Shown: piece after piece, positions 1 through 64,000 of the stretch
How positions within the stretch are numbered: the stretch's first letter is position 1
Layout of the letters: each line of letters begins with the position of its first letter
NCBI GenBank assembly: GCA_963575645.1
Contig: OY754469.1
Span: forward strand, 16,944,001-17,008,000
DNA from: Xanthostigma xanthostigma
Taxonomy: Eukaryota > Arthropoda > Insecta > Raphidioptera > Raphidiidae
Length of the DNA: 64,000 nucleotides
Reading direction: 5' to 3'
Program-made: the position numbers and the translations under genes
Notes under the pieces: model-generated
What the model saw: the letters and a program-made list of their open reading frames with translations, nothing else
Told to the model about the DNA's origin: nothing
Databases searched by the model: none

Positions 1-615
1 GGAGCTTGCTTGCATACGGGGCGAAGGGATCGGACACCCCCTCCATTCGATTGGCTCAAAAAGAAAAAAAAAACAAGTGACTAGAGCTAGCGATAGAATT
101 CGTCGCTGTATTCTGATCGTGAAGGCGTTTTGACTGTTGCGTTCCCCGCGCGCGTAAATATACTGCGTGAAAACTGAAAAATGCGCATAGCGCGTGAGTG
201 CGTGAGGGAAGACTGTAGTATTTTATAGTGTAGTCATATACAGACACTATCACTGTACAGTACGGCGTGTTTGTATCTACGCGGAGTCGAGCACACGATA
301 CTTCAGTTTGAATGTAACGATAGACCGCATTGCATATGTAGACCTCCCTTAGACGATTATGAATATGAACGTGTCATTGTTGCAACTAAAACAACGGACA
401 ACTGCAACAATTGCATTTCGTTTATCGTTATAGTGTCGTTTTATTATCGTGTGCGTTTTGTTTTTTTGTTTTCTTTTTGCCACATTTGTGTGCAAAATAT
501 GTCATAGCAAAAGTTACGTGAATGCGATATTTTTTTAACGAACTAAAGACTTTTTTTATTGTGTTATTTTTTTATTGGTTATAATTTTTGGACTGACATT
601 TTTATAAATTTGCAT
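1..615 (+). promoter_or_regulatory. Candidate promoter and noncoding first exon (speculative)
   Basis: The first ~300 bases are richer in G+C and CpG than anything in the following 7 kb (for example the stretch around 140-215). No convincing protein is encoded. A good splice donor, GCAT|GTAAGTATA, lies at 615/616. The next same-strand gene, the BTB-Psq factor at 28,856, begins in an exon with a clear acceptor at 28,843, so it must have an upstream exon. This block could be that exon and its promoter, leaving a ~28 kb first intron. This is inference from composition and one donor; it could equally belong to a gene left of the window. Confidence 0.25.
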
Positions 616-812
616 GTAAGTATAATTAAGTGTTTTTTTAACGGAAGTTTTTCAGTGATATATTTTTATAAAACTACAGTTTAATTTTGTTTTATATGTA
701 TATTTTGTGTAATATTATGAGAGTTCATAATATAATGTAAGTTTTGGGTAAAATACGAAACCGTAACAAATGACCTTTGCACCCGTGGTTATCTAATTTA
801 CAGTCAGTAGTT

Positions 813-1068
813 TAATGGATACTGAGTAAGTTTGAAGTAATACTTGGCGAAACTCGTGTTCAGATACATAACTTTTTTATGTCAATTTGTTTAATTCGTA
901 ATTTAATTAATACCTAGTATAGTTCATAAGTATTGTTAATTACCAATGGATACTGAGTAAGTTTGAAGTAATACTTGGCGAAACTCGTGTTCAGATACAT
1001 AACTTTTTTTATGTCAATTTGTTTAATTCATAATTTAATTAATAGTATAGTTCATAAGTATTGTTAAT
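813..1068. repeat. Two-copy tandem duplication, ~130-bp unit
   Basis: The block beginning AATGGATACTGAGTAAGTTT at ~813 is repeated starting at ~945. Both units run through a CGTGTTCAGATACATAAC segment and end at GTATTGTTAAT. They differ by a few indels (an extra T in a T-run, loss of 'ACCT'). This looks like a young local duplication. Confidence 0.85.
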
Positions 1069-4000
1069 CTTCTAAAAAGTTAGTAAAAACCATTCAAATC
1101 GCACGCAGCAATTATTAATAAATAAACTCTAAACTAGAAAAATTATAACAATTTATGAAATATTGCTGCTTATTTTTTACTTTTTAAAAATATAGGCTTG
1201 CAAAAATGAAATTTGATTCATCTTGACAACTTATTTAGGCCAAACTATTCATAAATTAAATTATTGCTAAATAGGAAGAGAAAAAAATTAGGTGTGGCTT
1301 TGTCTGACTATTTTTTGTACAAGGTACTCTTTCGCGTAGTAATTTACAAAATAGATTAATTCTGCATCCATAGGTATATTAACTGAACTCAAAAGTGGAC
1401 ATTTTAATAATTTGTAAATAATAAAATCGAATCATCGAAGCAAAATATTTCTAGACATATTTTACTAAAATAAAATCAAAATACTAGACAAAATGCAGGT
1501 CTGTTCTAATACTAATTAGTACTATCAACAAATGTGTATTAACTGTTAATAATTATTATTGTTTACGATTTTGGCACATTCTGACAGAAACATTGCTAGG
1601 TATTACATAATATATTATTATTATATTAGGTTGAAGTTGAACTAAGATTATTGATTATAAGGAATATTCGAAAAGATATGTTACAATTTTTAAACAACTG
1701 AATTAAAGTCAATAACGAATATAACTACATAAAAACAGCGAACTTTTGCATTTATTTAGCTACACAAATCCTAGGATATTAATCTGGATTTGATTGATGC
1801 ACCCATGACTCCAATTATCTAAAGGCCAATTGCTTTAACATTTGTCCATCTGATTTCCGAGCAACGTCTACTACATATATTGCAACAAAACATCAGTCAA
1901 TTTAATAATTGGCAATTATTACTATTAATCTGACTTAACGAAACAAATTTAGCTTCTCTTTTTTGCAATTCTTGACAATTCATCTATTAATTAACTATCT
2001 TTTTTGCAAATTTGATTTATATAGTCTTTTAAAAATGAATTTCAGAAAATTAAAAACCAAAAATTGAAAGGAACACTTAAGTTTCAATTAAATATCCAGC
2101 CGCATTTTGCTATTACTCAAAACTGGGATTATAAGGTAATTAAAATTTTGCAAATGCCTACATAACTCCTAATCAATGGTATTTGCTGCAATATATCATT
2201 CGAAGACGTTTCTGAATAACATAAACCATGTAACATCAATTTGGATTTAACATTGTATGTTCTCCAAATTATTTTATAGCAAATTCGTAACGAAGAATTC
2301 TAAAAAATTCAAAACAATATTTGAAACGTGTTTGTTGATGCAGCATACCTAGTCGAAAAAAAATCTAATAAACGGTATGCAAGACTTTAAGATTCTAGGA
2401 GTTTTGAAAAAAAAATATAAACAAAAAATCCGTGGATAAGTAATACATTTTTCATAATATTCAATGTTGTGTTTTATATTTTGAAGTATAAATGAAGTGG
2501 CATATTATATGGTGTCTAAGATGCAATTATTAATCGCGAACAACAAATTTTGCAATAAAATAATTCAAAGAACAAATACGTAATTTGGAAAAGATGCACT
2601 TCAAATTGTACGATTAGTCCTGGCGTTGTCTGTGCGCCCCATAACTTAGCCTAATTATATATACCTAGTCTAAAGTAATCCCTAAATAATACTATGTATA
2701 GTATACCTATATAGAACAGTGAAAACCAATTTTAAATCGGTCCAGTGGTTTCCAACTTAATAGCTAATACACATATAGAAACGCTGATGTCGAGACTCGA
2801 GATTATTATGACATGACCTAAACCAAACTCTGCAGCTATACTAACCAATCATTATAACGGAATGATTAAATCGTTTTCGATTGATTTTTAATAGTGAGTT
2901 TAATTTTAATATTGATTCCTTTAAATTATCCACATCATCATATCAAGTTGGATTATTTCTCCAACCAAATAGCATCAGCTCTTCATATAATGAAGGTCAT
3001 ATTGAGAAATATGTCAACATTTATTCTCGCCACAGGTCCTTGTAACTTTAGAGTCCTAGTTAAACTTAGGACTTAGAGCTTGGATGATAGAAATAATAAA
3101 AACTGTTAGTTAAGGTATTAAATCAGAATGCTTATGTTCAGTGCAAAATGCATTTCTAATCTTGTATATATAACTCAGAATTTGACTTGATTTAAACAGA
3201 ATATTTTACAACCCAAAAATGTATATAGCTTTGACAGATAACATCTTTTATGGATACTATATTAAAGATTCAATAAGAATATTCTCCAGAATTAATTAAC
3301 ATTATAAACTATTGTTACTCAGAATTTTGTTTAAACTGAATTTAAAATTTTGCAGCTGTTTAATCATCTCAGAAATTTATACAGAGTCGATCAAACACCA
3401 ATTTTGTCTGCTTTGGGTTGATAAATAGACCCAGCTATTAGCTATTATGATCATTGACTCCATAATATTATTCCGGAAGTCATCTTTCGCGAACTGCATT
3501 CCATGTACCTTGGATCCCAAACTATACATATAATTATTATATTGTATCAAGATAAAAAAATCGTTTGGATTTCCTAGAATCGTCTTTTAAAATATAGGGT
3601 TGCTTATTTGTTAGATATACGTAGGTTTTTTATAGAAGACAGGTGCGTTATTATACGAAATACAGGAGGGTTGTATTGTACAATTTTACATACGAATGGT
3701 TTTATAGGCTTAAAAGTACAATACCTCGTATTAAACTAAACCCTATTATTAGAGGTGGTATTTGATAAAACAATTCAGTTTATCATCAGACTTCAAATAC
3801 ACAGTGCGGGGAATAATTTTTGCAAAGAATGACTACAGAGCATAAATATTAATGATTAAGGAACGTGTTCTGTCATAATCGATGTTAAAATGAACGGAGG
3901 TGTTAAATTTAAATTAAATTAAAATCTTCACGTCAAGTTTCTTCAAGAGATGGGAATAATAAATGCTCTCTTTTCGAGATAATACAAAGTTCATATTTAC

Positions 4001-4784
4001 TAGACATTTTTTAATGATCTATAGGCAGATTGAATATTTTGAAAAATTTTTGAGGCCCCATTCTAAAAATATAAAATCACGTTTTATGAGAGACTGAATG
4101 CAGTTATCCACTTAAAAAAAATTGAACCAATTTCAAAAAAGGAATCGGAATCCTTCTAAAATGTATAACAAAATTTCGTCATTACTTTCACAATCATTTT
4201 CCCTACCTACATTTAATTAGAAGTCGGCGCAACTATTTCTCTATCTATAGTCATGCGCAGATTTCAAATTTAATATGTGTTTAATGCTTATTTTTATAAA
4301 TTTTGAATAATTTTTAAAATTTTTGTTTATTTTACACTTTTCTGTGTTTGAAGGACCTTTTGTCATACAATATTCCTGAAAAAATTTCAGACATTACAAT
4401 TATACACGATTGATAACCTCTTTATTAAATCTGTTAAAAATAACATTATTTAATAAAGAATGCTCTATTTTGTCGTTATAAATATAGTTTCCATTTTTAT
4501 TTTTTGAAGCCCATATTAAGACACACCGCTTTTAACACATGTGCAATTACATCAAACAAATTAAGCATCATAAAACATTCATGAGCAGAGATGGTTTTCG
4601 AATCAACGACAGCTTAAGTTAGCCGTTACACCAAACCATCCTTTTAGTGGGAGTCAAGAGTCGGGATTTGTTTGGGGTTTTTAATTTTTTTTTTTGCCAG
4701 AGCGCCAATCTAGAGAACCCCCCCCCCCCGTCTTTGAGGTCGCTGAACACAATGGTGAAGGTCCCACAATTTATAAAGGTTATC

Positions 4785-4816
4785 TTTATGGAAATTTTAC
4801 GTAAAATTTCCATAAA
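4785..4816. repeat. Perfect 32-bp palindrome
   Basis: TTTATGGAAATTTTAC is followed directly by its exact reverse complement, centred at 4800/4801 with no spacer. It lies near homopolymer C (about 4721) and G (about 5033) runs inside a region of unclear origin. Confidence 0.85.
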
Positions 4817-5719
4817 TTATCATCTTTTAAGGCCAGTAATTCTTGAAGTATCACTGCATTTACAGAAAAAAACAAGGAAAGATTTTTTGTAGAGAATTCA
4901 TTTTCCTACAAAATTGTTGTGTTAAAAATTTTTTATAATTTTTTTCCAAGGGTTGAAAATCCATGAGTTGAAGGGGTTGCTGAGGAAAAAAATTATGCGT
5001 CCCTCACTATCGTGTTCAGCTATCTCGAAAACGGGGGGGGGGTCTCTAGATGGGCCCCGATACAGACTAGAGCGATCTGCGATAGCGGTGACTAATATAT
5101 TATCATTTATCACATATAGTAACAGTGGAGTTCGCGGTTTTGAACGAGACAGGTCGTAGAATGTTTTATAATTTTGCACGTCATTTCTGTAAAATTTTCT
5201 TCCATATTTTTGCGGTATGACGGTCAAACTGAACAATCACCGCGACGACACCGCGCTTGAAAATGCTGCGCAGACCGCTTTGACCGCTAATATATCACGA
5301 CAAGGACAGCTAAGAATGTCTGACCGCCACCACTTTTGCCTGTCTGGGTCTTAACAATTCGCGTACAACATGACTGTTTCAAATGAACTTGTGTTTAAAA
5401 ATGACACTGGACAGTCGTCATGCATATTCAAAAAATGCAATTTAATTTCGAAGCCCAATTGTTTAATGCATTAAAAAAATAATCAGCGGATATCATATGC
5501 ATCGTACGATAACCAAATTTAAAACTGCATTGAATTTAGTACACGTAATGCAAAATAATAACGTATAACGTACATGTATATTTGTTATTATATGCACTGA
5601 TTTGGTAAACAAAATATTTATGCAAAATACAGGTATGTATGTGGCTCTAAGGGAATTATTCCGTTGCCATTGTTTTCACTTTTGGGTGATTGTGTAGATA
5701 AGTTACATTATAATAAACT

Positions 5720-6240
5720 ATAAGCGGTCCGTTCCGGTTTTACCCTGGTGCAAAAGAACGAATGGGGTGGGGGAAGTACATGAATACGCACGTTCATCTT
5801 AGTTTACCGAGATGAATGTTGTGTCCAAATTTTATGATGATCGGACATACCGTTGAAAAGTTTTTGTCGGACGGACAAACTTTTTACACTTAGGGTTACA
5901 TTATTGGAGATTTTGTAGGGATCCCTAATTTAACTCGATTAGATATTAGAAGATTAAAGGATGAAACCTGGTGGCATAGAATCAATGAAATTGCAAATAC
6001 TGAAGGTGTTATTACATCTTATTTTCTGACGTTTCGGCAAACTTTATGCCTATACCAACAGGTTTCACCCTTTCATCTTCTAATATTTCAACAGGATCAT
6101 CATCACTCTAAATTATTAGAGTTATTTTTCGCAATATAGCCTATGTTACTCATTCTATTAGTGAAAGAATTTTTAAAATCGGTCCACTAGTTTTTGAGTT
6201 TATTCATTACAAACAAAAATGCAAATCTTTTCTCTTTAAA
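5720..6240 (+). mobile_element. Dispersed repeat, degraded ACTAGCGG-type copy, with a Penelope-like block inside
   Basis: The part from ~5,722 to 5,900 matches 13,797-13,950 almost base for base in the segment GTACGCACGTTCATCTTAG (written here with ATACG) and in 'GTTTTTGTCGGACGGACAAA'. The tail near 6,170-6,240 (AAATCGGTCCACTAGTTTTT, then an ATATTAGTAGAT-like end) resembles the common 3' ends of insect RTE-type non-LTR elements. An unrelated block (5,940-6,105) shares AGATTAAAGGATGAA..CTGGTGGCATAG with the foldback at 24,538 and carries a GACGTTTCGGC motif on the + strand. Family assignment is inference. Confidence 0.5.
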
Positions 6241-6273
6241 ATATATTAGTAGATAAATGCCAATAAATAAATT

Positions 6274-6436
6274 TTTGTTCCAAGCATCCAGAGAACGGTA
6301 ACAGAACCGTCACAGTCTTGTTACTGCGCGAGACTGTCATGCACAGTAGCTCAAAAATCGATATACATAGTTTCGTTTTAGCTACTGCGCAAGACGGCGA
6401 CGGTTCTGTTACCGTTCTCTGGCTGCTTGGAACAAA
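6274..6436. mobile_element. Short MITE, ~163 bp (copy 1; copy 2 at 37,584)
   Basis: Terminal inverted repeats include GAGAACGGTAACAGAACCGT on the left and its reverse complement on the right, extending outward through CCAAGC/GCTTGG and TTTGTT/AACAAA. The core carries AGCTACTGCGCAAGACGG. There is no coding capacity. The second copy shares both ends and core. Confidence 0.8.
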
Positions 6437-7799
6437 CCTATTATATTTGTATGTCCGTATTCGTATTGAAGCGAAGTATGAATGTTTTAGTTAGATTATA
6501 TTATATTTATGAAAAAAAAAATGGACACTGACAACGCCGGACAAGAAAGAATTCGAATTCCGCATTCATTTCGGGGGAATTAAATGTTGATAAATAAATG
6601 ATTCAAAACTTGAAAATAATTAATTAGTCAATTTATGTTTGTCGTTGTTATTTAATTTGATGCATTGAGTTGTAAGGAAAATTAAAACTTTACTACAATA
6701 ATTTAGCTCAAACATCGATTTATTAGTTATCATTCCACAATAATTTCAGTTTTATTTCCTGTGATTTGTGGTTTCTGACGCATCCTTTTTGATTATCGGA
6801 GATATTTGTTGAGTAACATGTGACAACATATATCAATAAAAACTCGGTTCGCAATTTGTAGGGCCAAACCCTGCTGATAAAATTGCGTATCTGCTTATTT
6901 TGGATAGCCTATCAAATTGGTGTTCAAAGAACCCCGCAATAACTTTATGAGATTTGATTCTCTGTTAAATTGATCGAAAATGATTTTATTTTATATTTTA
7001 AAGGTCACTAAGAAAAAGTGTGCATGGCCCATAGCCTAAAAATCAATAGATTTTTAGCTACATATACAGAGTGTTAGAAAAGTCCCGGAACCCCGAAAAA
7101 TCTCGCAAACTATGCATGAAATCAAAAAACGTGAAAAAATATTTTTTTGAGACCTATTTATTGACACCACACATGAACGCCCACCCATCGGGTGGGGTGG
7201 TGGGCAACTTTGCAATTTTAAATGGAAACCCCTATTTTTTATTGCTGATTTGGATTTTTGTGTTTGCACCAGCGTTACTCGCGAAAACCTGAAACGATTT
7301 CAACGAAACTTGGTGCACTACCTTTAACCATAGTTGCGATTGAATTAAGATAATTTTTCTGTCAAAACAGTTAATTTGGTTAAACTGGTAAAATATCGTT
7401 TATTAGTAAATTGGGAGCCCCGTTAATTGTTAAAAGCCAACCGCAGAATATCTTATGACGATATATAAGTCAGTGTTTGCAAATTTTTTGGTACTGAATT
7501 TACAAGGGAAAATGTTTAATACTGTTGGGAAATTTATAAGGGGAAGGGTATTTCTGTTTTTAAATCTGAAAGTGGAAAAGTGAACGTGTTTTCAATAATA
7601 ATATAATCAATATATTATATAAATAAGTAAACCCTTAATCCAGTTTGGTGCAGTAGACCACAGTGTACAACAGTAGCGTTCAAATTTTTTTGCACTAGCC
7701 CCGATAAATTACGTGTATATTATACATTATACAATACAGGTACGTAAAGTGACACATTACACACTCACGCGGTATAATATTATTCAATTATTTTTGATA

Positions 7800-8147
7800 T
7801 GCAATAGAGCCTCTTTAAGTCGAACCTCGGTAAGTTAAAATTTTCCAAAACTCGAAAAAATGTTTTGTTCCCTTCCCTTCAAGCCTCAAAACCTCCATTA
7901 TTCGAATTCTCAACCCTCTATAAGTCGAAATAATCACTTAGTCCTTACAAGCCAGTTCGGTACATATTTTCCCTCCATAACTCGAATAAATAAATTTGAT
8001 CTCTGTGTTTTGAACATAGCAACTCAAAATTAGTGTGAACGAATCTTAACCTCTATATATGTCGAATATATCCTTCATAGTTCGAAAACTATATAACTCG
8101 AATTTTTTGGTGTCTCCCTCTAAGTTCGACTTACGGAGATTCTACTG
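7800..8147. mobile_element. pogo/Tigger-like MITE
   Basis: The right end reads TAAGTTCGACTTACGGAGAT then TCTACTG followed by TA; the left end reads TA-T-GCAATAGAGCCTCTTTAAG with the matching TCGAAC. The CAGTAGAATCTC..TAAGTCGAA type of terminus and a TA target duplication are typical of pogo/Tigger Tc1-mariner relatives. The inside has many CTCGAA/TTCGAA steps and no transposase frame. Confidence 0.6.
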
Positions 8148-8200
8148 TAAAAATAAATAACCCTAAGCTACTGACAATCTATACCTATTTACACTTTAAA

Positions 8201-8683
8201 AAAACTTTTTAATAATAAAATTAAACCGCCGAAAAACTGAAAAGCAAAAAATAATAAATCTTTTTATTTAACTGAGTTCTATCTAAGTAGTTGAACGTAT
8301 GTGACAGTCTAGTATATCTAAGTAATTTTGAGTCGGCGTCAACAATCTTTCGCCGGAAATCTCTGAGCGTTTACGAAGTTAATGTCAGCGACAGAGCAAC
8401 CCGAACGGGCACACTGAGGGCATACGTCTTTGCGAGTGGTCGTGTGGAGAGCGCATGTTTGGAATGTTAATGTTTATCGCTGGAGATTTCACGTATCATT
8501 GTTAATTTGATTTGGTTATTTCTTCTTTGTACATTGACGGTTTGACGCCGACTCAAAATTACTTAGATATACTAGACTGTCACATACGTTCAACTACTTA
8601 GATAGAACTCAGTTAAATAAAAAGATTTATTATTTTTTGCTTTTCAGTTTTTCGGCGGTTTAATTTTTTTATTAAAAAGTTTT
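8201..8683. mobile_element. Foldback/MITE with ~140-bp inverted arms
   Basis: Left arm 8,201-8,342 and right arm 8,542-8,683 are nearly perfect inverted copies, from TTAAACCGCCGAAAAACTGA inward to GAGTCGGCGTCAA. The ~200-bp centre (8,343-8,541) is GC-richer and has no frame. The structure fits a foldback element; the superfamily is not clear. Confidence 0.85.
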
Positions 8684-8727
8684 TATTTTATAATTTTTTG
8701 TGGCTATATAATTTATAATTGTAATAC

Positions 8728-9275
8728 ACAACTCAGCATGAAAATCTGAGAGTGAACTATAAATCACCCCTATTTTCCCACCCTTAGAGTAGGAGTTTTT
8801 TTTCCAAATTTATATGAGACGAGCCTCGAGGTATACCCTATCCAATAAAAAAATAATTATCAAAATTGGACCACTCTGTAAAAAGTTATGTGTGGTCATA
8901 CATTACAATCAGTGAGTGAACAATCAATCATCCCCTGTTTTCCTACCCTTAGGGTTGGAATTTTTTACCAAATTTATATGGGACCAACTTCGGGGTATAC
9001 CCTTTCAAACAAAAAAATAATTATCAAAATCGGACTACTCTGTAAAAAGTTATGTGTGGTCATACATTACAATCAGTGAGTGAACAATCAATCATCCCCT
9101 GTTTTCCTACCCTTAGGGTTGGAATTTTTTTACCAAATTTATATGGGACCAACTTCGGGGTATACCCTTTCAAACAAAAAAATAATTATCAAAATCGGAC
9201 TAGTCTGTAAAAAGTTATGCGTGGTCATACATAAATAAAAAAAAAAAAAAATAAATAAAAAAAAAAAAATATACG
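8728..9275. repeat. Three tandem ~164-bp units ending in an A-rich tail
   Basis: The phrase TGTGGTCATACATTACAATC recurs at about 8,891 and 9,055, and a variant ends the array at ~9,220, giving a 164-165-bp period. Each unit contains CCAAATTTATATGGGACCAA (diverged in the first), a GGTATACCC step and AAAATCGGACTA. Units 2 and 3 are nearly identical; unit 1 is older. The array ends in (ATAAATA)A-rich sequence at 9,232-9,270. Tandem units plus a simple tail suggest the 3' end of a non-LTR element, which is inference. Confidence 0.8.
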
Positions 9276-9567
9276 CGTCGAATTGAGAACCTCCTCCGTT
9301 TTTGTTTTTCGTCGGTTAAAAACCTACTGGCTAAACACTCGTATAGGTACCTTCTAACACAAATGAATTGTCAAAAGTTTAGAAAATACTGAAAATGAAG
9401 TGACATGCAACTATTTTATAAGAGGTATGAGCAAAATATTATCTCGTTTGAAATAATTTGCTGACCCTCGATTCAGTGTTATGTCACTATACTCGCGGGT
9501 AATAAACTCCAACACGCCACTAGATAATTTATAAGCTACTATTCCAATATAGCATTAGGTACTAACT

Positions 9568-10020
9568 AGTGATGTGCCGGATATCCGTATCCGTATCTTT
9601 TACCTTATTAATTTTCAATTCATAGATGAAATTTTATATATATAGGTGATTAGGTAATAATGAAAAACTGTTAAATTCCATTCAGATTATTTTTATTTTT
9701 TAAAATCGTATTTGGCACCTTTATATTGCAAACGTTTATCGTAGTGAGTACCCTACCAATAGTACATAACTCAAAGGTACTAAAAACTATCTTTATAATG
9801 AGATATTGCACATAGATCTTTGGAAAGAGCCAGTCTGTTATGAGAGTTAACTCTTAAAGAGGTCAATAACTTCTTCCCATAACAGATAGTCTCTTTCCAA
9901 AGGTCGATGTGCAATATTTACCGCCGCGCACTCTAAGAAAGTTAAGATCCGTATCCGCGGAACTTGAAACCAAATATCCGTATCCGCGGAAATACATTTT
10001 TAACGATCCGGCACATCACT
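9568..10020. mobile_element. hAT-type MITE, copy 1
   Basis: Ends are TAGTGATGTGCCGGATATCC on the left and the inverse ATCCGGCACATCACTA on the right. Just inside both ends are repeated CCGTATCCGCGGA steps. The middle (about 9,807-9,918) is itself an imperfect hairpin containing CTTTGGAAAGAG / CTCTTTCCAAAG. GGTACTAAC occurs on both flanks, displaced by 3 bases. Copy 2 at 37,850 is in the opposite orientation and has a clean 8-bp duplication, which sets the superfamily. Confidence 0.8.
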
Positions 10021-11221
10021 AGTAGGTACTAACGAATACGATTAACAGATTACAGAAGTTAATTCAGTCAGTAATAAAAAAAAATGAAATAGTAATTTTG
10101 TTTTCAATTGTACAGTTTGTAGGTTACGTATACATAAGCGAATAAGCTAGGTACATCTGTGATTTTGTTAGCTTAAAAACCGTTGAACCGATTTTGATCG
10201 AGCTATCGCTATATTATTTGTTATAAATCAAGGCAGAGTAGACTATATAATATCTTTGCATTGCTACTAAAAGGGGGGTAACCAGTAACAAAAACATTGA
10301 TGCGTCACGCGAGCGAAGCCTAACGGGTAAAGTTTATTTAGTAATAAAAATAATGCGCAAAATATTTTAACGATTGCCTAATATAACGCAGTGAAATTTT
10401 AATGATTTATTCTTAGCTGAACAGTGATCACAAATGCAGAAAAAAATTCTAAGAAATGAAAATATAAAAAAGTTGTAAGTGAATCATAAGCAACACCCAT
10501 TTGCGAAAAATAATTGTACTATTTACATTTGTTACGTATAATTCTTTGAATCAATTATACAAGTTGAATGAATTATTATATGTTAAAAACAAATTCGCAA
10601 TGAATGCGAAACCGAAAACGCACGAAAAAATACAATTAGTCATTTTCCAGTTATAAACTTTCATTCTAAGAAGTAATGACAATGGCAATATTTCACACAT
10701 ATTAGGTACTTTTTAGTCCAGTTCACATGCTTGGTCCCTTTTTGATAATTTTCAGTCTTCCTTCACCGAAAATTATGATCATGGTGTCATTCGATTCGGA
10801 ATGAAATCTAGAAACTTTTTGAAAAAAAAATGAAGTGGGGGACGAAAACATTGCAAAAGCTATAAACAATTTAATAAAAAAAGGAGGGGTTTAGTTTTTT
10901 GCGAATATCTTAAAAACTATTACAGATATCGGAAATCACAAAAAAGATACTGAAAGAGCAGGAAATTCCCTATAAAAAAGTCCCACCTCCCGGAACTCTA
11001 CTAGGCCCCACTCACGATCAAACTTCATGCCACAGTTCAGTTGTTCAAACTTATAGTTCAGTGAAGCATGATAATGTGTGGGACAAATAAACACTGAAAC
11101 CAACACTGAAGTCAAGCATGAACTCATCAAATGCATCTTGATTTTTGAACGACTTCAGTGTTCAGTGTTCAAGTAAACTGCTGTGTGTGTGGGTTTTTTC
11201 AGTTCAGTTTTTGGAGTTTTG

Positions 11222-11460
11222 TGTTTTGTACAACCAGAAGCCAAAAATCTCAATGTTGCTGCAAGTCTTTCTTGTGTAGAAATAGATTTTCGCATATTTG
11301 TATCCTGGTTTTTAATAAATGGGGTAGCTAATTCCAGTAAATAATTGTAAGTTAATTCATCTATTCGTAAATAATTATTCCAATCAAGCGGCTCAAGATG
11401 TAATTCATTAATCAAATAAACATGACTTCTTGAATCACGCATTTCTAACCAATTTTTCAC
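11222..11460 (-). pseudogene. Harbinger (HARBI1-like) transposase, N-terminal remnant
   Basis: The - strand frame starting at 11,460 reads MKNWLEMRDSRSHVYLINEL and later PFIKNQDTNMRKSI and TQERLAATLRFLASG. The pattern 'NYLRID..TY.YLLELATPFI..QDT.MR..I...ERLAATLRFLASG' is the hallmark start of PIF/Harbinger nucleases (HARBI1 family). After ASG the frame runs into unrelated terminal sequence, so the DDE catalytic domain is deleted and this is a dead fragment. It lies inside the inverted repeats at 11,003 and 12,484, which supports the call. Confidence 0.8.
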
Positions 11461-12181
11461 CCATATTCTTCTTTTTTTTCTTATTTCTCTGTTTTAAATA
11501 CAATCCAACAGCTATGAACAGCCAATCATCACCATTTAAATAACTCATTTAGTTCTTATTAGTTATCTATAGTATAATATTATAGTATGTATATAATATA
11601 TATTTTATATATCTATACTCGACGAGTGTATGCCAACAACTGAGCCAAACTGAACACAAAAAATTTTAAAAACTCCGGGTCGCAGTGCGAAACCCTGCCG
11701 ACAATATAGTGTATTTGCTTTTATAAGCAGTGTGGCTCTATTATATGAACTTAACTTTGTTTTTGGACAAAATAAAAAAAATTACCCCTTAATACAACCC
11801 TTAAAACAACATTTTTTACTTAATTTCAATGCTACATATCAATTCAACATCTGTACCAAATTATATACACTCTTCAGTATGTAAATCCATATCAGAAACT
11901 TGTGTTTTCATAAAATTTGTAAGTCCGGTCCTGTCGGGCCGATTTTATTAAAATTTTAGCAGCACATTTTAATAAGTACTAAAGGGTTAAATTTCAAATT
12001 TGAAACGGTTCCGAAAATTTTTTCGGTATTTTTGGGCCCGAAAACTTTTTTCAACCCCTAAATACCACCCTTAACATGGCCCGATTGGGCCCATTTTAAA
12101 TAGGCTTCGTGCGGTGATGGATTTCAACATGTGGTCCAAATTTCGTTAAAATCAATTAACTCCTTCGAAAGTTATAGCCCG

Positions 12182-12184
<3 letters not shown>

Positions 12185-12239
<55 letters not shown>

Positions 12240-12245
12240 TATATA
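12185..12245. repeat. (TA)n microsatellite
   Basis: About 60 bases of uninterrupted or nearly uninterrupted AT alternation inside the Harbinger element. Confidence 0.95.
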
Positions 12246-13029
12246 AACATTTCCAAAAATGGTGCCAAACTTCTTAGAAAGTTATGAAACGTCGAGAAAT
12301 TTTGGTCCGACCCCTAGGTCCCGCCATCCGACCGACGCCAATAGTGTAAGTGCCTTATGGCAAATACACTAAAAACTGAGCAGTTTGCATGAACTGTGTG
12401 TGGTGCCAGTCAGTCTTTCGATTAATCGGTCCAACTTCACTGAACACTGAACTGTGGCATGAAGTTTGATCGTGAGTGGGGCCTATACCACCAATATCTC
12501 TAATATTATTTTAGAGGTGCAAATAGGGCTAACATTTTTTTTATTTTTTAAACGACAAGCTAGAAAACACGAAAATATTGAAAAAGATACATAAAAAATA
12601 GAAAAAGAAATTATTAGCCCTATTTTCACCTCTAAAATAAAATTAGAAATGTTGCTGGGAGAGTTTCGGGAGATGGGACTTTTTTGTAGGAAATTTCCTG
12701 CTCCTTCAACAAACTAAACCCCTTTTTTTATTAAATTGTTTATAACTTTTGCAATGTTTTCGTCCTCCACTTAATTTTTTTTTTTCAAAAAGTTTCTAGA
12801 TGTCATTCTGAATCGAATGAACATAATTTTCGGCGACTGGAATTCATCAAAAAGGGACATGTGAAGAATTAGACTATTTTGAAGTAAAATTTAACTTTTG
12901 GCAGGGTAGGGTAAAAATGACACTTGAGCATAGACTATAGAGGTCATCCATGCACTTGAGATTAAAAATGCAACGAACGTGTCGCAATGTAACATATAGC
13001 GTATACTTTAAAAACCGGCTGTAGAACAT

Positions 13030-13110
13030 CAAGCTAAGCTAGCGGCAAGGTACAATACTTGCCTATAGTAACATACAGGTCGTACGTTCGATCCTGACGT
13101 TCGGTGACAT
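13030..13110 (+). repeat. Possible tRNA-derived SINE head
   Basis: The stretch AGCTAGCGGCAAGGTACAAT...CAGGTCGTACGTTCGATCCTG is arranged like a degraded tRNA: a D-arm-like start, and a T-arm-like end with GTTCGATCC close to the box B consensus. A T-rich run follows at 13,112-13,130. The stems pair poorly, so it is not a working tRNA. No second copy was found to prove a SINE. Confidence 0.3.
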
Positions 13111-13789
13111 TATTTTTATTTTTTTTTTTGTACCAGTTTTACTTCTGTAGCGTGTGGTGTAAAATACATGGTCTCTTTTTAGAAGTAAAACGTCTTTTGG
13201 CAGGGTAAGTAGGGTAAATCGATTCTTATGTGTGTAGTGCAAAATATTTGTATCGAAAACGCGCGCGATTGCACAGTTCATCGGCAATTGTCGTAAAACA
13301 TCGGATGTGTATTTCAGCGAAGTGCGCTTCAAGCGACTTAATTCTCAGTATAATAAAAATAACGTTCATTGTTTATTCACAATTAGATATTTAGTTTGAA
13401 AGGTTAACCAATAAATTATGTAATATACGCACAGAAAATTGCAAGCATCCTGTTTCCCATAGACGCAGCCAATACATTATTATGACTAAGTCGGTCCCCT
13501 ATTTGTCTATTTTTTGGGATAGTTAAAAAAAAAGCACCCACCGGAACCAGTCAACGCATACATGTTTACTACCGTCATTCTACATTGGCACACCGTAATC
13601 AGCGCTTCTCAATATTTAGAATAAATACAATTAACGGCTACAAATTAAATTAAATAGATACACCATCAAATTAAATTAACAACTAGTTAAATCACAGAGT
13701 CTTTAGAACTAATTGCCCGACTCGGTTTCACCCGGATGCAAATCTATGAATATAAAAATAAATATTTATTTATATCTATCTATATATAT

Positions 13790-14555
13790 AAAACTAGCGG
13801 TCTCGCCCGGTTTCACCCGGGTGATGGGGGGAGAGACATGAGTACGCACGTTCATCTTAGTTTACCGAGATTAATGTTGTGTCCAAATTTCATGATGATC
13901 GGAATTACCGTTCAAAAGTTTTTGTCGGATGGACAAATTTTGAGTTATATTTTGCATAATTTTTCATTGATGCTCTTCTCCTATTGGTCGTAGCGTGATA
14001 TTATGTAGCCTATAGCCTTCCTATATAAATGGGCTATCCAACAAAAAAAACATTTTCAATTCGAACCAGTAGTTCCTGAGATTAGCGCGTTCAACCAAAC
14101 AAACTCTTTAGTTTTATATATATTAGTATTAGTAAGTATAGATTCTCGTGTCACAATTTTGGCCGCGCTAATCTCCGAAACCGGTGAACCGATGTTAACG
14201 AAATTTTGTAAATGTGTCTTGCTTGGTGCAACTTACGCTATAGGGTAGTTTTTATTAAATATTTTGTACAAAATTACGGTGTTTCCTCAAAAAAAAAAAC
14301 TGTTTTAGTAACATGTAACGACATCTGATAGAATTTACTCAAAGCTATTAGTTCAGAAGCAAACAAAAAAAAATTAGTACCAAGTAGCGACATCTGTTAG
14401 AATCCGCTTAAAGCTATTAATTCAGAAGCAAATCTGGTAGAATTTGCTCAAAGCTATTAGTTCAGACGCCGGGCCGCATTCGAAATACATTTTGCAGAAT
14501 TATATTCATCGCACCCGGGTGAAACCGGGACGGACCTCTATAATCTTATAGATAA
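13790..14555. mobile_element. ACTAGCGG-type dispersed repeat with inverted ends
   Basis: It begins in TATATATAAAACTAGCGG, then CTCGCCCGGTTTCACCCGGG. Near 14,505 the inverse CACCCGGGTGAAACCGGGAC appears, so the two ends are imperfect inverted repeats. Inside are the GTACGCACGTTCATCTTAG segment shared with 5,790, and an ATATATTAGTATTAGTA tail near 14,120 that looks like a LINE 3' end. Three imperfect ~70-bp tandem repeats, each with GCTATTAGTTCAGA or a close variant, lie at 14,310-14,465. This may be two abutting elements. Confidence 0.5.
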
Positions 14556-15441
14556 ACAACTTTTCTATTTTATTATATTAGTAGGTCATTGGCTAGCCAT
14601 AAAATTTAGCGAAATTTTTCAATTTAAAATTGAACCTGGCACTAAATCAAAATTCATTTGTATGGACGTATTCTAGATTAAGCAAAAATGCATATTCTGT
14701 ACTAATTAAATATATTTATGAAACCACAGACATCTGTATGAAACAACAAAGGTTCTAGTAATAATTAAATATTGAAATATATAAAAATTATAAATTCAAC
14801 GACGCTTGTTAATTTATTTCATTAATGTCATACTTTAAAACAAAACTTTCTTTGGAGGAAACAATTATTATTGCTGTTTAATATTTCAGTGTCCCTAAGC
14901 AGAAACTTGGGACAAATAAGTCTTCCTTTTTTAAAAATAATTATTTTCTTTCCTGGAAGCAAACTATTATTTTCACTATTATAATGCCTACCAGCCACCG
15001 ATTTAGAACCGATTGTTTAAACTGCATGATGCATAAAATTACGTTGGTAGTCTGTGTCCTTCTATGACACATCAGACGTGTAACGATTACAATTTCCAAC
15101 AGTTTTTTTTATATTAATTATACCTATATGCCAGCTAAAATTTTTGCCATTATCAGTTCACTGCAGTGTTATAAATCATTTTTATAACATTGTTTTTTTT
15201 GATAATTTTCGAGTCATTTCTTTATTTACCATACATTAAATTTTACTATTAATCAGAGTTCTGCGTGACTTATTTTTAGAAGAAACTAATCACGGTGCGC
15301 GCAAAACCAGCTGCTACGCGAAATTACGCACCGATCTCGTGTAAAGGGGTTTTCTATTGCGAATTTCATAACGATTTTTGGCAACGCTAACGGTTAAAAT
15401 ATTTAAAATTAAAATCTTTGATTAACGTCTGATTAGAACTC

Positions 15442-15615
15442 TTCAATAAATAAAATTATCGACCAATTTTTCAGACAATATATTAACAAACAATATAAAA
15501 AAATTAATACATTAACGTTTCGATCCGGATTTGGATCTTCTTCAGAACGGATCTAAAAATATAAAAAAATAATTAATAATTAGTTTCTATTTACTTTGAA
15601 TGGAATTCGTGATAG

Positions 15616-15649
<34 letters not shown>

Positions 15650-15823
15650 CTATCACGAATTCCATTCAAAGTAAATAGAAACTAATTATTAATTATTTTT
15701 TTATATTTTTAGATCCGTTCTGAAGAAGATCCAAATCCGGATCGAAACGTTAATGTATTAATTTTTTTATATTGTTTGTTAATATATTGTCTGAAAAATT
15801 GGTCGATAATTTTATTTATTGAA
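15442..15823. mobile_element. Perfect palindrome with 174-bp arms; Penelope/hammerhead-like repeat
   Basis: Arm 15,442-15,615 and arm 15,650-15,823 are exact inverted copies as far as I can align them, with no indels. The 34-base loop is almost all T (15,619-15,649). On the + strand the right arm reads CTGAAGA-A-GATCC-(loop)-GGATC-GAAACGTT, a hammerhead-ribozyme-like core. A diverged single-arm copy is at 39,775-39,950. Head-to-head copies of one repeat joined at a poly-A/T end are plausible, but an assembly or library fold-back artefact must be considered. Confidence 0.8.
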
Positions 15824-15884
15824 TATTTAAAATTAATTGTTTTTTCTCAAAAATCTCGTTTAACTATTCCTCAATTATTTAGCA

Positions 15885-16123
15885 GTAGAGGACAGCGTGG
15901 TGTAATGGTCAGCGTGCTGGCCTTTGGATCGCACTGTCGTGGGTTCGAACCCCACCTCTGCTCATGGATATTTTGTGTTTGTCGTTTAGACCCAGCTTTG
16001 ATATTTAATGATACTGGCCAAGATACCAAGAGGTAGTGCCATCCCCAAGTGATATTCTCTTGTATATGTGCATATGCTTATATATGTGGATATATACAAT
16101 TGGATGTACCTTTTAAAAAAAAA
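15885..16123 (+). mobile_element. tRNA-derived SINE
   Basis: The first 77 bases (15,885-15,961) fold like a tRNA. The acceptor stem is GTAGAGG/CCTCTGC (one G-U pair) and the T-arm is GTGGG-TTCGAAC-CCCAC, a perfect RNA polymerase III box B. TGGTGTAATGG lies at the D-arm/box A position. The anticodon arm pairs badly, so it is not a functional tRNA. A ~150-bp unrelated body follows and ends in TTTT plus A9. TTAGCA flanks both ends as a short target-site duplication. Confidence 0.75.
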
Positions 16124-17705
16124 TTAGCAATACTTTGCCACAGCGGCCGTAAAATTTACCACTGTACACAGTTCAAGGTCATTTAGTTTATTAATCTTAC
16201 TTACCAATTTCAAAATCTCTCTTGTTCGTTCATTTCTTATTCAATAAACAAATTTTGCTCATAACCGGTTAGCAGAGACAAAAATAGTTTCACTATTGTT
16301 TTATTTTTTAATAAAGACACTGATAAACTAAATCATCAACCACAAAATGATTTTTTTTAAATTCACAACACTGCATCACAAATGATATTTTATTTTGTAA
16401 AAATTTTAAAACCGCACTGTTTGCGGTGTAGATGCTTGTCTTTTGTGAACAATGTTTGCATAATTAATGTTATTCATTTATTTCTTGAAATAGAAAACTA
16501 GTTTAGTCATTTGCAAAATTTGACTTGACCTGTAACTGATTATGCAACGACCATTAGTTATAGAATCTTCATTTTGATTGTGCAGAAGTTTATTCTCTAT
16601 TTTGAGATTTGAGTGAAAAAAATATTCTATTTTTTAAAAAATAGTAAGTGATTATCTATTTTCATTTTTGCATGAGATTTTATCACTGCTCGTCTATAAA
16701 ATCATTACATAAATTATTAGTAATACTAAGAGCAAGTAATTATGATTTATAATAAAACTATTTTAATTTTTATGCTTGCGGGAACATTTGATTTTACTTT
16801 CCCATATACGGAGTAGATATATATAGAGAAGTTTTGTATTCGCTCAACGATTATTTTGTGCACAAAGAAATGACCTCTGAAGTAAGATTTCTGATTGATT
16901 TCTAAGAATTTACACAGTTACAACAAAAACGTATTGTTGATTATTTACTACCTTATCAAAGTTTTAACGATTATTATTGTTGTCATTTTCAAGATCTAAT
17001 ACCTATATATTACTGTCGTAATGGGCTATATTATTTTTAAAACGAGGGATGAGCCGTAATACAATTACGTTTTTTGCACGTACCTCATATAAAATAGTTG
17101 CTTTTCAGTTCATTTTCAAAAACTTCGACAGTTTATTTGTATAGGTTAGGAATGTCACAAATAAGTTGTAACTCTTCTACACATTATGCATTAATATTGC
17201 CGAATTGGAATGGAAAATTCCTTATTTTGTGTAAAATAGTGTATAAACTACTTTTTATAAAAAAAATCGTCAAATACAGGACATCCTGACGAGTAAAAAA
17301 CTCAAGGAATGCTACAAATAATTACTCTAACATTTTTGTACACTATATAGTAAAAAAATTGTTAGAAAAATTGATTTAAAAAAACAATCCATTGTTTTTG
17401 AGTTTTCAAAAAAATATTACTGGAATTTTTCAAGTAAAACCATTCGCTCAATTTTTTGCTCATAATTTCCGGACACATTGTATATTGTCATTGAATTAAT
17501 ATTAGGTTATTAACATTTTTTGTTGTCATTTTATTTAAATTTCTTTATATATTTCTATATATAAGACGATTAATCACATAATTTAATGTATTAATTAATA
17601 ATTTGTTTGGAATTTTTAACGGTTCAATTTTATTTATTTCATTAAGGTATAAAGAAAGCAGTGTTTAAAAAAATATAAATTATTGTTTACTACATTATTC
17701 AATAC

Positions 17706-17822
17706 GTTGGCCACAAGCGATACTTTGGTAAAGCTTATTTCTATTGTTCTTCAACCAAATAAATCTCCTTCAATACAATATATTTTGGAACAAAACTTCT
17801 ACTAATAATTATTCAATACATA
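17706..17822. repeat. Dispersed repeat, copy 1 (inverse copy at ~56,380)
   Basis: CGTTGGCCACAAGCGATAC, AAAGCTTATTT, CCAACAA-like spacing, AAATCTCCTTCAATACA and TTTTGGAACAAAACTTCTAC all recur in reverse complement at 56,380-56,495 inside a C2CD3 intron. The copy there adds CCAACGTTTCGAA at its edge. No frame is present. Confidence 0.75.
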
Positions 17823-18316
17823 TCATTTAAGAGTGTAGCAGGATTGTTCTAGAAAAGAAAAAGAAAAACAAAATAATCATACAACATTCAATAAAACTAA
17901 AAAAAAATAATGATTGGGATAATTCATTTCACCACACAGGTGCAAATATCTAGCTACTTTTTTAAATAGTTAAACTTGACTGTAAAGGCTAAGTTAAATA
18001 GTCCAATTTTTATAAGCAGATTATCAATATTTTAAATATCTATACCACGTTTAAATTTGTTTTGTACCAGCTGTGACATTATATTATAATGAGAGTCAGT
18101 CAGTTTTAACAGTTACACGAGTCATTTTATCATTACGTAGAACAACCTATAAAATATTAAATAGCTGACTTTCACATCATATTTAGTATATTTTTAACAT
18201 TTTTGGCAGATATAATATGTGTCCCTTTGCAATCTATTTGGATTGTTTACGCCGACAATTTGCGTTGTCTGTTCCTCATATTCTGTTAAATGGTAATTGA
18301 AAATAACTGATGATTT

Positions 18317-18381
18317 GAGGAGAATGGATTTATGAATTGAGCAAATGCACTGAGGTGGCCAATTCATAAATCCATCCTCTT
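18317..18381. repeat. Short hairpin, ~21-bp arms
   Basis: GAGGAGAATGGATTTATGAATT and AATTCATAAATCCATCCTCTT are inverted copies with one mismatch around a 22-base loop. No known small RNA sequence was recognised. Confidence 0.7.
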
Positions 18382-19202
18382 AGCGGAGGCTTGGAGAGGG
18401 TACAGTTGGTCAAAAAATTCTGCCGCTGGTATTTTCCGGTTATTTAGCTCTAGCAGAACCTAAAATGGCCCGATCAAAATTTCTGCCACCATTTTTCCGT
18501 CGATGTACACGTCGAAAAGAAAATTTTCCATTTTGTTAGATTCCGTTAGGGATCACTTTTTTTTTATTCACGCACGGAAAAATGGACAATGAATTTTTTC
18601 TGCCACTATTTTTCCGGGAATGTGGAGCACTGAAAGTAAATTATACCGACGTCAAAACCAAGCGGTTAGGACAATACTTTTTTTTTCGAATAAAAAAAAA
18701 TTGGCTAGTCTTTTTTTGTATAAAATTGGAACGTCGAACACTTGCTTTATAAATTTTTGTCTTACGCATAATTTTTCGCCAACTTGTTTTGCGTGTTTCA
18801 TACGCATACTTATTTTTTATGTAAAGGTCAAGAACTTGTAACTCGTTGGTCTTATCTATCAAACCTTTCTAACATCCTGTTTAGCGAGTTTTTTAATGTG
18901 TTGTTTAACTATTTTTATAATGTGCTTAAGTCAAAACAGCGAAAAATGCTAGTCGGTGTTTTCTCGTAGGCAGATCAACAAATCTTTATTAATTTGAAAC
19001 ATTTTAATTGGATGATTTTCATTAACTTGTTAAGTATTCCGTTTGATTTCATAAATGCCCACAATAAATTTGTATAGGTATTGAAAAACACACATAATAT
19101 ATCTCTTTTAAATCATTTTGCCATTCCAACCCACAAGTGGGGAATGGTAAGTACTAGTTCAGGTCAAATACCTATCACTTTTCAAAATTTTACAATATCT
19201 TT

Positions 19203-19370
19203 TAGTTTTGAGGTCCCCCGAATTCAAAAAACATATTTTTGAAAAAACTCTGTTTGTCTGTGAGCACGATACAGGTCAAACAGATGAGCGGATTGAAATA
19301 AAATTTTGGTATGCAAATATGAAGAGCCCTATTGTTTTTGGGGAAAATCGGCGTATGCGCAGAAGAAATA
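19203..19370. repeat. Dispersed repeat, copy 1 (inverse copy at 63,444)
   Basis: The piece with ATATGAAGAGCCCTATTGTT, GAAAATCGGCGTATGCGCA, GATTGAAATAAAATTTTGG and GTCTGTGAGCACGATACAG recurs as its reverse complement at 63,444-63,622 in an M6 intron. A fragment (GGATAAGCGGATTGAAACCA) is also at ~40,402. It is an old interspersed element of unknown class. Confidence 0.7.
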
Positions 19371-19482
19371 TATATCATTTCGTTATTTTATTTGACATTG
19401 CGTTGCAATAAATGAGTTGCATCGTTTATTATTGTCTGATTGAGTCACAGCAATGCAATACAGATAGTAGGTATATAAATTC

Positions 19483-20000
19483 TAAAGGTGGCACTTCACA
19501 TGGCTATTTGTGTTCGCTATTGGGTGTTTGTTGTATTTGGCAAAATATATGACGTTCAAGACAAACATGCAAATAGAGGCAAATACGACCATCCACACTT
19601 GGCAGTCAAATAGCAAACACACAAACATTTGGCAGCAGAACGCGCAAGGTTCAAAATTCCAGGAATTTTAGCAATGTTTCATTGCCCAATTCATTTTCAA
19701 TAGTAATTGTTCCAGTACTCACTCACAGCACAGAGACAAAAATACTGCACAGGTTCACGGCGCGTGCGCTTCTGAATATAGCCATTGTGTGGACGGTTTA
19801 TTTGCCGTATTTGCCTATTTGACTCCCATGATGTGCCTCGAAAAACCGATAAGCGCAAGGTAACGCGTATTTGGTATTGGCCTTATTTGTCAAATAGGCA
19901 AATAAGGCCAACACTTTGCCAAATAGACCCTCCACACTTGGTAATTGTTTGCCAAACATTCCAAATACACAAATACAAATATCCATGTCAAGTGCCGGCA
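19483..20000. mobile_element. CAAATA-rich MITE, copy 1 (copy 2 at 51,598)
   Basis: It starts CTAAAGGTGGCACTTCACAT then GGCTATTTGTGTT and ends with the inverse AATATCCATGTCAAGTGCC. The interior is packed with CAAATA/TATTTG words in both orientations. The two copies align over ~480 bp with small indels. There is no coding capacity. The terminus resembles the one at 44,574. Confidence 0.8.
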
Positions 20001-21529
20001 TAACATAACATTAGTGATTCTTGGAAAGCTTGTATAAAAAACAAACTTAATTTCCTTACGAAGTAATTGTTTAATTCAAAAATATTCATAATTTCGTAGG
20101 GTTTCGCGAACACAGTTGACTTAAATTATCAATTGGTGAAAGATAAAAAAAAATTGGCAATGCATTTAACTGTGAGTGCGAGGTGCCAATCATTCTTGTA
20201 CAGTCTGTATATGAATGAAGGCTGACTCACCACGCACAATTGAACACAGTTGATTAAACCAACAAATGACGAAAAATAAGAAATGGCGGTAAATGATTAT
20301 AAAAAGATTGTTAATATTGACAATTGCCAGTGCCCCGAAAAAGAATAGTGTAGCTGGTGTTAGTAATATGTACATTTCGGAAATGAAATAATTGCGATTT
20401 AATAAATATTTATGACCACCACGATTCAAGAAAAAGAACAAAAGCAATGGAAAATTTTACGTCGTTTATAAATTTAGACTCATACCTTATATTGTATTTG
20501 TTGTACATTTCTGATTGACGCGTATTGTCTCAATTAAAAAACAGTTACAAATTTAGCCAAATATAGCTTGTGTATGAGATAATGAGACTATATATTATGA
20601 AAAGGTACTAGGGTATTCGTATTGCATTTTTGTTGCAATATATTTTAATATATAGAGTGTATAATGTGTTGCTGTATAACTAATAATAATTTTATTGATC
20701 TGATCCTTTATACTGTGCGATCGGCGAAAGAAGACCGGTGGGGAAAGGGCAAGAAGTCGTTGATGTGTTCCCAAATTATCGGAATTTATAGGCGGCGCAT
20801 AGAAAGGCATGCAAACAATGTATAGCTTTAAATTTTAAGGCATTATTTTGAGCCTCTAACTCGCACATTTTAATTACATTCGCTATGAGCTCCCTAGCGC
20901 CACTTCTAACTGTTTTTCCCTTTTTACTTTCCATTTTGATGATATTCAGACAACACCCCTCAACTTAGTCCGTGAACGCACACCTATGTACTGTCTGGTG
21001 TATGATTTTTTTGTACTGTTAGCAAGTGTCGCTGTATAGTCGTACAGCTGTGGCAAGAGTACAACTATCGCGGTACGACAATTATTACACTATTGGTCGA
21101 CTGGACTCCCTTATTGCATAGAAGCGGTTCCAGGATCATTACCTTTTACTAATATAAAATACTTGTGCGCTCTTCTGCAATAAGGTCATAGGACTACATA
21201 CCACAGACCGGTCTTCTTTTAAAAATCCAACAGTACATAATATATAATATTTATTTGCAATAAACTTTAATTTACAAAAATATATACCTATAACGATAAT
21301 GTTTTATCTCATTATTATATCACTATCGTTATCACTGAACTAGAGTTGACAGAACGTCGAGTTTATTAACATTTAATTTAACCCTTTCTGGCTGTCGTGA
21401 GATTCTATTTTATTCACGGATGCATTCCCATTATTTTGCATAGTTACTCCTTTCTCGACGTAGACTCCCTTAATAAATTTCCAAATTGATCACATTCACG
21501 TGATCAACGTTCTGACAAACCTTGAAAAT

Positions 21530-21855
21530 GACACCCATGCGTTGATTTTACCTCGTTTCACCCTCTGAAGGGGTTGTTTTTTAAAAAGAAGGAAACATGT
21601 GTTTATTTATTTGTTGACAAGAGTAATCCTGCGCATTTTCGAATTGATACATATATCTTATATGATTTCTCCATGCAAATTTTGTAACCCCCGTTACACC
21701 AGTTTAGGTATTGAATTTTCAAAAAATCGCTCTTAGCGAATTCCTATGTCATAATAACTATCTGTGTGCCAAATTTCAGCCCAATTCGTCCAGTGATTTG
21801 ACCTGTGTGTTGATAGATCAGTCAGTCACGATTTTCCTTTTATACATTTAGATAA
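21530..21855 (+). mobile_element. Non-LTR retrotransposon 3' end-like fragment
   Basis: The order GCCAAATTTCAGCCCAATTC, GTCCAGTGATTTGACCTG, TTGATAGATCAGTCAGTCAC and TTTTATACATTTAGATAA is the widespread 3' end of insect RTE-type LINEs. Naming the clade is from general knowledge of such tails; no reverse-transcriptase frame is attached. Confidence 0.5.
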
Positions 21856-22035
21856 TTTAAATTTTTTACAGATGAATGACTTAGTTGAATAATTAATTAA
21901 GAATTTTGAAAAGCTCTGAGTTTATGTCTTCCCTGGTGGAAAATCAACGACAGGTTAGCAAAAGATGAGAACCAATAAAGTAGACTTATAGAAAATAAAT
22001 TACTGTAACGTACTATTTTTCGAGTATAATATGTG

Positions 22036-22450
22036 ACCACACGAGGTTGGTTTTGCCGCTGGAATCACTGCTGGAACTTGTATTCACTGGCGCACTGGCT
22101 ATGCGAAGATGAAAATGACGTCACTGCGGCCCCGTCTGCATGGTCACAAGATGGTTTAAAAATCAAAACCGGAGTTATTTTCGTGTTTGTTTGTCTGCTT
22201 GTTTTGAGCAAGAATCAATCAAGAAACAGTATCTTGTCACGTGGGCGACATAGGCAAACGCCCGGGGTGTGTTCTGTTCAGAGACAATACACGTTCACTT
22301 TTGCTAACATTCGAACTGTCACTTCGTGCGTAGCAAACCCATCTACAAAACAAGCATCGTGTGAAGCAAAAACATAAAAGCCATCACGAAACTAAACGCC
22401 ACAGCACGTTTGAAACCTAGCAGCTAAATCTAGCGGCAAAACCGTGTATA
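22036..22450. mobile_element. MITE-like element
   Basis: Ends are CACACGAGGTTGGTTTTGCC and, inverted, AGCGGCAAAACCGTGT. The interior is GC-richer than the flanks. One open frame (22,033-22,377) spans most of it, but its translation matches no family I know and its start lies in the inverted repeat, so I treat it as chance. Confidence 0.55.
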
Positions 22451-24537
22451 CTAATTTTTGAAAAGAAATTGTGCAAATTTGATTAAAATCGGAAAACTAA
22501 GATGTTTTTTTTAAAACTGAAAAAATTACAATGTACGTTTCTTAACATTTCTATCTTGGCTTATAGTTTCACATAACTGCTAATTTAACTAAAGTTGGCG
22601 CCTGTCTGATTCCTTTATACAAAAAAAAAATGCAAACTCATGGTGGTAAACCATACATCGATGCAAAGAATTTATTCGAAATTAATCAGAATAAATGAAT
22701 GAAGAAATTTAAAGTACCTATGCTATGAGAAATTATTATCGTAAATAAATTACACTTTTGGGAAGTACCATACGATCTCACTATCGAACGTATTAATTTC
22801 ATAGAAACGTTTCCGCTAATAACTGATAAGAATACGCAAATTCTAGTTTAATGTGTCACTGTTTTACTGTTGATCGGACTTGCATATTGGTTTAGGTGTT
22901 GTTCGTCTAGAAATCCTACATGCTATTCAATAATGCGTAAGTTTTGTAATTTATTATTGAAGACACTTGGTTGTTCTAGAATATTTCAGTTATGTCGTTT
23001 TTTGCTTATGTTATTGTTTGAAAGACATGGTTTCATTTTTCTTCCATCAGGACCAGTCTTTCTACTTTTATACTCCGGGTGTAATTTTTGTGGGTAGATA
23101 TTAAAAATTCAAAACAATTGAAGGAGTAACCTTCTATTTTGTAAATCAGTCTCAATCAATCGCCTTTTTACTGCTATGAGCAGTTCATTAAATAAATTGA
23201 GAAACATGCAGTTTTGAAATCCAAAATTAGACTAAAATTAAGAATTGACGGTAGAGCTACAGCTAAAATTCACCATGTTTAGTTATACAGCCTAAAAACA
23301 AACGAAGATTTTTTGCACGACCCGCTATAAAATAGCTGCTTTTCATGCCTGCATGACGATAGTAAAATGACCCATTTCGTACTAGTGTGTAAAGTAAAAC
23401 ATAGTCGTACTATCATTTCCATAATAAATGTATAAAAATTCAACGCAGTCTAGAATAATTGGAAGTGAACTTGATCAAAATTGAACTGTCACAAATTTTG
23501 AAAGTTATGTGAAAATCAGCTATTTCGTAGGAAGTACGTGCAAAAAATGTAGTATGTATCTTGTTCGTAATGCTAATTATGACTCGTGCGACTGTTTAAA
23601 CTCGCTAGTCGCTCATTTAAACATAATGTCACAGCTCGTACGTAAAAATTGCATTTACGAACGTGATACAGTACTATTATAGTTGCAGTTTTTAAATATG
23701 TATATTACACCCGAAGTAAATCAATCGGTATAATAAATTATACAATAATAATGAGTAATTAATAGCCCTTTAGTGAACTTTTTTGCAAGCATAAGATGTA
23801 TTCAAATATTACAATAAAACTAATATATTAAGTTATTTATTTTCTTTTAAACGAGTCGTGTTTCAACAATAGAAATAAGTATAATTGAAAAAATTTAAAT
23901 GTTTCACAGAGAAAAATCGGGAATTAAAACTGATTTTTCGAAATTGATAAAAAATTGGAAGTACCCTCTGTTTCAACAATTTAAAACTGTATTAAAGTCA
24001 AATGTATGGTACTCGTATTTGCAGTTGATGGTTTTTCTAATTACTCAGAATATTGTTTTTTTTTTCATAGCACTAATAAAGGGCTTGCTGTACCTTTAAG
24101 AGATTATTTTGAATATCTATGCAAAATTTCTTCTCAATCTTTTGCTCCAACTTGCTGGCTAGTAACACAGCTTCATGTGCTAGCTATATGCAATATATGC
24201 GCGTTATATAATATTCATCGAAATGTGTCTTTGAATAAATTAAATATACAGATACCACTTTTTATAAGTGTGTAATATAAAACATGTCCCATACGCAAAC
24301 GGGACGGTGCTTTAGTTGGGTTGCAACTTGGGACTGGATTGGCATGTTATATTTTATACGCACATTCAAGGTTTGTTAAAACTATCCTGCTTTTAACACA
24401 CCGCTTGTAAGTTAAACACGAATTTATTTTTATTATAAAGGCGACAACTAGATGAGAGGCAAAATTTAGTTACAAGTGAAATTAATACTTAATTGTGAAA
24501 AATAACTAATAATTTAGAGTGGTGATGATCCTGTTTA

Positions 24538-24704
24538 AATGTTGTAAGATTAAAGGATGAATCCTGGTGGCATAGGATCGATGAACTAAGCAAATACTGA
24601 AGGTTTTTTATTGCAGACAATAAAATGTAATAAAAAAACCTTCAGTATTTGCTTAGTTCATCGATCCTATGCCACCAGGATTCATCCTTTAATCTTACAA
24701 CATT
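24538..24704. mobile_element. Foldback with ~74-bp nearly perfect arms
   Basis: Arms 24,538-24,612 and 24,630-24,704 are inverted copies with one single-base length difference in a T/A run. They contain GATTAAAGGATGAATCCTGG and GCAAATACTGAAGG. A diverged single arm occurs at 5,950-6,010, so the palindrome was made from a dispersed repeat. Confidence 0.85.
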
Positions 24705-27700
24705 AATACTTAATAACAATATTTTCGAACGGTTTTCAAGAAAAATTTGTCACGAGGCAACTTAAAGGTATATTATCATCTAAATTTCAAGTAAATCTCA
24801 ATTGTCTTATTTTGGTCGCAATCTTTTATCAGAATTCGTCTGCTCTGTGCTAAAACAACCTTGCAGATAACAAGATTGTTTAATAGGTCGGAATTACAAA
24901 GGTCTTACAAAGATTCGATGTCTGGCATTCAATGACTAATTTTCATTAAAGTGACGTATTCGCACACCCGTATTTTGATCACATAAACCAGTTCATTGGC
25001 TATAGATTCATACAATATCTTCAATTTGTAATTCCATTGGTTAATTATTTTAAGACTGTTGTTTTGTTTTACCTTGCTGAGAATCAGTTATACCTAATAC
25101 TGCTACTGTCATTGAATAGCATGTGCAATTTTTATGCTCAGCGGTTTATTTAATCAATAATGTTGCTAGTGAAAATTTAAAACGCTTTGGATTCAGATAT
25201 ATTTTAAGTGCAAGTATTTTTTAACAAAAACTGGTGCAATGTTTACAGAGTAAGTTTCAATTTTTTGCAATCCCGAATTTAATCCATACCAATATTATAA
25301 AGAGGTAAAGTTTGTAAGTTTGGATCTAGGAGGTAATCTCCGAAACTACTCATCTGCTTTCAAATTTTTTTTCACCAATATTTAGAATGGATTTTCATGA
25401 TGAGCATAGGTTATATATTATTGCGTTAAAATAAAAACGCTTTTCGTGGAGACCAATTTTGCAAAATAAGTTGAAGTAAAAACCGGGCCGCTATAGTCTT
25501 TTATAAAAACGGAATACATCAATTAGATGTAATACGTATTATGACAGGTTTTTTTTAATATTAACAATTAATAACTTTATACAGTATGTAATGAGGAATG
25601 TGCTCTCAAAGTCCTCGATCTTATTCTGGGAAATAAATAAGAGATTCGGTCGTTATTTGATGTACATGTTATACGTATATTTTAAAAATAGGAATTTTAC
25701 TTTGTACCAATTGTTTTTCACAACACAGTGATTTCGTCAGTACAAAGAGCTTAAACTCCAGCAGAATTTAAAACGTTTGTCGGACGAAGGCACTGTGTTG
25801 TGCGAAACTTCAGGGAGAGTCACGGCTCAGACGGTTAAAGTTCACCAGACCTAGACGAATAATGTTGCGATACGGGACGCGCGATGTATGGGAACCGTTC
25901 GGTCGGTTCAGGAACCTCCAGGGCGCGGGTTAATCAGTTGCAATGCATTGTGCATTTTATACTCGGTACTTATTTACGATTACATATCACAATAATGTGT
26001 ATATGCATTTCTACAATGTATATATATGTGTGTATGTAATGTTTGAAATATTGCGGTTCCAATTTACATAACATTACGATATATTCGGGAGAATTATGTC
26101 AGTTTGAAATCAGTTTCCAACGTGAAAACACTTAAATATCACGCATGTGCGATTTTCGGAAAATAGTCGTGAATTGTCAATTAAGTTAAGTTTTTAATAT
26201 TTACAAAAGATTGTTATTAATTAAATTAAATACATTTATGAATTAAAAAAAAAAACTGTTTGCAAATACAACTTTAACGAAGTTTTAAAGTAAATTGTTC
26301 TAATGTGTCTTTTTAATATGTTGATTTGCCTGACTCTTGTCTTTGAACAGTAGCCGACTGTATTGTTCTAATTAAAATATTATAAAAGAAACAATTGTAA
26401 ATTGCAAATATCACAAGTATTGATGAATTTAATATAGATACATAATAAACAATAATACGATAATTCATACTTAATAATTCAGTGTCTAGATTAGACATTT
26501 GTTTAATTCGTAACTATTTTGAAATATGATTTTTAAACTCTGAAATTGTTACAGTAACAAAAATTTAAAGTATCTTGTAATGATTTCGAATTAAATGTTA
26601 CAATTACATTTTGTATCGAAATCTTAAGTATTTTACATATTTAGGTACTAGTTAAAATTGTTGTGAAAATTCAGTTTTTTTTTATAAAATCGAATACCTA
26701 TAATAATTACATTAAATAATATTGCATTCCTTTTGTTTTGATAATATTTTGTGACTAATGTGTTTTGAAAAGCGCGCATTATTTAAAAATATAAAAAATT
26801 AAAGTTTTAAATTGCATGTTTTTATAATTTAATAAAAATTGTTTAAGTAACTTACGTTTTTATATTAATTTGTTCATTAATAATTTTGTTTTGTGGAATT
26901 AAGAAAACTGGTTTTCTCAACGGTTTTAAATCTGGTTTTTTTATGTTGCATCACTGAACGCAATTTTAACGACACGGAAAGCAGTTACGTTAAAGCTTTA
27001 AAATAACAGTAACTCGCATTTTTGCTACGAGCAATTATTGCATAAAAGTTGTTAACAATTTAGTTTATGAATTAAAGTGAACTCTTTAAAATTTTGATCT
27101 GTTAAACATTATGTTTGAATTTATTTATTACTAAATTACTCAAGTTTTTTGAATGTTGGTTGAAACCCAAAATATAACTGCCCACGAAAAATGGGAGCCC
27201 GAAAATTCCAAAAAGTGAGTTTTTTTTTCGTTTTTTGTTAGAAGAACTTTAAGTAGGTATTGTAGTTGAGAAATTTTCTAACATAAAAAGTCTTTACTTA
27301 TTAAATAATTATTATAAGTCAATGACTCAAGAAAAGATTTTTTTTTGAAATATAAAAGCAACGAATAATAATTAATCTATACTGAGGCTCTGCCTAGGTT
27401 TTTCAGATTTGAGCGCTAAAAAAAATATGTCGCAGCACTTACGACCGAAGTGAAACTTCTTATGTATGAATCATTAAACTTACGGGCACGATTCATTTTA
27501 TTTTTTTACTTCTCATTGTGCGTGTATTTAAAATTTATATTTGACAGTATAGTCAGTAGTAGATAATAAAATTCCGTTGCTTATATTCCGCATAAGAAGT
27601 TTAACTTCAAAAATAAACAATTCGTAGCGGGATATGCAATCCACAAATAAGTAAATAAAAAAAATGATGTAGTTTTAACATTTTCAAGTTCATACATTGC

Positions 27701-27967
27701 ACTCTGCTGGAAACCCAATAATATTAGAGTATTTTGAATAAATCATTCGCCAAACGTTTAAATCAAAATAAAGAATATCTCGGTGTGTAATTAAAGTACC
27801 TATGCTGAATTAGTTTATACCTCGGACTTGTGATTTTCACAAGTTCCAGGAGATTCATTTGCTTTGGTTTGGGCCTCAAAGCGTAAAACTTGAATATAAC
27901 TAATATTCAAATTGTATTCGAAAATTGGCGGAATATCAAGTTAGTTTTATTAAACTACAATAATACT

Positions 27968-28126
27968 CAGTGGCGTATTTACCCAAGGGCCACAAGGGTC
28001 ATAGCCCGAGGCGGCAAGCTGCGAGTGGCGGCCCACATCAACGCATTGCTGAGTTTTTTTTCATAATTGAAAGATTTTTTTTCGTAAATTTATGGGGCCA
28101 GGCGCCAAATCTTAAAATATGCCACT
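27968..28126. mobile_element. hAT-like MITE, short
   Basis: It begins CAGTGGCGTATTTACCCAAG and ends ATATGCCACTG, the CAGTGGCG type of hAT terminus. AATAATACT is present on both flanks. A related CACTGGCGTATCAAGAGG fragment lies at 52,490. Confidence 0.55.
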
Positions 28127-28210
28127 GATAATAATACTGGTTAAAAGTTAACAAACAAACAAATAAGCCGTGGGAGCATGGGCAATGGCCTGTTTATCCC
28201 ATACGGAAAT

Positions 28211-28516
28211 ACCGTATTTTTCGGACTAAAAGACGCACCTCAAATTTATAAAATGATTTTTAGAAAAATATATTTTAATGTTACTTTCGGATCATAATTT
28301 TTATTTATAATTGTTAACATAACTCGTACTAGCAATATTCATTTCATCTTTACTCTCTGTACTATCACTCGTCTCGTTAATGTCACCGTTCGTATTAATT
28401 TAGGGACGATTTATTGAAAAAAATATATTTTAATGTTACTTTCGGATCATGAGACGCACCCAAAATTTGAGTCCATTTTTCTATGTAAAATTAAAAAATA
28501 GTTTGAAAAATACGGT
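28211..28516. mobile_element. MITE with ACCGTATTTTTC termini and internal duplication
   Basis: The ends are ACCGTATTTTTCGGACTAAA and the inverse GAAAAATACGGT. AGACGCACC occurs near both ends. A ~31-base piece containing TTTTAATGTTACTTTCGGAT is repeated directly inside (28,263-28,294 and 28,419-28,450). It lies about 0.3 kb upstream of the BTB-Psq coding exon. Confidence 0.65.
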
Positions 28517-28855
28517 GTATGCGTCTGAGTTACTTCTAGTTTGATATCTCACTAATCATTAGTCAAAATTATTTCAGACGATTTCTGATTTATAGATTCG
28601 ATTTTATGTTCTGACTCCCCTAAGCTTTTACCGGATGTTTGTCTTTTACAAATTATTTTTTCTGTCAGACTTTATTTTATATCATTTTTGACATGTATTA
28701 TGAAAACCTTAAATAATGGTATCAAGAATTTTGTATGCCAAGTTTGCGTCCTATTCTTTTTGGCATTCATTTAAAATTAACTATTTGGTAAATTCACCCT
28801 TGGGTATTTAATTAAATAGTGAATATTGATTGTTTGTTGCAGAGTTGAAGATTCA

Positions 28856-30777
28856 ATGTACAGCGACATGATGGGTAGCGCACAAGAGCCTCAGCATTTC
28901 TGTCTCCGATGGAACAGCCACTGTAACAACTTCCTTCAAGTGATCGACGATCTGTTTCGTAGTCAGGCATTTGCAGACATTACATTGTCATGTGTCGACG
29001 GCGAAGCAAAATGTCACAAAGTCGTTTTAGCTGCGTGTTCACCATACTTTGAGAACCTATTTTTAAGATACAGCTTCTCCGACCATGTGATCATATTATG
29101 CAACCATCTGTTATCAGAGGTCAAGCCACTCTTAGAATATATGTACAGAGGTGAAGTTAGTATTGCTCAAGAAAACTTACCTGGATTGCTCAAAGTAGCC
29201 GAAAACCTGCAAGTTAAAGGACTTATTGAAGAAAATGGAAAATGTCCTTTACAAAATCGTATTGGTCGTGAAGAAAGCCACCCACAACACATCCCACAAC
29301 AGACTCATCAGCACCCGCCCCGTTCTCCACGTTCACCTCGTTCGCCTCGTTCTCCGCGCTCGCCTCGAGACATTAGCACTTCGACCGGCAACATACAATC
29401 GATCGCACACAGCAGTAGTAGCGGCAAATCACCCCCACATTCGACAGGAATTAACGGACCCCAGCCATATGTTAAAAATCCTTACAGTATGTATGGAAAA
29501 TCTCCAGTCATTGATAGGAATAGTCGAATGGGATTACCGACTTGGGCAGTACCGGGTATACCGATTCCACACCATGCATCATCGTCTGTTGCGACGCAAC
29601 CTTCTTCAGTTGCAGCGATGCTGAACAGTTGTTACGAAGCCGCTGGTCAAGACATGTCGCCGTTGAAACGAAAGAAACTTTCCAGTTACTTAAATACTCG
29701 CGACACGCCTATACTAAGGACAGTTCTTGGACAAGGCCAGGCCGATTCATCGCAGCCAGTTTCATTGGTTTGCCATCCGGATAGTCGAGAAAATTTACAT
29801 TCAAATGGATCCTCTCATGATAACGATAAGGTATGTTAAATTTATTAAATTTGTAAAATTTTAACACCAAATCGTAGGCGTCATTATATTAGTTTATAAA
29901 AAAAAGTTTTTAGAATTTACCATAAAGCGTATTGTTACAGCTAATGAAAAATGAACCGTCAGAAGAAGCGCAATCCCCTTACACTGAATTAATGGAAGAA
30001 GATGAAAAAAGTAAAATATCCGTCCCTTCAACTCCGCAGTCCTACCCGGCTGATTTACGGAGTGTTACGTCTGGAATCGCCACTTATGTGCCTACACAGA
30101 AACCGGAATGGAAACGTTACAAGCAGTACACTCGAAATGATATAATGTCGGCAATTGAAGCAGTTCGTACCGGAATGAGTGCCTTGCAGGCGGCCCGAAA
30201 ATACGGGGTCCCCTCTCGTACGCTTTATGATAAAGTTAAGAAACTCGGCATAACGACAAGCAGGCCATTTAAACGAGGATCTAACGGTAATAACGCCTGT
30301 TACCCATACGGATTAAGTAGTACGGGTTCTCCTTACGGCGGTCATGATTTAGAAGGAGAAGAAACTGGCTTGCCTTCACATCATCCTGCCGCATCGCTAC
30401 TCGAGGCTAGTTTCTTGCAGCATGCTCTTGACATGGGAAGATCTGGAAGCCTTGTTGGTGGTCCACCTCCTAGGTCACCCAGCCCCAGTCCAAGTTTGTT
30501 ACAGTACATGCGCCAGAACAGTCTTACCCCATCACCAGCAGGTATTAATGAACATCCTCGCAGTGATACAAACGGCAGTTCGGAAAGAGACCGCGATGAA
30601 GAACCAGAAGATCAAGTAGAAGATTTATCAGTACAAAAAAAAGAGCCCCCTTCGAGAGTTATAGTGCCGCCCATGAATCAAGTTTCGACGATAATTAAAA
30701 AAGAAGAACCGATCAAAGAGCGAGAAAGTATAATAGAAGACTTGCGCAGAGAAACTCATATGGACGAGTCGAATTGA
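28856..30777 (+). CDS. BTB-Psq domain transcription factor
   Basis: Two coding exons, 28,856-29,830 and 29,941-30,777, join in frame (603 aa). The first exon opens at an acceptor at 28,843; there is no in-frame stop before MYSDMMG, so an upstream coding start is possible. Residues ~14-125 form a BTB/POZ dimerisation domain (FCLRWN.., HKVVLAACSPYF, LLEYMYRGEV). Residues ~381-429 form a Psq helix-turn-helix (WKRYKQYTRNDIMSAIEAV, then ALQAARKYGVPSRTLYDKVK), which binds DNA. A short Ser-Pro-Arg repeat follows the BTB (~155-171), and VEDLSVQKK near the C-terminus resembles the PxDLS motif that recruits the corepressor CtBP. It is therefore probably a nuclear regulator of the bric-a-brac/ribbon/jim lovell kind; I cannot choose among these. 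The BTB start has SHC where relatives usually have an N-Y/F segment. Confidence 0.9.
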
Positions 30778-33700
30778 TAACGAAGTGAATTGGTTTGTTT
30801 GTTTAACATGACAGCTCATAATTGCCAATTAATTTGCTAGAACACCGTTAAATCTAAAAACGTATCGATTCATTAAATGCAAGCTGTGGTAACTGATTTT
30901 TATGAGATGCACTACTCACGTCAAGATTTATATTTATTCCGATGAATAATTGTGCGTTGTTTTTATGATACTAACAAATTTATTAACTTTGAATTTTAAT
31001 TGTCCTCTATGACGTCACACTGTATAAACTTGCAAGGGAAGTTTTACGTATTTTTTAAACTATAACTTAACCATTCTTCAAAATTTACCGTCATGCTGAA
31101 CCTGCTAAAGAGCTAACATAATTTTGAGTTGCTGCAGTCATAACCATGAGCTGATATGTTTTTATATAATATATTATGACGAATCCATAATATAACAGAT
31201 GTTATATGACATTTATATGTGCAATATTATATCTCTGCCGAGTCTACTAAAAATACTTTTAAGTAGATACGTAGGTAGAAGATATTTAGGTTTATTTTGT
31301 TGATTTCTGATAAAAACTTCTTTAAAAAGCGTATAAAATACGTATCTGTTAAAAATTATCAAAAAAAAAGAAAAAAATACGAATTGTGCTTTAGTTATGT
31401 AAAAATTGTGATCTGAAAGCGTAAGAATTAATTTTATGCTGAAAACACAGAGTGCCTGATTATTTCACAGTGTTTTGCACTGACGTGTGTTGTCACAGTT
31501 TCAATAGGGACCACCAAGTTTACTATTTTATCGAAATACATTGACATATCGCCGTACTAGACTGTATTAGAAATACATTCATAGTAAATGACATAGTTCG
31601 ATGAAGTTCCTTTATGAAGGAATCGAAACTATAAGACTGACTTAGTTTATCGTATCTTTAACTGTATAAAAGAACTGAATGAGACTGATTAGAGCGATAC
31701 GAATACAAAAGCAGTATGATTAAGGTATTTCAAATCCATACCTTTTTATTTTCGTTTATAAAAAAAAGTATATAGGTATCAACTCTTCTTAAAACTGTAA
31801 ATAAATATATACATTGTCAACATTTTTTTTTTTGCTGAGGGGCATTAAACCACAAAATATATATTTTTTTTAATTTCGCAGTTAAATTATTTTGAGTATT
31901 GTATAGACATTTTTTTTGGCCGAGATCTTACACTATAATATGAGATCTAGCCTTTGTGATTTTATATTAAAATATCTATAAAATGGTTAGTACCTAATTG
32001 GTTTTGGGATTTTTTTATGTTTTATATAATTTTTTTGATTATAGATTATTATTATAAATTAGTTTATTATTATAAATGGAAAGCAGTATAAGAGACGGTT
32101 AGGTTACGATATATGTAGAAAGATGGTTAACAAAAGCATCGAATTGTGCACATTATTAATTTAATCTAGAATCAAATCGAAACTTTCGATGTCAATTCCT
32201 TACCAAAATGTAGAAATTACATAACAGATTTACACTGAGGGAAACATCTTACAATCGGAATAGTATCTCAACTTTTGAGTTTTAATTCAGCAATACGCAA
32301 GAGACTTGTAAGTACATCTGATTATGAGTGATAATGAAAACATCTGACATTGCTGTCTGAAATCAACATTAATGGTATATCATTATCTAGATTTTGACAC
32401 TTACAAAAAATGGAATTGGAAGGGTTTGGAAAGTTTCGAGTTGGATTATTTTTCTGAATTATTTACGATTTGGTAGTTTTATGACAAAAAAAAACGTATC
32501 GAGTATAAAATCAAACCAATGCAGTTTCGATAAATTCCTTTAATGTTGTACTGTGTTTGTTTGCACGTACACGCAAGTTTGATTGAATGCACTTTGGAGG
32601 TAGATAATTGACATGGCTCAGAGATACAGTTCATTCTATTAAAGTGTTATTTTCATTATATATTTTGTTACCTTCCCACATGTAGGGAAGAGATGTTCTT
32701 CGTTATCAAGTGGTATTTTATCCTCGTTAGGCCTACTGGAAACCACAAATCGGTAAAACTGCATTACCTTCCTGATTTTTCATGCAACTTCTTTTTTAGA
32801 CTTCAAAGAAATCCCCTCAAATAATTTTTGAGGTTGATGTTTAGAATGTGGCGTTCAAGGTTTAAATAATAAGAATAATGTAAAAATGTGAGCTTGTACA
32901 AGTTCTACATTGTAGGAAATTTCTCAATTGGCGATAATTAATTGAAAAATAACCAATAGTTGTTAGAAAAGAATGTGTAACACTTTAATAGCGTTTACTG
33001 CACTTGCGTCAGTGCTTTAGTATTAGTATATGAGTTGGCCCACAGATTGATCATTTGTTATTTGAACAGAGTTGGCACCTGCAAATTTTAATTTCCACTG
33101 CTGTGATTTTTTAGACTGATATGCCTCATGGCTCATTTAAATACCGTCGAGGCAAATATCCTATTTTATAACCAAGTCTATGCATTTTTCTTTCCTACTC
33201 GTTATGTTTCTATGATATTTATTGTAACATTTTCATACATAAAACACTGAACATGTTCAATAAACATCTCAACTTGAAAATACTCATAATATCTCCTGGT
33301 TTACAAACTCGAAATTTATGCCGAATTTATGTTATCTGAATTACTAAAGCGACAAGAATATTAAACATGTGTTTATTATATTATAGATTGAGAGGAAACA
33401 ATACATTTTAATGTCTTTGTTAGTTTAATCTGCGGGTAACATGTGGACAGAAACTCATCTTGAAGGATTTTCAAATTCGTGAAAAAGATCAATGATTTAC
33501 GTTTGTGAGCAAAACAAAAAGTGTGGAGTTTAACAATGAGATCGTTCTACACATCAAAATTTGATAATTTTGAACAGTGCATGTTGGGCGTCTTACACAA
33601 ACAAATAATGAAACCAACTTTTTCGTTCTTATATCCTTCTTTTTAATTGAAAACAAGAATTAAAGAAATATATATTTTTTTTAATCTGAGCACAAACCGC

Positions 33701-36700
33701 TATATGGTGACGTAGATGACTAGTTACTTCTCTTTATCAGTAGAAAGAGATGTATATATTACATTGAGAAATACACTTTTAGGAACTTTTTATTGCGGGA
33801 AAATCTTTCGAATAATTCCAAAAAAATGTTTTTTAATCTATTTGTATTATAAATTCCAACACCGAAAAAAGAAGTGTGTTATCTATAATATGTCTGTCTA
33901 AAAAATTGATGCGCGTTTTGATTTGTTAGTTCAGATATGCATTTTTTAACATTCTAATTTTAATCATCGCATTTATATTTTGCAAATTATTTTGGCACAG
34001 TTTTAAAACTAAATTTAAAATGTTTAACAAAATATACTACTTAAAATAGTGATTTAAAAAAGTATTTCTAAGTAATATATCGATGTACTGATTGTAATTA
34101 CGAAAATGTGAACGATTAACTACAGTTTTGGTCACTTTCGATCTTTGTTCTTATCTAAACTTTCGACTATTACACTGGATACATTAAAATGTTTATGAAT
34201 GCACAAATAATGGGATCGTAATCTTTTCAATGTATACAAGGTTTAGCCAAATATGAATTAAGCAATCACCGAAAAATAGACATAAGATTGATATTTTTGT
34301 AGTATTTAATGTAAAAGTTAAGTAATGAATTCCTTTGATAAATTTAAATCAAGGAAATTGTTACTTGTTTGTTTCTGGAAATATTTTTTTCTTATATGCC
34401 CATTGCAGAAAATATTTCATTCAATCTATATTCTATGCACTTCGAGTAGACGCACCATTTCAGACTTATCTCGATTTCGAAATATAGATATAGTAGATAC
34501 GTCGGTGAATAAATTTTGGACGGAGCGTCGTCTCAACTGTACCATTTGAAAATAAAAAGCAATTGTTTGATTGGTATTTGGCGGAACTATAATAAACTAG
34601 AAACATAACTGAGTAAGTTTGACTCGAGCCATTAAATAGTATTCAATAGAGACTGATTTTCCTAGTCATGCACATAATAATATTTATTTACACAATTTTC
34701 AAGCGTTGTCAATGTTGTAATATTATATTCATATACTCACCAGTGAAGATAATTTTTTGTGATGTTTTTTAGTTTATACACCGTTAGAACCATAGACTAT
34801 TTTCTAAAAAAAAAACTGATATAAACACCATTTTAGTGGATGTGGGACCTTCATTTGTTTTTCTCTAGAGTTTTCATGGTTATCTTCTAAATAAGAACAA
34901 GCTGTGGTCTATGAGCAATATACTTTTTTTCAATTTACAGAAATGAAATTCATAACGTTTGAAAAACTTAAATATTTTCATATATTACGCAAAATATATT
35001 TTATTTATATTGTTTTCTTTTTTACCATTATGTATGTTTTTTTGTACAAATTTGTTAAAAAGCACTTAGTTCTTTTTTATTTTTGTTACGTATACCCTAT
35101 GTTTTTTCATAGGTCTTCAAGACTGATAAAATGTATATTTCATTAATATAATAATTATTATTTGATCCTAGTTATATTATCTGTATTTATAAATATTAAT
35201 GTTGCTGTTAGTGTTAATTAGTGTCACAGTATGTACTATTAATATTACTTTATTCGTTAGCAAATTTTTTTACCAGTATCATCGCATTTATATGTTCATT
35301 TCATTAGTGTATTTGCCTGTTAATATGGCACATACACTATTCGGACCATTTGAAGGATGTATTTAGGAGATGAAATTATTTTTATGTTCGGAAAATTTAC
35401 GGAATTGTTTGAAAATCAAAAATCCTTTAGTAAAGATTAAAAAGTGCCCTACAAATTTTAACAAAATCACTAGTTTACTAAAGGGTGAATAATTTAGTAC
35501 AGATGCTGAATTCATAAAATTCATGCCGAAGAATACTGAAACTGACAAAAAATTAATTTTTAAAAAGGTATCAAAATTTGCATTAGCAAATACACTATTT
35601 TGTCTGTTGAACTGTTGCACTGCGACAACCTATTTTTATATTTGATATTCTAAGCATTTTTTTCTCAAAATAATTAAATAGGTACTGTGAAAATGATTTT
35701 TTTTAAAATATGATATAGATTTTAGTATTAGTTTTTCTTCAGACATTTTTAAAGTTACCTACATATTAAAATCTCCGTGCCTTTACAAAATTTGTATTTT
35801 TAACGACATTCCATTAGATATTTTGTTTTAAAAGTCGCAATTCAATTCTGTATTGCGTTCAAAATATTAATTATATTAAATGACAGTATGTATGTCATAA
35901 ACTTGTTTATTAAGTAATTGAAACAATTTTATTTTCATTCTAATATATCGAATATTAGTGACGATTCGGCTAATTTTATAAAAAAATTCGTAGTTTTGTT
36001 TTATCTTAACGTTAGAATAATGAATTTAAAAAAAAAACCTTTCTGCAAGTAATTTATATGACTTACGTAGTTTCTTTAAATCTTTTGAATATTATTGTTG
36101 TCAGTAACGTATTTTATAAATTTTATTCTCTATAACTGAATGCAATGCTTTATATTTAAGTTAATTGTCTTTGATTGTATTATATTAGTACTACTATAAT
36201 TTAATATCAGTGGCAGAATAAAAGAAAAATAAAATGATGACATTTTATTTGCCGCTGTTTTATTTGTAACGTTAATTTAGCAAAAATTAACTGTAAAGCC
36301 ATTTTGAAGACTGATTTGATTATTATTCATATTTTTTAGTATACATTTATATTTATATAACTCTACTCTTATTTATCATTTTATTTTTTCTTGGCTTTAA
36401 ACATAATTTTGAAAAGAATTACTTTAATTACAATAGATTGCGAAGATCTCACAAATAGCCTTAAAGTTTACTAAACAAGGGGCATCTTATAAATGACAAA
36501 ATTTATAAACTAAAAATATTTTGATGACCTCATACGCTGTATAAAAAACCTACCTCAATAAATAATAAATAACAGATTTGTATATATTCGTATTATTATA
36601 TAATATAATGAATTTTTGTAATATTTAATATACTACCTATCTAAACTAGTAATCACTACTGTTTGTTCCATGTTTTGAATGAATTATTATTGTCAATCAC

Positions 36701-37580
36701 CATGCAGATTGTGTTATATTATTAAATACGTATACATTAGATACATATTGAAGATTATTCATTTATATTATATTGATTGTTTAATAAATGATTATGAATA
36801 AACTCAAAAATATATATTTAATTCATTTTTTTTTTTACTTTTTAACTTCCCACTATTGAAAATTTTCAAAAAAATGGAAGTTACCGATTTCGGTTTGATT
36901 TTCCATTATCAAGATCTCGACATTTTAGGATCCTAGGAAGCTATAAGTATACTGACTATTTTTGGATGGACAATCGTACGGCGCGCGCTCTGTGTGTATA
37001 TGCAAATTTTTGTCGTGCAATATCTTTAGAGCGAATCAGGCGATTGAGATTCGAAAGGGTTTATTGAGATTTAGATGTTATTAGATTTTGAAGTTAACCG
37101 GTCAAGTAGCTTCAAAGTTATTCAATAACATTCTTTCACGTTTTTGTCGCACAACTCTTAATCTACTTTAAACGGTGACCAAATAAGTTAAAACTTAAAT
37201 TAGCTTAATATAAAACTCTTATACCTACATAACTTTAAAATCATTCTAAAAAAAAGCAAATAAAAAAATCAACAATTCTTTTTCTTATGACTCAAAAATT
37301 CTTAACTATTTTTTTAAAACTTTCAATGTCTTCTAAACATAATAGTATTACAATTATTGTGACGTATTAACACACATGGGAAGTTTCAGGGTTGGCTCAC
37401 AGATCGCGACGCTCCGGTACTTTACATAAGACGGCAAATTATAGACTGCACGCGGATGCATAGATGGCCAGCGGAGGGCCTGTAGTTACCCTTATACAGA
37501 GACAATTATTGTAAATATAACAACACAATAGATGGATTAGCTCGTGACGCCCGTCTCTAATAACTGTGAAAACACCATAA
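30778..37580. other. 3' UTR and AT-rich flank of the BTB-Psq gene
   Basis: The nearest poly(A) signal, AATAAA, after the stop is at about 31,801, but several more follow and the true end is unknown. The stretch is plain AT-rich DNA with no convincing coding frame. A repeat-like piece at ~36,840-37,150 begins AACTTCCCACTATTGAAAAT and has the inverse GGAAGTTA nearby, as seen at LINE ends. Confidence 0.45.
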
Positions 37581-37583
37581 TAG

Positions 37584-37728
37584 TTCTGTTTCAAGCTCTC
37601 TAAGAACGGTAACAGAACCGTCCCAGTCTTGCGCAGTAGCTCAAAAACCAATACAAACAGTTTCGTTTTAGCTGCTACGCAAGACGGTGACAGTTCTGTT
37701 ACCGTTCTCAGAGAGCTTGGACAGAGCT
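37584..37728. mobile_element. Short MITE (copy 2 of the 6,274 family)
   Basis: AAGAACGGTAACAGAACCGT on the left and the inverse CGTTCTCAGAGAGCTTGG side on the right, with the shared GTTTCGTTTTAGCTGCTACG core. It is slightly shorter than copy 1 (lacks the GTTACTGCGCGAGACTG piece). Confidence 0.8.
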
Positions 37729-37849
37729 AATATCTTGATTCATGATAGATAAATAGTAAATACGCACGTTTGAACCGCGGCACCGCGCCGTCTCTATGAA
37801 ACCGGCAGATTAACCTTTGTGTGTGTGTGTGTGCCTGGTGTGTGGCTAT

Positions 37850-38365
37850 TAGTGATGTGCCGGATCGTTAAAAATGTATATCCGCGGATACGGATCTGAA
37901 TACGGATATTTGGTTTCAAGATCCGCGGATACGGATCTTAACTTTCTTAGAGTACGCGGCGGTAAATATTGCACATCGACCTTTGCAAAGAGACTATCTG
38001 TTATGGGAAAAAGTTATTGACCTGAGTTAACTCTCATAACAGATTGTCTCTTTCCAAAGATCGATGTGCAATATCTCATTATAAAGATAGTTTTTTAGTA
38101 CCTTTGAGTTATGTACTATTGGTATGGTACTCACTACGATAAATGTTTGCAATATAAAGGTGCCAAATACGATTTAAAAAAATAAAAAATAATCTGAACG
38201 GAATTTAACAATTTTTCATTATTACCTAATTACCTATATATATAAAATTTCATCTATGAATTGAAAATTAATAAGGTAAAAGATCCGCCAAAAACTAACG
38301 GATACGGATCTTTCTTCTCCCTCGGATATCCGCGGATACGGATACGGATATCCGGCACATCACTA
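37850..38365. mobile_element. hAT-type MITE, copy 2, with 8-bp target duplication
   Basis: TAGTGATGTGCCGGATCGTT at the left and CCGGCACATCACTA at the right. GTGGCTAT lies directly outside both ends, an exact 8-bp target-site duplication, the hAT signature. Relative to copy 1 it is inverted. It also contains the CTTTGCAAAGAG/CTCTTTCCAAAG inner hairpin and extra CGGATACGGAT steps. A spurious open frame crosses its right end. Confidence 0.85.
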
Positions 38366-38772
38366 GTGGCTATTGATGCCAGAGGAAATAGATCAGAGAG
38401 CATCACAGAACAGTAATATTGTTCTGTGGAGAGCATACAGAAGTCAGAAATAGATTCGTCTTCCGAACTATTCTCTGTGTAATCCATAGATACCTATATA
38501 TCTATGGTGTAATCAAATGTTTTACAGTGACTTCATGCGGAATTTCTTTGAACTTAAAAAAATTTCGAAATAGTTGACACACTTAACTGTTACGAGAATC
38601 TTGTAGATGTCTCTGAATATTATAATAATGTTGACAGCTAATAGCTTGTATGACGTCAAATCATACGATCGCATGCTGTCATTTGATTCGTTGACAGTGA
38701 GTATGGTGATCGCCGCAAAATATTCAGATTGAAAGTTATTTCGTAGAGCGGACACAAATCTTTCGTTTTAAA

Positions 38773-41700
38773 ATGGGTGATTTCGAGTCCTTAAATCAAT
38801 TCACCTCGGGTGATGGCTTTAATATAAACGAGTTTTCTGGATTCGAAGGTAAAACTACTCAAGGGTATTTAAAATTGCGATTTTAAATTACTGTTTATAA
38901 ATACACGTCAACAATAAATAATGCTCTAATATTGTTTTTCATTTTTAATTTTTAGACCTGTTGACCAATTGTGAAAGTGAACTAATGAAATCAGAGAATT
39001 TATTTATTGATGAAACGTTCCTGGAAAAACTGGATGACCAATTAATGGACGGAATGACATTAGATATGTTAAATATTCCCGATACAGTTCTCCAGACTCC
39101 GATGGAATTGTCTCAAGAATCTGTTGATGCGAGCCAATATAATCCTAATCAACAAAATATCAACCCGCAAATCTTATCGCCGCATCATAAACAATCACTT
39201 TCCCCCAGTTCCCAATTAAATTCACCTATTTCGCAGCTACACTCTCCAGTAAATTCTTTGCATTCACCAGCACAGACTGTACCTTTGTCACCACCTTCGC
39301 AGGGTGTAATGAATATTCATAGAACTCCCATACATCAAACCAGTCCTGTATTAATACAACCTTGCGTCCCAATTCAAACAACTGCTACAAATAAAGTAAT
39401 GTACACCAGTATGAACCCACTGCAGCATCAGTTGACAATTGGGAACCCACATCAGGTACTTTATATTAATTCTTTCACGCTTTTATTTAAATACAGAACC
39501 CATCGAATAAATGCGGTCAACCACACTTGTACAAGGAGTGCACAAGATTGGTTGAAAAAATTGTGCAGTGTAATTTATTTTAAATTAAGATTAGCATCAT
39601 AATGTAGAGTTGGGATCTTCAGGTCCTAATTTGGATTTACACATTTGATAGTTTTCACAACATATTTATTCAATTATTATTTATATTTTATATGGGTGGC
39701 ACAACAAACCACCATAGGCACCTCATAATATCCTCCTACCACTAACTTAATAACTATAAGACACTCTTTTATATACAAATCTTTGATTAACGTCTGATTA
39801 GAACTCTTCACTAAATAAAATTATCGACCAATTTTTCAGACAATATATTAACAAAATATAATTAATACAATAACGTTTCGATCCCGATTTGGATCTTCTT
39901 CAGAAGGGATCTAAAAATATAAAAAAAATAATTAATACTTATTTAGTTTCTATTTATTGACGTGATAACGTCTTATAAATTGATGAATCACCAATCTTAT
40001 AAATTGATAAAACACCGGCTGCATGTTCGAAAAAGTGTAACGCGTAACGTTCCTAACGTTCCGCCTGACCCTGTACGTGCTTTTTGCTAATTTCTCGCTC
40101 AATTTAAATCAGATCGGTTTGAAACCAGTCTTAAACGAAAGAGGAGAACATTTTACATAGATTTCGTATAACAGAATTTGCCTAAACAGTTTTTTTATAC
40201 AAATTTATATAGAAAAATAGCTGTATAAATGCAACATGAAAACGGCTGAATTTCTAATGTTTAATTCAATTTTTTGACATTAGTATTCTGTGAAATGCAA
40301 AGCCTTCTAAGTTAACTATTGGAATAACTAATTATTATTAGAACATAATACTTTGTAAGTTGCAAACGTCACTTTTGACATTTCTTATCATTCCGACACC
40401 AAGGATAAGCGGATTGAAACCAAATTTTGGGAGGTTTAGGTTATGTATTACGGAATACGTTATCACGTAAAACTATCGTCCGTAAACCGACTTTACAGAC
40501 AATCAATTTTTTTTTAACGAAATTCGTGAAAGATTTATTTAATATTAAAAAGATTTTTTTTAATTTATGTTATTAATATTGTTTAATGAAATATATTTAC
40601 AACTAAATTAATATGGTTAAGCATAATAATTTTTTGCTGACACCTCGTAAACAATAATAATAATAATAATAAAGAATTTATTAAATAGATCTTCAGCGAA
40701 GATATATAACAAGTCAAAATACATTAAAATAATATTAAAAATAATAGCTTACTGCATTTATTGTTTACTAATAACTAATTACTAATATCGGCAATGTGCA
40801 ATCTATTGGTTCGTTTTTTGCATTAGCATTCCTGAAATTTGATCCAAAGAACTATTAATTTAAATAAGTAAATTTTTGTGGGAGTAGGTATATGTTTCCA
40901 ATTCTATTAATTAAAACACTAGATATAGCTTTTGTTTGCTACAATTGTTAAGAAACACCCATTGTTACATCCCTAATATGGCGATGTAAACAATGGGTGT
41001 TTCTTAACAATTGTAGCGAGCAATAGCTATATCTAGTGTTAATATTGTTAGTAAAAATTAATTGAAATGTTAATAATGGGTGAATAGCGAAATTCTAATT
41101 TGTAAATTAGGTACTTATTTATATTTGTTGCTATTTTAATTGTAACCTGAAGATGGATTGTTTATAGCGCTCAACAGTTGAGATCATTAGCGTGCAACTC
41201 GAAGATGCTTACAGTATTAGCGAAACGTCATAATTTAAATATATAAATATTTTTTTGAACCATTATCGTCACACTTAACACAGTCACACAACATAGTATT
41301 ATAATAATATATATCATAATATTTCGCTAAAAACTATTGGTTAATGGTTATTATTTTTGAAATATGTTTGCGTTGTAATATTATTTTTAATTCAAGTGTG
41401 TCGAGCGTCTAATTTATACAACCATTTCATCCATTTCTCAATACTCTTATCGACAGCGCGGCAAATTTCAAAGATGTTGATTTTTTTAAGAACTTGTAGA
41501 GCGTCAATTTGGCGCTTACTGTAGAACGGTAATGTTAATTAGGCATTGGGTGCACCGCTGTAATGTTAGTTTGTAAATGCTTGTGAAATAATTAACTTCT
41601 GTATGATCGACGTATACGTTTTTTCTGTAGGTTCAACTTCAGTTACAACAAGATGTGAAACAACAGAATTTGTCAAAACAGAGAACTGTGAAAGCCCCAC

Positions 41701-44700
41701 AACAACAGTTGATTGCTATTCAGAATTTACCACCGGATAAAATGCAACAAGTGTTACTGCAAGCGAAGCTTATAAAATCGGAACCTCAGTTAAACCAAAC
41801 TGTGCTGTACACAACGACTGCACCGTTAACGAATGTTACGACTGCAACGGTTAGCGGAAATACGGCACCAGGTCAATCGTTGCATACTTTAGTCAATACC
41901 GGAGGAACCATTTTAACGACAGGAATACCGTTGGTATTGGATACAGATAAAGTTGCCATTAACAGAATACAAACAAATCCTACTGGTAAAGAACCTAAAG
42001 TTAAAGAAGTTAAACGTAGTGCTCACAATGCTATTGAAAGGAAATACAGAACGAGCATTAATGATAAAATTGTCGAATTGAAAAATATGATCGTCGGAGT
42101 TGACGCAAAGGTAAATATTCAGTAAGCGAAGGGAGGGCTCACTCAGCGGTCTATATTTTGCTGCGTTGGGAAAAGACAGTACTGCTGATCACATGTTTTT
42201 ATGTAGATAGATTCTAGATTATAGACGCTAAACAGCTGAGATCATCAGTGTGTATTGTTTTTATGTATGTCTCCATTAGAGCGTTTAACAAAATTTAATC
42301 GCTAATGCAGCTTCAACGACCTTTAGGCTGTAAAGTATGATGTTGATGGACTTTTTTGTTTTTTTTTTGTGATTCATTTGCAAAATTGTACAGTTTTTGA
42401 GTGTTAAGTATGCCCTTAGCTCTATTTTTCTTGATGATCTGTTATTTTTATTACGCAAAATTCTATGCGATAATTTTTAGGAACACCGTGTTATACTAGG
42501 AGAAACAACTATACGTATTTTAAATGTGTGTTCTGTTGTTTGTGATATTTGAGTAGCGTGAAGATACCTGAAATCGCGTGATTAACAGTACAGTTGCAAA
42601 AAATGGACACCTGGGATTTTGAAATAACAGTATCAATACATCTAAAATCAATTTTTCAGTTGAACAAATCAGCAATTCTGCGCAAAACGATTGATTACTT
42701 AAAATTCTTACAAAATCAAAATGCAAAATTGAAACAAGAAAATATGTCGTTGAAAATGGCTGCCAGAAAACAATCATTGAAAGATTTGTTGGCTGTCGGT
42801 AATTGTCCAATAGAAGACAAGTTGCCTGACAGCATCAATGACATGACGCCCCCACAATCGGACGCATCGTCTCCACCACAGTCTGACGCTTCGTTACCAC
42901 CGTCACCTGATACTTTCATGTCGATAAAAGAAGAGAGCGATGACGAAGGAATGTCTGTCGGTAGAGGCATGCTAGACCATTCTCGTTTGGCTTTGTGCAT
43001 GTTTATGGTCGCCTTTGTTGCTTTTAATCCGTTTGGATCAGCTTTTCATGGAACTGGAGAAGAAGATATCGATGACTCTAAAGTAGGAACGGGACGTGTA
43101 TTAAGTGAATACAGTAAGACAAATTTATATTTATTCGATAACCTATTATTCAAGGATAATAGTGAAGTATAGATTATATCTACTTAACGATTTTCTTGTA
43201 CTTGTCGAGTATTGTTTTGTGATCTAGTTACTTCAGTGCAATTTAAAACAATGTCAGAAATTAATTTTTTAATCAAAGATATGACTAATTTCTTCTATGT
43301 ATGTGCTTCAAAAACTCATTTGTTTATACCTACCACTTATTTTTATTTTATTTAACTTTTACCAGTTTTGTTTTTCTTTTATTAGCTACTGAATCTGAAA
43401 TGTGGACATGGCTAAGCTCATCATTGCTATTGTTTTTATTGAACGCTGTTATATTACTGGGCTGTTTGATCAAGATATTTGTTTATGGAGACCCTATAAT
43501 GCCCCCAAAATCAAAGGAGTCAACTAATTACTGGAGACATCGGCAGCAATCTGAATTTAATATTTCAAAGGTGGGTGTTTTGTTTACTGATTCATAATAA
43601 TTAATTAAGGAAGCATAATTCACTCCAGATTCTGCGGCAAGAAAAGATCTAAACAAATGCTTCTGTCTGTGAGTGATTGATACAGTACTATGATCGTCAA
43701 ATATTCAATAAAGTAAATTTAATTTTTCAAGCTTTCGATTTTAAATTGTACTTACGTGTGTGATTTTGTATATTTTTTTTCGCACAAAACTCACTTTTTT
43801 TATCCTACTTTTAAATGTTAACAAAATTAATTGCGTATATACCATATATACTCAAATGGGGTCTGTCATAGAGGAAAAGTTTATTTGTGACATAATATCA
43901 AAATAATATTTCAGGGAGATAAAAGTGGAGCCAATCAAGAATTGACCAGATGTCTACGATCGTTCGGGAGTTGTCTACCAGCATCCAGATTTGAATTATT
44001 TATGGCTACGTCATGGCAGATCATTCGTCAAATTTTGCATCGGATGTTTATTGGTCGATGGCTAGCTAGACGCACCGGGGGCTTTTTCATCGATGGGTGC
44101 GTTTTGTGATACTAATATTTTTTTCAAATGGAAGTAGTAAAATAATTGGAGAACTTTTCACTATTTTATTTTGCATTGATTTTAGTACAACTCGCTATGA
44201 AGCACTGAGTTCTTGTAAAGAGCTGGCACTTGTTTATCACCGCTTGAATCAATTACATTTGGCGAATGGGGGTGCGGAATCCAATTTTGGTATGGGTTTT
44301 ATGTTGGCTCTGAACGCAGTCAATATGGCTGAAGCGAGTACTGAATTGCTGACGCCGGTTCAACTAGCTGATATTTATGTTGCCGCCGCTCTAAGGATGA
44401 AGCAATCTTGTCCGTCTTTTTTGAAAGGGATTCATAGGTATAAATTTGCAGATTACTCTGAAAGTTCTGCTGAGTTTATAGGGACTGTTCCTTGGATCAG
44501 GTTAAATAAATCTATTGGTATGCAATAGCTGTGAACAGATAGCCTCACATGACTCTAACTTCTAAAGGTGGCTTCTCACGGCGCGTTTTATCATAGGCCG
44601 CGCCGCGCCGATTTGTACGTGCGAGCACGCGCCCGCCCGTTCTCACGGCGTGCGTTGCGCCGCGCCGCATCCAGACCGAAGTAAGCATAGACGCAGCGTA

Positions 44701-47700
44701 CTTTTTAAAATGTAAATAATATTGTAGTTACTGATCTAGCATTGTAATAACTACACTAACAGGGTTGCCAGACGTACGTGAAGTCTCATACCATTACGAG
44801 ATTTACCGATTTTGTACGAGATACAAGAGTAACAAAATTCTCGTACAATTTTGTACGAGATTTTAACAATGATGACTGCCTTCGCTAGGTATAGCTAAAA
44901 AGTGTAAGAATTTGCATATTTACCTACTTCACACACCACAAAACGATCGACTGGGAGCATCAATAAATAATACAATAATACACCGAACATAGTTTAATGC
45001 GACGTGTTCATCCGTACTACCACGCGCGCGCTCGAGTCACCATGGATGCACCCGCGCCGCGCCGCGCCTTTGACGGGACCGACTTTGTTTGGTAAGGACG
45101 CGCCAGCCCGCGCCACTGCCTTCATACGGCGCAAGCTGGCGCGGCGCGATCCGTGATAAAACGCCGTGAGAAGCCGCCTTAAAACTTCAGCAGAGACTTT
45201 CTGGAACACTTGTATCAAACAATTGAAATATTTTCTTGTAAATCATTTTATCTTATGTGCAGGTATTATCTTGGTCTTGCAAAACAAGTGAGTGTCAATA
45301 GCAGAGAAGAAATGCCGGCTCGTTTACAGTGGCTTTTTACTCCGTATGGTTACCGTTTCTTCGTAACACAACGTTGGACATACAAATCGAATGTTACAAA
45401 TTCACCTTTCAGCAGTTTGGATAATAAAACCGATCCTTTAGCTTATGTTATGAGGGTACGTTGTACTTCAGAAAAAATGCAATATTGCATCATTGGATAT
45501 CAACAAAACTAATATTTTTTCGATATTTAATATTTTTAGACGTATCGCGAACATTTACTGGAAAGAAGTTTACTAACACTAGTAGCTCCGGGAAGCAAAA
45601 CCGATTCTTGCGAAGACGATCCGTTGCGTAAAACGCAGACAGCGGATGTTCTGACGTATGTTCAGCTTCTAATGGAGAATGTTTCATCGAATTCGTCAAA
45701 TCCATTGTTAAAATCAACAATTGACAGTAAGCACTTTAAATATGTTTTGACTGCATCTTTGTGCACAGAACAATGAATGTCTTAGTTCCATCTTTGATAC
45801 GAACCCTGCTAGTATTATTAGCAATAGAAGCAGGTAACTCGCCTTTTTGTTGCCAATTGTTGGAGTGAAAATAGTAATTATTTCAATCAATTAACGTTGG
45901 TAACTTTACTTCACCAATTTAAAAATTTGATGGCGTACACATCTCTGCTGGCAAGAATATTTACTTAGTTCTTATTCAGAACTGAACTGTGATTATTGTT
46001 CAAGCACAATGCCGACACATAGAAATCTACAGTATGTAAACGCGTAAGGTGCACATAGGGAAATTAGCATTGGGTTAAAATACTTGGATCAGAGTTAGCC
46101 ATGACTGCATTAATTGTTATTTCTATTGAATTATCATGGTAATCTTGAGGATTTCTATTTTATTTTGATTTATTTTTATTTTACTTGTCTTTTTTAATAA
46201 TAAAAAGCTCTTATAAATCATTATTTTAATTTTTTTGTACAAAAATAAAACAAAGAAACAACTCCATCTGTTTGGAAACATTTCATTCAAAAATTGTCTG
46301 ACTGGTATGATGTATGCGCGTTGGTAAATCAGTGACCCAATGTCTTTAGGCTCAACACGAATAGGCGGAGATATTTGATCTCGCACCATATTTAAGTATT
46401 TTTGGGAATTTAATGTCCCATTAATAAAAAAAGTCCGATTATGTTGTAATCATTTGAATATTTTCTTCGGTAGTATACACATTCATTTTGCAAAAGAATA
46501 TTATCTGTCAAATTGAAAAACAAGATTTCAAGGCTCACTCTGATCCAGTCATTTTTCCCCAATGTTAATTTCCCTATGTGCACCTTACGTGTTTACATAC
46601 TGTATATGCTGAGTGTTATAACTCTCTTTAGACGCTGATGATCTCAATTGTCGAGCTTTGCTAATCAACAATCTAATCTTACAATTCTCTTTTTATAGGT
46701 TACGAGGATAAAACAGCACATTGGTGGTCCGGAGTCGTCGGCGTGGCTGCTTATTGGCTTCTCGGCGAAGACAGTCAAGCCGAAAGATTATATTCGATCG
46801 TTGAATTTTTGCCAGAACCATTAGCGTCTCAGAGTGATCCACTTCCGAGAGCTGTACTGGCCGCGTTTACAAGCCATAAAAATTTCTTATCCAATTCGCG
46901 ACGCGCGTCAAATAAAACTATTCTTAAACAATGTGATATGGCAAGTTCATTGTTGGAGGACAGTTTGACATACACTAGTTGCAAACAACCCACGAATATG
47001 GTGTTGGTGAGTATTTTGATTTAACCAAATATTATTGTAGTGTTATTTAGATATAGCGTGTTATCATCCCTAACCTATTTTTCGGAGAAGTATAATACGA
47101 AGTTTTTAAATTATTTTTTCTTCATACCTACCCCGATCGAAAGTACGTACTTTCGTCCCTTATAGCAGAGACGAAAGTTTGACATTTACTCCCTGTTACG
47201 CATGAGAAATTTTTTCCTCCCGCCGTTCTCACTGGGAGTAAATGTCAATCTTTCGTCCCTGCTGACAAAAGTACGTACTTTCGAGCGGATATGAAGAAAA
47301 ATCGTATTCACCACACAGGCCTTAAAAGTTGAAATGCCGAGGGCATCATGACGCGCAGGGCCGAAAATTCAACTTTCGACCCTTGTGATGTAATATACTA
47401 TTCATTTGAATTTAGGTATATTAATACAACAATAATTCTGAAGAATTCGTTTTAAAATTTATGACTCACCGACAATTTTTAATTGTCTATATTTTAACAA
47501 GTGTCTAAATTGACCACACTTGTCTATTAAAAGATACATTTAGTATCACGGAGTATAGATAGAAGGAATCCGTACGCAATGTTAAAAAAATTGCTTCGAT
47601 TTGATGGACAGATCTTTCGTAGGTAGAGTGCGCTACTATACACTAAGTTCTAGTTCAAACTTGCGAAACCAATAATCGCAAGTTTTTATAACTGTTGATC

Positions 47701-50700
47701 TTATTGAGTCATTTTAATATTTATCAGTTTAATAATAATAACGTGTCTTGAACATCGGCGCTGTTAGTGTCCAAAAAATGAACTATCATATTTGTGGATG
47801 TATGAAATCATGAAAAAGCCTATGTTGTTAGATTCCTATCTATACTTTGTGGCTTAGTGTCGTCAATACCGCTAGGCAGTGAGACTTAATTGCCACCTGC
47901 GCACATTTGTAGGTTATAATTTAATAGTTACAATTGAAGAGTGAACAAAAGAAGAACGACTGTATTTGTTTACTGGGGTGCATTGTAGTTGCATTGCATG
48001 TCGTATTTAACTATGCAATGTTACTTCCATGCAACCACAGTGGGCAAACATTTCAACGTGGAACTATCAACGAAAAAAAAATTGTGCCGAGGTTAACTGA
48101 TCGTCATTTTCTGTAAAAACGCAATCGACGTTTGATTAAAAACCATAATTTTCAGTTTTGATTCGCGCATTCTAGAGGTATTCAATAAAATGTTATTTTT
48201 TTAGTTGGCGCAGTTATTGGTATGTGACTGGCTATTGGAAACCAGAACGGCGTTATGGGAAGAGGAGGCTGATAAAGATTGTTGGACTCCAGTCCCGGGT
48301 CATATACTGTCCGGCTTCCAAAGAAATGTTGCATCGTTGAGGACTTTGACGCAGTTCATACCAGTGCGTTTTATTTTATCGTGTTTTTTCTTAGTTGAAA
48401 AATACAGAATATCTTTAATATATATTTTTGTTTTAGTCCGCGTTGCCCAGAGTATTTTTATATGAAGCAACAGCGAGATTAATGGCAGGAGCTGAGCCAG
48501 GGCGAACACAACAGCTGTTAGACCGAAGTCTTAGGCATAGACAATCGAAGACTTCAATAATTTGTGGTAAAGGTATGTCATTAAGAGTTTAATTCTATTA
48601 GCGTTTACTTTTTTAGAGTGCCGTATATCTGATTAAAAAACGGAACCCTTATAGGGCCACTCTTGTGCCTGTCTGTATGTTACAGCTTATTTTCCTATTA
48701 GGAATCCTTAAACATTTTAAATACTTAATAAGCACTTTCAAAGTTTAATAAAACATATTTCATTTAACTTTTATAATTCTTATTTCATTTCGTGTTAGAG
48801 ATTAATTACTTGTTTAAAGGCCCAAACCTTCCCATTACTTAAGTAAAAATATTTTTCATTTTAAAAATCTTTATAATAAGCACTTTAGTAAGAGCTCAAT
48901 GCTTTTAAGCATTTTTGAAAATGAAAGTGCTTGATGCTTGAATAAATCAAGCCTTTATGAAAGTGCTCGATGCTCAGTCTTCAAGCACTTACGTTCAATG
49001 CTTTGCCGAGTTCTGGCCTCACTCATAGTTTACCTAGACGAAAATCCTATGTCTTAAAGTTCTTACAGAAAACAGAAAGGTACGGAACCTTCTTCACACG
49101 AGTTCGGCATACACTTGACCGTTTTTTGTTTTGTTCTTTTAAATGAACGATTTTAACAGTTTTGTAGCTCTAGAAATACATTGGTAGATTAGCGGCGCTC
49201 CAGTTCACTATCATACTGTCTTAATTGAGAAGTTACTAGCTTTCTGGTCATTTCATTCTCAATCAGTTTTGATCTCTCATTTGTCGTAGATTATAATGTA
49301 AAGCATTTGTCGTTGGGGGAAAAATAGTCTTTTTAACAGTGAAATAATATTTCAAATTGGTTCAGTAGAAGAGATTACCGGCCGCAAACAAACATACAAA
49401 CTTAACCCCTTTATCTGATATCAGTGTTGATAAAGTTCTCTTAAAATTATGTTTTCAGTGTTAAAATATTTTTTTTGTGATCGCAAAAATATAGATTATA
49501 TTTATGACCACTAAAATCATTTCACAATCTGAGAAGCTATTACACCTTACACTGTGATTTATATTTGTGAAACTTCAGTGCAGTTATAGGGTTAATAATC
49601 TGTACGGTCTTGCTCTTTCCCAAATAAAATATTGACCTTTAAAATTCGTGAGTTGTTGATACCTAATTGATAATTATTATAATAGAAAGGTATCATTTGT
49701 TTTATAAAATCCAGAAAGAAGACCAAATATTTCGTAAACAAGCTGGTTTATGAAAAATATTTCTAATATAGACTTTCTATATATCAAATGTATTATAGAA
49801 ATCAAACTTACCAGATCAGATCTGTTGCTTTATTAGATGTTCAGATGCACATACACTACACTTAAATGTCCACACGATATTGTCGAATAGGTACTTTTTT
49901 TATTTATTACACACAAAGCACTATGAACGTTCAATCAACGAATTACGCAAAAAACAATTGAATCTTAAAAGAAGAACGTTATTTATTGTAAACTAATTGT
50001 TTTGCTTGTTAACGTAAAAGTGGTGAAATAGAAACCAAAAACACAAAAATCCACGTGCTTTTTAAACGCGATATCAATCAGTATTAAATATTACGTCCTT
50101 TTATCGTCTTGTTGTTACACGTATCGCACGTCTCTTACATAAAATGCCGTTGCAATTGCATCTTTGAAAACATTATTTGCATTTCAGCGCCCTCTGACTA
50201 CTAACTATGCATTACTTGTTTTATTTGGTAAAAATATACTGTTTGTTTATTCAACAGAATATTATTGGTTATTCAATTTGTGATGGAGCGTTTTTTTTAT
50301 TTTTATAACACGTTTATGCATTGATTTTTACCAATAGTCATCGAAATTTTTTGTAGGCCTTCAAGAGAAGACGTCATTATATAACCACTAATTTTTTCAA
50401 GTTAAACATTATTATGCCCTATCATTTGGTTAATGCCACATACTTATAACATCTTATAACTACACGTACATCACTAACACTTAACATTTAATTAAAATTT
50501 TATCCTCTGAGATCTGAATACATTTGAATTTTAGAGCTGGTCACACTCAATTTTATTGGTTTACTGAAAAATAACCGTTTTTTAGCACCTAATTCAAACC
50601 AAAACACTGTTAAATTTTGAGACATCTAACTTACCCATGAAGAACTAATACTTGATTATTAAAAAAAATTGGTGTGTGTAACCTTTTACGCGTGGGTGAA

Positions 50701-51117
50701 GTGAAACGTTAATAATCACAAAACAAAGCTCAATCAAAATACTTCAATGCAAATTTATAACTGCAAGTTCTCTTTCATTGAGAATTATTCAGCGACTACT
50801 CAAACTGTGTCGAATCCCGCGCGAGAAAATTATAATAATTATTAGATACCACCTTTTGATAGTGATATAAAATTGATAGGAATCTTATTTTTTTTATAGA
50901 CAAGTCTGCCCAAGAATCAGGGGGTGACCGAGAGCATGCTACAGCGCTATATTTAGCCTGTCGTCATTTACCGGGACAGCTGCTTTCATCTCCGGGAGAA
51001 AGAGCTGGAATGTTGGCAGAAGCTGCAAAAACACTGGAGAGGATCGGCGATAAAAAGAGATTACAGGATTGTTATCATCTCATGAAATCGTTAGGCCCCA
51101 ACTCAGTTACTAGCTGA
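38773..51117 (+). CDS. SREBP: Sterol regulatory element-binding protein (SREBP)
   Basis: Thirteen coding exons join in frame to 1,109 aa: 38773-38848, 38956-39455, 41631-42110, 42660-43113, 43386-43570, 43915-44096, 44186-44437, 45263-45455, 45540-45726, 46699-47006, 48205-48363, 48437-48572, 50900-51117. It is an ER-anchored transcription factor precursor for lipid synthesis genes. The acidic N-terminus ([10 protein letters not shown]..) is an activation region, followed by a Ser/Pro/Gln-rich part. The bHLH-zipper at ~321-395 has HNAIERKYR with the SREBP-specific tyrosine. DHSRLALC (~458-465) opens the first membrane helix and matches the site-2 protease motif; a short lumenal loop has GRVLS, like the site-1 protease RSVLS; a second helix follows ([19 protein letters not shown]). 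The C-terminal half is the SCAP-binding regulatory domain. Length is normal for the family. Intron 10 carries mir-33. Confidence 0.96.
39775..39960. mobile_element. Penelope/hammerhead-like repeat, diverged copy (SREBP intron 2)
   Basis: TTGATTAACGTCTGATTAGA, AATTATCGACCAATTTTTC and GATTTGGATCTTCTTCAGAA match the left arm at 15,415-15,600 with point changes and small deletions. On the - strand this gives CTGAAGAAGATCC..GGGATCGAAACGTT, the same core with its helix-II pairing kept. Confidence 0.8.
40915..41040. mobile_element. Small foldback/MITE, ~57-bp arms (SREBP intron 2)
   Basis: AACACTAGATATAGCTTTTG..CTACAATTGTTAAGAAACAC..ATTGTTACATC is followed, after ~11 bases, by its near-exact inverse. 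The transcript would form a long hairpin, but no known microRNA is recognised. Confidence 0.85.
41155..41240 (+). repeat. Hammerhead-like repeat fragment (SREBP intron 2)
   Basis: CGAAGA-T-GCT-(TACAGTATT)-AGC-GAAACGTC lies at ~41,199-41,225, the same layout as the 15.7 kb palindrome. Just upstream, TATAGCGCTCAACAGTTGAG followed by ATCATTAGCGTG recurs at 42,221 and, inverted, at 46,630. AACCTGAAGATGG lies at 41,144. Confidence 0.5.
44574..45180. mobile_element. GC-rich MITE with strong inverted ends (SREBP intron 7)
   Basis: AAGGTGGCTTCTCACGGCGC then GTTTTATCA at the left, and the inverse TGATAAAACGCCGTGAGAAG then CCGCCTT at the right. Subterminal blocks on both sides are runs of GCGCCGCGCC-type sequence, unlike the AT-rich intron. 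AACTTC lies outside both ends as a possible target duplication. The open frames inside are low-complexity artefacts of the GC bias. Confidence 0.8.
46030..46602 (-). mobile_element. Mariner-type transposon relic (SREBP intron 9)
   Basis: Left end CAGTATGTAAACGCGTAAGG and right end the inverse CCTTACGTGTTTACATACTG, both continuing through GTGCACATAGGGAAATTA and flanked by TA, the Tc1/mariner target duplication. Total 573 bp, so over half the element is deleted. A piece of transposase is readable on the - strand (separate entry). Confidence 0.85.
46264..46431 (-). pseudogene. Mariner/IS630-type transposase fragment
   Basis: The - strand translation reads [20 protein letters not shown], then [20 protein letters not shown] and [16 protein letters not shown]. 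This is the central DDE region: 'GTLN...YL.M....I.P.IR' then the '(Q)[21 protein letters not shown]' stretch. The expected QDGAPPH acidic residue is lost (YQRAYII here), and both ends are missing. It is non-functional. Confidence 0.8.
47112..47310. mobile_element. Foldback, ~75-bp arms (SREBP intron 10)
   Basis: CGAAAGTACGTACTTTCGTC, GACGAAAGTTTGACATTTAC and TCCC are mirrored by GGGAGTAAATGTCAATCTTT, CGTCCCTGCT and AAAGTACGTACTTTCG. Outer TTTTTCTTCATA/TATGAAGAAAAA extends the arms. A second small hairpin (CACACAGG..TTCAACTTTCGACC) adjoins at 47,313-47,392. It lies ~0.6 kb upstream of mir-33 in the same intron. Confidence 0.8.
47967..48050 (+). ncRNA. mir-33: mir-33 precursor in SREBP intron 10
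   Basis: The 5' arm at 47,978-47,998 reads GTGCATTGTAGTTGCATTG followed by CA, which equals the 21-nt vertebrate miR-33a-5p and shares its seed with insect miR-33. The 3' arm (about 48,016-48,037, CAATGTTACTTCCATGCAAC) pairs back on it, with matched blocks GGTTGCAT/GGTGCAT, AGT/AGT and CATTGCAT around a ~17-base loop. The outer stem TGTTTACTG / CAGTGGGCAAACA closes it. It is on the same strand as SREBP and lies wholly within intron 47,007-48,204. mir-33 sits in SREBP introns in both vertebrates and Drosophila, where it targets lipid-metabolism genes, so location and sequence agree. Processing from the host transcript is inferred. Confidence 0.95.
48610..49135 (+). mobile_element. Non-autonomous retroelement-like repeat (SREBP intron 12)
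   Basis: It opens with ACGGAACCCTTATAGGGCCA then CTCTTGTGCCTGTCTGT and closes with GGTACGGAACCTTC..CACACGAGTTCGGCATAC..ACTTGACCGTTTTTTG, a very common insect repeat tail. The middle (about 48,880-49,010) has several AAGTGCTTGATGCTT-like words in tandem. The remainder of the 2.3-kb intron shows nothing else definite. Confidence 0.5.
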
Positions 51118-51244
51118 ATGTAAAATGGAAAGCAAATTTCCAAACTGTTTTATTTATTGCTGTTGAATGTTTTATCTAGTTTTCACGTAGATTGTAATAC
51201 AAAAAATTGTAAATATTTAATGTAAGATTTGTATAGTTTTTATT

Positions 51245-51250
51245 AATAAA
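51245..51250 (+). terminator. SREBP polyadenylation signal
   Basis: First AATAAA after the SREBP stop, 128 bases downstream, in a 3' UTR of normal AT-rich composition. Confidence 0.65.
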
Positions 51251-51597
51251 TTAATTTGTACGCGAATACCTGTTTTTATAAGAATGATTGCTGTTTGAGA
51301 AAAACAAAGTGAAGATACATTTTGATTCCTTACTTCATTCGATATTTTGTAGGGAAAAATTGAATTTTCCGGATTTTAACCACAAATATGCCAAGTTAGT
51401 CGATGATAGCAAAACAGCAGCTGAATCACTCGAAGTGTAAACCTTACTTGCGCGAGTAATCGCTGTGTTCACAGCATATGAGTGTCAAAAAACAAAAATA
51501 GTAGTTTTTATATCTATAATGTAAACATCTACGTTATTGATGAGTGACACGTTTAAACGAGGAGTAGCGAGTTTAAGTCATGAGTTGTGATATTACG

Positions 51598-52085
51598 TCT
51601 AAAGGTGGCACTTCACATGGCTATTTGTGTTCGCTATTGGGTGTTTGTTGTATTTGGCAAAATATATTATGTCGTTCAAGACAAACATGCAAATACGACC
51701 ATCCACACATATGGCAGTCAAATAGCAAATACACAAACATTTGGCAGCAGAACGCAAGGTTCAAAATTCCAGGAATTTTAGCACTGTTTGATTGTCCCAA
51801 TTCATTTTCAATAGTAATTGTTCCAGTTCTCGTTCACAGCACAGACACAAAAATACTGCACGTCCGTACAGGTTCACGGCGCGTGCGCTTCTGAATATAG
51901 CCATTGTGTGGACGGTTTATTTGCCTATTTGACTCCTTTGATGTGCCTCGAAAAACCGACAAGCGCACGGTGACGCGTATTGGCCTTATTTGTCAAATAG
52001 GCAAATAAGGCCAACACTTTGTCAAATAGACCCTCCACACTTGGTAATTGTTTGCCAAATACACAAATACAAATAGCCATGTAAC
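51598..52085. mobile_element. CAAATA-rich MITE, copy 2
   Basis: CTAAAGGTGGCACTTCACAT at the left and ACAAATACAAATAGCCATGT at the right, aligned to 19,483-20,000 throughout. Its right end lacks the outermost AGTGCC seen in copy 1. An open frame at 51,580-51,894 is a by-product and is not conserved in copy 1. Confidence 0.8.
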
Positions 52086-52131
52086 ATTTTAATTATGTAG
52101 GTAATAAAATTTAATAAAAAATTTGTTCAAT

Positions 52132-52426
52132 AAACTTTATAATACGCGCCACGGATCTAAAGGGTTCGGAAGTTAGTCACAAACAGCGTCGCAAAGGCCC
52201 CCACCACCTTCCAACTACCTGAACGGAACGTACGCTCGTCGGTGATTGGCCGTGATCGTTCGTTGCCTTTGTCACTTTCCTGCTTTAAAGTACAGTCGAG
52301 TAGGCTATTGTCATTTTAGTTTTGTTGAGTTGGGAGTTTGTAGTTTTTCAACAGACTGCACAAGCGCAAGCCCGCATTCGCATCTAACTTCCGACCTTTT
52401 AGATTCGTGGCGCGTATTATACTTTA
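52132..52426. mobile_element. MITE between SREBP and C2CD3, ~42-bp inverted ends
   Basis: TATAATACGCGCCACGGATC then TAAAGGGTTCGGAAGTTAG at the left, with the inverse CTAACTTCCGACCTTTTAGA then TTCGTGGCGCGTATTATA at the right. The interior is GC-richer and non-coding. A CACTGGCGTATCAAGAGG fragment of a hAT-like repeat follows at 52,490-52,740. Confidence 0.75.
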
Positions 52427-53209
52427 ATTAGATTATTTACGAAAATTACATTCGTTTTTTTCATTTGGAGGACACTACCCTGAGGACCACTGGCGTATCA
52501 AGAGGGGGGAGGGCAGGTGGGCCTGGCCCACCCTAGAATATTAATTGTTCACATACAAATAACAAGATAAATCTACAATAATCTATATTTTCTTTGTCGT
52601 GAAATTTGTCCAGAAAGTCTTGTTGATCAATTTCGCTTCTATGAACAGTTTTCAAATTGTGTATAAGTGGCAGCTGGTAATGGTAGGTAGAGTTGAAAAT
52701 TTGGCCCCCCCTAGGATAAAATCGTTGCTACGCTTATGATGAGGGCGCATCTAGTCAATGCTTTTAATGATAGGCTAGGTTATTTATGAAAATTACAGCT
52801 GAACTGGTTAGTTGCCCATGTTTCATTTACTTTACGCACTAGTGTTAAATGGGTCATTTTACAACTGCTTATAAACGCATTTAAACAACTTTTTATAGGG
52901 GCTGTGTAACAAATCTGTTATATATGTGTAATACTAGTCGCTATCCGTGGCTTCTTACGAGACTGAGTTGAAACACAGAAGCAACAATAGTAGTGGAGCC
53001 TTTGGCTCTACCGTATAGCAGTACCACTTTAAAACAATGCTTTTACACTTTGATTTTGTTCTTTTTTGGCTAAGAACCTTCCCAGGCACGAGCACAACAA
53101 CGCACCAATTTCATCGTAATCATATGAATGATATAGACGCATAGGTCCTAAACAGATGAAGGAAAATTCATTTTTGTATGATAAAAACAAACTATTGAAA
53201 TAAATGCAT

Positions 53210-53215
53210 TTTATT
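53210..53215 (-). terminator. C2CD3 polyadenylation signal
   Basis: AATAAA on the - strand about 30 bases after the C2CD3 stop codon at 53,245-53,247, the first such signal downstream. Confidence 0.6.
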
Positions 53216-53244
53216 ACAACAAATATAATAAACACTATAGACAA

Positions 53245-56200
53245 TTATAACGAATCTGAATCAGACGATGTAATACTAAATTGGCTATAATTAACATTTA
53301 ACTTTTCACTATTTCCATTATCCTAAATATAAAACAAATTGATTAAATTACTGATTATGTATTTCAAAGCATAAATTTATTTCTTTTTTACCTTAAGTGC
53401 TCCAATTTTATTTACATTTTCTTCTGAAGTGTTTCCAGCACCATCCGGAGCTTGTCTTAAGAACGTTTCTGAAATTGATCTGAAATCATCACTGGCATTA
53501 TCTGAATTTAAAAGATCTGACATTTTGTCACTATCCGAGCTTAATGATAGTAACGGAATTAAATTTTCAGTTCTGTTACTATTAGCACCAGATTCGCTAG
53601 CGCTATTTTCTTCGTCGATGTTATCGAGCGATTTTATGCTATCAAAAATCGCGTCAAATTCTTTATCTAACGTCTTGTCTGCTTTATTTATTAGTTCGCC
53701 ATGACTAGTTCCAGCAGTATTGGACGATAAAGCTTCAGCATGCAACGTTAGTTTTTCAAAAAGTGCACTAAACCTCTGCTTACTCTGTTTCAATTCTGAA
53801 TCATAAAACGCTAAATCGGTGTTTTCATCCATGTTTTGTTCGGAATCGGTATTACTATATATTTCGACCGAAAGCGGTTCAGTTAAATGTCTGTCGACCG
53901 AAGTACTGTGTTTTTGATTGGCAGTTTCATTTTCATTTAGATATTTATTTATTTTACGATCGTTATCTGTAAGATTGGCGACCGTTTCTGTAATTTCCAT
54001 TTCAACATTTTCACCTTCCAAATTGGGCAAAAATATCTTTGAAAAGTCAACCTCAGTCGATTCATCGTTACACTGAGTATTTAAGTCACGTTCAAATTCT
54101 GTATCGAATTCGTCTTTCTCATCGACGTCGTCATTTGTCACATTCATTAATCTTTGTTTCAATCGTTCGGTGATTTCGTCGAGTTCAGTAAACTTGCGTT
54201 TAAGAGCGTTACTTAATAACGAGGTCGTAGAACTTTCAAAGAAATCGGGGGATTGATTAATCGGAAGAGGTGGAGTATTTAAAACTGAATTGTTTGCCGA
54301 CATATCTTTAAAATGGTCTATATTTTCAAGCGGAGTCACATTTATCTAAAATACAATTTAAATGTCAAAGAAAGTTCACATTTTAGTCTTATAAAATTGT
54401 AGTGTTGACTTTTTATTGTCGTTATTTGTATGAATAAGATACATCAATATCGGGTACCCGATATAAAACCTGTTCTTTTACCCGATATTGATATCTTACT
54501 AATAAAATTATTTTTTATATGTCAATGGGTTCGAACAAGGATTACCTCACTGTTCATTAAAAATAATTTCATTGTTAATAACTGTTGACTATTAAAAACT
54601 ATTGCAAGTACCTACCTTTATTTGACCATTACATCGATTGCTTAAGTCCATAATATTAAACCATCCTTGAATCACTGGGAGGCCGACAGGAAGGACAGTT
54701 AAGTCGACTGCAGCGAAGCCGATTACAGAGTCATTAGCAGGAGTGGGCTGATTTAAATTACCTCCGATTTTATTCCACACTTTAAATATTAAACGCTTTT
54801 GATCCTAAAAGGAAAAAGCGTTAAAACAAACCTATCTTTAAAAACCGTTTTCTGTACCTATTTGTTCCAGTTTAGAATATTTTTGTGAAAGTAATTGAAA
54901 GCGATTAAAAAAAATGCTTGTGCGCTTATCGAATATGGCGAGCTATTTTTTTATAATCTGTCAAAAATATACTTACATCAAATAATAGATCGGTAGGTAA
55001 ATATGTCTCAAAATGTTGATCCCAGCTTGGATTGGTGGTCTTTTGGACAACTGTAGTAAAAAGAGTCCCCTTATTAGGAATAGGCTCAAAACTAACATAA
55101 GTACTCGGCATTGGAACTTCACTTCGTTTGCTATGCTTTGATCTGTGTCTTATTCGTCTTTTACGGACAGACAGGTGCATTGCGTTCTCGATAATTATGT
55201 GTGCTTTAAATGTATTCTGTCCAGTCGATTGCTTTTGCTGAGACTTTGATGTGTCAGATATTTTATGTTCGTTATCATTTCGAAAACATCTGTTTGACGT
55301 CATACTAAACGCAGTCGTGCTCGGAGGTGGAGCAGACAACACCTGCTGTAATGACTCCAGAAGTTTGGAGGTTTCGCGTATTTGTGAACCGTTTGCATGC
55401 GCTGAAGAACTCTCACTTAAAATCTTCGGTATTTCAATACCCGAATCAATATTCGATGTAAGATCCAAAGTATCGACAGACACACTTGTATTCAAAACAT
55501 TTTGTGTCTGTGAACCTCTATTTAATTTTTCAAAACACTGCCCGGTCTCAGTAGACTGTTCAGTTTGATTTCGATTATTACTTACAGGTAAGCGAGTAGC
55601 AGCTAATGTTTCTAGGAACGATGCCAACAAATCGCTTTGAAAAGCACGATTTGTAGTGTTTTCTTCAATGGATGCATTCTGTTTGGAAAAGTCACTTCCA
55701 ATATTCTCCATATTTGGGTATGTGTCTGTCTGAACTGAACGGGAAATTTTCTCCTTCGACTTTTTTAAATATTTTGTTGTTATTTGTAATTTATCCGTAA
55801 CTTCTGATTCGTCAGAATTTAAATCACTATCAACTTTGAATTGATAGGTATCGATTTTCTTTTTAGATAAATTATGATTTTGGCTTCGTGACTTTAACGA
55901 ATTTGAAACATTTGCTTCACTAATTTCTTCAGGTCTGTAGTCAATAAGCGTATTTTCGTGAGTTCGAGAATTAAGAGATATTTGCGGTTGTGTCTGAGGT
56001 ACTTTCAGTGAAATAGGCGCGCTAATATTGGCAGTGATTTCTTTTGGCGGCGGACAACCGACAACCACAGGATTATTTAGACTTCTAGCCAATTCAATTA
56101 ATTGAATTTGTGATTCGGTTCCAATTGCCAGAAGTGCTTTTAATTGTCCACATTTATTTTGCGTGTATGGATCATAAATTGTTTCCCAGTCGTCAAATCC

Positions 56201-59200
56201 AATTACTGGGAACTAAAAAAAAAAAACATAACGTAAATTGCGGGTAAATATTGACTACAGTGCGATCAATTGTTTCTTTAACCACTTAGGTACACTGCTG
56301 CCATCTGCAATTAAATTTACTAAAGTGTTCTCTGATGACCTTTTCAAACGTATAATATAGAATTTACCTGATTTTTAATTGTTAGTAGAAGTTTTGTTCC
56401 AAAATATGTATTGAAGGAGATTAATTTGGTTGAGGAACAATTGAAAATAAGCTTTACCAGTGTATCGCTTGTGGCCAACGTTTCGAAAAATATATTTTTA
56501 TAATATAGAATTTACCTGATTTTTAATATTCGTAACGAGTATATAACTAAATAAATGTTATCAAATTATCTGAATGAATAAATAACTTCATAGTATGATG
56601 ACATGGTGGTGTTATTTTAAAATACACAAATTAACTAACCTTACAGTTCACTTGATATTTTGCTATTCTTGGATCTCTATACGCTACATAAAAGCGATGC
56701 AGGGTCAATTTGCACAATCCTACTAGAGTGTCCACTGACTCATCTGTTTTCCAAACTTCGATAATAATAAAATTATTTTTTATTCTCGTAAGAAAATCTG
56801 AATCATACAGGATTGGAATTAACTGAAGAAAACAAAAATAATATATTGTAACATGAATATCACAATAAAAATAATGAATATTTCTGGATTAAAATAATTA
56901 ATCGTTAAGAGGGAAAGATATAACAAAAATAAGTTATAAAAAGATAAGAGTAAACAGTTAATAATAAAATTAAAGCATCTGCCATTGCAGACTAGTTTCA
57001 AAAAACATATTTTTTATACAATTTTTTTACTAAAACCATGTACCGACTTAAATATTTTTCGATAAAAAAAAACCTGAAATACAATACCCGCTTAAAACAT
57101 GCTTGTTGATTACTAATTTCAATTTTAGGGTAAAGGCTAAATACAATTATTAATTGTTAATTAAAATTGTTTTTTAAACTACCTCACGAAAATTAAAAAC
57201 AGCACGTTGAGTGTGATGACAAATTTTACTTGAAGCAGAATCTTCTTTCCAAAACGCTCGACAAGTTAAAAATGTACTACCGAATTCATAGTCATAATCA
57301 GCCTCAGATATAAAAATTAAACCTTGCAGTAATGGCTACAAAAATAAAAAATCTGACTTTTAAAAATATAATATTCGAAAATATATTATAAAAAATCCTA
57401 TATTACCATTTCTGTATTTAAGAAAACATCAAAATCATTTATTGATGTATTTACGTGTGATTTTTGATGTTTTTCCTCATTTTTGTCTTTTTTGTAAGTT
57501 TGTATTCCAATCTCATTTGTTGAAATATTTTTTACTGTATCTGAATTTTTTACGTCATTTCTGTCTTTATCATAAGATTGTATTCCTACTCCATTTGTTG
57601 AGATGTTTTTTACCAAACCGAAATTTTTTGATTTTTGAGTTGTGATTTTTTTAAGTTCTTTAATTTTTTTAGTTACATCAGCATTATCAATTATTTTAGG
57701 TATTTTAATCGGTTGCGCTTCTACACTTTTAGTTATAGAATCGTTCTCTGATAAATTTCTATTTTCCTTATTACAATTTATTGCGTCTAAAATAGAAAGC
57801 TTATTATAAAGTCGTTAATTTTTTATTTAAATAAAGTAACCGATGAAAAATTTACCTAGAAAGTCTTTGCCAAAATGTAATTTGTCACATCCAAACTGTA
57901 TACTAATTTTCAAAGATCCAATTTGAATCGGGTTTTGTGGATCTAATACAACTAATTCTGAATTTGAACTGTAATTTGGTTGCCGTATCAAATCAGAGAA
58001 ATTATACCGTGCCACCCCAAGGCGAACAGTTCCTTTTTTAGCAACAGTTCGCCAATGAACATTTACTTCTAAGAACACATTGTTCAAATTCAACATGTCA
58101 ATGTTTGTAATATTATGAAGTGAATACTGTTTAAAATATATAGCTGAAAAACATTTCAAAATATTTAGGTACATTAAAAAAATTTATATTCAACTATACA
58201 ATAGAAACAATTTACTTTACCTCCATTCGTATGTTTTTTGGAGCAAAATCTAACTGTTCGTTCAATATTTAATCCAGAATTAACTTTAGATTTGGTTGTT
58301 GGTAATCCCTGAGTCAAAATTGTTGGAATATTATATTCCACAAAAAAAGTGTCGGATCTAAATTTATGTACAGTATTTAACAAGCTTATTTTTCTTTCGC
58401 CTGCCGAGTTCAATTTTATATTATGGACATAAATTTTCAACGAATTTATATATTTCAAAATTGTACTCTTTACTGAATTATCTGTCGATTCAGTTGAATT
58501 TTCTGACGGTGCAAAATCTGAGACGGATCTGCTGTAAGCTATTTGAGAACCACGAGCACCAGTTTTAAAAGCTAAATCAGAAGCCAATCCAATAATGCTC
58601 GATGCTGGAGATACATTTTTTATCGTTTCCACAGCCTGTCTCTCATCATTTTCAGACATGCTTTCACCTAGTAAATACGGTAATACAAGAGATTCTGTAC
58701 CAGAATTATCTGTTTTATATAATTTAATTCCACTTTTGGTTTTATTTGATCGATCACTATCTATTTTGTTAATGGAATACACCTCTTTATTTAATGGATC
58801 ATTATCCAATATTGTCTCGATAATAGAATTTCTGAGTTTTTGTCCTCGTAATAATAATTTATCGACTAAACTATCGCTAACAGCTGATTCATTACCGCTA
58901 CAAATCATATCATTTGATTTACTCGATGCTGAATGATCACTTTCTTGTAAAACGTTTTGTCGTAAAGTTTTGCTCGATGAACTCATGCATAATCGAAAGC
59001 CAACATGCAAATTTCCAATTATATGATTAAATTCATTCAATATTGAATGGAACGATTCATGAGGTACTTCATTTATAACAGACGCTATATTACTAATTTT
59101 GCAGGTACCAATTAAATTTCCCATAAAATTATCAATCACACTCAACGTAAGCTGTTCACAATTTAATAAATAATATCGAAACAATTTATAGCTGGTATGA

Positions 59201-60143
59201 ATTTCATATGTTATTAAGTTGCCAGTACTGTTTTTACTGTTAATTCTGAAAAAAATAACAATTTCAAATAATAAGTATGCTACCAGAATTTGATGTCCTT
59301 TATAATTATAGTTAGTATCTATCAGTTTGCATGTTCCAGGTGATTGTTTTTTCAAGTTTTTTTTCCATTTAACAAATTGGATTTCTAGTGTAATAATAAT
59401 ATATTATATAATTAATAACATAAATTTCAACTAGGCTTAGATAACTCTGGCGAGTGGTGGACTTTGGTTTAAAAAAATGAAATAAGTATCTTGCCCAAAA
59501 ATGGTCCTAACACCAAAAGATCAAATATGAAGTTTGTATATCAAAATAGATACATACGTTTTAAATTCATATCTATATTTACATAATTACTTATTCCAAA
59601 TAACCGAAGGTAAGAAATATCCTATGGATTTGTAGGGGGTTTCGTATAGGACAGAATGCTCGACAACTGAGGTCAGCGTCTGTAGGTATATGAATATATG
59701 AATGAGTGATAACTTTAGAAGATTCGTTTTACCATCAATATTATATCTGAGTGGTCTTAATTTTAAAATATGTATAAATGGTTTCATTTCAACGGCACAA
59801 TACTGCAAATAGGTTATTCATTACCAAAGAAAATAATTTTTAAATAATTTAAAAATGCTATTGATAGAAATGAATACCTAATTGATGAAATGCAATATTT
59901 TGTATTATTTAAATAAGCATCTCAAGCGTCTACTGAGTTCATACATCTACAACTAAAATTAAAAAATTTAAGGTTAAATTAAACTTACTTCAATATTTGC
60001 GATTTTTCTTCGCCCCACCAAGTTATTTTAACATCTATTGGTGTAGAAGCCCTTCGTAACCATAAAACTTGCCCCACTTTAATATCTAAATACCCTTGTG
60101 CTAAACCATCAACTTTTGGAGGTAAAGATGGCAAAGTGGCCAT
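53245..60143 (-). CDS. C2CD3: C2CD3 homologue (centriolar C2-domain protein)
   Basis: Ten coding exons, all joining in frame, 1,546 aa: 60143-59989, 59245-58221, 58143-57856, 57786-57407, 57335-57183, 56822-56640, 56212-54977, 54804-54616, 54345-53392, 53322-53245. In animals C2CD3 is needed for centriole distal ends and ciliogenesis. The start MATLPSLPPKVDGLAQGYLD followed by LWLRR..PIDVKITWWGEE matches the vertebrate N-terminal C2 region (LPP.V.G..R..LK..V..V.W...WWGE). Further C2-like modules: ~residues 390-480 (VHWRTVAKKGTVRLGVARYN), ~610-750, and a clear one in the long exon (STYVSFEPIP..TTVVQKTTNPSWDQHFE) continuing into VWNKIGG..VDLTVLPVGLPV. Between them lie long, Ser/Asn-rich, acidic linkers. 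It is shorter than human C2CD3 (about 2,000 or more aa). Start chosen at the first ATG of the conserved block. Confidence 0.9.
56380..56495. repeat. Dispersed repeat, copy 2 (inverse of 17,706), in a C2CD3 intron
   Basis: TGTATTGAAGGAGATTAATTT, AATAAGCTTTACCAGTGTAT and CGCTTGTGGCCAACG match copy 1 in reverse complement. It ends in CCAACGTTTCGAA, so on the - strand TTCGAAACGTTGGCC, again the GAAACGTT phrase. Confidence 0.75.
57458..57613 (-). repeat. Two tandem 26-aa repeats inside C2CD3
   Basis: VKNISTNGVGIQSYDKDRND.. is followed directly by VKNISTNEIGIQTYKKDKNE.., both 26 residues (78 bp each). They sit in the disordered linker coded by exon 4. Differences are scattered, so the duplication is not brand new. 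Confidence 0.85.
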
Positions 60144-60679
60144 CTTCAAATAAGTACAAATTTTATGACACAATCCACAGTAGTCCACTTTCGATTTTGA
60201 AGAATCGTTTCAATTTTATTTCCATTCTGGTTTCTACTTATGTAGTTTCGTGAAATTTTCCAATTTCCACTACCATCAGTTATGTTAAAATATTCGAATC
60301 TACTTTATAACGGAAGGCCAACGCACTCAAAAAATGCTAACTCTATCCCATGTACACACACATGTAAACAACGCAACTGTCAAAGAGGAAGAACGCTCAA
60401 GAAGTTGCAACAGTTTGTCCATATGCAAAAGGGCGTCAAAATTAAGACAAAAGGCTGCAAAAAATATTGTATATTGTAAGTTGTGTTGGTTGTGTTAACA
60501 TTTAGTACAGAAATTCAATAAAATTTGTTCCTGTTTTTATATTGCATTATTGCTTAATTGTTAGTTAATGTTAACAAGTGGCATAGTACTGTTATGCTAA
60601 TAATGTTAATTTTTTGTAGGTAGCAAAAATCAAAAACTTAAATAGCCTGTGGAAATACTTGTATTGAACTGATAACAAA
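60144..60679. promoter_or_regulatory. Shared head-to-head promoter region of C2CD3 and M6
   Basis: Only ~536 bases separate the C2CD3 start codon (60,143, - strand) and the nearest M6 start codon (60,680, + strand). The segment has no convincing host exon; a 65-codon open frame at 60,282-60,479 has no recognisable features. Both 5' UTRs and promoters must lie here. No TATA box or known site could be assigned with confidence. Confidence 0.5.
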
Positions 60680-60683
60680 ATGG
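60680..60683 (+). CDS. M6: M6 alternative micro first coding exon (ATGG)
   Basis: ATGG|GTAAGT: a start codon plus one base, followed by a strong donor. Joined to the exon at 61,717 (GT AAC GGA TGT) it gives MGNGCQACLTRVPYATL, the short N-terminus expected of the PLP/DM20/M6 family (MG..C..C..), with cysteines that are palmitoylated in relatives. The phase (one leftover base, G) equals that of the 61,050-61,218 exon, so both splice to the same acceptor. Use in vivo is inferred. Confidence 0.7.
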
Positions 60684-61049
60684 GTAAGTTTTTCTTTTTT
60701 TTTATCAAAAACGATAAGAATTAAATTGATAGAGGCGGGGCACCTGAGTTTTACTATCTCTTTTCATCGCCATTAAGAATTAAATATTTAAAGAGAGTAA
60801 AAACATTTTTTTATTAGGAAAATGCTGATTTATTATCTGCAGTAAGTGTAGTTACCGTTTTGGCTTATACCTACTAGCAATTAAATAATTAATCCTTAAT
60901 TAATTTGTATTAATTGAACCATCTATTTTTTAATTATTACTTTGGATAATGAATCATCATATGACAAATTGTTACAAATTCTTATTTCTGAGAAAGTGAA
61001 CAAAATTGTGCAAGTTAAAATTTGCTACAGAATATAAGAAAATAATGTA

Positions 61050-63963
61050 ATGGCACGATACAATAGAGAAAGAACCATGAATAGTTACGGTGATGGTAAT
61101 GTAACTGTTACGACACCGTTACAACGACAAAACGCCTTTTCAAGATCTCAGGACAGTATCGGTAGATTTTCGGAACGGTCATTACATTGGGATGTAAATA
61201 TTGAAGATGACAGATCTGGTACGTCTAAATTTGACGAAATTCACTAAACACTTTCATTTAATAATTCATTATAAGTCGAGATATATTTAAAGCTAACAGT
61301 GTCTTTAAATGAAAGTGGTGAATAAAATGTTAATATTCAATTTGTTTATAGATGTTAAACCATATTCTATATTATATGTAATAACTGTATCGATATTAAA
61401 ACATCATAATATATATGGAACCATTGTATCATACGATCAAATAAATCTCCAACGAATATAGGTTATGATAAAAAAATGTTTGTCTTTACATTATTCAGTT
61501 AGAGTTAAACTAGACAAAAGTTGCATGATTCTCAAACACTATGCTTTAATGAGCATTTCCTATCCTATTTTTTTATAGAAATTTATTTGTTCGCACGTCG
61601 GTTAGTAAGTGTTCTGTTTTACTTGGAATACAGAATACTGATGTATGACGTAGATACTGACAAAAAAAAATATCTAGCCAACATTCCTAATAATTATTTT
61701 TTCCATTTATTTACAGGTAACGGATGTCAAGCATGTTTGACACGCGTACCTTACGCTACACTTATTGCAACTATAATGTGCCTTCTTGGTGTCGGTATAT
61801 TTTGCGGAACCATGTATCGGGCAGCTACGCTGGCAATTTTGATGGGCGATGAAGTGTTTCATTTACGTCTAATGTGGTATGACACTTCTTTTAAGTTATG
61901 TTTGTTATTCATTTTTTCTAATAGAGTTTAAAAAACATTGCCGTCAAATGCAGGCACCCAAAATTTCAAAAATAATTAATTGAAAACGAATGCTTTAAAC
62001 TTAACTAACAAATGCTACACGTCACATCTATAGGCTGTGTGCAGGAAGCCTATTAGCGCCGCTAGTGGGTAATAGAGAGTTATTGAACTAATTTTTTATG
62101 GAAATCGCGACATGTTTCTAAGATGATAAGTCAAAAACTTTAGTTGGCCACGATGTGTCAAAAAAAAATGTAATAGGGAAAACTGATGTTAATTTGTTTA
62201 CGCTGACAGCGGAACGTCAAATCAGTGCGCCAATGGTCTTTATTTTACTTAAATCGCCATCAGCGCAACAGCCCGGAACACAACAAGCATTTCCAGATCG
62301 CTTAGTTTTCCTATGTTTTCTTTGTAATTAAAAAACTTTATAAAATTATAACTAAGTAGTTTCACCTTTAATAAACATCGCTCACTGACATAAGGAAAAT
62401 TGGAGTTCGAAGTTTCCCCTAGTGCTCACCACAAACGCTCGCATCGAAAAATTTGTAACTCCGCCTCCGTGCACATAGCCCATAGGTAATATACACAAAC
62501 ACAGCTTTGACCTTGAAATTGCTATATTCTCGAACACAATATAATAATTCGACATTGAACGCTCTATCTGGTTGCAAAAAATGAAAGTACATAAAAAAAG
62601 ATTTCACCAATTTCACTATAAGACTACGCCTCCTTGTCAAATTCCTATAGATTTTATTTTTAATTCAACATTTTACTCACAGGTTAGAAGCGGTTCAGAT
62701 GGTTTTTGTTGTGATAGGAGCATCAATGGCAGCTTTAGGTTTTATGATTTTATGTGTCGGTTTTTTGGCAACCGGGGCGACTAGACATCGAGTTTATAGA
62801 GCGTGGCGAACAAGAGTAGGTGGTAGAATCTCGTGTGCCGTGGTAAGTGTCAATTTCAGAAACTGTGATGGAATCTCTGACACTATGATTTTGATTATCG
62901 TAATGCGTTATTATTAATTTTATATTTATGTTTCCTAAGTTTTAATTTAATGATGCATGTCTAGTTTATATCAGTAAGTAAAAAATATTATTATGCTAGG
63001 GCGTTTCATACACTTTCCCTATATTAAGCAGGCTATTCATTAGGTAATACTTGCGTAAACTTGCCCCACTACTTCTATTGCCCGTCTGCAGTCGGTAAAT
63101 AGTTTAAAGCCAAATGTGATGAGTTGTTGACGTCGAATGTTTGTATCATCGTGAAAAGATTCCAGCTATTTGGGCGACGGAACCAATCCAACTTTAAAAA
63201 TATTGACCTACATAATATGTTTCATGTCATGTAAAAATTAATCAAAGCACGCTTAACTAATTTCTTTCTGACAGATCTATAGAACAAAAGAACAGCTGAT
63301 TTTTTTTATTTTCAAAATATTTCCGAAACTATAAAGTTAAGAAAAAACATTTTTTAACGAACTTGATTGAAAAAATAAATAGATTAATAAACCGTTATGA
63401 AAAGTATACCATTATTATATAAAATACGTTATAGCATATATGTCTTTTGCGCATGCGCCGATTTTTCCGAAAACAATAGGGCTCTTCATATTTGCATATC
63501 AAACATTCTCCCAAAATTTGGTTTAAATCCGTTTATCCATTTGATCTGTATCGTGTTCACAGACAAACAGACGCACCGATTTTTTCCAAATATTATTTTT
63601 TTTGAATTCAAGGAACCTCAAAACGAAAAAAAATATTGTACGAACAAAGCTATTATAAAGTTACGTGGCAAATACCGCCTAATGCCCTAATGTATAGATG
63701 ACTTTACATTATAATAAAAATCGAAATAGTGATCATGAGATTTCCATTATTAGCGATGCTAGTGTATTTATTGGTAGACAATAAATTTATAATAATTTTA
63801 ATTTTATTTTAGTTCATGGCGATCACTTACATTCTTGAAATTGCTTGGTTGTTAATGTTTTGTTTCCTTGTGATTGTTACATTCGTTTTCACAACATTTT
63901 GGTCCATGTGTACACTGCCGGAAGTACAAGCATTGAATAAATGTATTGATTTTACCCAATTTA
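61050..63963 (+). CDS. M6: M6 proteolipid (PLP/DM20/M6 family), partial
   Basis: Exons in window: 61050-61218, 61717-61876, 62683-62842, 63813-63963, all in frame; the gene runs past the right edge. M6 proteins are four-pass membrane proteins related to vertebrate proteolipid protein and act at cell membranes and junctions. The long N-terminus (MARYNRERTMNSYGDG..LQRQNAFSRSQDSIGRF) is cytoplasmic. Then come CQACLTRVPYATLIATIMC and GVGIFCGT (helix 1), the conserved FHLRLMW-LEAVQMVFVVIGASMAALG (helix 2), ATRHRVYRAWRTRVGGRI (basic cytoplasmic loop), and ITYILEIAWLLMFCFLVIV (helix 3), then a lumenal/extracellular segment with cysteines. The match to insect M6 is close across all exons. Helix 4 is expected beyond the window. 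The start of the long form has no visible upstream exon, so it may have its own promoter. Confidence 0.92.
63444..63622. repeat. Dispersed repeat, copy 2 (inverse of 19,203), in an M6 intron
   Basis: GCGCATGCGCCGATTTTTCC, AACAATAGGGCTCTTCATAT and TGTATCGTGTTCACAGACAA mirror copy 1. An open frame (63,397-63,690) crosses it by chance. Confidence 0.7.
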
Positions 63964-64000
63964 GTAAGTAAACAAATTTTTATCACGGTATTATTATGAT

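Follow-up and report, generated by a model that had tools for sequence, protein, structure and literature searches.

Introduction

Whether an intron of an insect SREBP gene carries the microRNA mir-33, and what such an arrangement might tell us about the ancestral form of this microRNA and its coupling to lipid synthesis, is the question raised by the 64,000-nucleotide stretch of Xanthostigma xanthostigma DNA analysed here, which we refer to at its full length as the window. In the established model SREBP and miR-33 are transcribed together, and genes for lipid export and breakdown are repressed by the microRNA while SREBP drives synthesis. A preliminary description of the window had placed mir-33 in intron 10 of SREBP, on the host strand.

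The mir-33 hairpin and its mature 5' arm

The plus strand at 47978-47998 reads GTGCATTGTAGTTGCATTGCA, and a search for GUGCAUUGUAGUUGCAUUGCA returned this as the single occurrence in the 64-kb window (47978-47998, plus strand, 0 mismatches). No further site with three or fewer mismatches to the 21-mer was found in the window, nor did any of 100 shuffles searched at the same tolerance contain a match (0/100). The miR-33a used for comparison is one that we take to be the human, general mammalian form. As given in PMC10527677, where it was taken from miRBase, this miR-33a has the same bases at every position (21/21). The 21-mer was also sought in viral contigs and in the bacterial and archaeal contigs of GTDB, with 0 stretches found in either, and both collections are uninformative with regard to conservation among animals.

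The arm lies within a full-length family match. Rfam model RF00667 (mir-33; gathering score 50) matched positions 47973-48040 of the plus strand with 60.1 bits and an E value of 1.4e-11, over model positions 1-69 of 69, and this was the sole gathering-level Rfam match in the 64 kb. On the antisense strand the same model gave 38.5 bits, under the threshold of 50, which we dismissed as a mirror image of the hairpin; a mir-92 match over the hairpin was likewise dismissed (22 bits as compared to a threshold of 47). The difference between 60.1 and 38.5 bits favors the sense strand, which is also that of the host.

When folded, positions 47960-48060 of the plus strand gave a structure of -35.7 kcal/mol (z -4.25), and none of 200 shuffles was equally stable; for the antisense strand the fold was -29.9 kcal/mol (z -3.56), with one of 200 shuffles equally good, such folding being usual for the complement of a hairpin. 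The hairpin was also the most stable among the 80-base stretches of the intron, sampled every 10 bases. On the 5' side of the lower stem 13 paired bases precede the mature start, and the opposite arm, for which we predict the miR-33-3p product, reads CAAUGUUACUUCCAUGCAACCA at 48016-48037 (plus strand), with 17 of its 22 bases paired. The fold pairs A47998 with T48014 and G47996 with C48016, which would give the putative arms a 3' overhang of 2 bases on the loop side. Downstream of the hairpin is a CNNC motif (CAAC; Table 1), an element that we take to aid Drosha processing when placed 16-18 bases past the 3p end; here it starts 17 bases past the predicted 3p end, a placement that would arise by chance in about 1 in 13 cases given the C content of the window. 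An open frame of 62 codons (47928-48116) runs across the hairpin, but we dismissed it as an exon because it lies between the donor and acceptor of the intron, and the spliced frame does not need it to stay open.

The mature duplex contains several mismatches (in the 5' arm 17 of 21 bases are paired), as might be found in a decayed or unexpressed copy that has kept its sequence and from which no small RNA is made. Against this, an exact 21-base match together with a complete, above-threshold Rfam match would hardly persist without constraint, mir-33 is single-copy in the window, and a silkworm form of the microRNA, agreeing at 20 of 20 bases, has been sequenced. We therefore consider a decayed or unexpressed copy scarcely credible.

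The host gene

The hairpin lies within a coding region of 13 predicted exons (Table 1), all of whose 12 predicted introns (12/12) start with GT and end with AG. These splice sites were predicted from the sequence, by which non-coding 5' exons are not visible. The predicted protein contains an HLH domain (E 5e-15) and has SREBP-1a as its best relative in the PDB (E 1.4e-27); SREBP-2 was matched with an E value of 1.5e-17, and both SREBP-1a and SREBP-2 outranked MITF, TFEB and MAX. Both scans were of the 1083 residues of exons 2-13, with 26 N-terminal residues left out, and there were no Pfam or PDB matches outside the HLH-zip region of the spliced protein. Within the basic region aligned to SREBP-1a the host protein has IERKYR as compared to IEKRYR, and the tyrosine in this region is presumably the mark of an SREBP-type bHLH-zip protein. 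In SREBP proteins two membrane helices and a C-terminal regulatory domain are expected; by eye, the translation has two hydrophobic stretches near the join of exons 4 and 5, followed by a long C-terminal part. An NCBIfam scan of the spliced protein gave 0 families, as expected of a bacterial and archaeal library, and when only the single exon ahead of the hairpin was compared with the PDB, 0 matches were returned at E <=1.

Table 1. Positions of the mir-33 hairpin, its parts and its predicted SREBP host gene, counted from the first base of the window
Feature	Position	Strand	Remarks
SREBP coding region, 13 predicted exons, 1109 aa	38773..51117	+	spliced frame open throughout
SREBP exon 1 (predicted)	38773-38848	+	weakest part of the gene model
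SREBP exon 2 (predicted)	38956-39455	+	
SREBP exon 3 (predicted)	41631-42110	+	
SREBP exon 4 (predicted)	42660-43113	+	
SREBP exon 5 (predicted)	43386-43570	+	
SREBP exon 6 (predicted)	43915-44096	+	
SREBP exon 7 (predicted)	44186-44437	+	
SREBP exon 8 (predicted)	45263-45455	+	
SREBP exon 9 (predicted)	45540-45726	+	
SREBP exon 10 (predicted)	46699-47006	+	
SREBP intron 10 (coding count), mir-33 host	47007..48204	+	1198 bases, phase 0, GTGAGT...TAG
mir-33 primary hairpin, with lower stem, both mature arms and loop	47965..48048	+	from the fold; outermost pair 47965-48048
miR-33-5p, 21 bases	47978..47998	+	exact match to miR-33a-5p; ends inferred by homology
Inter-arm stretch including terminal loop	47999..48015	+	between the 5' and 3' arms
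Predicted miR-33-3p arm	48016..48037	+	opposite arm of the fold; ends predicted
CNNC motif (CAAC)	48054..48057	+	17 bases past the predicted 3p end
SREBP exon 11 (predicted)	48205-48363	+	
SREBP exon 12 (predicted)	48437-48572	+	
SREBP exon 13 (predicted)	50900-51117	+	stop TGA 51115-51117

Several alternative exon borders were considered and set aside. For exon 10 a donor at 47000 was passed over; the phase is 0 with either, and 47006 has the better consensus. For exon 4 the sole acceptor in the range first considered, 42631, was out of frame, and 42660 was used; at the other end of this exon 43082 did not keep the frame, and 43104 was in frame with a protein shorter by three residues, while the model uses 43113. 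An upstream exon screen of 30801-38900 with a donor score of at least 6 yielded no candidate; when relaxed to a donor score of at least 5 it yielded two, from which 38773-38848 was chosen as exon 1. These choices leave the hairpin in the same intron.

The HLH domain and the closest solved relatives, SREBP-1a and SREBP-2, identify the host of mir-33, as modeled, as the SREBP gene on the same strand. Taking together the exact 21-mer, the full-model Rfam match, the stable fold, the SREBP host and the fact that this pairing is known from elsewhere, we have very little doubt that this hairpin represents the mir-33 orthologue of an insect, predicted to lie within an SREBP intron in sense orientation. 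On a count of coding exons, the placement in intron 10 on the host strand is borne out by the Rfam match of 60.1 bits and the 13-exon model. The preliminary description had also claimed that the 5' arm is identical to vertebrate miR-33a, which holds for 21 of 21 bases at a site (47978-47998) unique in the window, and the fold of 47960-48060 that it had proposed as a check has the stable stem expected of it (-35.7 kcal/mol, z -4.25).

The host intron and its possible inheritance

The Rfam core begins 966 bases past the donor of the host intron and ends 164 bases ahead of its acceptor. We note that the number 10 is a count of coding exons that includes the predicted exon at 38773-38848, and that this would otherwise be the ninth visible intron. 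Three coding exons come after the hairpin, and counted backward from the last exon the host intron is the third.

A similar rank is found in mammals. Pig SREBF1 is described in PMC3929038 as having 19 exons and 18 introns with miR-33b in intron 16, and human SREBF2, with 19 exons according to PMC2645360 as compared to the 13 coding exons predicted here, has miR-33a in intron 16. Both likewise leave three exons after the microRNA, an agreement in rank only. The numbers for human SREBF1 and for mouse given in PMC5027541 are off by one, in opposite ways.

The third-from-end rank fits an inherited intron and is no proof of one. This leads us to favor, by a modest degree, the view that mir-33 has been kept in the same phase-0, third-from-end SREBP intron ever since insects and vertebrates last shared an ancestor, with other introns lost or gained around it. 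If the intron is indeed the same in insects and vertebrates, the coupling of lipid synthesis to this microRNA could be dated to the bilaterian ancestor on grounds that go beyond sequence likeness.

Pairing with SREBP in other animals and possible co-regulation

How the locus might operate can be outlined from established family knowledge, from which we infer joint transcription, processing, arm choice and targets. Transcription of SREBP would carry mir-33 along in intron 10, and the hairpin would be cut out of the intron by Drosha/Pasha and then by Dicer. One arm or both might then be loaded into Argonaute, with the repression of seed-matched messages as the outcome. The targets would plausibly include lipid-export and fatty-acid-breakdown genes, while the SREBP protein itself would raise lipid synthesis. 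With regard to SREBP as a possible target, the plus strand at 51118-52600 was searched for seven miR-33 site patterns, each 6 to 8 bases long and among them the 6mer AATGCA, and contains none of them; if the SREBP 3' UTR lies in this stretch, it gives no indication that the microRNA feeds back directly on its host. The nearest AATAAA past the SREBP stop is at 51245, and the 6mer AATGCA has 31 occurrences on the plus strand of the window.

That mir-33 is paired with SREBP in vertebrates and in Drosophila had been stated in the preliminary description; it is in print for both, and the pairing is on record elsewhere as well. For instance, PMC5027541 places human miR-33a in SREBF2 intron 16 and miR-33b in SREBF1 intron 17, and names as further miR-33 hosts mouse SREBF2 intron 15, rabbitfish srebp1 intron 16 and an intron of Drosophila srebp. 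In chicken the host is SREBF2 intron 16 (PMC3953336), and in the oyster cgi-miR-33 lies in an intron of SREBF-1 (PMC4138081). The window shares with vertebrate miR-33a and SREBF2 both the 21-base 5' arm and a host intron in an SREBP-family gene; the loop and the 3' arm were compared with the Rfam consensus. With Drosophila melanogaster miR-33 it has the family and the SREBP host in common, while the likeness to the oyster, a distant protostome whose microRNA is likewise intronic in the SREBP orthologue, is one of location. A further insect with mir-33 in SREBP is therefore expected, and the locus serves as a clean extra case of a microRNA and host gene whose pairing is deeply conserved, for which the mature sequence, the host strand, the distances and the predicted number and phase of the intron are now given.

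Intronic co-regulation may apply here as well, and the published data on co-expression are mixed. Parallel expression of host and miR-33 has been found in human and mouse cells, as cited in PMC3953336, whereas co-expression with the host was unsupported across 10 tissues in chicken in that same study, and the correlation of miR-33 with its host in the oyster was weak (r = 0.58; PMC4138081). The chicken and oyster results would fit an alternative in which the hairpin is real and has its own promoter inside the intron, which would uncouple it from SREBP transcription. Steady-state differences can, however, also stem from processing, the sense orientation fits transcription driven by the host, and the location in SREBP is conserved across distant animals, all of which leads us to regard an independent promoter as improbable. 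Our very high confidence that the feature is mir-33 in an SREBP intron concerns its identity, and an independent promoter would contest its transcription only, so the two assessments overlap.

The mature form in other animals

The preliminary description had further proposed that flies carry changes in the 3' half of the mature sequence, and that the present insect would be a useful witness of the ancestral form. The first proposal stands for Drosophila melanogaster, in which miR-33 is given as GUGCAUUGUAGUCGCAUUGUC (PMC5919617); this differs from the form in the window at positions 13, 20 and 21, and has the same 5' end and seed. It does not stand for flies in general, as mosquitoes keep the 21-mer. 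In Aedes albopictus a sequenced miR-33 has the same 21 bases (40 in the first count column), as has the miR-33 predicted for Culex quinquefasciatus (both PMC2834634), and in Anopheles funestus the agreement is again 21 of 21 bases (PMC5101901). In all three mosquitoes the mature form is identical to that of the window, and it is in the mature sequence that this likeness consists.

Beyond the flies, silkworm bmo-miR-33 was sequenced as a 20-base form of which all 20 bases agree (PMC2824724), and the silkworm homologue of dme-miR-33 is counted among widely distributed miRNAs in PMC2838851. In the silkworm the star strand of miR-33 was found in excess of the miR strand at a ratio of 48 to 1, which indicates that arm choice varies and that the identical 5' arm need not be the main product of the present locus. 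All 21 bases are also present within the miR-33 predicted for Halocynthia, a sea squirt (PMC5399378). For the snail Biomphalaria the first 20 of the 21 bases agree (PMC7328434), and a snail miR-33-3p is marked as intronic in a protein-coding gene (PMC12261956). What appear to be miR-33 matches in the text of PMC4408404 are matches to miR-3389.

From these sequences the vertebrate-like form of miR-33 is probably the ancestral one, with Drosophila as the exception, and to this extent the second proposal holds. The present insect is not a special witness to that form, however, which is shared by several insects; the identical mature form is already known, the Aedes, Culex and silkworm forms having been in print in 2010, and the window adds one more carrier of it.

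Other features of the window

Upstream of SREBP and on the same strand, an open frame at 29926-30777 contains an HTH_psq domain (E 3.6e-12), and resembles what we take to be the end of an ecdysone-response gene of the E93/Mblk-1 type. At 61509-61931, also on the plus strand, an open frame with a Myelin_PLP match (E 1.1e-19) is, we presume, probably the insect M6 proteolipid gene. The minus strand has several long open frames between 53377 and 60209, one of which resembles a C2 domain weakly, at 18.6 bits where the curated threshold is 22, and these perhaps belong, as we suppose, to a large protein with C2 domains, for instance a centriole protein of the C2CD3 type. Lastly, the plus strand at 48640-48649 reads ACGGAACCCT and then TATAGGGCCACTC, and the word ACGGAACCCT strikes us as reminiscent of a repeat that we believe to be common in the genomes of Lepidoptera (moths and butterflies).
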